Of a DNA stretch of 64,000 nt, positions 1 to 64,000 are shown in pieces; position 1 is the first letter of the stretch, and each line of letters begins with the position of its first letter. The notes below the pieces were generated by a model, which worked only from the letters and a program-made list of their open reading frames with translations, did no database searches and had not been told where the DNA came from. The DNA is from Chlorobium sp. (GTDB taxonomy: Bacteria > Bacteroidota > Chlorobiia > Chlorobiales > Chlorobiaceae): the NCBI GenBank assembly GCA_005862225.1, contig SZXV01000002.1, forward strand, positions 62,001 to 126,000. Direction: 5' to 3'. The position numbers were made by a program, and so were the translations under genes.

Positions 1-445
1 CACGCTCAGCCTCCGTTGGCAAGCGGTACGTTTTTCCTGTCTGTTTCGACATCCATGCGCAATACGCGACCGCATCATTCCAGCTCACATGCACCACCGG
101 ATGATTATCCTCGGATAAAGGCCGCACAAGACCCCTTATGCCGTGACGCCAGTTGACACCGTCCTGGAATCCGCCCTCGTTGTTTCCCAGATACACAACG
201 CTAAAGCCCTCTTGTTCAGCATCTGTCTGGTACCCTGTGGCTTCGACAAATCGCCTGAACTCGGCTACCGTCACCGCATATTTGCTCATCGCAAAATCAC
301 TGACCTTCACCTGATGCTGCGTCTCACTGTAGTCAAGCCCCAGGTTTTGCTGATAAAGCGCCTGGGCTTCTTCCCTCCCGACTTCACTCTCCGGGCTCCC
401 CATCGTAAACTCACCACCGCTTATATGGACAAAGTCTTCAGGCAT
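1..445 (-). CDS. FGE-sulfatase / C-type-lectin-fold domain protein, partial (3' end outside window)
   Basis: Reading the minus strand gives a formylglycine-generating-enzyme-type domain: FVHISGGEFTMGSP near the start, then MSKYAVTVAEFRRFVEATGY, GVNWRHGIRGL, HPVVHVSWNDAVAYCAW and RLPTEAE before the sequence leaves the window. The family (SUMF1/FGE-sulfatase fold) covers true formylglycine-generating enzymes and many surface or ligand-binding proteins, so the function is open. It is clearly a paralogue of the complete gene at 18495-19520. The ATG at 445 has no obvious ribosome binding site and no signal peptide. The frame is open back to the TAG ending the upstream membrane protein, seven codons before this ATG. 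The C-terminus, which would decide between enzyme and lectin, is missing. Confidence 0.85.
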   Translation of the reverse strand, partial: MPEDFVHISGGEFTMGSPESEVGREEAQALYQQNLGLDYSETQHQVKVSDFAMSKYAVTVAEFRRFVEATGYQTDAEQEGFSVVYLGNNEGGFQDGVNWRHGIRGLVRPLSEDNHPVVHVSWNDAVAYCAWMSKQTGKTYRLPTEAER

Positions 446-466
446 AAAAATTGTTACGTGTTTGAA

Positions 467-1060
467 CTAAGAACGATCATAAAGCGCCGCTCTGACAGAC
501 TGAAAATTCCGATAGGTTAGATAACCGAATGGAACACAAATGATAAACAAGACAAGATCGATTACTCCTATACCGACATATATGTCATCCGGCAATTTTA
601 TTAAATCAATCTTTAAAAATGATTGAACACAATCAGGAGAGATAAATATGGCAAGATGAGCAAAGCTGAAAAGAGCCAGAAAATGAAATCCGTCAATGTA
701 CAAAAACCAGAACACCTTGCGCATAAAAGACAATTCGGAAAATGGTGAGAGGAACCAGAGGTGGATCACAGGTAGCTCGTCTGGCATGAGAGAGTTGTTT
801 GATGAAACACAGGTTTTGAGCAGACGGGATTCAATAAATGTGGTCGCCACAAATAAAGAAAAGAGAATTCCATACGTAGCGGAGAGTGATTCTCGAACTA
901 CGGTGAACCCGACAAAATCAATAGATTTCCCTTGCAAAAACAAATAACCGCCGAGCGCATCGATAATGAAAGCGAGGTGAAGGGTACAAAGTACTTTCGT
1001 GTAGGTTTGCCAGGTTTTCGCGGCTCGTTCCAGTGCCGTTTCAAAAAGCTTGGATTGCAT
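467..1060 (-). CDS. hypothetical membrane protein, about four TM segments
   Basis: This 197-residue protein is not one I recognise. It has about four hydrophobic stretches: LHLAFIIDALGGYLFL (about 27-42), LSATYGILFSLFVATTFI, FLALFSFAHLAIFI and GVIDLVLFIICVPFGYL. They are separated by short polar loops, and the tail is basic. It lies directly upstream of, and in the same frame as, the FGE-domain gene, separated by one TAG and seven sense codons. It may therefore be the membrane-anchor partner or a split N-terminal part of that protein. No signal peptide or catalytic motif is visible. Confidence 0.55.
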   Translation of the reverse strand: MQSKLFETALERAAKTWQTYTKVLCTLHLAFIIDALGGYLFLQGKSIDFVGFTVVRESLSATYGILFSLFVATTFIESRLLKTCVSSNNSLMPDELPVIHLWFLSPFSELSFMRKVFWFLYIDGFHFLALFSFAHLAIFISPDCVQSFLKIDLIKLPDDIYVGIGVIDLVLFIICVPFGYLTYRNFQSVRAALYDRS

Positions 1061-1435
1061 GAAAATATGAAGTAAGCCGTTAACCTATTCCTGGGATTGT
1101 GTGAATTATTACATTATATCGTTGCGTCAAACTCCTCTACTCGTCACAATGTTAATAATTCACAATTTATCTTTTATCAAGCTGTTGAGCAACTTTGCTG
1201 CCTACATATCAACCATACGGAACTCGTTTTTGCATCTTCCTGAATCTACTCCACCTCCGGCAGCTTTGTCCTGCGATTGCAGGCAACAAGAGAACAACTG
1301 AACTACGAAAATCAGACCCGGGCATTGCAACCAAACCTCATAAAGGGCTTCTTTCTCTTTGCAGTACTTCTGTGAAGTTATGTACATTAAAACCAAAGCG
1401 ATTATTGTTGTATTCTGACTCTCCACACTCCCTGT
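1061..1435. other. intergenic region, divergent promoters expected
   Basis: This stretch separates the leftward membrane protein from the rightward hsdR gene, so it should hold promoters for both. It is AT-rich on the left. I found no convincing gene, strong hairpin or repeat in it. The short open frames here have no family resemblance, and one of them overlaps hsdR antisense. Confidence 0.5.
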
Positions 1436-4231
1436 ATGCCAGCTAACGACACTCTGAACCAGACCCCCGAGCAAAACGCTCGCGACATCATCGACCGGCA
1501 GCTCACGGCGGCGGGATGGGCGGTTCAGAAAAAGAGCACGATCGACTGGCATATTTCAGCAGGCATAGCGGTGACGCACTACCCGATGAAGGATGGAACG
1601 GAGGCCGACTACGTTTTGTTTGTTGATCGAAAGCCGGTTGGAATCATCGAGGCAAAAAGAGAGGAGGAGGGGCATCACCTCTCCGCAGTAGAAGATCAAT
1701 CGTCGGGATATGCCGCCACCAAGCTGAAGCATCTGAACAACAACCCCTTGCCGTTTGTTTACGAAAGCACCGGCATCTTGACCCACTTTACCGACTACCG
1801 CGACCCCAAGCCACGCTCACGACCGGTGTTTACCTTTCACCGACCGGAAACACTCCGCGAGTGGCTCGGAAAGGAGCAAAGCCTGAGAGCACGAATGCAG
1901 CAGATGGCGGAGCTGCATCCGCAGGGTTTACGGGAGTGCCAGACCATCGCCATCAATAACCTGGAGCAATCGTTCAGTGACTCACGCCCAAGAGCGCTCG
2001 TCCAGATGGCCACCGGTTCAGGCAAAACCTTCACGGCCATCACCTCTATCTACCGCCTGCTGAAACATGCCGATGCCAAACGGGTGCTCTTTCTGGTCGA
2101 TACCCGCAACCTCGGTGAACAGGCAGAGCAGGAGTTCCGGGCCTACACACCCAATGACGACAACCGCAAGTTTACGGAGCTCTACAACGTGCAGCGCCTC
2201 CAGTCGAGCAGCATCGCCAGCGACAGCCAGGTCTGCATCACCACCATCCAGCGGCTCTACTCCATTCTGAAAGGTGAGGAGCTTGACCCTTCGCTGGAGG
2301 AGGAGAACCCGGCGGAAAAAAGCTGGCAGCCAAAAGAGCCGGTACCGGTGGCCTACAATCCAAAAGTTCCGCCGGAATTTTTCGACTTCATCGTCATCGA
2401 CGAGTGCCACCGCTCCATCTATAACCTCTGGCAGCAGGTGCTCGACTACTTCGATGCCTTCCTCATCGGCCTGACGGCAACGCCCGACAAGCGAACCTTC
2501 GGCTTTTTCAACGAAAACATCGTGAGCGAATACAGCCACGAACGGGCCGTGGCCGATGGCGTCAATGTTGGCTACAGCGTCTATCTCATTGAGACCGAGA
2601 TCACAAACAACGGTGCAGAGCTCAAGGCGAAGGAGTTTGTTGACAAGCGCGAAAAGCTCTCACGCCGCAAACGGTGGGAGCAGCTCGAAGAGGACTTCAC
2701 CTATACGCCCACCCAGCTTGATCGTGACGTCGTCAATCCAAGCCAGATTCGCAACGTCATCCGCACCTTTCGCGAGATACTGCCGCTGCTCTTCCCCGGA
2801 CGAACCGAGGTGCCAAAGAGCCTTGTCTTCGCCAAAACCGACAGCCATGCCGAGGATATCATCAGGATTATCCGTGAAGAGTTCAACGAAGGAAATGACT
2901 TCTGCAAAAAGATCACCTGCAAGGCGGACGAAGATCCCAAATCGCTGCTTGCCCGCTTCCGCAACGAGTACAACCCGAGAATCGCCGTCACGGTTGACAT
3001 GATCGCCACCGGCACCGACGTCAAGCCGCTCGAATGCCTGCTCTTCATGCGCGACGTCAAAAGCAGCAACTATTTTGAGCAGATGAAGGGGCGAGGCACA
3101 CGCACCCTTGGTTTTGACGACCTGAAAAAGGTGACCCCGTCAGTCACCTCCGCCAAAACCCACTTTGTCATTGTCGATGCCATTGGTGTCACCAGATCGC
3201 TGAAAACCGACAGCCGTCCCCTTGAGCGCAAGCCCACCGTTTCCCTGAAGGAGCTGCTTGAAGCTGTTACCTTCGGTGCCCAGGAGGAAGATCTCTTCAT
3301 CTCCCTTGCCAGCCGCCTTGCCCGGCTCGACCGGCAGATCACCGAAGAGGAGCGGGCAACGTTTATCGTAAAAACAGGCGGCAAAAGCATTAACCATGTT
3401 GTCAGGGAGCTGCTCGAATCGTGGAATCCCGACACCATAAACCAGAAAGCAGAGGAGATCCTCGGCAGAACGATAGAGGAGGATGCCGATAACCCGTCAG
3501 TCGAAACAATGCAGTTGCGGGAAGAGGTGCAGCAGAGGCTCCTGCACGAAGCACGTTCGACCTTTAACGGGTCACTGAACGAGTTTATCGACAACGTTCG
3601 CCGGGTGCACGAGCAGATTATTGACACCATCAACCTCGACCAGGTCACAAAAAGCGAATGGGCCGATGAAAGCGCCGACAAGGCAACCGAGCTGATCGGA
3701 GAGTTCAAGGCATATCTTGAGAGCCACAAAGATGAAATCATCGCGCTCACCATCTTCTACAACCAGCCCTTTCAGCGCCGCACCGTCACCTACCGCATGA
3801 TCCGTGAGCTGCTCGACCGCCTCAAAGCCGACAAACCAGCCCTTGCCCCGATGCGCATCTGGCACGCCTACGAACAGCTCGAAAAGGTCAATGGCACCAG
3901 CCCGAAAAACGAGCTTATCGCCCTCGTCTCACTCATCCGTCGCGTCACAGGCATTGACCCCGTACTGACCATGTACGACAAAACCGTTGATGCCAATTTC
4001 AAGGATTGGATTTTCAAGCAGCACTCCGGCGCAGGTGAAAAGTTTACCGAAGAGCAGATGAGCTGGCTACGCATGATCAAGGAGCACATTGCCTCCAGTA
4101 TCCATATTGAGCCTGACGACCTCGACCTCACCCCCTTCGACGCGCATGGCGGCCGGGGCAAAATGTGGCAGCTTTTCGGGGATCGGACGGGGGCGATTAT
4201 TGATGAATTAAATGAGGTGCTGACCGCTTGA
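1436..4231 (+). CDS. hsdR: type I restriction enzyme, R (translocase/endonuclease) subunit
   Basis: This 931-residue protein is the DNA-cutting motor subunit of a type I restriction-modification complex; it acts with HsdS and HsdM on unmodified DNA. The N-terminal nuclease core is visible as D58 ... E72-A-K74 (GIIEAK). The SF2 helicase motor follows: Walker A ATGSGKT at 192-198, DECH at 322-325, LTATPDK shortly after, and later FEQMKGRGTRT (motif VI region). The C-terminal region resembles the EcoEI-type R subunit C-terminus. Length is normal for this subgroup and no key residue is missing. It starts the hsd locus, and the antisense toxin-antitoxin pair lies between it and hsdS. Start codon ATG; no strong Shine-Dalgarno. 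Confidence 0.96.
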   Translation: MPANDTLNQTPEQNARDIIDRQLTAAGWAVQKKSTIDWHISAGIAVTHYPMKDGTEADYVLFVDRKPVGIIEAKREEEGHHLSAVEDQSSGYAATKLKHLNNNPLPFVYESTGILTHFTDYRDPKPRSRPVFTFHRPETLREWLGKEQSLRARMQQMAELHPQGLRECQTIAINNLEQSFSDSRPRALVQMATGSGKTFTAITSIYRLLKHADAKRVLFLVDTRNLGEQAEQEFRAYTPNDDNRKFTELYNVQRLQSSSIASDSQVCITTIQRLYSILKGEELDPSLEEENPAEKSWQPKEPVPVAYNPKVPPEFFDFIVIDECHRSIYNLWQQVLDYFDAFLIGLTATPDKRTFGFFNENIVSEYSHERAVADGVNVGYSVYLIETEITNNGAELKAKEFVDKREKLSRRKRWEQLEEDFTYTPTQLDRDVVNPSQIRNVIRTFREILPLLFPGRTEVPKSLVFAKTDSHAEDIIRIIREEFNEGNDFCKKITCKADEDPKSLLARFRNEYNPRIAVTVDMIATGTDVKPLECLLFMRDVKSSNYFEQMKGRGTRTLGFDDLKKVTPSVTSAKTHFVIVDAIGVTRSLKTDSRPLERKPTVSLKELLEAVTFGAQEEDLFISLASRLARLDRQITEEERATFIVKTGGKSINHVVRELLESWNPDTINQKAEEILGRTIEEDADNPSVETMQLREEVQQRLLHEARSTFNGSLNEFIDNVRRVHEQIIDTINLDQVTKSEWADESADKATELIGEFKAYLESHKDEIIALTIFYNQPFQRRTVTYRMIRELLDRLKADKPALAPMRIWHAYEQLEKVNGTSPKNELIALVSLIRRVTGIDPVLTMYDKTVDANFKDWIFKQHSGAGEKFTEEQMSWLRMIKEHIASSIHIEPDDLDLTPFDAHGGRGKMWQLFGDRTGAIIDELNEVLTA

Positions 4232-4239
4232 GTGAAAAG

Positions 4240-4731
4240 TCAGATTTTTTCGTTTGCCAATGCAAGAGCATGGAAATAAAGTGGGTCACCTATTCGGAAT
4301 CCTGCAACCTCTCGTAACGAATCAAGGTGAGGTCGAATTATCTCTATCAAGCACTTTTGCCTGGCCTCCAGCAAAACTCCGATAACTCCAACCGGTTTCA
4401 GCTTTATCCTCATGGCCGCATTTCGGCCTGCTTTTTCATCAAGGAGAATCATATCGGCGTCAAGCTCTGAGGCCAGCACAATACTTTCAGATTCTCCTCT
4501 GTCCAAATTACTTTGTAATGAGCTAACCCATAACTGATTCCTGACCGTATGACGATGAATCCAGTCTGCTGCTGCAACCTCTCTGCTTCCAGGCCATGAC
4601 TTTCCAAAAGCATTCAGTTCATCCCATACTCCATCAGCAATATTTACCTCACCATAGAGCTTATGGAGCAAATCAAACTGACCTATGGCAGCAAGATTGG
4701 TCAAGGGCGATGTATTACTGACCACCTTCAT
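4240..4731 (-). CDS. DUF3368 PIN-like toxin
   Basis: The 163-residue protein opens with VVSNTSPLTNLAAIG, the first PIN-fold strand typical of DUF3368 proteins. GESESIVLASELDADMILLDEK carries the central acidic residues, and the tail VGVIGVLLEA is also typical. PIN-domain toxins are metal-dependent RNases; activity here is inferred. Its start overlaps the stop of the upstream UPF0175 gene by 4 bp (ATGA), the standard coupled toxin-antitoxin arrangement with antitoxin first. The pair sits antisense between hsdR and hsdS. The first acidic position reads Asn, which occurs in many DUF3368 proteins, so I do not call it inactive. Confidence 0.85.
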   Translation of the reverse strand: MKVVSNTSPLTNLAAIGQFDLLHKLYGEVNIADGVWDELNAFGKSWPGSREVAAADWIHRHTVRNQLWVSSLQSNLDRGESESIVLASELDADMILLDEKAGRNAAMRIKLKPVGVIGVLLEARQKCLIEIIRPHLDSLREVAGFRIGDPLYFHALALANEKI

Positions 4732-4988
4732 AGTCGTCGTAACTCCTGAAGCGTTGCAATATCTCTATCCAGATCGGAGAGATCATAATCAGGTGAAATG
4801 CGCCGAAATGCCAGAAGTTGACGGAATTCCCACAATGACATATCGGCAAGTTCATGTGCCTTTCCGATTGAAAGACGCCGTTGCGCATACAAGCTGACAG
4901 CTATCTCTGTTCTCAAGTCATTTATTGTCAGACGTGCCGAATCCAATATGTCTTGAGGAATGTTCAGTATATTCGGATTGCTCAACAT
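4728..4988 (-). CDS. UPF0175 family antitoxin
   Basis: This is a small 86-residue protein with the UPF0175 pattern: an N-terminal segment (LNIPQDILDSARLT), then ELRTEIAVSLYAQRRLSIGKAHELADMSLWEFRQLL, a helix-turn-helix-like region, and a short C-terminal tail that would bind the toxin. Its last bases overlap the ATG of the PIN toxin. UPF0175 proteins are commonly found as antitoxin partners of DUF3368 toxins and probably autoregulate. The promoter must lie within 4989-5241, an AT-rich stretch without another gene until the DUF5131 remnant. Confidence 0.85.
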   Translation of the reverse strand: MLSNPNILNIPQDILDSARLTINDLRTEIAVSLYAQRRLSIGKAHELADMSLWEFRQLLAFRRISPDYDLSDLDRDIATLQELRRL

Positions 4989-5241
4989 GGTTATTGTTTT
5001 TTATTATGAGAGTAGCCAAATTATCTCGCTTGTCAAGAATGACTTTCAGTTTGTGTCAAATTTCTTCTCTCATTCCAGTAACATTTCCCTGACTGAAGTT
5101 AAAAACTATATGGCCTCACGTCACTGATGAACCACTGATTCTGCGTAACTGCCTGAATACTCTAATTTATCATTTTATTTTTGCCTCAAATAAGCCTGTT
5201 GCCGGAAAAATAGCAACGGACATCATTAAAAGAATGTAACA

Positions 5242-5367
5242 ATGGCACAATCTCACATAGAATGGACGGAGATGACATGGAACCCAGTAACGGAGTGTGA
5301 CAAGGTTTCTGACGGGTGCCGGAATTGTTTATGGGTTAATCAAGTGGTAATTCGTAATAGCAAATGA
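5242..5367 (+). pseudogene. DUF5131 (phage Gp37/Gp68-type) N-terminal remnant
   Basis: A 41-codon frame begins [19 protein letters not shown] and continues to SDGCRNC. This matches the conserved N-terminus of DUF5131 proteins (phage Gp37/Gp68-like, usually written IEWTxxTWNPxxGCxxxSxGCxxCYA). The family runs to well over 200 residues, but here it ends after LWVNQVV and a few unrelated residues. The TGA overlaps the ATG of hsdS (ATGA at 5364-5367). The Cys-x6-Cys-x2-Cys cluster survives (C19, C26, C29). It looks like a truncated leftover of a cassette replaced by, or recombined into, the hsd locus. It could still act as a leader that couples translation to hsdS. Confidence 0.75.
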
Positions 5368-6803
5368 GTGTGTATAGATCGGACTGGAAGGTTGAACGAC
5401 TTGGGGATTTTGCCTTGCATGAAAAAGGGACGAAACCAAAACGATCACAAAAAAACGCAGATGATGTTTTTACCTGCCCATACGTGGACATTCAGGCCTT
5501 TGAGAAAGGTATTGTAAAGGAATACACTGACGGACACAAGTGTGTACTGTGTGAAGAGAATGATTTTCTCATGGTTTGGGATGGTTCACGTTCAGGGTAT
5601 GTTGGGAAAGCAATAAAAGGCGCTTTGGGTAGTACGTTGATGAAGATTTCATTTCCGGGAATTGAGACTGATTACGCTTACTATTTTTTGCAATCGAAAT
5701 ACCTTGAAATCAATACGAGAGCAAAAGGAACTGGAACTCCTCATGTTGATCCTGGAATACTATGGAATTATCAATTTGCTATTCCCCCACTCCCCGAACA
5801 GCGAGCCATTGTTGCAAAACTGGAACAGCTTTTCAGTGAACTTGATAACGGGATTGCCTGCCTGAAAAAGGCGCAGGAGCAACTCAAGGTTTATCGTCAA
5901 GCTGTTCTGAAACAAGCCTTTGATGGTGAACTCACCAAAGCATGGCGTGAGCAGCAAACCAGCCTCCCGTCAGCGCAGGAGCTGCTTGAAAATATCAAAG
6001 CCGAGCGGGAGCAAGCTGCAAAACTTCAGGGCAAAAAACTCAAGCCGGTTATTCCATTTACGCAATCTGAGCTTAATGACTTGCCTATACTTCCGAAAGA
6101 ATGGAAATGGGTAAGAATCAGTGATATTGCTCAGAAAATTCAGATTGGCCCATTTGGGAGCCAATTACATTCAGAGGATTACACGGAAAATGGTATCCCT
6201 CTGATAAATCCAAAGCATATTAAAGATCAAAAGCTCTCTCCAAGAGTTAGAATCTCGATAGATAAAGCGAATTCTTTGCCTCAATATTTCCTTGAAGAAA
6301 ATGATATTATTGTTGGTAGAAGAGGCGAAATGGGAAGAACTGCGCCTGTTTTAAAAATACATACCGGGTGGTTCTGTGGAACCGGCAGCCTGTATATCAG
6401 ATTAGGACAATCCTTTATTTCCAAATTATATAGCCTGATTCTGAGTGAAAGACGTATTGTTGATTATCTCGAAAAAAAGAGTCGAGGAACGACAATGGCT
6501 AATCTGAATTCACAGATTATTAATTCATTGCCAATACAGCTCATCTCTGTCCAGGAGCAATCCAAAATCGTGCAGGAAATCGAAACGCGCCTCTCGGTTT
6601 GCGATAACATCGAATCAACCATCCGTGAATCGCTTGAAAAAGCGGAAGCTCTGCGGCAAAGCATCCTGAAAAAAGCTTTTGAGGGCAAACTGCTCAGCGA
6701 GGAGGAGCTTCAGATAACCCGCAACGCCCCGGACTGGGAGCCTGCTGAAAAGCTGCTTGAGCGCATCAAGGCTGAAAAACGAACTGCAAGGAACAAGCAT
6801 TAA
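5364..6803 (+). CDS. hsdS: type I restriction-modification specificity subunit
   Basis: The 479-residue protein determines which DNA sequence the HsdRMS complex recognises. It shows two target-recognition domains (about 1-145 and 245-395), each followed by a conserved coiled-coil spacer. The first spacer starts [20 protein letters not shown] and ends [10 protein letters not shown]; the second starts [16 protein letters not shown] and ends [10 protein letters not shown]. The second recognition domain is visibly AT-richer than the spacers, as expected for a domain exchanged between strains. The ATG overlaps the end of the DUF5131 remnant. hsdM follows 11 bp downstream, so the two are likely co-transcribed. 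The order R-S-M is less common than R-M-S. Confidence 0.95.
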
Positions 6804-6814
6804 CCGTTGTATTT

Positions 6815-8329
6815 ATGACCAACACCCCATCCGCCATTATCTCGAAAGTCTGGTCGTTCTGCCACGTGCTGCGCGACAGTGGCGTGAGCTATGGCGATTA
6901 TCTCGAACAGTTGACCTTTCTCATCTTTCTGAAAATGGCCGACGAGTACAGCAAACCGCCCTACAGCCGCACCATCGACATCCCGCAGGAGTACACCTGG
7001 CCAAAGCTCAAGGAGAAGCGGGGCGCAGAGCTTGAAGTGCTCTACGCCAGCTTGCTCCGCGATCTTGGCAAAAAGCCGGGGATGCTCGGGCAGATATTCC
7101 TGAAAGCGCAGAACAAGATCGCCGATCCTGCCATGCTCTACAAGGTGGTTGACATGATCGACAAGGAGAGCTGGGTGATGATGGGCGCTGATGTCAAGGG
7201 CGAAATTTACGAAGGGCTGCTTGAAAAGAATGCCGAAGATACCAAAAGCGGAGCCGGTCAGTACTTCACCCCCCGCGCCCTGATTGAGGTGATGGTGGAG
7301 TGCATCCGCCCGGAGCCCATGAAAACCATTGTTGACCCGGCATGTGGCACCGGTGGATTTTTCCTCAAAGCGTACGATTTTATCACCAACCGCTACAGCC
7401 TTGACCGGAGCGACAAGGAGTTTCTGAAACATCGCACCTTTGGCGGCAATGAAATTGTGCCCGGCACGCGCAGGCTCTGCCTGATGAACATGTTTCTGCA
7501 CAACATCGGCGAACTCGACGGCATTGCCGCAGTCTCATCCGCTGATGCGCTGCTTGCTGATGGTGGCATCCGGTACGATTACGTGCTCACCAATCCCCCT
7601 TTCGGCAAAAAGAGCAGCATGACCTTCACCAACGATGACGAGGAGCAGGAGAAAGAGAGCCTCGTCTATAACCGGCAGGATTTCTGGGCCATAACCTCCA
7701 ACAAGCAGCTCAACTTTTTGCAGCATATCCACACCATCCTGAAGGTTCACGGCCAGGCCGCCGTGGTGCTTCCCGACAACGTCCTCTTTGAAGGTGGCGC
7801 CGGAGAGCTTGTCCGAAAAAAACTGCTCGAAACTACCGAGCTGCACACCATTCTGAGGCTCCCGACCGGCATCTTTTACGCACAGGGCGTGAAAGCCAAC
7901 GTCCTCTTTTTCGACGTGATGCCCGCCCACAAAGATCCATGGACACGCGACGTGTGGTTCTACGACTACCGCACCAATGTGCACCACACCCTGAAAAAGA
8001 GCCCGCTGAAGGCGTCTGACCTGCAGGAGTTTGTCGATTGCTACAACCCCGAGAACCGCCACAAACGCAAGGAGAGCTTCACACCCGAAACCCCCGAAGG
8101 GCGCTGGCGGAAGTACACCTACGAAGAGATTGTTGCCCGCGACAAAACCAACCTCGACATCTTCTGGCTGAAAGATAAAAGCCTCGCCGATCTTGATAAC
8201 CTTCCCGATCCGGATTTGCTGGCGGGCGAGATCATCGAAAACCTCGAAGCCGGGCTGGCAAGCTTTCAAGAGATTCTGGGGGTGCTGGGCAGGGGAAACA
8301 ATGAACAAATTCACCAAAAAAGCTACTGA
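6815..8329 (+). CDS. hsdM: type I restriction-modification methyltransferase (M) subunit
   Basis: This is an N6-adenine DNA methyltransferase of 504 residues that protects host sites and forms the core of the restriction complex. An N-terminal helical HsdM_N region (about 10-135) precedes the catalytic domain. That domain carries the SAM-binding motif I DPACGTGGF at 174-182 and catalytic motif IV NPPF at 260-263, followed by KQLNFLQHI and VLPDNVLFEGG. A C-terminal helical part (about 450-504) would contact HsdS. It lies 11 bp after hsdS and only 5 bp before the Roco-TIR gene, which implies one transcript. All key residues are present. Confidence 0.96.
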   Translation: MTNTPSAIISKVWSFCHVLRDSGVSYGDYLEQLTFLIFLKMADEYSKPPYSRTIDIPQEYTWPKLKEKRGAELEVLYASLLRDLGKKPGMLGQIFLKAQNKIADPAMLYKVVDMIDKESWVMMGADVKGEIYEGLLEKNAEDTKSGAGQYFTPRALIEVMVECIRPEPMKTIVDPACGTGGFFLKAYDFITNRYSLDRSDKEFLKHRTFGGNEIVPGTRRLCLMNMFLHNIGELDGIAAVSSADALLADGGIRYDYVLTNPPFGKKSSMTFTNDDEEQEKESLVYNRQDFWAITSNKQLNFLQHIHTILKVHGQAAVVLPDNVLFEGGAGELVRKKLLETTELHTILRLPTGIFYAQGVKANVLFFDVMPAHKDPWTRDVWFYDYRTNVHHTLKKSPLKASDLQEFVDCYNPENRHKRKESFTPETPEGRWRKYTYEEIVARDKTNLDIFWLKDKSLADLDNLPDPDLLAGEIIENLEAGLASFQEILGVLGRGNNEQIHQKSY

Positions 8330-8334
8330 TTACC

Positions 8335-11013
8335 ATGAATGATTTTTATTACCTGAGGCAAATTGAAAAGGAACTTGGAATCTATCTGGAGCAACTTGAC
8401 TGGAGCGCATGGAATAGTAAAGGATTTCAAGCAACTACCGGAAATCAGATAACTTGTATTGAATTATATGATTGTAAAATCATTGATCTTGCTCGAATTA
8501 TTGAACCGCTGTCTGGCCTATCTAACCTTTGTACTCTTAATGTTGCCAATAATCAAATAATTGACCTTAGTCCGTTGTCCAGTCTGTTGCAGCTATCCAC
8601 TCTTAACGTTTCGCATAATCAAGTAAGTGATCTCGGTCCGCTATCCGAAATGTCGAATCTTTCCCGTCTGGATGTTAGGGGGAATCAAGTGAGTAATCTC
8701 GGACCCCTGTCCAGACTGTCGAATCTTTCCTATCTTGATGTTTCTGGGAATCAAGTGAGTGATCTCGGTCCGCTGTCCAGACTGTCGAATCTTTCCTATC
8801 TCTATGTTTCGCATAATCTCATAAGTGACCTTGGTACGCTGACTGGGCTGTTGAATCTCTCTCGTCTTGATGTTTGGAATAATCCACTGAAAATTTTGCC
8901 TTTCTGGATTACTGAGTCTGAAATGGACATTCAATGGAGTTCAAGTGGTAAATATGGTTTCATCACGGTTTTAAATAATTCACTGGAAAAGCCGCCTCCT
9001 GAGATTGTCAGACAGGGAATCAATGCGGTCAAGAACTATTTCAGTCAGTTGGAAGAGCAGACAAGTGACTATCTTTTTGAGGCAAAACTACTAATTGTTG
9101 GCGAGCCGGGTGCGGGCAAAACCACTCTTGCCCGAAAACTCGAAAATCATGCTTGTGATTTACCTCATGAGGACGATACCACACGCGGTATTGATGTCAA
9201 TCCAATTTCATTTCCTGTCCACTCTGAAGACTTTCCTTCACTGGATGCCGAAAAACTTAGAGGGAAAGAGTTCAGGATGAATATCTGGGATTTTGGTGGG
9301 CAGGAAATCTATAAGGCTACCCACCGGTTTTTTCTCTCCAGCCGCTCAGTATATGCTTTGGTAATAGACAATCGTAAGGAGAATGAGGATTTAGATTACT
9401 GGCTTCATACTATTGAGATGTTTGGAGGAAACAGCCCGATTATTATCGTGCAGAATGAAAAACAGCAACGGAAACGCGATCTTGATCTTGCCACCCGACG
9501 GCAGCGGTTTGATAATATCCGTAATGTTCTTGCAGTTGATTTTGCTGATGAAAAACCAGATCGACTTTTCCAGCTTGAAACGGTTATTCGGCATCAGATC
9601 AGGGAGTTGCCCCATATCGGAACTTCTGTACCGGCACGCTGGGCAAGTGTCAGAGACGCACTTGAGCAGGAACAGCGCCAGACTATTTCCCAGCAAGAGT
9701 ATCTGGCACTCTGCCAGGAGGAGGGAATAACAAAGAATGAAGACGCATTTTTCCTCAGTAAGTATTTTCATGATATCGGCGTATTCCTTCACTTTCAAGA
9801 TGACAGTCTGCTCCGTAAAACAGTGTTCCTTAAACCGAACTGGGCAACAAGGGCTGTTTATAAACTGCTTGATCACCCCCTACTTGACCAACAACAAGGT
9901 CGCTTCAGCCGTAATGATGCCGCTATTATCTGGCAAGAGGCAGAGTATGATGAGCTTCGCGACGAACTCTTGCGCCTGATGCAGAAGTTTTTCCTGACCT
10001 ACGAGATTGACCAAACCGGTCATTACATTGTTCCGGAAAAACTTCCATCGGTTCAACCAGACTACTCGAAGAATTTGGACAACAGGTTGCAACTTCAATA
10101 CGTCTACAATCTCTTCATGCCAAGAGGCATCATCTCGCAATTCATTGTCAGGATGCACCGTTACATTACAAACAACAAGCTGGTATGGAAACGTGGCTGT
10201 ATTCTCGAACGAGAGGGCGCGGTAGCAGAGGTTATTGAACACTATACCAGACGGCATATTACCATCCACATTTCAGGGAAAAACAAGCGGGACTTTATGA
10301 CCATTATTGCTGACACTCTTGATGATATCAACAATGTCTATGAAAAAATGAAGATTGATAAGATGATTCCCTGCAGCTGCAGGGAATGTGCGGCTGCAGA
10401 AAAGCCCCATTTCTACAAATATGCCGATTTGAAACGCCGAATTGAAAGAGGGAAACAGGAAATTGAATGCGGCAACAGCTTTGATATGGTAAACGTCAGG
10501 CAGTTGATTGATGACGTTTTGAAACAAACGCAAAGACTCACCAATTCAGACAAACATACTCCATCACGTACCTCAAAAGTCTTTGTAAGCTACGCTCGTA
10601 AAGACGCGAAATATCTGAAACGACTACAAAACCATATCCAAGCAGCGAAAAACATAGGCATAGATATTGATGGTTGGGATGACAACAGAATTAACGCCGG
10701 GAAAAATTGGAAACAAGAGATTGAGAATGCCCTTGCCTTCGCAAAGGTGGGAGTGTTGTTGGTCAGCACCGATTTTCTTGCATCTGATTTCATCATGAAC
10801 AACGAGTTGCCTTCACTACTCGAATCTGCAGAAAAAAATGGCACAACTATTTTGTCGCTTATCATCAAACCCTGCCTGTACAACGAAAGCGAATTATCAA
10901 TGTTTCAGGCTATCAATAATCCCGATGAAGCATTTACAGATCTTTCAGAAGCAGAACAAGAGAAGCGCTATCTCAAACTTGTCAAGAGAATAACCGAATT
11001 ATTACAGGAATAA
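8335..11013 (+). CDS. LRR-Roc-COR protein with C-terminal TIR domain (TIR-Roco)
   Basis: The 892-residue protein has, in order: about six 22-residue leucine-rich repeats (62-190; LxxLxVSxNQVSDLGPLSxL); a Roc GTPase (P-loop GEPGAGKTT at 256-264, DFGGQE at 319-324, a weak QNEK G4-like motif near 373); a COR dimerisation region (about 430-660); a linker with CSCxxC plus a further Cys-rich segment that may bind metal; and a TIR domain (about 748-890; FVSYARKD, DGWDDNRI). E824 (in FIMNNEL) is the candidate NADase glutamate. Roco proteins are known from Chlorobium; TIR domains in bacteria are often NAD-degrading immune effectors. It starts 5 bp after hsdM, so co-transcription is likely. The gene is AT-richer than hsdR/hsdM, suggesting separate acquisition. 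A role in phage defence is inference. Confidence 0.9.
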   Translation: MNDFYYLRQIEKELGIYLEQLDWSAWNSKGFQATTGNQITCIELYDCKIIDLARIIEPLSGLSNLCTLNVANNQIIDLSPLSSLLQLSTLNVSHNQVSDLGPLSEMSNLSRLDVRGNQVSNLGPLSRLSNLSYLDVSGNQVSDLGPLSRLSNLSYLYVSHNLISDLGTLTGLLNLSRLDVWNNPLKILPFWITESEMDIQWSSSGKYGFITVLNNSLEKPPPEIVRQGINAVKNYFSQLEEQTSDYLFEAKLLIVGEPGAGKTTLARKLENHACDLPHEDDTTRGIDVNPISFPVHSEDFPSLDAEKLRGKEFRMNIWDFGGQEIYKATHRFFLSSRSVYALVIDNRKENEDLDYWLHTIEMFGGNSPIIIVQNEKQQRKRDLDLATRRQRFDNIRNVLAVDFADEKPDRLFQLETVIRHQIRELPHIGTSVPARWASVRDALEQEQRQTISQQEYLALCQEEGITKNEDAFFLSKYFHDIGVFLHFQDDSLLRKTVFLKPNWATRAVYKLLDHPLLDQQQGRFSRNDAAIIWQEAEYDELRDELLRLMQKFFLTYEIDQTGHYIVPEKLPSVQPDYSKNLDNRLQLQYVYNLFMPRGIISQFIVRMHRYITNNKLVWKRGCILEREGAVAEVIEHYTRRHITIHISGKNKRDFMTIIADTLDDINNVYEKMKIDKMIPCSCRECAAAEKPHFYKYADLKRRIERGKQEIECGNSFDMVNVRQLIDDVLKQTQRLTNSDKHTPSRTSKVFVSYARKDAKYLKRLQNHIQAAKNIGIDIDGWDDNRINAGKNWKQEIENALAFAKVGVLLVSTDFLASDFIMNNELPSLLESAEKNGTTILSLIIKPCLYNESELSMFQAINNPDEAFTDLSEAEQEKRYLKLVKRITELLQE

Positions 11014-11080
11014 CCGCGACAGTGCCGGGATTCCGGAAAATGGTACGATCGGTATTCCTCATCATAGCTTCCCGCTTGAA
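10935..11080 (+). repeat. direct repeat, copy 1 (Roco 3' end and downstream)
   Basis: The last codons of the Roco-TIR gene and about 70 bp beyond recur at 13735-13873. Shared blocks include CTCAAACTTGTCAA, AATTATTACAGGAATAA, AAAATGGTACGATCGG and AGCTTCCCGCTTGAA, with scattered substitutions between the copies. The shared part covers the last codons of a Roco gene and the last codons of a convergent GNAT gene. Confidence 0.85.
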
Positions 11081-11283
11081 AAAAGGACTGCATGGATAGT
11101 TTTAAGCGGCAACAGGAGCGAAAGCGGCAGATCCAGCATCGGAACAGCACCATAGCTTGCGTACCATTCTGCAACTCGCGTATTTTTGGCATCAATCAGA
11201 AGGGCCAGGCCTCCAGCCTGTGCTGCCAGCAGAATAGAACGGTGCCCAGCAGCAATGGCTGCCTTCTTATTTTGTTTAATCAT
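11062..11283 (-). pseudogene. GNAT acetyltransferase, N-terminally truncated remnant
   Basis: The 73-codon frame ends with ALLIDAKNTRVAEWYASYGAVPMLDLPLSLLLPLKTI, the C-terminal half of TacT-like GNAT toxins (AxxxWYxxxGF...LPLxTI). The acetyl-CoA binding motif, which should lie further upstream, is absent. Its ATG overlaps the stop of the ParE-type gene, which suggests that recombination joined the two. GNAT toxins of this type normally follow a DUF1778 antitoxin. A DUF1778 gene without its toxin is found at 13880-14167, so the two are probably leftovers of duplicated TacAT-type units. Confidence 0.75.
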
Positions 11284-11583
11284 AAAGGGTTAGTCTTGAG
11301 TGGTCAAGCAGTTGTGAACCGTGATAGACCGTTAAAAGCTCTACCATATCGCTTTTCACTCTGTACACTATGCGATAGCTCCCAAAAAGAATTTCTCGAA
11401 TGGCAGGATCGTTCAATTCAGGTACTGATCTACCGGAATAAGGGAAATCTGTTAAACGATCAACGGCTGACAGCACATCTATTGCAAATAGACTGGCATA
11501 GTGTTCGGAATCCACAGCAATAAAATTTGCAATCGCTTCCAAATCATCTGCTGCTGCTGAGGAGTCCACCTTATTTCAACCAT
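11276..11583 (-). pseudogene. ParE/RelE-type toxin with a frameshift near the start
   Basis: The protein body DDLEAIANFIAVDSEHYA ... FPYSGRSVPEL ... REILFGSYRIVYRV ... LLTVYHG is a typical ParE-family toxin. The expected start MVEIRWTPQ is encoded from the ATG at 11583, but that frame runs into a CAG-repeat tract (four CAGs) and leaves the toxin frame by one base. The toxin frame itself can only begin at a GTG at 11569, losing the first strand. The ATG overlaps the antitoxin stop region, the normal coupling. The frame break fits loss of one base in the CAG tract. It is probably inactive, matching the disruption of its antitoxin. Confidence 0.75.
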
Positions 11584-11723
11584 TTCGACATTCTTTCTGT
11601 TACTTCCAGGTGAGATAAAGTTTCTCCTGCATCCGCCTGCTGGATTCCCCTCTCAACTTTCGCGATAAAAAGCAGACGCTCCATAGCCTCCTCAAAGGTG
11701 ATATCGGCAGGTAGCGTTTCAAC
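11571..11723 (-). pseudogene. antitoxin gene, 3' part, cut by insertion sequence
   Basis: Minus-strand reading gives LPADITFEEAMERLLFIAKV, then ERGIQQADAGETLSHLEV, then TERMSKWLK and stop. It is close to the intact copy at 15013-15237, which shows what is missing: the first dozen codons, found on the far side of the IS at 13572-13609. The gene would be the antitoxin of the ParE-type toxin just downstream. The final 8 bp (GTTTCAAC, 11716-11723) are the left target-site duplication. Confidence 0.85.
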
Positions 11724-13571
11724 GGAAGTTCCAGCAGTAGCAGAACGAAAAATCCCTATAAGGTTTTATTATAAAATAATTTACGTTTAATGGCGAGTTT
11801 TTTCCTTGTGACTACATCGACATTTTTAGCCTCAATGATTGCTGGTAGTGTAATTCCGGCAGCAGCAAGCAACTCTGCGGCAAGTCCTTTCGACTGAGGA
11901 ATTTTCTGGCAGCTTGCCTCATTGAGAGTGACAATCGTGCTGCGTATGGCACCGAGTTCATCGATTCCTTCCGGCACCGTGCATTCACATTTTTTCCAGA
12001 GTTCTGATAACTGTCGCTCGATTTTGTAGGCAAGCATGACTGCAAAAACATGGCCACGAGTGCTGGCTTCTGTTCGCACATGAACAGGCCTGATTTCAAG
12101 GTGACTTTGTTTGAATGTCCGGAAAGCATGCTCTACTTTTGCCAGATCTTTGTATCGGTCGTGAACTTCTTGAGTCGAAAGAACCTCCTTCTTTACATCG
12201 GTTTTGATCACATAGCAACCGTCAAGAAGGCCAGCTCCTTTCAGTATTTCTTCATTGACCGTTACCTTGAACACCCGTTCCTGATTGGTTAGCTCCAGGA
12301 CATCATTTAATTTGTACTGGTTGATCTTTTTCTGGAGAAACCGTAACGCAACATCATGGTCACGTTTGACAGAACCTGCTAAATAGCTGTTTTTCTCCTC
12401 AACAAAACGCTGAATTTTATTGACCCGTTCTTGGCGATTCTTTGCCATCTCTGCCTTTCGAACAGGATTTCTTCTCAGCACATATCGTACGCCATCTGTT
12501 GAATTTTCAACCTCATACAGTTCTGTGTCGAAAAAATCCATTTGCAATACCTCTGCCTTCAGCAGTGTTCTGATCTCTGGTTTCGACAGTGAGGTGATGT
12601 AATGAAATCCAGCATCGGTCAACTCTTTGGCCTGTGGCGTTTTGATCATGCCCTTGTCGCCAACCATTGTTATCTCCTCAATTCCAAACGTCTTGGCAAC
12701 GGTGCGAATCTGTTCTGCAACCGTTGACTTGTCGCCGGTATTGCCTGCAAAGACACGGACGGCAACCGGATCGCCATCTGCTGTACACAACAAGCCAAGA
12801 ACAATCTGCTTCTTTCCCTTTTTGCCATCCCGGTTGTAACCAAAGGCAGCAAGAACATTCTCCATCCCTTCAAGATATGATGAAGTAACATCATACAGCA
12901 GTAATTCCCGACCAGCACCTGCTGAATTATGCTTGAATAACTGCTTCTCGATGCGCTCCTGATTGTCCGTCAGCCACGCCAGGTTGGCGTACAGATCATC
13001 CTCAGTAAAACTCTCTACTTCAAGCACATCACAGGCGCCATAACTTGCAGCCATTCTGACTGCACCCAAACGAGAACCCTGCCCGATCAATCGCGCAATG
13101 ATCTGCCACAACGCAAGCTTGCCTTGACGGCTACTGCCAAGCGCCTTACTGATACCAAGCCTTTCAGCAAGCGTTTTCAGCGCATACACCACACCAACAC
13201 GAAGGCCGTCATAAAGCTCGACATCCTCGATATTCAGCAGTGCGGACAAATTGTCTTTGTATTTTAGTGCAAGTTTTATGGCGGCGACTTCTGCTGCTGA
13301 ACATTTGGAAATTTTGCCCAGAGTGCGATTTTTGACCTTGCCATCTTCGCGATACGATTCACGAAACAGATACCGATAATAGGTTTTTCCGTTGATGGTG
13401 GTTTTGCTTGTATCGATATACATTGTGACTATATCAAGATTTCTTATACTACTTCATAATATAAGAAAAAACCTTTAATATACAAATAAATTAGTGACTA
13501 CATTTTTCGCGCTTTTTCGCCTTAAAAGTACTGCTTATAACGAGTTAGTCAAAAAAGAGGCTGGAACTTCC
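11724..13571 (-). mobile_element. complete insertion sequence, 1848 bp, IS4/IS1634-like
   Basis: The element is bounded by a perfect 12-bp terminal inverted repeat (GGAAGTTCCAGC at 11724-11735, GCTGGAACTTCC at 13560-13571). It is flanked by an 8-bp direct repeat GTTTCAAC (11716-11723 and 13572-13579). Comparison with the uninterrupted sequence at 15013-15237 confirms the insertion point. It contains one transposase gene on the minus strand. All parts look intact, so it may still move. Family assignment is by transposase resemblance and not certain. Confidence 0.92.
11756..13423 (-). CDS. DDE transposase, IS4/IS1634-like
   Basis: This 555-residue transposase has a DDE catalytic core of the IS4 superfamily: the first Asp in LLYDVTSSYLEG, the second in MVGDKGMI, and the Glu in KVEHAFRTFKQSHLEIRPVHV near the C-terminus. 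The N-terminal part (YYRYLFRESYREDGKVKNRTLG) is the usual short segment before the DNA-binding region. It is intact and fills nearly the whole IS. The start ATG (13423) lies 148 bp inside the right end, so its promoter should lie within 13424-13571. Confidence 0.92.
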   Translation of the reverse strand: MYIDTSKTTINGKTYYRYLFRESYREDGKVKNRTLGKISKCSAAEVAAIKLALKYKDNLSALLNIEDVELYDGLRVGVVYALKTLAERLGISKALGSSRQGKLALWQIIARLIGQGSRLGAVRMAASYGACDVLEVESFTEDDLYANLAWLTDNQERIEKQLFKHNSAGAGRELLLYDVTSSYLEGMENVLAAFGYNRDGKKGKKQIVLGLLCTADGDPVAVRVFAGNTGDKSTVAEQIRTVAKTFGIEEITMVGDKGMIKTPQAKELTDAGFHYITSLSKPEIRTLLKAEVLQMDFFDTELYEVENSTDGVRYVLRRNPVRKAEMAKNRQERVNKIQRFVEEKNSYLAGSVKRDHDVALRFLQKKINQYKLNDVLELTNQERVFKVTVNEEILKGAGLLDGCYVIKTDVKKEVLSTQEVHDRYKDLAKVEHAFRTFKQSHLEIRPVHVRTEASTRGHVFAVMLAYKIERQLSELWKKCECTVPEGIDELGAIRSTIVTLNEASCQKIPQSKGLAAELLAAAGITLPAIIEAKNVDVVTRKKLAIKRKLFYNKTL

Positions 13572-13609
13572 GTTTCAACTGCTATCATAATTTTCTCTTT
13601 TGCCGTCAT
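13572..13609 (-). pseudogene. antitoxin gene, 5' part (other side of the IS)
   Basis: Starting at the ATG at 13609 the minus strand encodes MTAKEKIMIAVET, matching MTAKEKIIQAVET of the intact copy at 15237. It then runs into the IS at the GTTTCAAC duplication. A good ribosome binding site (GGAG) precedes the ATG. Confidence 0.85.
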
Positions 13610-13734
13610 AGCATATCTCCTTTTTTATGTGCTTGAACCATGGGTAAGTGTAAGTTACTTTACCCTGTCGAAGATTCCTTGATTATTGTCTTCCCATGTA
13701 ATTGCGCATTATCATAACAGGTTATGATGAGAGC

Positions 13735-13873
13735 GCTTGCAAGATTCAGCAATGTTCAAGAGCACTCAAACTTGTCAAAAGAATAACCAAATTATTACAG
13801 GAATAAACGCTGTGGCACCGAGATTCCAGAAAATGGTACGATCGGCATTCCTCATCACAGCTTCCCGCTTGAA
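13735..13873 (+). repeat. direct repeat, copy 2: remnant of a second Roco gene 3' end
   Basis: The stretch repeats the end of the Roco-TIR gene, encoding LKLVKRITKLLQE and stop, and its downstream sequence, with about 10-15 percent changes by eye. No other part of a Roco gene is present upstream, so this is a fragment. On the minus strand the last five codons of the convergent GNAT gene (SSGKL and stop) also survive, directly after the DUF1778 stop. Confidence 0.8.
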
Positions 13874-13879
13874 GCAACA

Positions 13880-14167
13880 TTATCGCTTCGGCAAAGCAAA
13901 TGCGGCTGCCATGAGTTTTTCGTTTGGAGCAGGTGGCTCTTCCAGCAAATTTAGAAGTTGCGCATGATCCCTTTCTGTCAAAATTATTCGCTCATTCTGC
14001 TCGATCACCTTTCGAGCCTCAGCAACAACAGTTCTGGTAACGAACTCGGTCAAATCCCTATGCTGCATCGCCGCAGCTCGCACAAGAAGAGACTTCTTAT
14101 CTGAAGCAATCCGCAACGAAAGTCGTGAGTTGCTTTCTACTGGAATTTGTGGCACGGTCGCCTTCAT
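13880..14167 (-). CDS. DUF1778 (TacA-like) antitoxin, toxin partner deleted
   Basis: The frame from the ATG at 14167 gives 95 residues: a ribbon-helix-helix start (SRLSLRIASDKKSLLVRAAAMQHRDLTEFV), then VVAEARKVIEQNERIILTERD, and a C-terminal tail APNEKLMAAA. This is the usual DUF1778 layout. Such antitoxins neutralise a downstream GNAT toxin that acetylates aminoacyl-tRNA. Here only the last five GNAT codons follow. A further upstream start (14272) is possible but would add 35 residues without family resemblance. Two GTACGT direct repeats about 15 bp apart at 14170-14192 could be the operator. Confidence 0.85.
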   Translation of the reverse strand: MKATVPQIPVESNSRLSLRIASDKKSLLVRAAAMQHRDLTEFVTRTVVAEARKVIEQNERIILTERDHAQLLNLLEEPPAPNEKLMAAAFALPKR

Positions 14168-14362
14168 TTGGTACGTATTAAAATTGTACGTCAAGTTACA
14201 GAATTCTTCAACGTGTGCAAAAATTGGCCGGTAGTCCAGCCGAACCTCGTGTTTATTCTTCGTTAAACCCAAGAAAAGATTGTTGCTTGCGAAAAAGCCT
14301 TTTTTTAAATAATTTTTTTATCTTGAAAAAAGAATTCTGATATCGAAGAACGATACTAATCT

Positions 14363-14629
14363 GTGCATAAAAAGCAGCAAAAAATTTTAAATCAGATCTT
14401 TGAAGATCCCGTCCGCTCTGATGTGAAGTGGAGCGATATTGAAAAACTGTTGCTTGGGTTGGGTGCAGAAATTTCAGAAGGAAAAGGTTCAAGGGTGCGG
14501 ATTTTTCTGAATGGGGTACGTGCCGTCTTTCACAGGCCGCATCCTGAAAAAGAGTGCGATAAAGGTGCTCTTAAATCGATGAGACGTTTTTTACAAGAAG
14601 CAGGAATGGACTACCATGCTGAACTATAA
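14363..14629 (+). CDS. hicA: HicA family toxin
   Basis: The 88-residue protein has the HicA double-stranded RNA-binding-like fold signature: KWSDIEKLLLGLGAEISEGKGSRVRI, followed by FHRPHPEKECDKGALKSMRRFLQEAG. HicA toxins are ribosome-independent mRNA interferases. This one belongs to the subgroup with GSR and HRPHP rather than the classical GSH motif. It starts with GTG and overlaps hicB by 14 bp, which implies translational coupling. The order toxin then antitoxin is typical of HicAB. Confidence 0.9.
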   Translation: MHKKQQKILNQIFEDPVRSDVKWSDIEKLLLGLGAEISEGKGSRVRIFLNGVRAVFHRPHPEKECDKGALKSMRRFLQEAGMDYHAEL

Positions 14630-14933
14630 AGGTTATACCGGGCATATTGAATTTGATGATGAAGCGGGACTGTTTCATGGCGAAGTTCTTGACACAAAAG
14701 ATGTTGTCACTTTTCAGGGACGGAGTGTTGATGAAATCGTGCAAGCCTTCAGGGACTCTGTCGATGATTATCTTGACTTTTGTGCAGAGCGGAAAGAAAA
14801 ACCGGATAAGCCATTTTCCGGCAAATTTGTGCTGCGAATGAACCCTGAACTACACCACGCTATTCATCTCAAGGCCGTCAAAGCGGGGAAAAGCCTGAAC
14901 AAATGGGTCAATGATACGCTTCAATCGGCATGA
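14616..14933 (+). CDS. hicB: HicB family antitoxin
   Basis: This 105-residue protein has an N-terminal partially degraded RNase-H-like domain (GYTGHIEFDDEAGLFHGEV, GRSVDEIVQAFRDSVDDYLDFC). A C-terminal ribbon-helix-helix DNA-binding segment follows (LRMNPELHHAIHLKAVKAGKSLNKWVNDTL). This is the standard HicB architecture: it binds HicA and represses the operon. Both genes of the pair look intact, unlike the neighbouring toxin-antitoxin units. Confidence 0.92.
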   Translation: MLNYKGYTGHIEFDDEAGLFHGEVLDTKDVVTFQGRSVDEIVQAFRDSVDDYLDFCAERKEKPDKPFSGKFVLRMNPELHHAIHLKAVKAGKSLNKWVNDTLQSA

Positions 14934-15012
14934 AGGGTTATTGTGCTTGTTTATCATGAGAACAGGGCTTTTCGGACGAGTGTTAATGGCTTACAGTACG
15001 TACTGTTATGCT

Positions 15013-15237
15013 TTACAGGATGCGTTGAACGCGATAGATGGAAAATAGCTTGGCATAGTTCCACCATTTCGACATTCTTTCTTTGACGTCCAGGTGAGAC
15101 AGAGTTTCTCCTGCATCCGCTTGCTGGATTCCTCTCTCAACTTTTGCTATAAAAAGAAGACGCTCCATAGCCTCCTCAAATGTGGTATCGGCAGGAAGCG
15201 TTTCAACTGCTTGAATAATTTTCTCTTTTGCCGTCAT
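15013..15237 (-). CDS. orphan antitoxin, intact paralogue of the IS-split gene
   Basis: This gene starts MTAKEKIIQAVETLPADTTF and matches the split antitoxin at 11571-13609 almost residue for residue up to ERMSKW. After that the reading frame runs on into unrelated sequence (NYAKLFSIYRVQRIL), and no ParE-type toxin follows. The downstream toxin has therefore been deleted, leaving an antitoxin with a replaced C-terminus. The family has no name I can give with certainty; its role as ParE partner is inferred from the other copy. Confidence 0.65.
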   Translation of the reverse strand: MTAKEKIIQAVETLPADTTFEEAMERLLFIAKVERGIQQADAGETLSHLDVKERMSKWWNYAKLFSIYRVQRIL

Positions 15238-15428
15238 AGCAAATCTACTTTTTCATATTTTTCTTTTTTCGTTCCACGTTGCCATGCGCCAGCATGCGTA
15301 CAACGTCTTGAAGCTTTCAAACGCAACCTTTACAAGAATAGAGCGGCACCTGCCCAATTTACCCGTGGCCGATGCTGAACCATCGAATCAGCCACCAGGA
15401 CTCTTGACGATCCTGCAATACCATCCAC

Positions 15429-15674
15429 TCAAGCGCCTTTTTGGGCATGCTGTATATCCCAGACAATAGTATCGGAACTAAAATCCTGTTCATTGGGCCA
15501 CATAATTCCATGATGAGCCGGGCGAACTCGGCGGAAATACGTTTCATCCTGAAGCTCTTTAAACGCACTGCCACGCAAATACGGCTTAACATCAAACGTC
15601 CCCGACACACCGCTGCTCGTCACAATTTCTATAAGGAAGTCATCCTGGGCAATAGCGCTTATAATTTTATCCAT
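15429..15674 (-). CDS. DUF2442 domain protein
   Basis: The 81-residue protein carries the DUF2442 pattern: FLIEIVTSSGVSGTFDVKPYL, GSAFKELQDETYFRRVRP and GIMWPNEQDFSSDTI. The function is unknown. DUF2442 genes frequently follow DUF4160 genes, as here (11 bp gap), and the pair is often found among toxin-antitoxin modules. Small size and a two-gene operon fit a toxin-antitoxin-like role, but that is inference. Confidence 0.85.
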   Translation of the reverse strand: MDKIISAIAQDDFLIEIVTSSGVSGTFDVKPYLRGSAFKELQDETYFRRVRPAHHGIMWPNEQDFSSDTIVWDIQHAQKGA

Positions 15675-15685
15675 CTCTTTTCCGC

Positions 15686-15955
15686 TTATTTTAACGGGTC
15701 AATCTTAAAAACGGGTTCACCAGCAACGGCCAGCTTCCAGTCCGCCATCAAATCTTCTTTATGAATCTCAATCCATGCCTGCACCAGTTTCATTTTGGCT
15801 GGTGGCAAGCTACCATTAAGCACCTCACCATCTGCGATGGCTATTGATGCCTGATGATCTCCGTATTCAGCATGAATATGTGGACACGCATGTTTTTTGT
15901 TGTCATAAAAGTACATCAAGATAAGAATTCCATAAAACATTGATATGGTAGGCAT
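15686..15955 (-). CDS. DUF4160 domain protein
   Basis: The ATG at 15955 gives 89 residues starting MPTISMFYGILILMYFYDN, followed by HACPHIHAEYGDHQASIAIADGEVLNGSLP and KLVQAWIEIHKEDLMADW. This is the DUF4160 signature (PTIxxFxGIxIxMYxxDHxPPHxHxxY). The usual DH is changed to DN in this copy. An AAGGGA ribosome binding site lies ten bases upstream, which favours this start over a longer frame to 16012. It pairs with the DUF2442 gene downstream. Confidence 0.87.
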   Translation of the reverse strand: MPTISMFYGILILMYFYDNKKHACPHIHAEYGDHQASIAIADGEVLNGSLPPAKMKLVQAWIEIHKEDLMADWKLAVAGEPVFKIDPLK

Positions 15956-16035
15956 GCGACTTATCCCTTTGGGTATTTTCTTTTTGCTTGAAACGTCATC
16001 GCGTTTTCGCAACGGACTTTTTGCACTTCAACTCC

Positions 16036-16227
16036 TTAAATGTAAAGAAACAAGCCTTCACGACAATTATCAATTCTGAAATTTTGACCCAACCCCAAGC
16101 CACCGGTAACTTCAGTATTGCCTCGCTCAGAAGGATTAACTTTCTTGATTTTTGAGTATACGGAACGAACAATGCCCTGGCTGTCCCATACACAAAGAAG
16201 CGCTTCGAGTACGAGAAAAGTTAGCAG
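16036..16227 (-). pseudogene. possible gene remnant, unknown family
   Basis: The minus strand directly after the SDR stop has a 63-codon open frame (LLTFLVLEALLCVWDSQG ... IKKVNPSERGNTEV ... GLGLGQNFRIDNC) that reads like real protein but has no ATG/GTG start. I do not recognise the family. It may be a decayed gene or chance. A competing frame starts nearby (15996-16193) with poorer protein character. Confidence 0.25.
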
Positions 16228-16231
16228 GCCA

Positions 16232-16975
16232 TCACAGCATCAGCATCCCTCCCGAGACCGGGATATAGCTGCCCGTCACGAATCGGTTGTGGTCGGAAGC
16301 CATTGCAACCACGGCGCCAGCGACATCTTCCGGGAGGGCAACCCGCTTCATAGGGGTCATATCCGCCATCATCGCTTTTTGTTCCTCGGGCAACCAGGAG
16401 GTCGCATCGGTCAACGTAAGGCCGGGGGCAACGACGTTGACGCGTATGCCGAAGGGGCCGACCTCTTCTGCAAGAGAGCGGACAAAGGCGTCAAGGCCCG
16501 ATTTTGCCGTACAGTGGGCAATGAAACCCGGCGATGAGTGACGCGAAAGGGTGCTTGAAATGGCAATGATGCTTCCCGACCTCCTTTTGATCATGCCTGG
16601 CAGCACCGCCTGGCAACTGAAAAATATCGACTTGAGCTCTCCGCAAAGCTTTGCTTCGAATTCATTCCAGGAAAATTGTGTGAACGGTTGTACAGGAAAA
16701 CCAATCGCAGCGTTGCTGACCAGAAGGTCAATCGGGCCGAGGTTTTTTTCCACCTCTTCAACCATCACCCGCACCTGCTCCTCGTCACGGACATCCGCCC
16801 TGACGGCGTATGCCCTGCCGCCTGCGTTCGTGATTTCCTCGACAACAGCGATAGCCGCGTTTTCGCTCTGAAAATAGTTTACCGCAACAGCAGCGCCTTC
16901 AGCGGCGAGCAGTTTTGCTGTAGCCCTGCCTATGCCTCGGCTTGCGCCGGTAACCAATGCGACTTTGCCTTTCAT
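16232..16975 (-). CDS. short-chain dehydrogenase/reductase (SDR), catalytic Tyr replaced
   Basis: This is a 247-residue FabG-like SDR: the Rossmann motif TGASRGIG (9-16), NNAG-like SNAAIG, then ISSTLS, and a C-terminal PGLTLTDAT and SGSYIPVSGG. The catalytic YxxxK reads HCTAK, so the active-site tyrosine is a histidine while the lysine is kept. In classical SDRs the tyrosine donates the proton, so this enzyme may be inactive, may use another residue, or may have a different role. It stands alone between the toxin-antitoxin remnants and DUF2461. No clear cofactor-specific neighbour indicates the substrate. Confidence 0.9.
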   Translation of the reverse strand: MKGKVALVTGASRGIGRATAKLLAAEGAAVAVNYFQSENAAIAVVEEITNAGGRAYAVRADVRDEEQVRVMVEEVEKNLGPIDLLVSNAAIGFPVQPFTQFSWNEFEAKLCGELKSIFFSCQAVLPGMIKRRSGSIIAISSTLSRHSSPGFIAHCTAKSGLDAFVRSLAEEVGPFGIRVNVVAPGLTLTDATSWLPEEQKAMMADMTPMKRVALPEDVAGAVVAMASDHNRFVTGSYIPVSGGMLML

Positions 16976-17279
16976 ATCAAGTAACCCTCCATTTTGAGAA
17001 AAATCGTTGAATCATGTAGTGTTTATCAAACATAACATTTTTTCTATCCATTGAAGTATTCTCCCAGGCGACAGATGCCGTTGCTATGCTGTAAAAGCCA
17101 GGAACCTTTGAGCCGTCAGCTCAAAACAGCAGAATGAGGCATTGGTCGGCCTGATTCCGTAAGGCGTTGCCAGCCTCTCTTGGCCGGCAAAAGAGACTCC
17201 TGTTTTATCCAACCCGCTTTCAAGAGCAAAAAATAGAGCGTAACTTATCCTATGAATATGATTTTTCATAACGCACCCC
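16976..17279. other. intergenic region between divergent genes
   Basis: This stretch lies between the leftward SDR and the rightward DUF2461 gene and should carry both promoters. I see no gene with family resemblance, no strong terminator and no repeat; open frames here are short and unconvincing. Confidence 0.5.
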
Positions 17280-17963
17280 ATGCGCCCCATGATTACTAAT
17301 GCGACCCTTTCTTTTCTCCGCCACCTGAAGGCAAATAATGACCGGAGCTGGTTCGGGGAACATAAGTCTGAGTACCAGCAGGCATACAGCGACATGCTTG
17401 AGACTGTTGTTCATCTGCTTGTGGCTCTGTCAGAATTCGACAACGATATTGCCTCATCACCTCTTGATCCGAAGAGCTGTATCATGCGGATTAACCGCGA
17501 CATCCGTTTTTCAAAGGAGAAGTCGCCCTATAAGACGAATTTTTTTGCTTTTATCAACAAGGGTGGCAGAAAGAGCCCCTGGGGTGGATACTATCTCCAT
17601 CTTGAACCGGGCGGGTCTTTTGCTGGCGGGGGAATCTACATGCCTGAACCTGCCGTTCTGGAGCAGACAAGGCGGGCAATTGATGCTCATTTTGATGAGT
17701 GGCAGGGGATTCTTGCGGAAAAAGTCTTCACGTCCCAATTTCCGGACGGGGTTTTGCCTTCAGGGAAGCTGGTCAGACCGCCGAAAGGGTATGAGAGCGA
17801 TAATCCCGCAGTAGAGTATCTGAAATTCAAGGGGTACTACACCCAGCGATTTTTCAGCGATGATGAGGTTTGTGATCCGGAATTTACGACACAATTGGCC
17901 AACACGTTCAGGGCGGTCTCCCCGGTGGTCCATTTTCTGAATCGGGCTTTATTGGTGGATTGA
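17280..17963 (+). CDS. DUF2461 family protein
   Basis: The 227-residue protein matches DUF2461 (TIGR02453-type): TLSFLRHLKANNDRSWFGEH at the start, SCIMRINRDIRFSKEKSPYKTNF in the middle, then GGYYLHLEPGGSFAGGGIYMP. Its function is unknown; the family is widespread and single-domain. Length is as expected. A second in-frame ATG four codons in (MITNATL) is an alternative start. Confidence 0.92.
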   Translation: MRPMITNATLSFLRHLKANNDRSWFGEHKSEYQQAYSDMLETVVHLLVALSEFDNDIASSPLDPKSCIMRINRDIRFSKEKSPYKTNFFAFINKGGRKSPWGGYYLHLEPGGSFAGGGIYMPEPAVLEQTRRAIDAHFDEWQGILAEKVFTSQFPDGVLPSGKLVRPPKGYESDNPAVEYLKFKGYYTQRFFSDDEVCDPEFTTQLANTFRAVSPVVHFLNRALLVD

Positions 17964-17996
17964 CAAATAGCTGACCATCTCATGACTCTCGTGTCA

Positions 17997-18185
17997 TCAG
18001 GTGATGAACAGCGTGGGGTACTCTTTGGCCATTTGAACAATTATTTCCTCTTCAGGTGATAACAACCCGGGAATGCGTTCGGCTTTCGGCTTTTTCAGCC
18101 ACCAGGGATTAATGCGTGCCGGCTCTTTGGCATAAGAAGCCCAAGGGGTGATGGTCAAGAGCCACTTGGAAATTGCGTTTGTCAT
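17997..18185 (-). CDS. small hypothetical protein
   Basis: A 62-codon frame starts MTNAISKWLLTITPWASYAK, then has KEPARINPWWLKKPKAERIPG, and ends LSPEEEIIVQMAKEYPTLFIT. The composition is protein-like (amphipathic helix, Trp-rich basic middle), but there is no ribosome binding site and I know no family. It is convergent with DUF2461. Confidence 0.35.
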   Translation of the reverse strand: MTNAISKWLLTITPWASYAKEPARINPWWLKKPKAERIPGLLSPEEEIIVQMAKEYPTLFIT

Positions 18186-18397
18186 AAGTTGAGCCGTTTA
18201 GGTGAACAATATCTATGGCGCCTGTTACCATTGTTGATAAAATCATCAAAAAAAGGCGCACCGGAAATCCCGTTTAAACGGCATTTTTTATACCATAAAT
18301 GCGGTATATCACTGCTATCGTGACAAAAAAATTGATGAGAAATGAAGCGGATGGGCTGTTCGGTGGGTCATGCAGTTCCTTTGGCCGATAATGCAAC

Positions 18398-18441
18398 AGA
18401 GAGGTGAGTGGCGCTCTCTGTCTGGCTGCCCTCACCTCTCT
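18398..18441. other. strong stem-loop, 11-bp stem
   Basis: AGAGAGGTGAG (18398-18408) pairs perfectly with CTCACCTCTCT (18431-18441) around a 22-base loop. It has no T-run directly after, so it is not a textbook terminator. It lies downstream of the lectin-fold gene and could end that transcript or form a structured RNA. Confidence 0.6.
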
Positions 18442-18472
18442 TGCTGTAATACTTCTCTGACTGTTACGAATG

Positions 18473-18491
18473 CTCGTCTTGAGCTGACGAG
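18473..18491 (-). other. hairpin just after the lectin-fold gene stop codon
   Basis: CTCGTC (18473-18478) pairs with GACGAG (18486-18491) around a 7-base loop, three bases after the TAG of the minus-strand gene. Diversity-generating retroelement targets carry such a hairpin just after their variable repeat; it could equally be a weak terminator. Confidence 0.5.
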
Positions 18492-18494
18492 TTT

Positions 18495-19520
18495 CTATGG
18501 AACTAAAACAAGTCGGAAACTAACGTTGCTGCCACGAGAGTCGGGAGTAAAATGGTTACGATAAGCTGACCGACAGTGCTGGGCAACATCGTTCCACGCA
18601 CCACCACGAAGCACGCGACGCGTGCCAACTGCTGGACCAGAAGGGCTGGTAACTGTTCCTGCCACGTTACATTCATCATAATAGGCAGCTCCATACAGAT
18701 CACTGCACCACTCAAAGACATTGCCGTGCATGTTGTATAAACCCCAGGCATTCGGAGGAAGTGCATTAACAGGAACGGTATTGGCTCGGTACTCCCCTTT
18801 CTGGTTATTGTAGGGGTAGTTCCCATCATAGTTCGCTTGAGCCGTTGTTATGTTGTCACCGGTATTGAACGGGGTACGGCTGCCGGCCCGGCAGGCATAC
18901 TCTCGTTCTGCTTCAGTTGGCAACCGAAATCTTTTGCCTGTTATTTTTGACAGCCACTGAGCATAGACCACCGCATCATTCCAACTGACGTGCAACACAG
19001 GATGATTATCATCGGATTGAGGCCGCAAAAGACCCGATACTCCGTGACGCCAGTTTACTCCTGTCTTGTATTCCACTTTAGCATTGGAAACAATGGCACT
19101 TCCTCCCTGTTTTTCAGCATCTGTCCGGAAGTTTGTTGCTTCAATGAACTTTCTGAACTCAGCAACAGTCACAGCATATTTGCTCATATAAAAGTCACTC
19201 AATTTCACACGGTGCTGGTTTTCATCATTCTGTCTTCCAACTTCGTTCGCCGGGCTGCCCATGATAAAATCTCCTCCCCGAATCAAAACAAAGTTAGGCG
19301 ATGGGGCCGATGCCGCTTGTAACGTGACGCTCAAAACTGTGAGTCCGGCAAGGCAAAGCGCAGGAACTCTTAAGACCATTCGCCATTTTCGCTGAGCCAG
19401 GCCGACAAGACTCAGCAGCAGCGACAAAACCCTCGTTGATAAGACAACAATGCCTTTTTCAGATCTCTTGTCACCTCTTGACTGCGAAGCTCGTCCCTGC
19501 ATGACCATTGTTTTCATCAT
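18495..19520 (-). CDS. FGE-sulfatase / C-type-lectin-fold protein, exported
   Basis: This 341-residue protein has an unusually long N-terminus with a hydrophobic segment (about 50-70, LRVPALCLAGLTVLSVTLQAASA) that looks like a signal peptide or anchor. An FGE-type domain follows: FVLIRGGDFIMGSPANEVGR, MSKYAVTVAEFRKFIEATN, HVSWNDAVVYAQWL, RLPTEAEREYACRAG, WGLYNMHGNVFEWCSDLYG, RRVLRGGAWND, and FRLV near the end. The C-terminal block (about 302-336) resembles the variable region of diversity-generating-retroelement target proteins. A strong ribosome binding site (AAGGAGG) precedes two adjacent ATGs; the second (19517) has the better spacing. It is a paralogue of the partial gene at 1-445. The function is probably ligand binding at the cell surface. 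Confidence 0.88.
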   Translation of the reverse strand: MMKTMVMQGRASQSRGDKRSEKGIVVLSTRVLSLLLSLVGLAQRKWRMVLRVPALCLAGLTVLSVTLQAASAPSPNFVLIRGGDFIMGSPANEVGRQNDENQHRVKLSDFYMSKYAVTVAEFRKFIEATNFRTDAEKQGGSAIVSNAKVEYKTGVNWRHGVSGLLRPQSDDNHPVLHVSWNDAVVYAQWLSKITGKRFRLPTEAEREYACRAGSRTPFNTGDNITTAQANYDGNYPYNNQKGEYRANTVPVNALPPNAWGLYNMHGNVFEWCSDLYGAAYYDECNVAGTVTSPSGPAVGTRRVLRGGAWNDVAQHCRSAYRNHFTPDSRGSNVSFRLVLVP

Positions 19521-19755
19521 TGTCCTCCTTGTGCTGATTACTTTAAAAAAGCAAGATTCGCTGCCACAATTTACTTTTTATGAAGGTGTTGGGCAAATAT
19601 TCTTTAAATGAACAGCATCTCAAGCTGACAAGGTTGCCTTGCTCTTTTTCCGGCAATCCAAAAACGGGCATTTTACATCGAAAGAGATATTATCTTCTCA
19701 ATGATTCTGTACATTTACAATGTTGCATTGAACGTTATTTCCTGTAACCACCCCG

Positions 19756-20376
19756 ATGATTACTGACTACGAATGGCCACTGTGGATTGATGCGAACAGG
19801 ATCTGCGGTATTGACGAAGCGGGCAGGGGACCCCTTGCCGGGCCGGTTGTGGCGGCAGCGGTTGTTTTTCCTCGCTGTTTCAGACCTGATGGCACGGTTC
19901 TTGAACTACTGAATGATTCCAAGCAACTCACTGCGGGCGAGAGGAATATGCTGGCTCCAGCGATCAAAAAAGCAGCGGTATGCTGGGCAATCGCGGAGGT
20001 GGAGCACGACATCATTGACAACATCAACATTCTGCAGGCAACCATGCTCGCCATGAATGACGCCGTCATGTCATTACCAACAATTCCTGAACTGCTGCTT
20101 GTTGATGGAAACAGGTTCAAAACAGAACTCTCTATTCCTTTTCAAACCATTGTCAAGGGCGACTCAAAGGTCTTTTCGATTGCGGCCGCGTCAGTGCTGG
20201 CCAAAACGCACCGGGACGAGTTGATGGTGGCGTATGGCGCACAATACCCGCAATACGGCTTTGAACGCCATGCCGGCTATGCGACAAAAGCACACATTGA
20301 GGCGATCAGGAAATATGGCCGCTGTCCGATTCACCGTCTGAGCTTCAAGTTGCGGCAACTGGGCGAAAAACCATGA
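19756..20376 (+). CDS. rnhB: ribonuclease HII
   Basis: This 206-residue enzyme cleaves RNA in RNA-DNA hybrids, including single ribonucleotides in DNA. The active-site strand [14 protein letters not shown] (about 19-32) and the later [13 protein letters not shown] and [18 protein letters not shown] blocks are all typical. Length matches the family. Its stop overlaps the start of yraN by 4 bp (ATGA), so the two are coupled. Confidence 0.97.
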
Positions 20377-20765
20377 AGGTTATCTACGATCCGCATCTGC
20401 TTGGACCAACAGGGGAGCAGATTGCGGCCGACTATCTGGTAACGGAAGAATACCGCATCATTGAGCGCAATTACCGGTTTCATCGCAATGAGATCGACAT
20501 TATTGCCCTGTACCAGCAGACGCTCTGCTTCGTCGAAGTTAAAACACGTGTCTCGTCGGCTCATGGCCACCCTGCCGAGGCGGTAACGCTTCAGAAGCAG
20601 AGAGAAATTATCAAGGCCGCCCGCGCTTATCTTGCCTTATCCGGTCAGAATGATGCTGATTGCCGTTTTGATGTTCTGGCTATTCTGATACATGGTATGG
20701 AGGGAAACCGTGTCACCTCCTTTAGTGTCGAGCATTTCAAGGATGCCTTCTGGGCAGGCTTCTGA
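20373..20765 (+). CDS. yraN: UPF0102 / YraN family nuclease-like protein
   Basis: The 130-residue protein has the YraN pattern: [42 protein letters not shown] (the D...ExK nuclease-like core) and [17 protein letters not shown]. The biological role is unsettled. Coupling with rnhB is a common arrangement in bacteria. Confidence 0.95.
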
Positions 20766-20788
20766 ATGACAGAACACAAGCATAATAA

Positions 20789-24103
<3,315 letters not shown>

Positions 24104-24199
24104 GCACCCACTCCTGACAGTAAATAGTTTTGATGTTTATAGCCTCAAAGGGCACTCCTCAGAGACGAACTTTTGTTATACCTTCCATCAACTTCGCGC

Positions 24200-25135
24200 T
24201 CAGGGCTGTTTGCTTCCCCTGAGACGTACCGCACTTTTTGTCATCTTGAGCCAGTCATAAACGAGAGGCGCTGCAACAAAAATCGATGAATAGGTGCCAA
24301 TCAGAATTCCTGAAAAAACGGCAAACGCAAAACCTCTTATGGCGGGCCCTGCAAAGATAAAGAGCACAAACACTGAAAGCAGCACGGTGCCGGACGTTAT
24401 AATTGTTCGGCTGAGCGTCTGGTTCATGCTTTCATTGAAAATCCTCTCATAATCCGAGGGTTTCTGCCCACGTATTCTCTCCCTGATTCGATCGTAGACC
24501 ACAACCGTATCGGTAATTGAGTATCCTGCTATTGTCAGAAAAGCGGCAATAATACTCTGATCCATCTCAAGGGGCATGAAGGGAAACAACCCGCCGAGAA
24601 TACTGAAAAGCCCTAAAACAGTAAGAATATCGTGAAAAATCGCCACAACTCCGGCGGTTGCAAATTTTATTTCAAACCGGAATCCTACATAGAGAAGAAT
24701 CGCAAGAAGCGAAGCGATAAGGGCCTTAACGGCTGACCATTTCAAATCTGAAGCAATGCTTGGTCCAACGGCATCAATGCGGACAATTTCATGATGATTG
24801 CTCCGAATCCTGTCATTCAGGGCGTTGGAAACAAGCGATTTCAGTTGTCCTGTATCTCCCTGAAAGACAGTGCTGAAGAGAAAAGAGCGATCCATGCCAT
24901 ACTGTTTCAGAGTTCCTGAAACGCCTGCTGCGTCAAGCACTGACCGAATCTCACCGACATCAATATTTTTATCGAACCGTATCACCACTTCGGAGCCTCC
25001 CCTGAAATCAATTCCGTAGTTCAGCCCTTTAACAACAAGCGAGACCATACCCGCAAGAAGCAGAATAATTGAAAAACCGTAAGCAATTTTACGATTATGG
25101 ATAAAGTTGAAATTGGTCTTCTGAAATATCCTCAT
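24200..25135 (-). CDS. secF: protein translocase subunit SecF
   Basis: This 311-residue, six-TM protein forms with SecD the proton-driven accessory complex of the Sec translocon. Visible landmarks are the N-terminal TM, the GIDFRGGSEVVIRFD periplasmic start, and the late motif AGYSITDTVVVYDRIRE, then SRTIITSGTVLLSV. It begins 21 bp after secD and is certainly in the same operon. Confidence 0.97.
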   Translation of the reverse strand: MRIFQKTNFNFIHNRKIAYGFSIILLLAGMVSLVVKGLNYGIDFRGGSEVVIRFDKNIDVGEIRSVLDAAGVSGTLKQYGMDRSFLFSTVFQGDTGQLKSLVSNALNDRIRSNHHEIVRIDAVGPSIASDLKWSAVKALIASLLAILLYVGFRFEIKFATAGVVAIFHDILTVLGLFSILGGLFPFMPLEMDQSIIAAFLTIAGYSITDTVVVYDRIRERIRGQKPSDYERIFNESMNQTLSRTIITSGTVLLSVFVLFIFAGPAIRGFAFAVFSGILIGTYSSIFVAAPLVYDWLKMTKSAVRLRGSKQP

Positions 25136-25156
25136 TGGTTGAAGCGTCTTGAAATA

Positions 25157-27016
25157 TTAACCGAAACTTTTTTCTGACATAAGGTTTTTGGCAAGCAGCA
25201 GATGGAAAATCTCTCTTGTCACCACGATGGCTGTAAACAAGCTTGCCGAAGTACCAATCATCAGTGTCACGGCAAATCCCTGAATTGGGCCAATCCCATA
25301 AGTATACAGCAGAAATGCTGCTGAGAGGGTCGTTACATGAGAATCAAGAATCGATGAAAATGCACGGTCGTAACCTTGTGTCACTGCGGAAATCACGCTC
25401 TTTCCTTCGGCAAGCTCTTCGCGTATCCTTTCATAGATAAGCACGTTGGCATCAACAGCCATACCAATGGTCAGAACAATACCGGCAATACCCGGCAGTG
25501 AAAGAGATGCGTTAAAGCCTGCAAGTACTGAGAGAACAATCAGAATGTTCAGCACAAGAGCGATGTCGGCCGCAATTCCGGCTTTTTTGTAATAGAAAAG
25601 CATAAATACGGATACGGCCAAAAATGCCCATGCGAGTGACTGGATCCCTGCCCGAATGTAATCTGCGCCAAGTGATGGACCGACGCTTCTCTCTTCAGTA
25701 ATCCTGACTGGTGCCGGAAGCGCGCCTGCCTTCAGAACAATCTCCAGATCTTTCGCCTCTTCAAGACTTTCAATCCCGTTGATCACTGAATTTCCGTTTG
25801 GAATCTTCGACTGAACGACTGGAGCACTGTAGACCGCACCGTCGAGCACAATGGCGATACGCTTGCCAATATTTGCACCGGTAATACGCGCCCATTTGGA
25901 GGTTCCGTCGGAGTTCATCGACATCAATACTTCGGGCTGAACACCCTGTGAGCCAAACGTGGCTTTTGCCTCAGTAATCACACCACCTGTAAGCTCTGGA
26001 GCCTTTTTGACCAGATAGATGGGATAGAGCTTTTCGCCATTTTTTCCGACATCCGGTTTTGCGGCAAGGAGCAGTTCAGTATCAAGAGGCATCAACGCCT
26101 GTATATCCGCCCGGCGTAATAAGGATAAAACCAACTCCCTTGAGTGCTCAGAAGTATAAGCGGTACCGTTCTGAAAAATCCCCACCAGATCATACAGCGG
26201 ATTTGCAGAAGATGGCTTGCTGGCAGGAGGCGCAGCAACGCTGCCGGGCTGAGGAGCAGGGGCAGAAGCTGAGTCCGGTGGAAGCGGTGCTTTTGCAGGA
26301 ACAGGAAGACTATTCTGTGCAAGATAGGTGTTTATCCTGTCAAGCGTCCTGACCATAACTTCAGGCTCACGCAGAAGCCTGAATTCAAGCTTTGCTGTTC
26401 CTTTCAGCAGGTTTCTGACGCGGTTTTCGTCTGAAACACCCGGTAGTTCGATGATAATCTTTCGGCTTCCCTGGGTGGTAATCACAGGTTCAGCGACACC
26501 ATACTGGTCAATACGATTGCGGATGATCTCCTTGGCCCGATTCAGGGCATCTTCTGACTCCTTTTCCAGTTTTTTTACGATCTCCTGGTCGCTGTTGCGA
26601 ATATCATAAAAATAGCGACTCAGAGGGATATTCTCGTTACGGAACTCGCCAACAAGAAGATCAATAACCCGCACATCGCTTTGGGCTGCCTTTGCCCGGA
26701 CCGACTGCATGATCGTGCTGAATTTCGCATCTTTATTCCATGCTTTCTGTTCAAACAGATCAACCTGATCAACTTCCATTACCAGATGCATGCCTCCTCT
26801 TAAATCGAGGCCAAGCTTGAGACTTTTTTTGCGGGCGTCCTCTATCTCTTCCCGATGACTCATGACATATTTCAGACTATCCTGAGTCGAGCCAAAACTA
26901 TTGAGCTGTTTTGAATAAGTGTAGTCGCGCCAGGTTGGCCATAATGACCAGACTGCCACAAGAGTGACAACAGCGATTAGAAGAAGGTTAAAACGTTTAT
27001 TTTTCATTGATGGCAT
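25157..27016 (-). CDS. secD: protein translocase subunit SecD
   Basis: The 619-residue partner of SecF has an N-terminal TM ([17 protein letters not shown]), [33 protein letters not shown] and the P1 head region. A Pro/Ala/Ser-rich insert lies around residues 240-270 ([16 protein letters not shown]). The C-terminal TM block has [23 protein letters not shown] second ATG three codons in (27007) is an equally good start, as neither has a clear ribosome binding site. A strong terminator separates it from the fcc operon upstream. Confidence 0.97.
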
Positions 27017-27122
27017 CGCGTTACGCTCGTAAGAAATAATTCAGCCAATATATGAAATGGGGTAGTGATTAACTAACAATCAGGAGAGTGCGGAAAATGT
27101 CAAGGCAAGGAGCCCCCGACAT

Positions 27123-27151
27123 AAAAAACCCGGCAAGAGGCCGGGTTTTTT
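27123..27151. terminator. bidirectional rho-independent terminator
   Basis: This is a perfect 12-bp hairpin, AAAAAACCCGGC / GCCGGGTTTTTT, with a 5-base loop. It has a T-run on either strand. It ends the soxY-soxZ-fccA-fccB transcript before secD, which is in the same direction. Confidence 0.95.
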
Positions 27152-27173
27152 ACATTAAACATCCATTCAGCTC

Positions 27174-28472
27174 TTATCCCCAGGTATCCATAGAGATATT
27201 TTTGTACCAACCCAGCGCAAAAAGTGCTTCCTCTTTGAGCTGATCATCATCTGCATCAAGCGGGGTCAAGCCACCTGCCTCTTTGATTTCGACAATACCC
27301 TCAACAGTAAGCTTGTAGACTCCGGCAACTGATATACCATAATTCCTGGCAAGAAGACTGTAACAGGTATTAACCAGCGAGGGCGCTGCGGGAACCTTGC
27401 CCTGGAATAACCTCACTATGGCTGCGGCAGCTACCTTCCCCTGGCTGCTGGCAGCAAATCCTGATTTTGGCATCGCCCCTGCTATTGAGGAGTCACCAAT
27501 CACATGAATACCGGGATGAATGGTTGATTCAAAGGAGACAGGATTGACCGGACACCATCCGGTCGCATCGGTAAGACCAGCATCAAATGCAATTTTACCG
27601 GCTTTCTGTGCCGGAATAAAATTAATCACGTCAGCGTTTTCCACACCGAATTCAGTGGTTACACTCATGGTTGCTGCATCGACCTTCGTCACCTTTCCTC
27701 CCATCGCCCCTGAGCGCCACTCAATCATGCCGGGATAAAGACGATCCCATCCTTTCTTGAACAAGGCCTGTTTCGAGAATTTCTCTTTGGGATCAAGAAT
27801 GATAATTTTTGACTTCGGTTTATGCTCTTTCAGATAACCGGCAATCAGGCTTGCGCGTTCGTAGGGCCCCGGCGGACATCTGAATGGGTTTCCAGGAGGA
27901 CATATCAGCACTTTGCCGCCATCTCTCATCGCCTGAAGCTGTTTGTGCAACAAGATCGTCTGCGGGCCAGCCTGATATGCGTGAGGCATTTTACTGTTGG
28001 CAACACTTTCACTGTAACCAGCCACGCTATCCCATTTGAAATCAATACCTGGCGAAACAATCAGGCGGTCAAAGCCCAGTATCTGGCCGCCTTTCAGTTT
28101 GACCGTACTTCTTGTTACATCAACATCAGTGACGACATCAGCGATAACGTTGACCTTATATTTATTTTTCAGCACGGTATAGGTGTGAGCAATATCCTCC
28201 ATGGTCTTCAGCCCGCCAAGTACCCAGTTACTTAATGGGCAAGTATAGAAAACCGCTTTCGGTTCGACAAGGGTAACAGAAATCGACGGGTCGAGTTTTC
28301 TCAGATATTTTGCTGCCGCTGCACCGCCGAATCCACCTCCGATCACCACAACTCTTTTAGAGGATGCAAAAGCTGTATTCGAAGTGCCAAACAGACTGAA
28401 TGCAGAACCTGCCACTCCCGTCAGGAGAAGTTTATTAAAATCCCTGCGTGTAAGTTTATGACTCATATTCAT
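27174..28472 (-). CDS. fccB: flavocytochrome c sulfide dehydrogenase, flavoprotein subunit
   Basis: This 432-residue periplasmic FAD enzyme oxidises sulfide and passes electrons to the FccA heme. A twin-arginine signal (RRDFNK at 9-14, then a hydrophobic stretch) precedes the FAD motif GGGFGG (45-50). C78 in FYTCPLSNW corresponds to the cysteine that binds FAD covalently in characterised enzymes. The redox disulfide pair is represented by the cysteines in [10 protein letters not shown] and NTCYSLL. The ATG at 28466 (MSHKL) is an alternative start. It is the last gene of the sox-fcc operon. Confidence 0.96.
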
Positions 28473-28480
28473 TCTCCTGC

Positions 28481-28864
28481 TTATTTGTTGTTATGGGAGA
28501 CTGTGCCAAAATACTCTGCAATCAGCCGAAGCTCTGAATCGCTGTACCCTTTTGCATGACGACTCATAACAGTTGAGTAACGGGCGCCTGATTTGAATGC
28601 CTTTAAAGCGGTTTCAAGGTAATCGGCTGATCTGCCTGATATTGAAGGGATAATGCCCACGCTTTTCCCGTCGGTGCCATGGCATGAGGTGCATGAAAGA
28701 GCAAGAATCTGGCCCCTTGGACTTGATTCCACCCTTCGTGCCTCTCCCTTTTTTGCCTGCGTCGATACACCACTTCCTACTCCTCCCTGTGCGCTGCTCC
28801 CGGCAGCAAAAACCATCAACAAGAGAGCAAATGCAGTCAGCCGTATTCCTGGTTTTCCCGCCAT
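28481..28864 (-). CDS. fccA: flavocytochrome c sulfide dehydrogenase, cytochrome subunit
   Basis: The 127-residue monoheme cytochrome c has a signal peptide ([19 protein letters not shown]), a single heme motif C58-TS-C61-H62 and the probable axial Met at M100 ([14 protein letters not shown]). Characterised purple-bacterial FccA is diheme, whereas the green sulfur bacterial form is a small monoheme protein, as here. A good GGAGG site precedes the ATG. It sits 8 bp upstream of fccB. Confidence 0.94.
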
Positions 28865-28938
28865 AACGTATTCCTCCGTTGTTATTAATAAATAATGCTA
28901 TTGACTACCCTGAAAATTTTCAGAAATGAGTGCTTATC

Positions 28939-29247
28939 CTATTGAACAACCGTTTCTGCGGTAAACTGCTCATTATGATTGTCAAGAAAGATGACGTTAA
29001 CCGTGTCACCTTTCTTTCCTTTAAAGCGAAATTGCAGAAATGGATCTTTAGAAACTGCGGGACCAAGCTCCAGAGCGACAACAGGAACTCCATTGAGGGT
29101 AACAGAGCCTTCCATAATAAAATGAGCCGGAACAGTATTGCCCTGTTCATCTTTTCTTAAACCGGATTCACTTGGATGGGGAATAATGACTTTGACAAGG
29201 ATTGTTCCATCTTCTTCCCTTGCCATAATTCTCAGACTGCTGCTCAT
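28939..29247 (-). CDS. soxZ: SoxZ sulfur-carrier complex subunit
   Basis: The 102-residue protein has the SoxZ fold signature: ILVKVIIPHPSESGLRKDEQGN, VPAHFIMEGSVTLNG, DPFLQFRFKGKKGDTVNVIFLDN and a C-terminal AETVV. SoxZ pairs with SoxY to carry sulfur intermediates in the periplasm. It lacks a signal peptide, as usual, and would be exported with SoxY. It is 25 bp downstream of soxY and 74 bp upstream of fccA. Confidence 0.93.
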   Translation of the reverse strand: MSSSLRIMAREEDGTILVKVIIPHPSESGLRKDEQGNTVPAHFIMEGSVTLNGVPVVALELGPAVSKDPFLQFRFKGKKGDTVNVIFLDNHNEQFTAETVVQ

Positions 29248-29272
29248 GATAAATAAATTATTTTTTCAGTGT

Positions 29273-29710
29273 TCAACAGGCCTGCGACTGGATCTCAACG
29301 CGCACGTTGGCCATAAAAAATTTCCCGTCACTCCTTACGACAGCAAAAAGCGCCGAGCTCTCTTTCATCTTGATGTTAAGGGAAAACCATGGCAGCGAAT
29401 TGTCCAACAGGGTGCACTTGAAAACAAGAGGCTTAAAGTTTTTTTCCACAAAAAGATAGAGCTGATCCCCCTTCATTGAGGAAATCACTTCAACAGGCAC
29501 TGATGAACTGTCGGAGGCAATTGGAGGGGCCACAATGGTAATCTGGTCTGAAATGGCAATTTCATCTGTCCCCAGTGTGTTTATAAAGGCCTTTTTCAGA
29601 GAACCATGCTGAAAATTTTTAGCGTTCCATTCGGCAAGTAATGCCACAGGCTGCAATGCCATGAAAGCAGTAAAAATAGTGCCCGCAGCAAGAAATTGTC
29701 GTCTTTTCAT
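29273..29710 (-). CDS. soxY: SoxY-like protein ending in a single Cys, no GGCGG arm
   Basis: From the ATG at 29710 the protein has 145 residues with a twin-arginine-like signal (KRRQFLAAGTIFTAF). The body fits SoxY: AFINTLGTDEIAISDQITIVAPPIASDSSSVPVEV. Normal SoxY ends in a flexible GGCGG arm whose Cys carries the substrate. This one ends VEIQSQAC, so a terminal Cys is kept but the glycines are gone. A frame start at 29737 would place nine residues before the signal and is less likely. It is the first gene of the operon with soxZ, fccA and fccB. Confidence 0.88.
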   Translation of the reverse strand: MKRRQFLAAGTIFTAFMALQPVALLAEWNAKNFQHGSLKKAFINTLGTDEIAISDQITIVAPPIASDSSSVPVEVISSMKGDQLYLFVEKNFKPLVFKCTLLDNSLPWFSLNIKMKESSALFAVVRSDGKFFMANVRVEIQSQAC

Positions 29711-29931
29711 GAAAGCGAAGATGATTAAATGCAACAACTGAACAAAAACCGGGCATTCTACCCATTGTATTTATTTTAAGTAATTTATGGCATTAATCCA
29801 AAGGCTCTACCAGTGCGTTTTAAATACGTCAGGCCGTTTTTCTTTTACCCATACAAGCGCCCTGCCTGATTATCAGCGGGGAACGCTCTATTATTTGTAT
29901 CTTTATTTAAAGAGCCATTTAAAATGATTAA

Positions 29932-29947
29932 TGTTTCACGTGAAACA
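29932..29947. promoter_or_regulatory. parS site (ParB binding), perfect palindrome
   Basis: TGTTTCACGTGAAACA is the full 16-bp chromosomal parS palindrome. It lies 11 bp upstream of the mnmG start codon. ParB would nucleate here for origin segregation; parA/parB are not in the window. Confidence 0.95.
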
Positions 29948-29958
29948 ATCGATTGCTC

Positions 29959-31824
29959 ATGTATGATATTATAGTTGTTGGCGCTGGCCATGCTGGATGC
30001 GAAGCCGTACTCGCAGGCGCAAGAAGCGGTTCCTCCTGCCTGCTTATCTCATCAGATCTTACCGCAATTGCGCGCATGTCTTGTAACCCCGCGATTGGAG
30101 GTGTTGCAAAAGGACAAATGACCCGGGAGATCGATGCCCTTGGTGGAGAGATGGCAAAAGCAATAGATGCAACCGGTATTCAGTTCAGAATGCTTAACAG
30201 GAGCAAGGGACCCGCGATGCACTCGCCAAGAGCACAAGCCGACAGAACGCTTTACTCCCTCTATATGCGGAAGGTCATTGAACAGGAAAATAATATAGAC
30301 CTTCTTCAGGATACTGTTACGGCTATTGAATGCCCTTCGGGGCAGTTTAGCGCTGTTGTCCTTATATCCGGTCAGATAATATGCGGGAGAGCTGCCATTC
30401 TGACGTGTGGAACTTTTTTAAACGGCCTTATTCACATCGGAATGAACCATTACGCTGGAGGAAGAACAATTGCTGAGCCTCCGGTGTTCGGGCTTACAAA
30501 AAACCTTGAGAGCTTTGGCTTTCTTTCAGGGAGACTCAAAACGGGAACTCCGCCACGCATAGACTCCCGAAGTATTGACTATTCTTTACTTGAAGAACAA
30601 CATGGAGATGTTGAGCCTGTATCATTTTCATTTGATACTGCGCCTGATGCAAAGCGCAATCAGATAAGCTGTTATGTGACCAAAACAACAAAAGAAACTC
30701 ACGAAGTCCTGCGACAGGGGTTTGACCGTTCTCCGCTTTTTTCAGGAAAAGTCCAGGGTATTGGGCCGCGCTACTGTCCATCAATTGAAGATAAAATCAG
30801 CCGTTTTCCTGAAAAACAGAGTCATCACATATTTCTTGAACCAGAAGGTTTCAATACAAACGAAATGTATGTCAATGGCTTTTCAACATCACTGCCAGAA
30901 GAGATTCAATTAGCAGGACTTCGTTCAATTCCCGGTCTCAGCAACGTCAAAATGATTCGGCCAGGATATGCTATAGAGTATGATTACTTTTTCCCTCATC
31001 AGATAAAACAAACACTCGAAACCAAGCTGATTGCGAACCTTTACTTTGCGGGACAAATTAATGGCACGTCCGGATATGAGGAGGCCGCAGCACAAGGACT
31101 TATGGCCGGCATTAATGCTTCACTGAAACTGCAATCCAGAAAGCCACTCCTTCTGAAACGTTCTGACGCATATATTGGAGTGCTCATTGATGATCTTATT
31201 ACTAAAGATACGAAAGAGCCCTACAGGATGTTCACCTCTTCTGCTGAACACAGGCTTATGCTTCGCCATGATAATGCGGACATCCGCCTGATGCAATTCG
31301 GCTATAACGTTGGACTGATTAGCAGCAAGAGAATGGAGTCGTGCCGTGATAAAATTAACCAGATCGCCGAGATTAAACAATTATTAGGGAATTCAAGAAT
31401 GCTGCCAGAAGAAATAAACCCTCTTCTTTTGAATCTTGACTACCATGCGGTCAATAGTTCGCAGAGTGCCTTGAGCCTGATAAAAAGGCCCGGCATTCAT
31501 TTGAAGCAGCTCATTGAGAGCTCAGAATTATTGAAAAGCGCGATCTTGCCGATAACTGACGACCAGCTCATTTTTGAACAAGTTGATATTGACGTTAAAT
31601 ATGAGGGCTATCTGAAACGTGACCTTATAATGGCAGAAAAAATCCTTCGCCTTGATTCACATGAAATACCATCAAACTTTAACTATGATGCTCTCTCTGG
31701 CCTGTCCAACGAAGGCCGGGAAAAACTGAAGAGGCATAAACCGGAGACTATAGGGCAGGCATCAAGGATTCTTGGCGTATCTCCCTCTGATATCTCCGTT
31801 CTGATGATACATCTCGGCCGATGA
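29959..31824 (+). CDS. mnmG: tRNA uridine-34 5-carboxymethylaminomethyl modification enzyme
   Basis: This is a 621-residue FAD protein that, with MnmE, modifies U34 in tRNA wobble positions. It opens [18 protein letters not shown], then [43 protein letters not shown] and [13 protein letters not shown]; the C-terminal helical region ends with [10 protein letters not shown]. All family landmarks are present. I chose the ATG at 29959 over a TTG two codons upstream. The gene lies between two parS sites. Confidence 0.97.
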
Positions 31825-31835
31825 ATAGCTCAATT

Positions 31836-31851
31836 TGTTTCACGTGAAACG
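31836..31851. promoter_or_regulatory. parS site, second copy
   Basis: GTTTCACGTGAAAC (31837-31850) with a T before it and a G after it differs from the first parS only at the last base. It lies 12 bp after the mnmG stop. Confidence 0.93.
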
Positions 31852-31893
31852 TATATTATTATTAAAGCCCTGATACCAATTTAACCAGAATCC

Positions 31894-34275
31894 ATGGATA
31901 CGTTTCTTGTCGATATTGCAAACAACGACCTGTTATTTGGCAAAGATAAAGAGGAGTGCATCGTAGGGGCATACCAGTTATCAGATACTCATATCAGGGT
32001 ATTTAATCGAAAAGGTGGGGAAGTTCAATACCATGATGAGCCATTTTTCCCCTATTTTTTTGCCTCTGACCAAACGTTGCTTGATGGGTTTGTGCCTGAA
32101 GACAGAGAAAAATACTGGCTTGTAAAGCTTGAGGGATCAAATTATTATAAATCTCTTGCCATTTTTCGGAACTGGCGAAATCAGCGACGTGCGATTGATT
32201 ATATCAACAAAAAAAGAGAGGGTGAGACAACTGAAAGTCAGGGCCGAAATACTCTCTATGAAAGTAACTCCTTTATTTACAGCAAGGGTGATGCGGTAAC
32301 ACAGTATCTCCTGCAAAGCGGAAAGACTCTCTTCAAAGGAATGATTTTTGATGATCTCTACCGTCTTCAACTCGATATAGAGACAAATTATGATCCAAAA
32401 AGAGGTGGCGGTGGCTTTGGAGAAGATGAAATCATTATTGTTTCCCTGAGCGATAGCAGAGGTTGGGAGACAGTGCTTCATTCAAAAAAAAGAAGTGAAC
32501 AGGAATTACTTGAAGAGCTGATTGCCTTGATACTGAAAAAAGATCCTGATGTTATTGAGGGGCACAATATTTTCAGTTTCGATCTCTCATATCTCCAACA
32601 GCGTTGCGAACGACTCGGTATCCCTTTTACAATTGGTCGTAATGGAACAATCCCCAGAATATATCCTGCAAGCATAAGATTTGCTGATCGGAGTATTGAT
32701 TATCCTTTTTTTGATATTCCCGGAAGGCATGTGATTGACACTCTCTTTCTTGTTCAGAATTATGATATATCAAAACGTTCAATGCAGAGCTATGGCCTAA
32801 AGGCGGTAGCAAAGCACTTTGGTTTTGCCTCCCCTGAGCGTACCTATGTGGATTACAAGGATATTGGTTTTTTGTGGGAAAATAATCACGAAAAACTGCT
32901 TGCTTATGCGCTTGATGACGTTCGCGAAACGAGAGCTCTCTCATCTCTCCTGTCAGGAAGCAATTTTTACATGGCACAAATGCTTCCCTACACCTACGCC
33001 ATGACAGCTCGTATTGGACAGGCGGCGAAAATTGAAGTACTGCTGGTAAGAGAATATCTTCGTCATAAACAATCAATTCCGAAACCATCAACAGGACAAC
33101 AGGGGTCAGGAGGATATACGGAAGTGTTTCTTAAGGGGATTCTTGGTCCTATTGTCTATGCAGATGTAGAATCACTCTATCCGTCAATAATGCTGTCATA
33201 TAAAATATGCCCAAAGAGTGATGAATTAAACGTATTCCCGAGGGTGCTCAAAGATTTGAAAGAGCTTCGCTTCCAGGCAAAAGACAAGTCGAAAAAAGAA
33301 AAAACAGTAGGCAATATCTCTTTGGCTAACAATTTTGATGCGATGCAAAGTTCGTTCAAAATTCTCATCAATGCCATGTACGGCTATCTCGGTTTTAACG
33401 GTGGTATTTTTAATGATTTCACGGAAGCCGACAAAGTGACATCAACAGGTCAGGCTCTTGCAAAAAAGATGATTAGTGAGTTTGAAGCAAGGGGCTGCAA
33501 AATAATTGAAGTGGACACTGATGGCATTCTTTTTATCCCTCCCCCTGAAGTGAGAACTGAGGCACAAGAAAAGGAGCTGGTGAAGGAAGTATCCTTACTG
33601 ATGCCGGAAGGAATCAATATAGGCTATGATGGACGGTTCAAGAAAATGATCTCCTATATGAAAAAAAATTATGCCCTGCTTGGATATGATGACATCATGA
33701 TTCTGAAGGGCTCATCACTCAGCAGCAGAAGCGGCGAAAAATTCGGCAGAGATTTTGTGAGAAAAGGGTTTGAGATGCTGTTGGCAGAAGATATCACCGG
33801 ACTGCATAATCTCTATGCTGAATACAAAAACCGTATTATAAACCGGGAAATGGATGTATCAGAAATCGCAAGGACGGAAACCTTTAAAAACACAAAAGAG
33901 AATTATATCAATGATGTAAACATGGGAAAAAGGGCCAAGACAATAACCTATGAAATAGCCATAAAAGCTGGTATTGAAATAAGAAAAGGTGATCGAATCA
34001 CCTATTATGTTTCTGGCAACGGCAACACTACATCCTCATTTGATAAAGGGAAACTTGCCTCAGAGTGGAGAAAAGAGAAACCGGATGAAAACAGCACTTT
34101 TTATCTGAAACGACTTGATGAACACTGCCAGAAGTTTCTCCCCTTTTTCAAACCACAGGATTACAGTATGATTTTTTCTACCGATACGCTTTTCTCGTTT
34201 TCAGCAGAAGGCATTGAACTTCAAAAAGAGATCCGTCACACTCAAACCAATGCTTTTGAAAGTGAGGATATGTAA
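31894..34275 (+). CDS. polB: family B DNA polymerase (PolB-type)
   Basis: The 793-residue polymerase has an exonuclease domain (LQLDIETNY near 158-166; [15 protein letters not shown]) and polymerase motifs. Motif A is DVESLYPSI near 424, motif B is [13 protein letters not shown] near 489-501, and motif C is EVDTDGI near 539. The N-terminal domain is normal in length. Family B polymerases of bacteria act mostly in repair or lesion bypass; the role here is inferred. Both catalytic aspartate motifs and the proofreading residues look intact. It follows mnmG and the second parS. Confidence 0.94.
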
Positions 34276-34370
34276 ACTCTGGTACTATTGGGTAAATATT
34301 TCTATCTATAACTCTCTGTTGTATATTTCATCGTGACAGCCGATTCATCTTTAATCAATTGTTAATAAAT

Positions 34371-35594
34371 ATGATAGATAATAAAGTTCTTCCCGTTACA
34401 AGTGATGTAACCTGGATAGGTGTGCTTGATCCAGGCCTTATCACCTTCGATATAGTCATGGAGACCAAATATGGTACAACCTATAACTCGTATTTTATCA
34501 ATGCAGATAAAAAAACCATAATTGAAACAACCAAAGAGAAATTCTGGCCAGCATATCTTGAAAAAATAAAACAGGTTACAGACCCATCCTGTATTGAATA
34601 CATAGTGGTTGACCATACAGAACCTGACCATTCCGGCAACATAAAAAATTTACTGGCACTGGCTCCTGCAGCAACAGTCGTCGGTAGTGGTAATGCAATC
34701 AAATTTCTTCGCGATCAGACTGGTCACGATTTCAAATCACTTATTGTTAAAACCGGGGATACACTAAACCTCGGAAATAAAACACTGCATTTTATCAGTG
34801 CACCAAACTTGCACTGGCCAGATACCATATACACATGGCTGGAAGAAGACAAGGTTCTTTTCACCTGCGACTCATTTGGATCACATTTCTGCCATGAAGA
34901 GATGTATGATGATGTTGTTGGAAACTTTGATGACGCTTTTACCTATTACTACAATAGTATTCTCAAGCCATTCAGCAAATACATGTTACAGGCAATTGAA
35001 AAAATTGCTCAATTGGATATTAAAACAATTTGCCCAGGTCATGGTCCGATACTGAGATCACAATGGCAAAAATATGTTGACCTCTCATTTCAGTACGCGA
35101 CAACAGCAATTGCTCTTCCAAATGAAAAGAATATCCTTATTGCTTATGTTTCAGCATACGAAAATACGGCATTGATGGCAGAAAAGATTGCTGAAGGGTT
35201 GCAAAGCTCTTGTGACTTCCAGATTGATATCTGTGATATTGAGAGTATCAGTGTTGGTGATCTTGAGGAAAAGATTGCACATTGTACAGGAATAATCGTA
35301 GGATCTCCGACAATAAACCAGAATATACTCCCGCAGATTTACCAGATTTTTGCAACCATCAACCCGATACGTGATAAAGGAAAACTGGCGGCCGCGTTCG
35401 GTTCATACGGATGGAGCGGTGAAGCAGTACGGATGATTGACACAAATTTCACGATGCTCAAGCTCAAGGTGTTTGAACAGAACATGATGGTAAAATTCAA
35501 GCCGCACGAACCGGAATTTGAAAAATGTATAGCCTTTGGTAAGGCTTATGCTGAAAAAATGATAGAGATGTACCAGCTCAGTTGCTCTCTGTAA
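34371..35594 (+). CDS. flavodiiron protein (A-type flavoprotein), O2/NO reductase
   Basis: The 407-residue protein combines a metallo-beta-lactamase-like diiron domain (HTEPDHSG near 81, then [12 protein letters not shown], then CPGHGPIL) with a C-terminal flavodoxin domain ([53 protein letters not shown]). In strict anaerobes these enzymes reduce oxygen or nitric oxide to protect the cell. An in-frame TTG at 34359 would extend it by four residues; the ATG at 34371 is preferred. It is convergent with the dciA-like gene. Confidence 0.95.
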
Positions 35595-35629
35595 ATGCGT
35601 GACCAGGTTGAAGCATAGTCACTCATTTA

Positions 35630-35923
35630 TTATCGGAAAATAATTTCTCTGACTAATTGCTGGTGAAGATTTGCATTTAATTTAGTAATGATATCCTGCC
35701 TGCGGAAATTCAACTCCATTCTCCAGGCAGGATTTTTCACTCTGATAAATAATTGTCCATCAGAAAACCGTTCAAGAGTCGTTGCTTCGGCAATAGCCTC
35801 ACCAACAACACTGCTCCATATCTGCAATGTCCTGAACTGTTGCAAAGCCTCTTCAAGACCTAAAATATGACACATATCCTCCACTACCGACGATATTTTT
35901 CTTGGATCCTTCATTCGTGACAT
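35630..35923 (-). CDS. DUF721 / DciA-like protein
   Basis: From the ATG at 35923 the protein has 97 residues: ISSVVEDMCHILGLEEAL, QIWSSVVGEAIAEATTLERFSDGQLFIRVKNPAWRMELNFRRQDIITKLN. This is the DUF721 domain, known as DciA where it loads the replicative helicase DnaB. The start lies 3 bp after the recF stop, and the GAGGTAG site overlaps that stop, which supports this start. Position downstream of recF-dnaN-dnaA fits a replication role. Confidence 0.9.
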   Translation of the reverse strand: MSRMKDPRKISSVVEDMCHILGLEEALQQFRTLQIWSSVVGEAIAEATTLERFSDGQLFIRVKNPAWRMELNFRRQDIITKLNANLHQQLVREIIFR

Positions 35924-35925
35924 AG

Positions 35926-37035
35926 CTACCTCTTTTTCAGGTGATGAAGCGAGTCGACAGGAATGGCCGTCACAGCGCCATGAGCCCTTTTCTCGGCAGA
36001 AGTAATAATCGTCTGACCACATGACTCAAGAATGGTAAAAATATCACCTATCCTTGACGAATCAAGCTCACTGAAAATATCATCCAGAAGACAAACAGGT
36101 TTTTCGCCGAGAGTATCATAAAAAAAACGGTGTTGTGAAAGTTTGAGACCAATAAGAAAGGTACGAAGTTGGCCCTGGGATGCATATTTTTTAATCTCCC
36201 TGTTATTGAGCAAAAAAAGAAGATCATCCCGATGAGGGCCACTCAAAGTCTGGGCACGAAATATCTCCTGCCTCTCTGTCTGCTCATACCTGGAAAGAAA
36301 AAGTCCGTATAGCATATCCTGTGAGATATCAGGCGTGATTTTTCCAATAGATGTATGATAGATAATGTCAGGGTCCTCCCGAACGGATAACTGTTCATAC
36401 ACTGCTTTAAAACATTCAAAAAAAAGAGAAAGAAAATGAACCCTTTTATAGACAATTGCCGCAGAAAGACGTGAAATATTTTCCGTCCACAACGACAACA
36501 TCTCTTTATGAACGGTATGGTGATCATGCAACTGAACCAGAATGGCATTACGCTGATTGAGAACTCTTCTGTAAGCAAGGAGTTCTTCAAGATATCGTCT
36601 GTTTATCTGACTGATTGCTGTATCAATAAAGCGTCTTCTTTCTGAAGGGGCACCATTCACTATAACCATTTCAGGAGGAGAAAAAGTAATACAGGGGATT
36701 TGTCCAATATGAGTGGAAAAAGGTTTTACGTCACCATTATTGACAACAATCTGTTTCTCTTTCTCCTTGGTATAGATGACTTTGACGTTTATGGGAGCTT
36801 CAGTATCACTGATAAAATTGCTGTCAAGCAAGAAAAAATCAGATAAAAAAGAGAGACAATCTCTGTCCGATGCGCTAATGAACCCTCTCGTTAAAGCGCA
36901 GTAATGAATTCCCTCCAGAAGAGAGGTTTTACCTGATCCATTTTCACCGTATACAAGAGTGATACCCTCAGCAGGCTCAAAAGTGGCAAACCGGTGATTT
37001 CTGAAATTCTCGTAGTATAGACGCTTGAGTCGCAA
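35926..37035 (-). CDS. recF: DNA replication/repair protein RecF
   Basis: This 369-residue ABC-type ATPase helps load RecA at gaps. The Walker A motif GENGSGKT is at 30-37, preceded by FRNHRFATFEP. The C-terminus has SGPHRDDLLF, SQGQLRTFLIGLKLSQH and LLDDIFSELD (Walker B and D-loop). It is 17 bp after dnaN, so the operon dnaN-recF-dciA is likely. Confidence 0.97.
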   Translation of the reverse strand: MRLKRLYYENFRNHRFATFEPAEGITLVYGENGSGKTSLLEGIHYCALTRGFISASDRDCLSFLSDFFLLDSNFISDTEAPINVKVIYTKEKEKQIVVNNGDVKPFSTHIGQIPCITFSPPEMVIVNGAPSERRRFIDTAISQINRRYLEELLAYRRVLNQRNAILVQLHDHHTVHKEMLSLWTENISRLSAAIVYKRVHFLSLFFECFKAVYEQLSVREDPDIIYHTSIGKITPDISQDMLYGLFLSRYEQTERQEIFRAQTLSGPHRDDLLFLLNNREIKKYASQGQLRTFLIGLKLSQHRFFYDTLGEKPVCLLDDIFSELDSSRIGDIFTILESCGQTIITSAEKRAHGAVTAIPVDSLHHLKKR

Positions 37036-37052
37036 TAATTATACCTTTTTCA

Positions 37053-38177
37053 TCAATTATTAATGCGTACAGGCATAACAAGAACTATTAATTTGTCATC
37101 CTCTATATCTTTATGCGGTTTAAAAATAACGGCAGTTGTTGGACTTTTTAACTCAATACAGATCTCATGATCGTCAAGATGTGCAAGAGCAGCTTCAATA
37201 AATTTTGAATTAAATCCTATCGTAATGTCTGTGCCAGTATAACGACAGGATAACTCTTCCTGGGCGGCCTCACCATCATTAGTGTTTTCTGCCATCACTC
37301 TTAAAAGTTGATCAGTCATCATAATCTTGATATCACCGATACTTGAAAAACGACCAACACGCTTGACTGAATCATAAATCATTGAACGATCAATGATCAC
37401 ATGTTTATCGTGCTCAACAGGTATAACGGCATCATAATTTGGATAGGGTTCCACAATCAAAGCGGCATCAAGAATAGTAGTACCACTAATAAAACGAACA
37501 AATCGTCGATCAACATCAAGACACATGGTAATCGCTTCATGTTGGGCGAGTTTTTGAAGAATTGAAAGCACTCGTGCAGGGACAACAATTTTTTGTTTTT
37601 CAGCAACATCAAGTGAGAGGCTCTTCCTGCATCGAACGAGACGATGACCATCAGTAGAGACAGCGGTAATGGTGCTTCCTTGAAGTTCAAAAAGAACACC
37701 CATCATAGCAGGTCTCATACCGTCAATACTACAGGCAAAAATAGTTTTCTGAACCAGATCCAACAGTTGACTGGTTTCCAGTTCAAGGGAAATATCATAA
37801 CTCTTCTCATATTTCTCCATTTTACTCTCAAACAGACAAGCTATCTTGTACTTACCCTTATCTGTCGTGATATGAATCATGCCATGATCACTGATTTCCT
37901 GCCTTTCAATGACAAAAGTAACTGCGGTGTCATACATACTTCTGAGAAAATCCTGCAAAAGCTTGGCATTGATACCAATATTGACAACATCAGTGGTTTC
38001 AATATCAATTTTTGCCTTGATTGACAATTCACCATCCGTGCCAAAAAGTGTTAAAGTACCAGGCTCAATGGAGAGGTGAATATTTTCATAACGGGGATCC
38101 AGTGATTTTGCAGGGATTGCCTGAGCAACTTTACTGACAGGATCCTGAAGTTGACGGATTGAGGATATAAATTTCAT
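37053..38177 (-). CDS. dnaN: DNA polymerase III beta sliding clamp
   Basis: The clamp (about 374 residues) has MKFISSIRQLQDPVSKVAQAIPAKS at its start, GMRPAMMGVLFELQG in the middle and VMPVR at the end, all typical of the beta clamp. I use the ATG at 38177; a TTG three codons earlier is possible. The ring holds polymerases on DNA. It is separated from dnaA by an origin-like spacer. Confidence 0.96.
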   Translation of the reverse strand: MKFISSIRQLQDPVSKVAQAIPAKSLDPRYENIHLSIEPGTLTLFGTDGELSIKAKIDIETTDVVNIGINAKLLQDFLRSMYDTAVTFVIERQEISDHGMIHITTDKGKYKIACLFESKMEKYEKSYDISLELETSQLLDLVQKTIFACSIDGMRPAMMGVLFELQGSTITAVSTDGHRLVRCRKSLSLDVAEKQKIVVPARVLSILQKLAQHEAITMCLDVDRRFVRFISGTTILDAALIVEPYPNYDAVIPVEHDKHVIIDRSMIYDSVKRVGRFSSIGDIKIMMTDQLLRVMAENTNDGEAAQEELSCRYTGTDITIGFNSKFIEAALAHLDDHEICIELKSPTTAVIFKPHKDIEDDKLIVLVMPVRINN

Positions 38178-38186
38178 CTGCTCCAA

Positions 38187-38457
38187 CTTTAACTATTTGA
38201 TGATTAATTAAGATCTGTTGTTGTTATTGAGAGTGTGGAAATCTTGACAAGCTCTCACTTAAAATATTAAAATATTGAATTTAAAAGGGTTAAAACAATC
38301 ATTCTGCTGCGTTATATGTTGATAACCTCTCTCTTGTTTACTGTTTTACCGTTGATGCTTTGTTCATCATTTTTACTGTACTCTGATGATGTTGACAAGA
38401 TCTGTGTTATCAAGATTCATTACAGCATATTCCAACATCTTGTCCACATCCTGAACA
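38187..38457. other. dnaA-dnaN spacer with DnaA-box-like sites
   Basis: No gene is visible. Three box-like 9-mers occur: 38317-38325 (TTATCAACA, minus strand), 38390-38398 (TTGTCAACA, minus strand) and 38440-38448 (TTGTCCACA, plus strand), each one or two bases from TTATCCACA. It contains the dnaN promoter and may be part of a two-part origin. Confidence 0.65.
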
Positions 38458-39933
38458 TTACATTGAGAGAATCTCGATTCTCTTTTTTATCTCTTCAATT
38501 TTTTTCCGTTCATCTGTTCCTGATTCAACTTTTTTCGCCATCGTATTGACTGCATGAATAACAGTTGAATGATCCCTTCCGCCAAAATGAAGGCCAATGG
38601 TTTTTAATGATGAGTCAGTCATCTGTTTAGCAAGATACATTGCTACCTGGCGACCAACAGCAATCTCCTTTTTTTTGGATTTTCCCTTAAGATCATTTGG
38701 TGTAATTAAAAAATAAGAACAGATAGCTTTCTCTATGGTGTCAAGTGTAAGCTGTTTTGTTGTATGACGGATAATGTCTTTAAGTGTTGATTTGGTAAAA
38801 TGCAAGTCTATTTCCTGATTATCAAGAGACTGGGCAGCAAGCAGTTTCACAATACACCCTTCAAGCTCACGCACGTTTTCTGTGACATTTGTTGCTATGA
38901 ATTCAATAACTGACTCATTGAGATTCACTCCACTCTGATGAAGTTTACTCAGTATAATTGCTTTGCGTGTCTCATAGTCAGGGGGTTGTATATCAGCGGA
39001 AAGTCCCCAGTTAAATCGGGAGATAAGCCGATCTTCAATACCTTTAATATCCTTGATGGGCCTGTCGGCAGAGAGAATAATCTGCTTATTTGATTGATGA
39101 AGGGTATTAAAAATATGAAAAATCTCCTCCTGCGTTTTCTCCTTGCCCGAGAAGAATTGAATATCATCAATAATGAGGACATCAATCGAGCGGTAAAAAG
39201 ATGAAAACTCCTGAATTTTACCATTCTGGATGGCATTGACAAAATCAATAGCAAATTTTTCACTTGATACATAAAGTACTCTTTCAGACAGTCTGTTGAG
39301 TCGAACACTGTTTCCTACTGCCTGCATGATATGTGTTTTGCCAAGGCCAACCCCTCCATAAATCACTAATGGGTTAAAGGCATTCTGACCCGGGCTTTGT
39401 GCAACAGCTTTAGCGGCTGCAAAAGCCAGCGAGTTACAATCACCACGTATAAGAGTTTCAAAAGTATATTTTGAATTCAGATGCGTTTCAAATCTGGCAA
39501 GATTTCTCTCAAAATCAACATGATTGTCAGGCTGTTTTTCCGAAGATCTGCTTGCGGAAATGAAGTCGCCATTCATTGTATTCTGATGTGGTAATTCAAT
39601 GGTGACTGGTTGCCCTTGTGATTTATCCATGACTATTGAATACATCAATCTTGCTTCAGGGCCAATAACCTCTTTCAAAGCCTGTTTTAAAAAGGAGGAG
39701 TAATTTTCTTCAATCCATTCATAAAAAAACTGACTGGGTACCTCAATCGTTAATTCACTACCCGAAAAATTCAAAGGTCTGATTGGCAAAAACCAGGTTT
39801 TAAACGCTAAAGGATTAATTTTATCCTTGATCACGTCGAGGCAAGCTTCCCAGACTTGCTGCTCCATGGTGGTGCTTTTCCGGTGTTGAGATGACTGGTT
39901 TTCCGAAAATGTTTTTGACGTAACTTCAGGCAT
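38458..39933 (-). CDS. dnaA: chromosomal replication initiator protein DnaA
   Basis: The 491-residue initiator has domain I ([28 protein letters not shown], about 27-54), a variable linker, and an AAA+ domain with Walker A GGVGLGKT at 193-200 and LIIDDIQF. The C-terminal DNA-binding domain carries the signature [12 protein letters not shown]. The start at 39933 has no ribosome binding site, and an internal ATG at 39867 (MEQQVW) would match the usual N-terminus better; the extra 22 residues are Ser/Gln-rich. It melts oriC together with ATP. Confidence 0.97.
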
Positions 39934-40405
39934 AAAAACAGAAAATTAAAGAGGTAAGAGGCGTTTTTTTTTCGTCATCAACATTCAGTGTTCACAAGTT
40001 AGTTTTTTCAGTGGATAAAAAACAATTTCCTTTGTGGAAAAATGTTGATATGGAAGATGACAGCCGCTCGGTTTTTTCAACACTTTAAGATTATATATTA
40101 TAATGCACTATGTGCAAATTTCATAAAAGTAGTCAACATCTGTTGACTTTTTCCAATGGCCGAACTGACTGGGTTTTCTGGGGGTAAATTTTTTTTATCA
40201 ACAAATTGTCAACATTGTTGACGGGCAGCGTGGAATGCATTATTTTTTATCGCTTTTAAGATCGATATGCCAGTAAAAATTCAAATTTGACACACCGTTT
40301 CAAGGCCCTCCATAACGGAACTATTTGTTATTGATTGTTCCTTGTGTTAAATTACGCGCCCTATGATTTTGAAGAACATATTTTAAAAGTGTGGAGCTCT
40401 AAGCG
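39934..40405. other. probable chromosomal origin (oriC), dnaA-rpmH spacer
   Basis: This AT-rich 472-bp spacer lies between the leftward dnaA operon and the rightward rpmH operon. DnaA-box-like 9-mers are at 40010-40018 (TTATCCACT, minus), 40033-40041 (TTTTCCACA, minus), 40195-40203 (TTATCAACA, plus) and 40206-40214 (TTGTCAACA, plus). Two inverted repeats built from TCAACA/TGTTGA occur: 40131-40148 and 40208-40222. T-runs at 39964-39972 and 40188-40196 could unwind. Gene order is the classical one for oriC. Confidence 0.85.
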
Positions 40406-40567
40406 ATGAAAAGAACCTATCAGCCAAGGAATAGAAAAAGAAGAAACAAGCATGGTTTCAGACAGAGAATGTCGACCAAAAACGGAAGGAAAGTTTTATC
40501 AGCAAGAAGAGCCAAGGGGCGTCATTCGCTCACTGTCAGTTGTGATATGGGTACGGCTGGGCAGTAA
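40406..40567 (+). CDS. rpmH: 50S ribosomal protein L34
   Basis: The short gene encodes 53 residues beginning [19 protein letters not shown], then [20 protein letters not shown], the universal L34 pattern of a small, very basic ribosomal protein. A GGAG site lies about ten bases upstream. It is the first gene of the rpmH-rnpA-yidD-yidC series to the right of the origin. Confidence 0.97.
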
Positions 40568-40596
40568 GGCACTGTTCATGGTTTAATTATTAGTTA

Positions 40597-41028
40597 TTGC
40601 TCATTGAGGTTTTGAAAAAAAAACACGTGCATTCATTGGGCAAGCATGAGCTCCTGAGAAGAAAGCAACTGATTTCACTCTTATTCAGTAGTGGAAACAG
40701 CGAAAAAGGGGATTTTATAAGGGTAGTTTATGCCTCTCTCAAACCGGACAACCATGTTTTTCAGGGGGTTCCAGCCATTTTGTTTACTGTGGGTAAAAAA
40801 ACACTCTCATCATCTGTCAGTCGCAACAGGGTAAAAAGGATGATGAGGGAGGCTTACAGGCTTGAAAAAACATTACTGACTGTGGAAGCAGAGGAAAAGA
40901 ACGATGGCCGCTTAAGTGAACAGCTCTGCATCGCGTTCATTTATATTGGTCGAAGAAAGACTCTTCCCGCTCTTGAAGCTTTCAGCAAGGAGATCAGTGG
41001 ATTAATGGGCAGGATGGAACTTTCATGA
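40597..41028 (+). CDS. rnpA: ribonuclease P protein component
   Basis: The protein subunit of RNase P matures tRNA 5' ends together with its RNA. The family signature SSVSRNRVKRMMREAYR is at about 70-86, with FTVGKKTLS before it. The exact start is unclear: the open frame begins with TTG at 40597, and several TTG/GTG codons follow with a GAGG in between. At up to 143 residues it is a little long for the family. It lies about 30 bp after rpmH. Confidence 0.93.
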   Translation: MLIEVLKKKHVHSLGKHELLRRKQLISLLFSSGNSEKGDFIRVVYASLKPDNHVFQGVPAILFTVGKKTLSSSVSRNRVKRMMREAYRLEKTLLTVEAEEKNDGRLSEQLCIAFIYIGRRKTLPALEAFSKEISGLMGRMELS

Positions 41029-41095
41029 ATCCTGATAATGCGCACTGTTGATTGGCTGAAGACGTTTAATACTGGGCAAAGGAGTCTGTAGAAGC

Positions 41096-41344
41096 ATGAA
41101 TAACTGGAAGTTTTTTAATTTGATACCGATATCGGTAATAAAATTCTACCGGGCATTTCTTTCTCCATTGCTTGGCCCATCCTGCAAGTATATTCCCACC
41201 TGTTCAAGTTATGCCCTGGAAGCCTTTCAGCAGCATAATTTTTTTTATGCATTATGGTTGACGGTGTGGCGGGTTCTGCGATGCAATCCATTTTCAAAAG
41301 GAGGATTTGATCCTGTCCCTCCTGTATCGGTAGGTAAAAAATGA
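41096..41344 (+). CDS. yidD: membrane protein insertion efficiency factor YidD
   Basis: The 82-residue protein has the YidD hallmark: [28 protein letters not shown], then [17 protein letters not shown]. It assists YidC-dependent membrane insertion and normally lies between rnpA and yidC, as here. Confidence 0.96.
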
Positions 41345-41374
41345 TTTTTCTGGTCAAACATAAAGAAAGTGGTC

Positions 41375-43129
41375 ATGGATAGAAATTCGGTAACCGGCCT
41401 TGCAATTATAGCTGTGATCATGATGGTCTGGCTTCAGTTCATGTCGCCGGCTAATAAACCGTTGCAGAAGGCGAACACCGTGAAAACGGAGCAGGTGGCG
41501 CAGCAGGTTCAAGTGCCCTCAGCGCTCTCTTCAACTCCTGTTTCTGATAATTTTGGTGTTTTTGCGGCTTCTGCAGGTGGCAAAGAGCAACTCTTTACGG
41601 TTGAAAACGATCTTTTTCGGGCAACACTCTCCTCCAAAGGGGCAACACTGAAGTCTCTTGTCCTCAAAAAGCATCTTGATGGCAATCGCAAAGCCTTTGA
41701 TCTCGTGAGCAATGGAAAAAATGGAGCTCTCTCACTGCTTTTTCTTACACGTGAAGGCAAAAAAATAGATACACGGGATCTCTATTTCAGCACAGCCTCA
41801 CTTGATACCCTTCATACCGTCAAAGGAAAAGAGACTTATGCGTTGCGTTATCATCTCGCTGTGACGCCACAGCAAGCGGTTGACATTACCTGGCTTTTTG
41901 GAGGTGACAGTTATAGTGTTGGCTATGATGTCAAACTGACAGGGTTTGCCAGTGAGCTTGCAGGCAATGAATACCAGTTGCAATGGGATGGCGGAGTAGC
42001 TTATTCAGAAAAAAACCGTCAGGATGAAGCCCAAAATACATGGGCAAGCGCTTTTCTTGGTGGCAGCCAGGTAAAGATTGATGCAAGCAAGCCGAATGAG
42101 CCCTATCGTGAGGAGCAGTCAGGAGAGGCCAGGTGGGTTGCGGTTCGCAGCAAGTATTTCGTTGTCGCGCTTATTCCACAGGGCCATACAGCAGGGATCT
42201 ATCTTGATGGTAAAAGAGCGCCTGGGAATGATTTTGAAAATTATGTTGCAGCCCTGAAAATGGGAGTACCTGAAACAGGGGAGGTTGTCAACGACAAGTT
42301 CAAAATATATCTTGGGCCTCTTGACTATAACACCGTCAAGGCACAGAATGTTGGTCTCGAAAAGGTTATGGATTTTGGGTGGGACTGGCTGACTCGACCT
42401 TTTGCCGAGTATATTATTCTGCCGGTTTTTACCTGGATGAATGGTTTTGTGGGTAATTATGGAATTATCATTATCATTTTTGCTTTTCTGATTAAACTGG
42501 TTACCTACCCTCTTTCAATGGCTTCAACCAAGTCAATGAAAAAAATGTCGGCTCTTCAGCCAGTGCTCAAGGAGCTGCAGGAGAAGTACAAGGATAATCC
42601 GGCCAAATTGCAGAGTGAACTGGGCCGGATTTACAAGGAAGCCGGAGTAAATCCTATTGGAGGCTGTTTGCCTGTGGTGCTGCAAATGCCACTGCTGTTT
42701 GCCATGTTCTATGTCTTCCGTTCCTCGATTCAGCTTCGTCAGCACAGCTTTCTCTGGGCAAAGGATCTCTCTGTACCGGATTCAATTTTTGATTTTGGTT
42801 TTGCAATTCCCATGTATGGAAGCCACATTGCTGTTTTTCCTATTCTCATGGCGGTGACGGTTTATCTCCAGCAGAAAATTACCCCGACGACGCAGACGAA
42901 TGATCAGGCGAAAGTGATGATGTATATGTTTCCCGCTATGATGCTTCTCTTTTTTAACAATATGCCCGCAGGTTTGGGCCTCTACTATCTGATGTTTAAT
43001 ATCTTCAGTGTTGCCCAGCAGTTTTACATCAATAAAACGACAACTGCGGCAGATATGCCGAATGTGAGTCTGGTCAGCCCCTCTTCTGGTTCGGCAAGGA
43101 AACAGAAAAAAGGGGGAGTCAAAAAGTAA
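41375..43129 (+). CDS. yidC: membrane protein insertase YidC
   Basis: This protein of about 584 residues is the insertase for inner-membrane proteins. It has an N-terminal TM ([17 protein letters not shown]), a large periplasmic beta domain (residues about 75-340) and the conserved C-terminal TM core. The core includes [52 protein letters not shown] and [14 protein letters not shown], followed by a basic tail. The ATG at 41375 is favoured over a GTG two codons earlier. It forms an operon with the preceding genes. Confidence 0.97.
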
Positions 43130-43135
43130 GAAAAC

Positions 43136-43726
43136 ATGATGACGCCTATTGAGCAGGCTGATGTCTGGCTGTTCAGGTTGCTGAACCTTCGGTTGGTTCA
43201 CCCCGCAGCAGATGATCTTATGATCTATCTCACAACGATCAGCCTCTCCTGGCCTGTCATTTTTCTTGCAGTTGTTTTTATTCTTTTGAGGCGTGGAAAA
43301 TCAGCTTTTCTTATTATATCCGTTGCTCTTCTGGCTATAGGTATGGCTGATGTTGTGGCATCGGGTTTTCTCAAGCCACTTGTTCAGCGTATCAGGCCCT
43401 GCTTTGCCCTCGAACACGTTCGATTGCTTGTTAATCAGCCGAACAGCTATTCCTTTGCTTCATCCCATGCAGCAAATTCAGCCGCAGTTGCAACTGTTAT
43501 CTGGATTTTCTTTCACCGGGGGCGGCTGGTTGAAAAAGTGTTTACCTGCATTATGATTATGGATGCTTTAGCGATTTCCTGGTCGCGGGTCTATGTTGGT
43601 GTTCACTATCCAGGAGACGTTCTTGCAGGGATGCTGATTGGAATTTGCAGTGCCTTACTGATCTATCTTCTGTTAACCTGGGTTATGAAAAATATCATGC
43701 ACACCCGTCCGAGTTTGCGTGCATAA
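43136..43726 (+). CDS. PAP2 family phosphatase, membrane
   Basis: The 196-residue, multi-TM protein has the three PAP2 motifs: KPLVQRIRP (KxxxxxxRP), SFASSHAANS (the PSGH position reads SSHA, as in many members) and SRVYVGVHYPGD (SRxxxxxHxxxD). Such enzymes remove phosphate from lipids, for example undecaprenyl pyrophosphate or lipid A precursors; the substrate cannot be told here. It starts 7 bp after yidC; a second ATG follows directly. Confidence 0.93.
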   Translation: MMTPIEQADVWLFRLLNLRLVHPAADDLMIYLTTISLSWPVIFLAVVFILLRRGKSAFLIISVALLAIGMADVVASGFLKPLVQRIRPCFALEHVRLLVNQPNSYSFASSHAANSAAVATVIWIFFHRGRLVEKVFTCIMIMDALAISWSRVYVGVHYPGDVLAGMLIGICSALLIYLLLTWVMKNIMHTRPSLRA

Positions 43727-43780
43727 GAGCATTGAGCATGAAGAGGGCGCCTGTTTTCAATACATTTTTATCTGTTTTAC

Positions 43781-45220
43781 ATGGAAGGGGAGATTTTGAG
43801 AAAAGGAGAGGATATCATACTGAGGGTGACTGATCTTGCAGAAAAAGATCAGTGCTTCGGGCGACTTGATAATGGTATGGCGGTGATGGTCAGCGGGATG
43901 CTGGCCGTTGGTGATCGTGTTCGTGGAAGGATCAAAAAAGTTCGTCAGCGATATATCGAAGCCATAGCTGTTGAACTGCTTGAGCCATCACCAGACAGAA
44001 CTCCTCCAGTATGCACATATTTTGGTGTTTGCGGAGGCTGCAAGCTTATGCACATTACCTATGGTGCGCAGTTGCTCTACAAGCAGAAAAAAGTCAGGGA
44101 CGCTCTTGAGCATCTTGGTAATTTTATAGACCCGCCAGTCTACCCGGTGCATGGCTCACCGAGCCCCCTTTATTATCGAAACAAGATCGAGTTTTCATTT
44201 TCGAATATGCGCTATCTTTTGCATGAAGAGCTTTCTCTTGAGCAGCTCTCTCGCCCGAAAGAGTTTGCGCTTGGATTTCATACTCCCGGTAACTTTGAAA
44301 AGGTGATTGATATCGATTACTGCTTCCTTGCCAAGGAGGAGATGAATCAGGCGCTGGAGTTGACGCGCACATTTGCACTTGAACATGCTCTTGTGCCGTA
44401 TGCGGCCAAGGCGCATACCGGTTTTTTGCGGAATCTTGTTGTTCGTTGCAGTGAAGGTTATCAGGAGATTATGATCAATCTGGTAACATCGTGGCATGAT
44501 GAGGAGCTTATGCAGCGGTACCGGATGTACCTTGAAGCAGGTATGGCTGGCAAAAAGATCACGGTGGTTAATAATGTAACGCAACGGCACAATAATGTTG
44601 CCACAGGTGAGGTAGAGTTTCTCCTTTGCGGAACAGGATATATTACCGAGCGTCTCGGTGGTCTTGATTTCAGAATATCAGCCAACTCTTTTTTTCAGAC
44701 CAACTCTTCGCAGGCGGAGGTTCTCTATCAAACTATTCTGGAAGTTGCAGACCTCCACCCGGATGATACCGTCTATGATCTCTACTGTGGAACCGGCACC
44801 ATTACCCTCTATCTGGCAAAGCACTGCCGTCGGGTCGTTGGACTTGAGGTTGTTGAAAGTTCTATTCATGACGCACGCAGCAATGCAGAGCTGAACGGTG
44901 TTTCAAATGTCTTGTTTTGCCAGGTCGATCTTAAGGATTTTCACGCAATGCTTGACACGCTCAGTGATTATGATACTCCTCAGGTGATCATCACCGATCC
45001 ACCTCGCGCAGGCATGCACCCTAAGGCACTGACAACCATGCTCCGGCTCAGGCCAAAAAGAGTTGTCTATGTCAGTTGTAACCCGGCAAGTCTTGCCCGT
45101 GACGGCAAAGAGATCGCCCTTCATGGATACAAGCTTTTGTCAGTACAGCCGGTGGACATGTTTCCCCAAACCAGTCATATCGAGAGTGTTGCCTGTTTTG
45201 AGCGATGCTCTGCTTGCTGA
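43781..45220 (+). CDS. rlmD: 23S rRNA (uracil-C5)-methyltransferase, RlmD/RumA type
   Basis: The 479-residue protein has an N-terminal TRAM domain (about 10-70; RVTDLAEKDQCFGRLDNGMAVMV), an iron-sulfur motif CTYFGVCGGCKLMHI, and a later Cys. The SAM methyltransferase domain has YDLYCGTGTITLYLA, the ITDPPRAGMHPKA block and the catalytic Cys in YVSCNPASLARD. The exact target uracil (1939 or 747) cannot be fixed from sequence alone. The start could be a TTG five codons in, which has a better ribosome site. The gene is convergent with the rhomboid gene, 5 bp apart. Confidence 0.94.
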   Translation: MEGEILRKGEDIILRVTDLAEKDQCFGRLDNGMAVMVSGMLAVGDRVRGRIKKVRQRYIEAIAVELLEPSPDRTPPVCTYFGVCGGCKLMHITYGAQLLYKQKKVRDALEHLGNFIDPPVYPVHGSPSPLYYRNKIEFSFSNMRYLLHEELSLEQLSRPKEFALGFHTPGNFEKVIDIDYCFLAKEEMNQALELTRTFALEHALVPYAAKAHTGFLRNLVVRCSEGYQEIMINLVTSWHDEELMQRYRMYLEAGMAGKKITVVNNVTQRHNNVATGEVEFLLCGTGYITERLGGLDFRISANSFFQTNSSQAEVLYQTILEVADLHPDDTVYDLYCGTGTITLYLAKHCRRVVGLEVVESSIHDARSNAELNGVSNVLFCQVDLKDFHAMLDTLSDYDTPQVIITDPPRAGMHPKALTTMLRLRPKRVVYVSCNPASLARDGKEIALHGYKLLSVQPVDMFPQTSHIESVACFERCSAC

Positions 45221-45225
45221 AGTGC

Positions 45226-46041
45226 CTATGTTTTACCGCTGGCTTTAAGGAGTTTTTGACGTTCTTCTTTGGTCAGTGAGTCATAGCCTTTCGCCGAAAT
45301 TTTGTCGAGTATCTCATTAATTTCCGCATCAGAAACTGTTGAATGGACTTTTTTCTGCTGATGCAGTCGGGGCCTACCTCTTTTTTTGGCAATAGAGACA
45401 AGTTTGTCAAGCAGTTCTGAAAAAGACCATTCGGCTCGTTTAATGGAAATAAAGATGAAGCCGATCAGCATTCCTCCGAGGTGTGCAAAATGGGCTATGT
45501 TGCTGCCACTCCCCATCGAGCGGCTGCCCAAACCGGATATAAACTCAATCAGCGCGTAACCGGCAATAAAATATTTGGCCTTGACGGGAAAGAGAAAATA
45601 AAGAAAAATGTAGCGGTCAGGGAACATCATGCCAAATGCAAGCAGAACGCCATAAATAGCCCCGGAAGCCCCGACCGTTGGATAGGGGTCGCCGATTGTG
45701 GCAACAAGATTGATAATTGCCGCACCGATTCCGCAGACAAAATAGTACATGTTAAATTGCCGCGTGCCCCAGTAATTTTCAATTTCAGCACCGAACATCC
45801 AGAGGGCGAACATATTGAAAAACAGGTGCGCTCCTCCACCATGCAGAAACATGTAAGTCACCGGCTGCCAGATTCTAAAGTTGCCGGAGCCGAGAGGCCA
45901 AAGAGCGCCAAGAGCGGAAATAGCATCTCCGAAAGGCGTTAACTGCAGCAGAAAAACGGCAACATTAACCAGAATAATAGTCTTGATAGCCGGGGGCATG
46001 ACCTGGAAGCCCCCGGGGCTGTATGGCTGTGAATAGTTCAT
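45226..46041 (-). CDS. rhomboid family intramembrane serine protease
   Basis: The 271-residue protein has six or so TM segments and the rhomboid catalytic dyad: Ser126 in GASGAIYG and His187 in HFAHLGGMLIGF. FLHGGGAHLFFNMFALWMFG is the conserved second-helix block. A charged cytoplasmic tail follows (about 200-271; KKRGRPRLHQQKK) with a short helix motif EINEILDKISAKGYDSLTKEERQKLL. That tail is found in many Bacteroidetes/Chlorobi rhomboids. The substrate is unknown. Confidence 0.96.
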   Translation of the reverse strand: MNYSQPYSPGGFQVMPPAIKTIILVNVAVFLLQLTPFGDAISALGALWPLGSGNFRIWQPVTYMFLHGGGAHLFFNMFALWMFGAEIENYWGTRQFNMYYFVCGIGAAIINLVATIGDPYPTVGASGAIYGVLLAFGMMFPDRYIFLYFLFPVKAKYFIAGYALIEFISGLGSRSMGSGSNIAHFAHLGGMLIGFIFISIKRAEWSFSELLDKLVSIAKKRGRPRLHQQKKVHSTVSDAEINEILDKISAKGYDSLTKEERQKLLKASGKT

Positions 46042-46060
46042 TACTTGGACATACTAAGCA

Positions 46061-47254
46061 TTAATCGTTCAAAGCGGCTATACCTGGAAGTTCCTTGCCC
46101 TCAAGAAATTCAAGACTTGCGCCTCCTCCGGTGGAAATATGGGTGATCTCTTTTGCAAGACCTGCTTTTGCAATAGCCGCAGCAGAGTCTCCACCGCCGA
46201 TAATAGTTGTTGCGCCAAGAGCTGTTGCCTCAGCCATTGCATGCGCAACTGCCATAGTGCCTGCTGCAAAATTGTCAATCTCAAAAACTCCCATAGGGCC
46301 ATTCCAGAGCACTGTTCGTGCAGAAAGAATCTCGTTGCGGTATATCTCGGCAGTTTCAGGGCCAATATCCACACCAATCATTTTTTCAGGAATGCTGGAG
46401 ATTTTTTCTGCATAAAAGTCGGTACTTGCGGAAATTTCTGAAGCAAGAATAACATCTGAAGGTAACAGTAATTTGATTCCCTTGCTTTTTGCCTGTTCAA
46501 GAATGGTCAGAGCAAGTTCGATTTTGCTCTCTTCCACAAGAGAGTTCCCCACCTCAAAACCCTGCGCCTTGAAGAAGGTGAAGACCATCGCTCCACCGAT
46601 CAGTACGGTATCAACCTTTTGAAACAGGTTTTCAAGAACATCAATTTTTCCTGATATCTTTGATCCACCCAGAATCGCGACAAATGGACGTTCAGGTTCC
46701 TGCAGTGCTTTTCCAAGATAGAGAAGTTCCCGTTCAATCAGATAACCGGCAACAGCCGTCTGGACATAGTGCGTAATTCCTTCAGTTGAGGCATGAGCCC
46801 TGTGGGCGGTTCCGAAAGCGTCATTGACGTACACTTCACCAAGGGAAGCAAGCTCTCTCGAAAAATCAGGATCATTTGCCTCTTCCTCAGGGTGAAATCT
46901 CAGATTTTCAAGGAGCATGACCTCTCCGTCCTGAAGCGCAAGCACTTGTTGCATCACCGAAGTGCCGATACAATCTTTTGCCATGGTTACAGGGCACTCA
47001 ATCAGTTCAGAAAGTCTTGCCGCCACCGGCGCAAGTGAATAATCGATATTGACTTTTCCTTTTGGTCTGCCAAGATGTGACATCAGGATAAGCCGGCCAC
47101 CGTTTTCTAAAACTTTTTTGATAGAGGGAAGTGATTCAACAATTCTTTTGTCGTCGGTAATGATTTTGTTTTCGTCAAGAGGGACATTGAAATCAACTCT
47201 CATTAACACCCGCTTGCCCTGGATGGAGATGTCAGACAAGGTCTTTTTTTGCAT
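46061..47254 (-). CDS. pgk: phosphoglycerate kinase
   Basis: The 397-residue glycolytic/gluconeogenic enzyme transfers phosphate between 1,3-bisphosphoglycerate and [38 protein letters not shown] and [13 protein letters not shown] mark the N-domain. [28 protein letters not shown] and [19 protein letters not shown] mark the C-domain. In a phototroph with the reductive TCA cycle it would act mainly in gluconeogenesis. Length is normal. Confidence 0.98.
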
Positions 47255-47365
47255 TGCTTATGAATGATTGGTTAAAAAAATGATCAATTGTTATTAATGT
47301 ATGCAATCTTCAATATAATCAATGTAACTGAAGAGAGAGGGATGCTGTCAGCCTTGTACTTGTGA

Positions 47366-48379
47366 TCATTTTGACGCATTGCGCAGGGCGCTTTTATACT
47401 TTTTGATGTTTGCCTGATGATCACTCAATGATTCGGCGAAAAAATGTCCTCCATTTCCGGTTGCAACAAAATAAAGAAAACCGGAAGAGGCAGGTTTGAG
47501 CACAGCAAGAATTGATGCGGCTCCGGGGTTGCAGATAGGTCCTGGCGGAAGTCCATTATGGCGATAGGTATTATACGGCGAATCATTTAAAAGGTCTTTA
47601 TAATAAAGGCGTCGGGCAGTCCCGCCAAGGGCATACTGTACCGTTGGATCTGCCTGCAGGCGCATGTTTGCCTTCAGTCGGTTCAGGTAAACACTTGCGA
47701 CAAGCGCTTTCTCGGAGTCAAGCGGGGTTTCGGATTCCACAATTGAGGCCAGCGTCAGCAACCCGGTTTCACTCAGACCTTGTTGAGCGGCCACGTTCTG
47801 CCATCGTTCGTTATAAAAATGCCGAAATCGGCCAATAAGAAATCGTGCAGCCTCTTCAGGCGTACTTGACCAGACAAAATTATAAGTGCCGGGCAGAAGA
47901 TAGCCTTCTGCATTATCCGCATCAATACCTTGTGCGGCCAAAAATTTTCTGTCAGATACTGCTGCCATGAAGCCTGTTGAATCCATATCAAGGTTTCGTG
48001 AAAGGATTGAGGCAACTTTTCGGATATTAATTCCCTCCGGGAGCGTGATGCGCACTTCATCCGGCGGGGAGAAATGCAGAAAAAAAAGAAGCCCGAAATT
48101 CGACATTCCCGGCGGAATGTCATACCGCCCCGGTTTGATATTGTGAAGTTTTGGAACAATGCTTGCGGTCAGCAGAGTTGGCCAGGTACTGGTAATTGTT
48201 TCATTTCGGTGCAACTCATCCAGAATAGCACTGAATTTCATGCCACGATGAACCGTAAGATGGGTTGTTCTGGAGGTGGTATTGAGGCCAGGTATAAAAA
48301 GAAAAGTTGACACGACGGTCAGTCCAAGAGCGGTGACAACCAAAAAAAGTTTCTTCAGAAAAGATCTTTTATGTACCAT
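47366..48379 (-). CDS. mltG: endolytic murein transglycosylase MltG
   Basis: The 337-residue protein has one N-terminal TM (FLVVTALGLTVVSTFLFIPG), a LysM-like/YceG fold (TLPEGINIRKVASIL) and the catalytic block LLTLASIVESETPLDSEKALVASVYLNRL with its Glu. NPGAASILAVLKP lies near the end. MltG cuts nascent glycan strands in the periplasm. Confidence 0.96.
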   Translation of the reverse strand: MVHKRSFLKKLFLVVTALGLTVVSTFLFIPGLNTTSRTTHLTVHRGMKFSAILDELHRNETITSTWPTLLTASIVPKLHNIKPGRYDIPPGMSNFGLLFFLHFSPPDEVRITLPEGINIRKVASILSRNLDMDSTGFMAAVSDRKFLAAQGIDADNAEGYLLPGTYNFVWSSTPEEAARFLIGRFRHFYNERWQNVAAQQGLSETGLLTLASIVESETPLDSEKALVASVYLNRLKANMRLQADPTVQYALGGTARRLYYKDLLNDSPYNTYRHNGLPPGPICNPGAASILAVLKPASSGFLYFVATGNGGHFFAESLSDHQANIKKYKSALRNASK

Positions 48380-48391
48380 TGACAGATATCT

Positions 48392-48724
48392 CTATAAACT
48401 GGAAGGGATATCAGGCTGACTGCTTTTCCACTCATGCTGAAAAAGGCGAGTTTCTTCAATGATCGAGCGGTAAATTTTTTCAAGAGCCCTGGATTTCAGA
48501 TGAGTATCGGCATGAATCAGCACATTGTTCAGTACCTCTTTTTCCCGCTCAGGCTGAAGGACTTGCTCTCCGATACTTGATTTCAAAGAGCTGATATTCT
48601 GGGCGCATACCAATCGCTCACAAAGCAGTGTCGATAACTGTTGGTCAAGCGCATCTATTTTTTTTCTCCAATCGTCAAGTTCCTGCCTTTGAGCTGAGTT
48701 TTTAACGGAGCTGTCGGATATCAT
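48392..48724 (-). CDS. chorismate mutase, AroQ type
   Basis: From the ATG at 48724 the protein has 110 residues of all-helical AroQ type: LDDWRKKIDALDQQLSTLLCERLVCAQNISSLK, QPEREKEVLNNV, and LEKIYRSIIEETRLFQ. It converts chorismate to prephenate for Phe and Tyr synthesis. The open frame extends to 48901, but the extra 59 residues show no family resemblance, so the internal start is chosen. It lies 12 bp upstream of mltG. Confidence 0.9.
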   Translation of the reverse strand: MISDSSVKNSAQRQELDDWRKKIDALDQQLSTLLCERLVCAQNISSLKSSIGEQVLQPEREKEVLNNVLIHADTHLKSRALEKIYRSIIEETRLFQHEWKSSQPDIPSSL

Positions 48725-48981
48725 GATGACGATAGTTAAGAGGTTAAGTGTACAGTAACCAATATAAATATATTTAAAATAGTGTTTCTTGCCCTTTTTT
48801 GGAACAAGACCAAGGGCTTGTAAAGAAGATATGCAAACACCATCGGCAAAACAGCTATCAAAGCTCATACAAATTGATATTAATGGAAAAAAGTTGGGCA
48901 ATTGATTTTTTTTTTTGGTAAATTTAAAAAAATATTATGTAAGAAAGGCCAAGTCTTCCATCAATGAAAAAATGATTATCA

Positions 48982-50706
48982 GTGCGAAATATAATTGCAT
49001 TTAAAGCAGGGTCTTTTATTGGACTACTTTCGGCTCTTGCGGTTGCTTCTCCGGCAGTGTCGATTTATGCAGCGGTTACTCCCCCCGGTGTAACCGCAGG
49101 CAGTATACTTCGTGACCAGCAGAATCAAACAAAGCAACCTCGTCAGTTGCCTCAGTCAGAAAAAGTCAAAGAGCAATCAGCGACAAAATCTGAGATGGGT
49201 GCTCTTGTTTCTGTGAAGGATTTTACCTTCAGCGGTTATGAGGGAGTTGCGACTGAGCCGGAGCTACAGGCACTGGTGGCGGACGCAAAAGGAAAAACCA
49301 TAACGTTCGGTGAGCTGAAAGCACTTACCAATAAAATTACTACCCATTTCAACAAAAAGGGATGGTTCCGCGCAAGGGCTTATCTCCCAAAGCAGGACGT
49401 GACTGATGGTATCATCGAAATAGCTGTTATTCAGGGCGCAAGCGATGGAGGTCTTGATCTGAAGCTTGACAGAACTGCACGGATATGTCAAAATGTTCTC
49501 CGCGATATCGGTGAAACTGCAGTACGCAAGGGTGAGCCGCTCAATGAGCAAGAGCTTGAGCGTTCAGTTCTTCTGATGAATGATCTGCCAGGCGTTATTG
49601 CACGGGTTTCAATGGCCCAGGGAACAATTCCGGGTACAACCAGAGTGTCACTGGCGGTAAGCGAAGGCCCAATGCTTTCAGGGGTGCTTTTTGGCGATAA
49701 TTATGGAAACCATTATACCGGTGCATTCAGGGTCAATACCACCGTCGCAATTAATGATCCCTTTCGGTATGGAGATCAGGTCTCTGCTCTTCTGACTGAA
49801 GCGGAAGGACTTGTTCAGGGTCGCATTGGTTACAGTCTCCCAATATTGTTTCCAGGCCTCCGCGCGATGGTCTCCTATACCGGCATGAATTATGAACTCG
49901 GTGGTGAATTTACCGCGCTCAACTACAAAGGCAGCAGCAATAATGTCGATGCAGGCCTTACGTATGCATTGGTTCGCAGCCGCACCAGCAATCTTTGGAC
50001 CGCGCTGTCATACCAATATAAAGTACTTGTTGATACAAAGGCAGGCGCGGACATATCCGACAAGCAACTGCACAGTGTAACATTAAGCGCCAACGGTGAC
50101 CATTATGATAAATTCTGGGGAGGCGGTTCTATCACCTACAACGTAGGCGCCACCACAGGCAACCTTCATGAGTCTATTGCTCCCACCGGAAGAGAGGGTC
50201 AATACACTCGTTTTAATGCTGGACTGACGCGTGTTCAGCGTCTTGCGGACGGAGTCAGCCTGAATGTTTCAGGAGTTGCCCAGAAGGCGCTGGATAATCT
50301 TGAAAACAGTGAACAACTTTCACTTGGTGGCCCATTCGGTATTCGTGCATATCCAGTTGGTGAAGCGTCAGGAGATGAAGGGCAGCTTGTTTCAGCAGAT
50401 CTCCGTTTTAATATCCCTCTTGCAGCTAAATACGGGACTCTTCAGGCCAGTGGTTTTTTTGATGCAGGGCATATTACTCTTAACAAAGATCGTTTTGCTG
50501 GCGATGTCCTCAATGACTCGAATCGTAACGATTACTGGTTGCAGGGTGCGGGCGTAGGATTCAACTATATTTTTACGGAAAGAGGTGCAGTTCGCGCAAG
50601 CTGGGCACATGTGATTGGTACCAATCCCGGACAAAGACTGGGTAAAAACTCGGACGGGCAGAACGACAAAAGCCGTTTCTGGTTGCAAGGGGAAATCTAT
50701 TTTTAG
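48982..50706 (+). CDS. TpsB/ShlB-FhaC family outer-membrane transporter
   Basis: The 574-residue protein starts at GTG with a signal peptide (about 1-31, FIGLLSALAVASPAVSIYAA), directly after an in-frame TGA. A POTRA domain follows (VKDFTFSGYEGVATEPELQALV ... ITTHFNKKGWFRARAYLPKQDVTDGIIEIAVIQG). The C-terminal 16-strand beta barrel has the FhaC-type end: GGPFGIRAYPVGEASGDEGQLVSADLRF and a final aromatic residue (EIYF). It exports the TpsA adhesin encoded 59 bp downstream. A linker rich in Gln and Pro sits between signal and POTRA. Confidence 0.95.
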   Translation: MRNIIAFKAGSFIGLLSALAVASPAVSIYAAVTPPGVTAGSILRDQQNQTKQPRQLPQSEKVKEQSATKSEMGALVSVKDFTFSGYEGVATEPELQALVADAKGKTITFGELKALTNKITTHFNKKGWFRARAYLPKQDVTDGIIEIAVIQGASDGGLDLKLDRTARICQNVLRDIGETAVRKGEPLNEQELERSVLLMNDLPGVIARVSMAQGTIPGTTRVSLAVSEGPMLSGVLFGDNYGNHYTGAFRVNTTVAINDPFRYGDQVSALLTEAEGLVQGRIGYSLPILFPGLRAMVSYTGMNYELGGEFTALNYKGSSNNVDAGLTYALVRSRTSNLWTALSYQYKVLVDTKAGADISDKQLHSVTLSANGDHYDKFWGGGSITYNVGATTGNLHESIAPTGREGQYTRFNAGLTRVQRLADGVSLNVSGVAQKALDNLENSEQLSLGGPFGIRAYPVGEASGDEGQLVSADLRFNIPLAAKYGTLQASGFFDAGHITLNKDRFAGDVLNDSNRNDYWLQGAGVGFNYIFTERGAVRASWAHVIGTNPGQRLGKNSDGQNDKSRFWLQGEIYF

Positions 50707-50765
50707 AAAAAACAAGACAGGCAGGTCATTAACTTCAGTTTTCGCAAGTAGCTAAAGCCAATATT

Positions 50766-53700
50766 ATGAACAGGATTTTTAACGTCGTTTGGTCACACAC
50801 AAAGGAGATGTGGATTGTCGTCTCCGAAAAGGTAAAGTCAAACGGAGGGGTTCCAAAATCACCGCTTCCTAGTCTTGCAGTTCTCGCAGTGATGCTTGCG
50901 GCTGGAGACCCGGCTTATGCTATTGAGTCCGGCACCTTGCCTGTTGGACCACAGGTAACCTCTGGTAATGCCACTATAGCCTCTGAGCTGAACAAGATGA
51001 CGGTGACACAGACGTCCCAGCAAATGATTGCGAATTGGGATAGTTTCAATATTGGTTCCTCGGCGTCAGTACGTTTCGATCAGCCAAACAGTCAGGCGGC
51101 GGCACTGAACAGAATCAAGGACGGGAATCCATCTTACATTATGGGTAACCTCTCCTCTAATGGAAAGGTGTTTTTGCTTAATCCCTCAGGTATCGTTATT
51201 GGCAAGACAGCACAGGTTGATGTCGGAAGCCTTGTTGCCTCGACACTGAGTATGGCTGATGCTGACTTTAATGCGGGAATATACAAGTTCAGTAATTCCG
51301 GTACATTCAGTTTAATACAAAATGAGGGAGCAATCAACGCGGCGGGAGGTGTAGTAGCGCTTATTGCTCCCAACGTGGTCAACGACGGAAGTATAACCGC
51401 CAACAGTGGCAGCGTATTACTTGCCGCTGGTAATCAGGTAATGCTTGATTTTGTTGGTGATGGCCTCATTACCTATAAGGTTGAGGAAGGCGCGGTGAAC
51501 GCCCTGGTAGAGAACAAGGGACTTATCAAGGCTGATGGCGGGCTCGTGGTTATGACCACAAAAGCTGCTGATGAACTGATTCAGTCAACGGTCAACAACA
51601 GCGGTGTTATTGAGGCTCAGACGGTTACCGAGAAAGCAGGGCGGATTATTCTTGATGCGGGCGCTGGCACAACAATTTTTTCTGGGACTCTGGATGCTTC
51701 GGCTCCAAATGGTGGTGATGGTGGCTTTATTGAGACTTCCGGGGCGCTGCTCAATATTACTGACGACTCAGTGATTACTACTTTGGCACCTTACGGAATG
51801 GCTGGGACTTGGCTGATTGACCCAGTTAACATTAATATTCAGAGTACGTTTAATATTGGAAGTGTGAGTGGAGGTGTTGCGTCTGGTGTAAATATAGCAG
51901 GTGTAAGTGTAATAGGTGTCAGAAAAATTACAGATGCCTTGGCTTCTTCAAATGTTTTGGTTGCAACAAATGACGGAGATATTTGGGTTAACACTAATAT
52001 TGTGTGGAATGGAAGCACACAACTGACCTTGGATGCCAGTCATGATATCCTTTTCAATTACGGTGTTACTGCAAATAATGGAACTGCCAGTTTTGTTTCT
52101 AAGGCAGGCCATAATATTGAGATTTATAGTCCGGTGACGAGCGCAAATTTGACTTTCACTGCCGGGAATGATATTAACATTTATAATACCGTTACGAGTT
52201 CGAATTTAAGCTTCACTGCAAACAACATCGTTTTTAATAAAAGTGGAAGTTTCATTGAGAATGGTAGTGTTGTTATGAACGGAAGTTCTGTTTTGAACTT
52301 TACTGCGGGTACTGACATTATTTTCAATAAAGGGGTGGCTGCGGGTGCCAGTGTAACTGCGAATGGCAGTGGCGTTCATTTAACTTTCACGGCAGGCGAA
52401 GATATTATTTTTAATAACAGTGTGACCGCAACTGGTAGTAATGCAAGTTTGTCCCTGAAATACGGCCAGGATTCAGGAAGCGGTGAAGGGTACGACTACA
52501 GCTTTAATAATGGCGCCGAGGTAAACCTTATTGCAGGATCAACGTTTAAGACATTGCAAGGCAATACCGGCACTGAAAAAACCTACAATGTTATAACATC
52601 GCTGGGCACCTCTTCAAGCCATTTGACAAATGATTTGCAGGGAATGTCTGGTAATACTGGATTAAACTATGCTCTCGGCAGTGATATTAATGCAGGCGAT
52701 ACATCAAGCTGGAATTCCGGTCACGGTTTTACTCCAATCAGCAATTACTCTGGTACGTTTGCTGGCCTGGGGCATACTATCAGTTCTCTTACCATCAACT
52801 CTTCAGCGGACAATATTGGCCTGTTTGCGACTACTGCGCCAACAAGTCTTATTCGTGACCTTGGCCTGGCAAGTTTTTCTATTACAGGCAGTGGTTGCCA
52901 TCAAGACAATACTGGCGGTTTGGTCGGAACCAATTATGGTACAATCCAGAACATTTCGTTTAGTGGCGCGGTTAATGGTGTGGATAACGTGGGGGGGGTG
53001 GCAGGCACCAATGCTGGCCTGATTATTAATAGTTCTGTTAACGGTATCGTTAATGGCGAGGAGAGCACTGGAGGGTTGGCAGGCGTTAATGCAGGCGTGA
53101 TCATGAACACCAGTGTTAATGGTACTGTAAATGGAGATCACAACACGGGCGGTCTAGTTGGCACCAATGCTTGTAAAACTGAGATTTCCTACAGTTATTT
53201 TAATGGTACTGTCAGTGGGGATTATAACACAGGTGGATTGGTCGGGGCGAATTATGGCATTATTGGTGCCAGCTATGCCAACAGCTATTTTAGTACGTTA
53301 TTAATTGGAGCAGTTCAGGGTAGCGTGACGGGCGATGAAAATGTTGGTGGTCTGGTTGGCTATAATAGTGGTTTGATAACCTCAAGTTTTGCTGACAGCT
53401 ATTTCAGTATCGGTGCCGTAACAGCTCCGATAGCAGGCAGTGTAGAGGGGCATAAAGAAGTTGGCGGTCTGGTGGGGTATAATGATGAAGCAGGCATAAT
53501 TAGTAACAGCTTTTCGAATGGCTATGGCGACATAGTTTCTGGATCTCGCTCCGTTACCGCCACAGTTACCGGCAACGAAGATATCGGAGGTTTTGTCGGG
53601 CACAATGCCGGTTCTATTACTGATAGCTATACACTGACAGGACTGGTGAATGGCAGTGATGACATTGGCGGTTTCGCTGGCCATAATAGTGGTACCATAA

Positions 53701-56700
53701 CTCGCAGCTCCTCTCTGAACAATGTCAGCGGCACAGGGTATAATGTCGGAGGGTTGGTTGGTTTCAATGACGGAAACGTTATCAACAGCTTCTACAATAT
53801 TGACGCTGTAACAGTTCTTGTAGGCGGAGGAGATGGAGTAGGAAAAGAAGTTACTCCTTATGGGGTGTATTCCTGTCAATTTGATGACTGGCTCGGCCAC
53901 GGCAAGTCACTTTCCATTGGAGACTATTTCACAAAGGATGGTGATGGCTACTATCAGGTCAGCACTGTGGATGATGTGAGAAACATGCTTGGCTTTGTTA
54001 ATGATTCCAGCGACTATACTTTCAAGTTAACAAGAGACATTAATTTGTCTTTGGATTCAGGATTATGGCTTCCGATTTTTAACGCTGCGGAACTGGATGG
54101 TTCCAGTTGCAATTACTCTATAACCGGTTTTTCTGTTAATCAACCGAAAAACGATACTATCGGTTTTATTGGGTGGCTGGGGAGTGACAGCGTCGTCAAT
54201 AATCTGAAAGTTATATCAGGAAAAGTTATAGGACACGACAATGTTGGCGGTCTTGTCGGATATAATGATGCAGGTATTATTAGCAACAGCGGTACTGTGG
54301 GGGCCGATGTAACTGGCCGTGACGATGTTGGTGGTCTTGTTGGTCATAATGAAGGATCTGTCTCCGGTAGTTATGCAACAGCGACAACCGGTTTTGAATA
54401 TGTTTATGGTACCGGGTATAACGTTGGTGGCTTGATTGGTTATAATAATTACGACGCAAAGACTCCCCTTGTCACCAACAGCTTTTATAACATCAGTTTT
54501 GCACGCGTTCATGTCGGTGGTGGCACTAACTCGGGAGAAGTTACCCCATACGGTATTTATGAAAGGCAGTTCACAGATTGGACCAATTGTTTCCGTCAGC
54601 CTCTTGACATCACGAACTATTTCAACAAGGATGGTGATGGGTACTACGAAATCAGCAACGTTAACATTTATGGCCTTGGCTCACAAGGCAATCTGGCAAA
54701 CATTCTGGGCTTTGTTAATGAATCCAGTTCCTACAAGTTCAAGCTTTCCAGTAACCTTGACTTAGCTTCTTTAGGTTCAGGCTTCTGGATTCCGATATTT
54801 AACGCTTCTGAACTTGACGGCGGTAATCATACTATTAGTGGTCTTTCAATCAACCAGCCGAAGAATGACTTCATTGGCTTTATAGGCCGGATTGATTCAG
54901 ATGCCCAGAAAAATGGTGCGACTATCGCCAATCTCAATGTTAACACAACTGGTCAAAGCGTTGGCGTTAAGGGTCATGAGTATGTTGGAGGTTTAATAGG
55001 TTACAACGGTGGAGCTAATATCGTTAATGTCGATTTTGCTGGCAGCGTTGTTGGTTATACTTACGTTGGCGGTCTTGTGGGGTACAATAAAGGTAACAAT
55101 CAGGTATCTCCTCTTGTTCCGCCGCCAGTTGATATCATCTACAGAGGTTCTATTACAGGAAGTTCATTTACTGGCAGCGTTATTGGCGGCTATACGGATA
55201 TTTGCACCAGCTCTTGTTCTTTGAGTGGATACGGTAATGGCAATGAGGTGACTGTAGGCGGCCTTGTAGGCTATAATTATGAGGGCGACATCAGCGACAG
55301 CCATGTTTACGGTACGGTAACGGTTAATCTTGAGCCGGACAATGATCATCATTGGCATGGTCGTTATTTTGATGTTACTGTCGGTGGCCTGGTTGGAGAA
55401 AATATTGGAGGCAAAATCGACGGAAGCTCATTCAATGGAGATGTTAGTGTTTTGCTGAATCGTGGTATTTCAGTTCGTGATATTGATCCATCTGTTGTGC
55501 TTGACAAAGGACGTGATGAAGGTGATGTAATTAGTGTTGGCGGGCTTGTTGGTGATAATTATATGGCTGACATCAGTGACAGTCATGTGACCGGTACTGT
55601 TACGGTAACGGTGAACAAGGAGTTAACTGATGTCAATACCGTAGACACTCTATTTGGTCCATCCGAACACAGAGAGATTATTCTGGAAAATAAAGGTCAC
55701 TACTATACTGCCGGTCTTGTTGGTAAAAACGACGGTGGAGATATTAGCGGCAGTAGTTATCACAACAGTGCATCTGGTACAGGTGTAAGTCTTACCGTAT
55801 CATCTCATTTGGATGTTGCGGCAATTGACAAGGGAGATGACGGCGAAGTCAATGTAACGGTCAAGAACGAAGGAGAATATTATGTTGGCGGGTTGATTGG
55901 CAATAATATTGGAGGTGATGTTCGAGGCGCTGTTCAAGTCGATGTTCCTGACAGTTCTGTGGTTGGTCCGGTATCTCTGGATGTGACGAGTATCATTGAT
56001 GGAGAGATTAATAAAACTGATACCGCAGGACTTCTTGGCCCTGGTTCTCACGAAAAAAATAGTACGGTTACGGTTGAAAACGAAGGGGTTTACTATGCAG
56101 GTGGACTTGTCGGGAAAAATACCGCCGTTCTTGTAGACGGAAATTACGTAGGGGATATTACCGGTAGTAACGCAGCGAGTGATGTTACAGTATCAGTGAT
56201 GAGCAGCGTGAGTGTCGTCGGCATAAGTGATGTTTTTGGCAATGGCGGTCTTGATATGAGTGTTACCAATGACGGTCGTTACTATACCGGCGGGCTGATT
56301 GGCCGTAATGAAAATGCAGATGTAACGGGAAGTAACGCCGGTGGTGCGGTAAGCCTTAAGGTGAGCAGCACGGTTGATGATGGCAGTGCAAGTGCGGTGA
56401 CGCTGTCACGTCCGCCGAAAGATGAAAATGTGAAAGTGACAGTGTCGAATGATGGCGTGTATTACACCGGCGGCCTGATTGGCAAGAATGTCGGGACGAT
56501 TGTCAGGAATCTTGCCGGAGATGTGGTTGAGTATGCAGGCGATATAAGCAACAGCAGTGCATCGGGTGCAGTGAGTGCGACGCTGATCAGCAGCATGAGT
56601 GTTGCAGGCATAGGCGATGTTCTTGGCGGCGGAACTCTTGATATCAGTGTGACGAACGATGGACGTTACTATACCGGCGGACTGATTGGCCGGAATGAGA

Positions 56701-59700
56701 GCGGCAATATCAGCGACAGTAACGCGACAGGCAGTAAGGTAACACTTGATGTCACCAGCACGCTTGACGATACGGGCAACGTGACGGAAGTAGCTGGTGG
56801 CGGAGCACCAGAGAAAAAAGGCAATGTGACGGTATCGAACGAGGGCGTCTATTACACTGGCGGCTTGGTTGGAAAAAATATTGGAACCATTGTCACGAAA
56901 ATCACGAAAGACGGAGCTGAGTACGATAGTCATGAAGGTGATATAAGCCACAGCAGTGCATCAGGCAGTGTAAGTGCGACGCTGACAAGCGGTGTGAGTG
57001 TCGCAGGCGTTGGCAGCGGCAGCTATGACGTAAGCGTAACGAATGACGGTCGTTACTATACTGGAGGTCTGATTGGTCGTAATGAAAATGCGGATGTAAC
57101 GACGGAAAGTAACGCCGGTGGTGCGGTAAGCCTTAAGGTGAGCAGCATGGTTGATGATGGCAGTGCCAGTGCGGTGACGCTGTCACGTCCGCCGAAAGAT
57201 GAAAATGTGAAAGTGACAGTGTCGAATGATGGCGTGTATTACACCGGCGGCCTGATTGGCAAGAATGTCGGGACGATTGTCAGGAATCTTGCCGGAGATG
57301 TGGTTGAGTATGCAGGCGATATAAGCAACAGCAGTGCATCGGGTGCAGTGAGTGCGACGCTGATCAGCAGCATGAGTGTTGCAGGCATAGGCGATGTTCT
57401 TGGCGGCGGAACTCTTGATATCAGTGTGACGAACGATGGACGTTACTATACCGGCGGACTGATTGGCCGGAATGAGAGCGGCAATATCAGCGACAGTAAC
57501 GCGACAGGCAGTAAGGTAACACTTGATGTCACCAGCACGCTTGACGATACGGGCAACGTGACGGAAGTAGCTGGTGGCGGAGCACCAGAGAAAAAAGGCA
57601 ATGTGACGGTATCGAACGAGGGCGTCTATTACACTGGCGGCTTGGTTGGAAAAAATATTGGAACCATTGTCACGAAAATCACGAAAGACGGAGCTGAGTA
57701 CGATAGTCATGAAGGTGATATAAGCCACAGCAGTGCATCAGGCAGTGTAAGTGCGACGCTGACAAGCGGTGTGAGTGTCGCAGGCGTTGGCAGCGGCAGC
57801 TATGACGTAAGCGTAACGAATGACGGTCGTTACTATACTGGAGGTCTGATTGGTCGTAATGAAAATGCGGATGTAACGACGGAAAGTAACGCCGGTGGTG
57901 CGGTAAGCCTTAAGGTGAGCAGCATGGTTGATGATGGCAGTGCCAGTGCGGTGACGCTGTCACGTCCCCCGAAAGATGAAAATGTGAAAGTGACGGTATC
58001 GAATGATGGCGTGTATTACACTGGCGGCCTGATCGGCAAGAATGTCGGGACGATTGTCAGGAATCTTGCTGGTGATGTAGTTGAGTATGCAGGAGATATA
58101 AGCAACAGCAGTGCATCAGGAGAAGTGAGTGCGACGCTGATCAGCAGCATGAGTGTTGCAGGCATTGGTGATGCTCTTGGCGGCGGTACTCTTGATATCA
58201 GCGTGACGAACGATGGTCGTTACTATACCGGCGGACTGATTGGCCGTAATGAGAGCGGCAATATCACCGATAGTAACGCAGGCGGAGCTGTAATTCTGTC
58301 AGTCAGCAGCACGCTTGACGATACGGGCAATGTGACGGAAGTAGCCGGTGGCGGAGCAGCAGAGAAAAAAGGCAATGTGACGGTATCGAACGAAGGGGTG
58401 TATTACACAGGCGGTCTTGTGGGTAAAAATATTGGCACCATTGTCACGAAAATCACGAAAGACGGAGCTGAGTACGATAGTCATCAAGGGGATGTAACGG
58501 GCAGCAGTGCATCAGGTGCAGTGAGTGCGACGCTGACAAGCGGTGTGAGTGTCGCAGGCGTTGGCAGTGGCAGCTATGATGTGAGCGTAACGAATGAGGG
58601 ACGTTACTATACAGGCGGTCTGATTGGTCGTAATGAAAATGCGGATGTCAGCGAAGAGAGCAACTCCAACGCGACGTCAGTCAGCCTTAAGGTGAGCAGC
58701 ACGGTTGATGATGGCAGTGCAAGTGCGGTGACGCTGTCACGTCCCCCGAAAGATGAAAATGTGAAAGTGACGGTATCGAATGATGGCGTGTATTACACTG
58801 GCGGCCTGATCGGCAAGAATGTCGGGAAGGTTATCAGGAATCTTGCCGGTGATGTTGTTGGTTATGCAGGAGATATTGACAAGAGCAGCGCATCGGGCGA
58901 CGTGACAGCGACGCTGATCAGCAGCATGAGTGTTGCAGGCATAGGCGATGCTCTTGGTATTGGAGCGCTTGAAGTAAGCGTAACAAATGACGGCCGTTAC
59001 TATACAGGGGGTTTGATCGGTCGTAATGAGAGTGGTGATATCAGCCATAGCGACGCGACAGGTAGTAAGGTAACACTTGATGTCACCAGCACGCTTGACG
59101 ATACCGGGAACGTGACGAAAGTTGCAGGACACCCTGCTCCAGCGAAAAAAGCTACAGTCACCGTATCGAACGAAGGCGTCTATTACACTGCAGGTCTTGT
59201 AGGTAAAAATGTAGGCACCTTTGTGAATGATGCCATTGGCTATGTCGGCAATATTGACAACAGTAATGCATCAAGCGACGTGAGCGTTTCGGTGAAAGGC
59301 ACTCTGGACTTTACCGTTGGCGATGCCAGTGCGACAGTGGGCGAAAGAGTTGATGGAAACAGTTATGTTGGTGGTTTTGTAAAAGCAGAGGTCAAGAATG
59401 AAGGTGACTATTACACTGCTGGTCTGGTTGGCAGGAATGAAAATGGTTCGATAAGCAGCAGTGACGCCACTGGTGATGTTACGGTTACGGTTCTCGGAGA
59501 CGCAAAATTAGCTGTTGGTAATGTAACGGCGGTTTTAAGTGGTGATGTGACAGGAGACAGAACATTAACGGGTGCGGTAATCACAAAGGTCAAGAATGAA
59601 GGTAACTATTATACTGGCGGTCTGGTTGGGAAGAATTACGGCGGCGAGATTACCGGCAGCAGCTACAACAGCAAGGTTGCTGGCGTGTCGGTTGATGTCT

Positions 59701-62225
59701 CTGGTACTTCCAGTTTGACTGTTGGTAATGTAGGGGTGACGATTAGTGGTAATGTCGGGGAAAATAGTGCGGTTCGAGACTTGATCGTATCAACGGTTGA
59801 AAATGAAGGCGGTTACTACACCGGTGGCCTGGTCGGAGAGAATGCTGTTCGGGCAACTGATGGCCCTGGTAACATAAGCGGAAGTAGTGATGCTACTGGT
59901 GATGTTAGTGTCAAGGTATCAGGAGATGCAACGGTAGTTGTGGGCGATATCAATGTTGCTGCAAACGATACAGTTACTGGTAGCAGAGAGATAATCAGTA
60001 CGGTAAGAGCGGAGGCTGAGAATGAAGGCAATTACTACACTGGCGGCCTGATCGGCAAGAATTATGGCGGTGATATTACCGGCAGTAGCTACAGCAGCAA
60101 TGGCACTGGAGTTTTGGTAGATATTAATGGCACATCTACAGTGAATGTGGGCGAAATAATGTTGACAACTGCCAATGAGCCAGGTGGGACAAGTAATGTC
60201 GGTAGTTTTGTAAAAGGAAATGTTGAGAATCACGCTGACTACTATACTGGTGGTTTAGTCGGTAAAAACGAAGGAGCATCAATTAGTGGCAGTGATGCCT
60301 CAGAGAATGTAACCGTTTCTGTGGATGGTCATGCAGCGGTTCAAGTATCAGGTAATGTTAATGGCCAAGTTGACGCGGAAATCACGAACAAGGGCAACTT
60401 CTATAGTGGTGGCTTGGCTGGCGAGAATTATGATGGCAATATCACTGACAGCTATGCAACAGGTGACGTTAATGTTACCGTCAATGATGCTGCTCATGAT
60501 GCTGCAACAGTAACCGTTGATGGTAACGTGATCGATAGCAGCACAGCAGGAGTGACAGTTCAGAATACGGGTGACTTCTATAGCGGCGGATTGGTCGGCA
60601 ATCATTATGGCGGTACGATCAGTGGTAACTTTGCACTGGGCGATGTAACAGTCACCATAAACAGCGGTGCAGTAGTTGAGGTTGGTGAAAAGGCGGCGGC
60701 AGGAACCGTAGCTGTTAACGTTGTCAACAATGGCAACTACTATACTGGCGGTCTTGTAGGCAAGAATGCTCCAGCGGAAGAGATTGCGCCGGTTTCAGTA
60801 TCACCTTTACTACCAGACAGCTTGCCCGGTGTTATTTTGCAGAACTATGCCACCGGTGATGTGACTGTCGCTGTGAATATTTCTGCAACAGCATCAGATA
60901 ATAATGCGATTGAAGGTACTGAGATCGCAGGTGCGGTGGGTGTTGAGAACACGGCATCTTATTATACAGGGGGCCTTGTCGGCTGGAACGAGGGCTCTAT
61001 TTCTGAAAGCTTTGCAACAGGCGGTGTCGATGCATCCGTAACCGGTAGTCATAGTGATACGGGCGGTCTTGTCGGGCATAATGAGGGTGCAATCAAAAAC
61101 ACCTATGCTACAGGTACTGTCAAGGGTTATGATATTATAGTTGCACCAACCGACGGCGTTGTCGTTCCGACCAGTAATACAGGTGGTTTGGTAGGCCATA
61201 ATACTGCCACTGGCACTATTGAAAACAGCTATTCTTCGGGCTGGGATAAAGGAGCTCATACCGACACTGCACAAACGGTGACAGGTGATGAACTCTCATT
61301 AGGTGGAGTGGTTGGCTACAATGAAGGCGCCGTAGTGAATAGCTTCTGGGATAATGATGATCCGGGTCTGGCAAACGGTATAGGTATTTCGTCGGCTACA
61401 CATGGAGATGAATCTGTGTCAGGGAAGACTACTGTCCAGATGAAACAGATGGCAACCTTTTTAGCCGCAGGATGGAATATTGATGACAAGTATGTAGCAC
61501 CAGATCAAAATCCATCAGTATGGCGGATCTATGAGGGGCAGAGCAACCCACTGTTACGCCATTTCCTGAAACATTTGACGGTTACGGCTGTTGATGATGA
61601 AGTATTAGCTGGAACACTGCCTCCTTATACTGGTCATCCTGGTGTTATCTATGATCCTGCTGGGCCTTCAGGTAATCTGCATGGAGTAGTGACCTATAAA
61701 ACAGACGGGACTACAGATGGAACCTACCCCTTGACACCGGGAGGTCTCTATTCAGACAATCAAGGGCATCATACAGCAGTTAAGTATCTCACAGGATACG
61801 ACATTGAGTTTTTGCCTGGGACGTTGACAATCAAAACGAAAGAAGAGACACCGCAACAGGCACCCCAGGCGCCCATTTACAACCCGGGTACGGTGAATCA
61901 GACATACGTTGCCTATACGACGTCAAGCGTAACCGTGACGCAGGATCCTGTGGATCCGGGTAAGGTTACCGTTTCGGTTCCAGCTACAATCGTCAATAAT
62001 AACGAGGCATTCAGCTTCACGCTTCCGGAAGCGGTTTCGAAAACGATTGCAGGGAAAAACGAAACTGTTTCTCTTGTAGGTGGAGGAAGCTTGCCTGACT
62101 GGATTACCTACGATAGAGGTACCGATACTTTTACCGTAACGAATCCTCCGGCTGATATTACAGACATAAAGATTCAGGTTACTGTTGATGGTCAGTCCTG
62201 GGAGATTGATATAGCGGTTCATTAG
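50766..62225 (+). CDS. giant TpsA filamentous-haemagglutinin-type adhesin, GLUG repeats
   Basis: This protein has 3819 residues. Residues 1-25 (MNRIFNVVWSHTKEMWIVVS) form the extended signal peptide of type V secreted proteins; cleavage is likely after AYA (52). The TPS secretion domain follows (about 53-300; WDSFNIGSSASVRFDQP, NPSGIVIGKTAQVDVGSLVAST). From about residue 716 to 3512 runs a very long array of GLUG-type units (YYTGGLVGKNxG), probably a beta-helix rod, including 777-bp repeats. An MBG-like domain (about 3607-3705) and a further C-terminal domain follow. It is secreted by the upstream TpsB. A surface role in attachment or cell-cell contact is inferred. Confidence 0.94.
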   Translation: MNRIFNVVWSHTKEMWIVVSEKVKSNGGVPKSPLPSLAVLAVMLAAGDPAYAIESGTLPVGPQVTSGNATIASELNKMTVTQTSQQMIANWDSFNIGSSASVRFDQPNSQAAALNRIKDGNPSYIMGNLSSNGKVFLLNPSGIVIGKTAQVDVGSLVASTLSMADADFNAGIYKFSNSGTFSLIQNEGAINAAGGVVALIAPNVVNDGSITANSGSVLLAAGNQVMLDFVGDGLITYKVEEGAVNALVENKGLIKADGGLVVMTTKAADELIQSTVNNSGVIEAQTVTEKAGRIILDAGAGTTIFSGTLDASAPNGGDGGFIETSGALLNITDDSVITTLAPYGMAGTWLIDPVNINIQSTFNIGSVSGGVASGVNIAGVSVIGVRKITDALASSNVLVATNDGDIWVNTNIVWNGSTQLTLDASHDILFNYGVTANNGTASFVSKAGHNIEIYSPVTSANLTFTAGNDINIYNTVTSSNLSFTANNIVFNKSGSFIENGSVVMNGSSVLNFTAGTDIIFNKGVAAGASVTANGSGVHLTFTAGEDIIFNNSVTATGSNASLSLKYGQDSGSGEGYDYSFNNGAEVNLIAGSTFKTLQGNTGTEKTYNVITSLGTSSSHLTNDLQGMSGNTGLNYALGSDINAGDTSSWNSGHGFTPISNYSGTFAGLGHTISSLTINSSADNIGLFATTAPTSLIRDLGLASFSITGSGCHQDNTGGLVGTNYGTIQNISFSGAVNGVDNVGGVAGTNAGLIINSSVNGIVNGEESTGGLAGVNAGVIMNTSVNGTVNGDHNTGGLVGTNACKTEISYSYFNGTVSGDYNTGGLVGANYGIIGASYANSYFSTLLIGAVQGSVTGDENVGGLVGYNSGLITSSFADSYFSIGAVTAPIAGSVEGHKEVGGLVGYNDEAGIISNSFSNGYGDIVSGSRSVTATVTGNEDIGGFVGHNAGSITDSYTLTGLVNGSDDIGGFAGHNSGTITRSSSLNNVSGTGYNVGGLVGFNDGNVINSFYNIDAVTVLVGGGDGVGKEVTPYGVYSCQFDDWLGHGKSLSIGDYFTKDGDGYYQVSTVDDVRNMLGFVNDSSDYTFKLTRDINLSLDSGLWLPIFNAAELDGSSCNYSITGFSVNQPKNDTIGFIGWLGSDSVVNNLKVISGKVIGHDNVGGLVGYNDAGIISNSGTVGADVTGRDDVGGLVGHNEGSVSGSYATATTGFEYVYGTGYNVGGLIGYNNYDAKTPLVTNSFYNISFARVHVGGGTNSGEVTPYGIYERQFTDWTNCFRQPLDITNYFNKDGDGYYEISNVNIYGLGSQGNLANILGFVNESSSYKFKLSSNLDLASLGSGFWIPIFNASELDGGNHTISGLSINQPKNDFIGFIGRIDSDAQKNGATIANLNVNTTGQSVGVKGHEYVGGLIGYNGGANIVNVDFAGSVVGYTYVGGLVGYNKGNNQVSPLVPPPVDIIYRGSITGSSFTGSVIGGYTDICTSSCSLSGYGNGNEVTVGGLVGYNYEGDISDSHVYGTVTVNLEPDNDHHWHGRYFDVTVGGLVGENIGGKIDGSSFNGDVSVLLNRGISVRDIDPSVVLDKGRDEGDVISVGGLVGDNYMADISDSHVTGTVTVTVNKELTDVNTVDTLFGPSEHREIILENKGHYYTAGLVGKNDGGDISGSSYHNSASGTGVSLTVSSHLDVAAIDKGDDGEVNVTVKNEGEYYVGGLIGNNIGGDVRGAVQVDVPDSSVVGPVSLDVTSIIDGEINKTDTAGLLGPGSHEKNSTVTVENEGVYYAGGLVGKNTAVLVDGNYVGDITGSNAASDVTVSVMSSVSVVGISDVFGNGGLDMSVTNDGRYYTGGLIGRNENADVTGSNAGGAVSLKVSSTVDDGSASAVTLSRPPKDENVKVTVSNDGVYYTGGLIGKNVGTIVRNLAGDVVEYAGDISNSSASGAVSATLISSMSVAGIGDVLGGGTLDISVTNDGRYYTGGLIGRNESGNISDSNATGSKVTLDVTSTLDDTGNVTEVAGGGAPEKKGNVTVSNEGVYYTGGLVGKNIGTIVTKITKDGAEYDSHEGDISHSSASGSVSATLTSGVSVAGVGSGSYDVSVTNDGRYYTGGLIGRNENADVTTESNAGGAVSLKVSSMVDDGSASAVTLSRPPKDENVKVTVSNDGVYYTGGLIGKNVGTIVRNLAGDVVEYAGDISNSSASGAVSATLISSMSVAGIGDVLGGGTLDISVTNDGRYYTGGLIGRNESGNISDSNATGSKVTLDVTSTLDDTGNVTEVAGGGAPEKKGNVTVSNEGVYYTGGLVGKNIGTIVTKITKDGAEYDSHEGDISHSSASGSVSATLTSGVSVAGVGSGSYDVSVTNDGRYYTGGLIGRNENADVTTESNAGGAVSLKVSSMVDDGSASAVTLSRPPKDENVKVTVSNDGVYYTGGLIGKNVGTIVRNLAGDVVEYAGDISNSSASGEVSATLISSMSVAGIGDALGGGTLDISVTNDGRYYTGGLIGRNESGNITDSNAGGAVILSVSSTLDDTGNVTEVAGGGAAEKKGNVTVSNEGVYYTGGLVGKNIGTIVTKITKDGAEYDSHQGDVTGSSASGAVSATLTSGVSVAGVGSGSYDVSVTNEGRYYTGGLIGRNENADVSEESNSNATSVSLKVSSTVDDGSASAVTLSRPPKDENVKVTVSNDGVYYTGGLIGKNVGKVIRNLAGDVVGYAGDIDKSSASGDVTATLISSMSVAGIGDALGIGALEVSVTNDGRYYTGGLIGRNESGDISHSDATGSKVTLDVTSTLDDTGNVTKVAGHPAPAKKATVTVSNEGVYYTAGLVGKNVGTFVNDAIGYVGNIDNSNASSDVSVSVKGTLDFTVGDASATVGERVDGNSYVGGFVKAEVKNEGDYYTAGLVGRNENGSISSSDATGDVTVTVLGDAKLAVGNVTAVLSGDVTGDRTLTGAVITKVKNEGNYYTGGLVGKNYGGEITGSSYNSKVAGVSVDVSGTSSLTVGNVGVTISGNVGENSAVRDLIVSTVENEGGYYTGGLVGENAVRATDGPGNISGSSDATGDVSVKVSGDATVVVGDINVAANDTVTGSREIISTVRAEAENEGNYYTGGLIGKNYGGDITGSSYSSNGTGVLVDINGTSTVNVGEIMLTTANEPGGTSNVGSFVKGNVENHADYYTGGLVGKNEGASISGSDASENVTVSVDGHAAVQVSGNVNGQVDAEITNKGNFYSGGLAGENYDGNITDSYATGDVNVTVNDAAHDAATVTVDGNVIDSSTAGVTVQNTGDFYSGGLVGNHYGGTISGNFALGDVTVTINSGAVVEVGEKAAAGTVAVNVVNNGNYYTGGLVGKNAPAEEIAPVSVSPLLPDSLPGVILQNYATGDVTVAVNISATASDNNAIEGTEIAGAVGVENTASYYTGGLVGWNEGSISESFATGGVDASVTGSHSDTGGLVGHNEGAIKNTYATGTVKGYDIIVAPTDGVVVPTSNTGGLVGHNTATGTIENSYSSGWDKGAHTDTAQTVTGDELSLGGVVGYNEGAVVNSFWDNDDPGLANGIGISSATHGDESVSGKTTVQMKQMATFLAAGWNIDDKYVAPDQNPSVWRIYEGQSNPLLRHFLKHLTVTAVDDEVLAGTLPPYTGHPGVIYDPAGPSGNLHGVVTYKTDGTTDGTYPLTPGGLYSDNQGHHTAVKYLTGYDIEFLPGTLTIKTKEETPQQAPQAPIYNPGTVNQTYVAYTTSSVTVTQDPVDPGKVTVSVPATIVNNNEAFSFTLPEAVSKTIAGKNETVSLVGGGSLPDWITYDRGTDTFTVTNPPADITDIKIQVTVDGQSWEIDIAVH
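56262..59170 (+). repeat. tandem 777-bp repeats inside the adhesin gene
   Basis: Equivalent landmarks such as GAAAGATGAAAATGTGAAAG recur at 777-bp spacing near 56417, 57194, 57971 and 58748, giving about four copies of 259 residues (the last partial). Each copy has four GLUG modules (YYTGGLIGRN / YYTGGLIGKN alternating). The stretch about 56391-57190 looks identical to 57168-57967, while copies 3 and 4 are clearly diverged. Such identity is also where assemblies collapse or expand. Confidence 0.9.
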
Positions 62226-62248
62226 TTTTTGAACCATGTAACAGAAGT

Positions 62249-62283
62249 CATCGTGGGGCGGTATAGCCACTGGCCCCACGATG
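62249..62283. terminator. hairpin after the adhesin gene, possible terminator
   Basis: CATCGTGGGGC (62249-62259) pairs perfectly with GCCCCACGATG (62273-62283) around a 13-base loop, 23 bp after the adhesin stop. There is no T-run directly following, so it could slow rather than fully stop transcription. Confidence 0.6.
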
Positions 62284-62509
62284 CAACGATGTGATTCAGA
62301 AAGCAGACATCACCCAATGGATTGATCCTGCCAGTCAGCAAGTGTAAGTCGTGCGCATGATTGATATGCCGCAACGATTGCCTGCCGAGGAAACCTTTTT
62401 CTGACAGGTTGATTTTCACCTTCACACAATCTCCGGAACATTCCCTCCCTGAAAAACTTCACTCAAGAGGACTATTTTTTTAGTGCCTCCTTTTTTATAC
62501 ATTTTAAAG

Positions 62510-62544
62510 TGGTAAAAAAGGGGAAGAAATGGGAGGCGGTGGCG
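62510..62544 (+). promoter_or_regulatory. MraZ-box array (four 5-mers, 10-bp period)
   Basis: TGGTA (62510), GGGGA (62520), TGGGA (62530) and TGGCG (62540) are spaced exactly ten bases apart. MraZ is known to bind tandem TGGG-type direct repeats of this spacing upstream of its own gene and to repress the dcw operon. The position, about 90 bp before mraZ, fits. Confidence 0.75.
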
Positions 62545-62633
62545 GCCAATTCCTGATATTTACAGTTTTATAGTCCAATAAGGTTATAAGTGGCGGCAAG
62601 ATCTGCATAATCAAGGTTCATGGGGTTGTTGAA

Positions 62634-63104
62634 ATGGCAGGCTTTATAGGGAAAGAGAGACATGCAGTTGACGAGAAAGGGCGGCTGATGATTCCGGTAA
62701 GGTTTCGTCGAAAATTTGGCGAATCGGCGTTATCAGGTATTGACTGCGAGTTGACGGGTCGTCATGAAGTGCTTTACATTATGAAAGCCCCCGACCGATC
62801 TCTTGAGCTGTATGAGCCGTTTATCTGGAAAGAGATGCGCAAAACCATTTCAGATCTCTCTGATTTTAACCCTGATGAGCGGTTACTGAAAACATTGATG
62901 TACGAATCTCTTGAAACAGTTGAACTTGACCGCCAGGGCAGGATTGCGCTCTCAAAGGAGTTTCTCGAACATGCAGGCATTACAAAGGATGTTGTTCTTA
63001 TAGGAGCGGATACAAAAATGATTATATGGGAACCTGAACGACTCAGGGCTCTTCTCGACGAAAGCGCAAGTCGTTTGGCAGTACTTGCCGGAAGGTATTT
63101 TTGA
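62634..63104 (+). CDS. mraZ: transcriptional regulator MraZ
   Basis: The 156-residue protein has two SpoVT/AbrB-like halves: FIGKERHAVDEKGRLMIPVRFRRKF at the start and VELDRQGRIALSKEFLEHAGI in the second half. It forms a ring that binds the boxes upstream and controls the cell-division cluster. It is the first gene of the dcw operon, 5 bp before rsmH. Confidence 0.97.
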   Translation: MAGFIGKERHAVDEKGRLMIPVRFRRKFGESALSGIDCELTGRHEVLYIMKAPDRSLELYEPFIWKEMRKTISDLSDFNPDERLLKTLMYESLETVELDRQGRIALSKEFLEHAGITKDVVLIGADTKMIIWEPERLRALLDESASRLAVLAGRYF

Positions 63105-63109
63105 GAGCC

Positions 63110-64000
63110 ATGGCGCAGAGCATATTTCATGATCCCGTGCTTGCCACTGAAGTTGTAGCATTCATGGCCAGAAAACCGGGAATCTATATCGATGGGACTC
63201 TTGGGGGGGGAGGTCACTCAAAAGCCCTGCTGCATGCGCTGCATCAGGGAGGTTATCTTCAGCAATCCCTGCTTGTCGGTATAGATCAGGATGATGAAGC
63301 ACTACAAGAGGCATCAAAAAAGCTGAAGGATTATGAAGCTCATACAGTTCTGGTGAAGGGGAATTTTCAGAATATTGAGGCGATCCTGAAAAAAATCTCT
63401 GCCGAACGAGCTCTGAAACCGAAAGCCGCCGGCATTTTGCTTGACCTTGGAGTGTCATCGTTTCAGATTGATACTCCATCAAGGGGGTTCAGCTATCTCA
63501 GGGACGGGCCGCTTGATATGAGGATGAACAGTGACGCTCCACTCAGCGCGGCGGATATTGTGAACAATTATGAAGAAAAGGAGTTGGCTCGGCTGTTCTA
63601 TCGATATGGTGAAGAACCAAGAAGTCGCAGTATTGCCAGGGCAATTGTTGCAAGGCGTGACGACACCGGAGGAGTCTGCACAACGCTTGAGTTAGCGTCA
63701 ATTATTCGTAACAACGCCTACGGAGGAGAGAAGGTTATCAAAACGTTGTCAAGAGTCTTTCAGGCATTGCGAATAGAGGTGAACGGAGAGCTTGATGTAC
63801 TTCGCCGGGTGCTTGATGAAGGGATTGAATCTCTTGATGAAGGGGGAAGGATGGCCGTCATCAGCTATCACTCACTTGAGGACAGGATAGTGAAAACATC
63901 GTTTGCAGAAAAAGCAAAAAGTGACTGGGGCCCAAAGGGGGTTGGCTTGCGGGAGCCTTTGTCCTATGGAGCAGTGATACAGGTAAAAAGGAAACCGGTG
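63110..64000 (+). CDS. rsmH: 16S rRNA (cytosine-1402-N4)-methyltransferase RsmH, 3' end outside window
   Basis: The ATG at 63110 gives FHDPVLATEVVAFM, then GIYIDGTLGGGGHSKALL (SAM-binding motif), VGIDQDDEAL, GILLDLGVSSFQIDTPSRGFSY, DMRMN, and VFQALRIEVNGELDVL, ISYHSLEDRIVK towards the end. This is the complete RsmH/MraW pattern; about 297 codons are present and only the last few are missing. It follows mraZ in the dcw operon. Confidence 0.96.
   Translation, partial: MAQSIFHDPVLATEVVAFMARKPGIYIDGTLGGGGHSKALLHALHQGGYLQQSLLVGIDQDDEALQEASKKLKDYEAHTVLVKGNFQNIEAILKKISAERALKPKAAGILLDLGVSSFQIDTPSRGFSYLRDGPLDMRMNSDAPLSAADIVNNYEEKELARLFYRYGEEPRSRSIARAIVARRDDTGGVCTTLELASIIRNNAYGGEKVIKTLSRVFQALRIEVNGELDVLRRVLDEGIESLDEGGRMAVISYHSLEDRIVKTSFAEKAKSDWGPKGVGLREPLSYGAVIQVKRKPV

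What the first reader, a model, noticed from the sequence alone, without database searches (positions are those of the whole stretch)
8335..11013. TIR-domain Roco protein encoded directly after a type I restriction system
The protein joins LRRs, a Roc GTPase switch, COR, a Cys cluster and a TIR domain with a candidate NADase Glu (E824). Seen: it begins 5 bp after hsdM, so it is probably in the restriction operon. Known: Roco proteins occur in Chlorobium, TIR effectors deplete NAD in several bacterial immune systems, and STAND-like immune proteins sense via repeats. Inference: the LRRs sense a phage product, GTP-driven dimer change activates the TIR, and the cell loses NAD. This would be a two-layer defence backing up restriction, which I do not know as a described system.
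Basis: partly seen in the sequence, partly recalled or inferred. Interest (0 to 1): 0.78.

Follow-up and report, generated by a model that had tools for sequence, protein, structure and literature searches.

The report
Bacterial LRRK2 cousin with TIR effector
A green sulfur bacterium carries, right behind its DNA-restriction genes, a protein built like the Parkinson's protein LRRK2 but ending in a TIR domain that probably destroys NAD, so it looks like a phage sensor that switches the cell off; proteins of this kind were predicted before, and its repeated place next to restriction systems in this bacterial family is the new part.

Summary
Window 8335-11013 (+) encodes an 892-aa LRR-Roc-COR-TIR protein starting 5 bp after hsdM, in an hsdR-[UPF0175/DUF3368 pair]-hsdS-hsdM locus. 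It is a true Roco. Its TIR resembles NADase TIRs, and E824, aligned with AbTir's catalytic Glu, is invariant in 21 of 21 aligned TIR domains.

Kaur et al. 2021 already proposed LRR-Roc-COR proteins with exchangeable C-terminal effectors, TIR included, as counter-invader systems; PrrC in EcoprrI is a known suicide layer inside an hsd operon.

New here: of 10 Chlorobiaceae TIR-Rocos with a visible upstream side, 6 sit directly behind restriction or defence genes of four kinds (type I, type III, type ISP, SIR2-HerA); of 7 TIR-less Rocos, none. The locus is a variable hotspot, and three relatives keep a deletion scar of the gene. Against a fixed partnership: 7 of 13 relatives' hsdM loci show neither gene nor scar, hsdM and Roco differ strongly in divergence, partners change, and 0 of 27 TIR-Rocos of a global search (26 outside the family) have such neighbours by the nine queries used. 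Best read as NLR-like, NAD-depleting defence cargo that rides with restriction modules. Enzyme activity and phage defence are untested.

The parts
8335..11013 (+). TIR-Roco gene, 892 aa, LRR-Roc-COR-TIR
8500..8889 (+). leucine-rich repeats, about residues 56-185 (proposed sensor; less conserved than Roc and COR)
   Evidence: Pfam; model and fold match to the CtRoco LRR (5il7, Z 28.1, rmsd 1.5, 206 aligned); per-domain identity
9085..9459 (+). Roc GTPase, residues 251-375; P-loop GEPGAGKT, switch DFGGQ
9631..10515 (+). COR-A and COR-B, residues 433-727, with the CxCxxC cluster
10579..10917 (+). TIR_2 domain, residues 749-861; candidate catalytic Glu E824 at 10804-10806
6815..8329 (+). hsdM, type I methyltransferase, 504 aa (C-terminus about 10 residues longer than in most close relatives)
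5364..6803 (+). hsdS, specificity subunit
1436..4231 (+). hsdR, restriction subunit
4240..4988 (-). UPF0175 + DUF3368 pair (PADLOC candidate PDC-S70) between hsdR and hsdS
11276..11569 (-). ParE-like toxin gene after the Roco; in G017, G109 and G030 DNA matching the window from 11275-11280 on is fused to the Roco's first codons
11756..13423 (-). IS1634-family transposase in the same hotspot
13880..14933 (.). TacA1-like antitoxin (-) and HicA/HicB pair (+), further hotspot cargo
19756..22798 (+). chromosomal edge of the hotspot: genes recognised as rnhB, yraN, gyrB (names by eye, no family search); the other edge, an rng-like gene, is just left of the window
   Evidence: synteny

Best explanation
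An intracellular, NLR-like defence receptor. The LRRs hold the protein off and sense an infection cue; the cue changes the nucleotide state of Roc and the Roc-COR arrangement; this lets the TIR domains pair and cleave NAD, so the infected cell stops before phage is released. It travels as cargo of defence hotspots and in Chlorobiaceae often sits as the last gene behind a restriction module, where it can be co-transcribed and act as a backup when restriction fails. Shown here: domain make-up, conserved catalytic-site candidates, gene order, hotspot, deletion scars, R-M adjacency in two separate Roco groups. Inferred: sensing by LRR, GTP switching (from published CtRoco work), NADase activity, abortive infection, co-transcription. 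CtRoco is a dimer without nucleotide and an open monomer with GTP (PMC11052575, passages), so which nucleotide state lets the TIRs pair cannot be told from sequence.
For: Architecture. TIR: of 4 PDB sequence hits at E 0.01 the best is AbTir (5.2e-5), with E824 aligned to its E208 by my count; E208A AbTir is NADase-inactive (PMC11374754 passages). Model close to RPPT, SPARTA, RUN1, AbTir and SARM1 TIRs. E824 and D783 invariant, S752 at 90% or more, in 21 rows. LRR less conserved than Roc and COR. Setting: hotspot between rng-like and rnhB-like genes, under 1 kb in 22 and over 3 kb in 12 of 39 genomes that have both on one contig; contents seen include R-M, toxin-antitoxin and PADLOC candidate genes. 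TIR-Rocos directly behind R-M/defence genes in 6 of 10 Chlorobiaceae cases, TIR-less Rocos 0 of 7. Deletion scars. The class was already proposed as counter-invader.
Against: No functional data for a TIR-Roco came up in the ten paper searches. The Trp of the WxxxE motif is not at the matching place (E824 is preceded by SDFIMNN). The fold list also holds non-enzymatic TIRs such as MyD88 (Z 15.1). Outside Chlorobiaceae the nine R-M/defence queries found nothing near TIR-Rocos. Four of 10 Chlorobiaceae TIR-Rocos have no R-M hit in the stretch held, two of them behind metK/ahcY-like genes. R-M genes are common in these genomes.
Confidence: 0.62

Rival explanations
1. PrrC-like guard: the Roco binds the type I enzyme and is released or activated when a phage anti-restriction protein disables that enzyme.
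For: Adjacent, same strand, 5 bp from hsdM; same order in G000, G009, G011 and scars in G017, G109, G030; PrrC precedent.
Against: A tight group of related TIR-Rocos sits behind a type III modification gene, a type ISP enzyme and SIR2-HerA, so a specific HsdM contact is unlikely for them; PrrC is described as invariably linked to type Ic R-M whereas this family mostly is not; hsdM dS 0.31 against TIR-Roco 2.47 for window versus G009 speaks against a shared history of the two alleles.
Confidence: 0.12
2. The TIR makes a nucleotide signal (a cyclic ADPR isomer) for another effector, as in Thoeris, rather than depleting NAD itself.
For: Best PADLOC match, over the TIR region, is ThsB (9.2e-16); plant and bacterial TIRs often make cyclic ADPR isomers (abstract of PMC10022894 in the listing).
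Against: The genes that follow are a ParE-like toxin, an IS1634 transposase and other toxin-antitoxin genes, none a recognised ThsA; a ThsA elsewhere in the genome was not sought; several single-protein TIR systems deplete NAD directly (recalled).
Confidence: 0.15
3. Not defence: a signalling Roco whose TIR is only a scaffold; its place near R-M genes comes from hotspot clustering in R-M-rich Chlorobium genomes.
For: Own genome has 13 N6_Mtase and 7 N6_N4_Mtase matches, fragments included; 0 of 27 TIR-Rocos of the global search beside R-M by nine queries; TIR-less Rocos, CtRoco included, lie in loci without R-M hits.
Against: Catalytic-site candidates conserved; TIR+ against TIR- contrast inside one family (6/10 versus 0/7, one-sided p 0.017; 4/8 versus 0/7, p 0.051 when the hsdM trio is counted once); sporadic occurrence, 10 of 98 genomes of the order.
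Confidence: 0.15

Closest known systems
Prokaryotic AP-GTPase (Roc)-COR conflict systems, Kaur et al. 2021 eLife (PMC8195603; section 15 read, other parts by word search)
   Same: N-terminal fast-evolving LRRs, AP-GTPase plus COR, exchangeable C-terminal effector with TIR listed; predicted counter-invader role.
   Different: Section 15 does not mention restriction-modification linkage, nor do the passages shown for 'restriction'. Its figures and source data were not seen.
CtRoco of Chlorobaculum tepidum (6hlu, 8r4b, 5il7)
   Same: Closest solved relative by sequence, E 2.2e-140; same LRR-Roc-COR.
   Different: No TIR; its gene (L172) lies between an acetate-kinase-like and biosynthetic-looking genes, names by eye.
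PrrC in EcoprrI (type IC R-M)
   Same: Suicide effector in an hsd locus as a second layer (passage of PMC3874165).
   Different: Anticodon nuclease inside the operon, tied to one R-M type and set off through a phage anti-restriction peptide; here an NLR-like TIR protein at the 3' end with changing partners.
RloC and other restriction-linked ORFs
   Same: Defence genes sometimes, not always, in R-M loci: 8 of 73 RloC linked to type I or III R-M (passage of PMC2610378).
   Different: tRNA-cutting enzyme with ABC ATPase motifs (abstract).
NAD-cleaving TIR systems (SPARTA, Thoeris, AbTir, plant TIR-NLR, SARM1)
   Same: TIR fold and catalytic Glu position.
   Different: The switch here is a Ras-like GTPase with COR; the switches of the others are recalled: Argonaute, SLOG/Thoeris, NB-ARC, ARM/SAM.

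Membership tests
Roco proteins | Roc GTPase with P-loop followed directly by COR | tested here: met
   Pfam Roc, COR-A, COR-B; GEPGAGKT and DFGGQ; fold matches to MbRoco2 Z 33.1, CtRoco Z 29.0 and LRRK2
Roco proteins | GTP binding and hydrolysis, dimer-monomer switch | not testable with these tools
   needs protein
AP-GTPase conflict systems (Kaur et al. 2021) | LRR + AP-GTPase + COR + known conflict effector at the C-terminus | tested here: met
   definition
AP-GTPase conflict systems (Kaur et al. 2021) | fast-evolving LRRs | tested here: met
   LRR 42% and 51% against Roc 72-73% and COR 70-73% in G009 and G096; two homologues, no rate test
AP-GTPase conflict systems (Kaur et al. 2021) | anti-phage function | not testable with these tools
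   none in print found in the ten searches
NADase TIR domains | TIR fold | tested here: met
   model pLDDT 89.4; 7xoz Z 16.4, rmsd 2.0, 133 aligned; AbTir 7uxu Z 14.1, rmsd 2.4, 128 aligned
NADase TIR domains | catalytic Glu in helix C | tested here: met
   E824 on AbTir E208 (numbering by my count), invariant in 21 of 21
NADase TIR domains | WxxxE motif Trp | tested here: not met
   position -4 is not Trp in the window; in the table of PMC11374754 W204A inhibits AbTir but the matching W240 change has no effect in TcpC
NADase TIR domains | NAD cleavage | not testable with these tools
   needs assay; pocket geometry was not measured
STAND NTPases (NLR proper) | NACHT or NB-ARC type ATPase | tested here: not met
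   the switch is Roc; no STAND family in the Pfam result. It may work like an NLR, it is not one
PrrC-type R-M guards | constant linkage to one R-M type | tested here: not met
PrrC-type R-M guards | physical silencing by the R-M enzyme | not testable with these tools
   needs co-purification
Type I R-M locus (neighbours) | hsdR, hsdM, hsdS | tested here: met

The most novel reading that the evidence does not exclude
In Chlorobiaceae the TIR-Roco is a general backup layer for restriction: whatever the R-M type, the Roco is kept as the last gene of the module and fires when restriction is inhibited or overrun, its LRRs reading an anti-restriction protein or a product of restriction. It would be an LRRK2-type switch wired to restriction.
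Probability: 0.22. Interest if true: 0.78.

Novelty: new member of a known kind. Interest (0 to 1): 0.5.

Why it matters
CtRoco is a much-used bacterial model of LRRK2, but I saw no cellular role for a bacterial Roco in the listings and passages of my searches. A Roco fused to a TIR with an intact candidate active site has an easy readout (NAD loss), so it could turn 'what does the Roc-COR switch do, and in which nucleotide state is it on' into a bench experiment. If the R-M link is functional it would add, after PrrC and RloC, another suicide layer carried by restriction loci, this time with an immune-receptor design.

Tried and rejected
Relocation of an intact cassette: at first G009 seemed to carry hsdS-hsdM-Roco at another place; reading its contig further showed the same rng-rnhB hotspot, so the three intact cases are one locus, not three transfers.

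Fixed hsd-Roco operon: rejected as a general statement by 7 of 13 hsdM loci without Roco or scar (in G097 only 340 bp after hsdM are held) and by L055/G096, where a Roco 65% identical in aligned codons sits in the same hotspot without hsd genes. In G027 DNA after hsdM matches window 11062-11255, just past the Roco, so it too fits a loss, but without a scar.

Wider enrichment: nine R-M/SIR2/HerA/YhcG queries by phmmer on 80 loci of the global search found none near 27 TIR+ Rocos and hits in 2 loci (3 Rocos) of 55 TIR- Rocos. A phylum search at E 1e-100 had matches, Rocos with or without TIR, in 10 of 392 genomes, all of the window's family.

Rows left out: from 11 Chlorobiaceae TIR-Rocos G078 (contig end) was dropped for the neighbour count; from the TIR-less set G101 (contig start) and the G069:C74 fragment (C-terminus not in the ORF) were dropped. 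The neighbours of the TIR-less Rocos were judged by eye and by the nine queries, not by Pfam. G011's Roco lies in two pieces near two contig ends with the frame interrupted there; it may be a broken gene or an assembly fault and was used only in pieces. For the TIR alignment the 20 strongest TIR domains of the global set (E up to 1e-30) plus the window were used.

Plasmid and phage collections: no record covers 80% of the query; the plasmid Rocos L050, L051 and L052 have no TIR match. Fold search of the whole model did not test the TIR, so it was modelled alone.

Full report
WHAT IS THERE. The ORF at 8335-11013 (+) codes for 892 aa with LRRs, Roc, COR-A, COR-B and TIR_2 over Pfam's cut-offs. 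The nearest solved relative by sequence is CtRoco (6hlu, E 2.2e-140, best stretch 56-734; residues 1-177 align too). A model from a 25-row alignment (pLDDT 84.6, pTM 0.59; residues 732-746 under 50) matches MbRoco2 Roc-COR (Z 33.1, rmsd 2.7, 313 aligned), CtRoco Roc-COR (Z 29.0, rmsd 4.1, 458 aligned) and the CtRoco LRR (Z 28.1, rmsd 1.5, 206 aligned). The TIR alone (pLDDT 89.4) matches RPPT-TIR (Z 16.4, rmsd 2.0, 133 aligned), SPARTA TIR-APAZ (15.5), RUN1 (15.4), AbTir (14.1) and SARM1 (13.7); MyD88 (15.1) and other non-enzymatic TIRs are in the same list. By sequence the PDB hits at E 0.01 are AbTir (5.2e-5 and 1.1e-4) and a plant TIR NADase (two chains). E824 falls on AbTir E208 by my count; E208A removes that NADase activity (passages of PMC11374754). 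In 21 TIR domains E824 and D783 are invariant and S752 is at 90% or more. The Trp of WxxxE is missing.

THE LOCUS. hsdR, a minus-strand UPF0175/DUF3368 pair, hsdS, hsdM, Roco, then a ParE-like toxin, an IS1634 transposase, TacA1-like, HicA and HicB genes. Of 65 genomes of the genus, 39 have the flanking rng-like and rnhB-like genes on one contig, always on opposite strands: under 1 kb apart in 22, 1-3 kb in 5, over 3 kb in 12, at most 33 kb. So the finding lies in an integration hotspot. Contents seen in relatives include hsd genes, ABC-3C (DUF2326/CTD10) and PADLOC candidates M41, M68, S37 and S70, and also genes without a defence look.

IS IT PART OF THE RESTRICTION MODULE? A search of 98 genomes of the order found 14 HsdM at least 90% identical to the window's, itself counted; in 13 the 3' side is visible (not in G092). 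Three (G000, G009, G011) carry a TIR-Roco there. Three (G109, G017, G030) carry a spacer and about the first eleven codons of a Roco, in G030 with its frame broken, then at once DNA that matches the window from 11275-11280 on, past the Roco's end: a deletion scar, with one shared junction, so perhaps one event. Seven have neither (G099, G027, G101, G097, G102, G094, G029). In G096 (contig of L055) a related Roco sits in the hotspot without hsd genes; 74 bp around its start are 78% identical to the window's. The hsd genes and the Roco do not seem to share a history: window against G009, dS is 0.31 for hsdM and 0.48 for hsdR, 1.0-2.1 for six flanking chromosomal genes, 1.1 for hsdS (50% identical protein) and 2.5 (near saturation) for the Roco. 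Recent exchange of hsdM and hsdR between species would explain this. The 5-bp gap is special to this genome among the loci compared.

OTHER TIR-ROCOS. At E 1e-18 the order holds 11 TIR-Rocos in 10 of 98 genomes. For 10 the upstream side is visible. Six have an R-M or defence gene directly upstream on the same strand, 5 to 82 bp away: hsdM three times; a type III modification gene (G026); a type ISP enzyme with its endonuclease, helicase, methylase, coupler and specificity domains (G104); HerA of a SIR2-HerA pair, with a type III Res and YhcG nuclease before it (G032). Four do not: both of G096, and G007 and G061 behind metK/ahcY-like genes. Of TIR-less Rocos of the family, 0 of 7 have a hit to the nine queries anywhere in the 7-18 kb held. 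One-sided Fisher p is 0.017, or 0.051 if the hsdM trio counts once; Chlorobium genomes are rich in methyltransferases (13 N6_Mtase matches in G000), and the queries came from the TIR+ loci, so this is suggestive only. In a Roc-COR tree of 25 chosen rows the window's group is sister to Anammoxibacter and Chloroflexi TIR-Rocos, while G026, G032, G104 and one G096 protein form another, tight group in which the three with R-M or defence neighbours each have a different one (which warns of long branches). So R-M linkage probably arose at least twice, and partners change quickly. In the global set, 0 of 26 TIR+ Rocos outside Chlorobiaceae have such neighbours by the nine queries.

HOW IT MAY WORK. 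Inference from the parts: LRR sensing (the LRR is less conserved than Roc and COR, and the G096 protein, 1,079 aa, is longer at its repeat end), GTP-controlled Roc-COR rearrangement as in CtRoco (passages of PMC11052575), TIR pairing, NAD cleavage, arrest. In CtRoco GTP makes a monomer, whereas TIR NADases act as pairs or larger assemblies (recalled), so either the nucleotide-free or GDP dimer is the active form, or opening frees the TIRs to assemble otherwise. This is the most useful open point.

KNOWN OR NEW. Section 15 of PMC8195603 (read) describes AP-GTPase-COR proteins with fast-evolving LRRs and at least 24 C-terminal domains, TIR among them, as counter-invader systems. PrrC is a suicide layer embedded in a type IC operon (passage of PMC3874165); RloC is linked to type I or III R-M in 8 of 73 (passage of PMC2610378). 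I found no paper on Roco-R-M linkage or on a tested TIR-Roco in ten searches of open papers (of most hits only the listing was seen); the library lacks most subscription journals, and the figures and source data of PMC8195603 were not seen. Verdict: a new member of a known kind for which I found no experiment, with a repeated R-M placement in one bacterial family that I did not find described.

Noticed in passing
L052 (NZ_CP101696.1, 182874-196688), Roco at 5794-8532: An LRR-Roc-COR protein without detectable TIR lies between the TniB/HTH genes and tniQ-csy genes of a type I-F CRISPR-associated transposon on a Photobacterium plasmid: independent hint that Rocos travel as defence cargo.
   Followed up: partly
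G000:C4 about 515000-522600 (L006, L007): Two nearby genes of the same genome code for TIR - WD40 propeller - Roc proteins of over 1,000 aa (cut at the locus end): another TIR-Roc architecture with the TIR at the N-terminus.
   Followed up: partly
L042, 10811-12775 (G027): A 654-aa protein in which Pfam sees no Roc or COR ends in a TIR 56% identical to the window's: the TIR module seems to be exchanged between sensors.
   Followed up: partly
window about 1436-20400 and the matching hotspot in relatives: The rng-rnhB hotspot, with two exchange sites inside the hsd module itself (between hsdR and hsdS, and after hsdM) and HsdM 97-99% identical to species whose flanking genes differ much more.
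   Followed up: yes
L172, 6733-10041 (G080): CtRoco's own locus: no TIR, no R-M hit, next to an acetate-kinase-like gene; a related Roco start in G069:C74 (L176) has the same kind of neighbour.
   Followed up: partly
L043 and L169 (G007, G061): TIR-Rocos behind metK/ahcY-like genes in two genera at the same place, so a more stable position.
   Followed up: no
L180 (NZ_CP117771.1 178668-189957): On a conjugative Nostoc plasmid a Roco-matching protein annotated as SAV_2336-related lies after a MoxR ATPase and near CHAT and NACHT genes, like the MoxR-vWA conflict systems.
   Followed up: no
L055, 7441-9417: Next to the G096 TIR-Roco lies a protein with an eCIS core domain.
   Followed up: no
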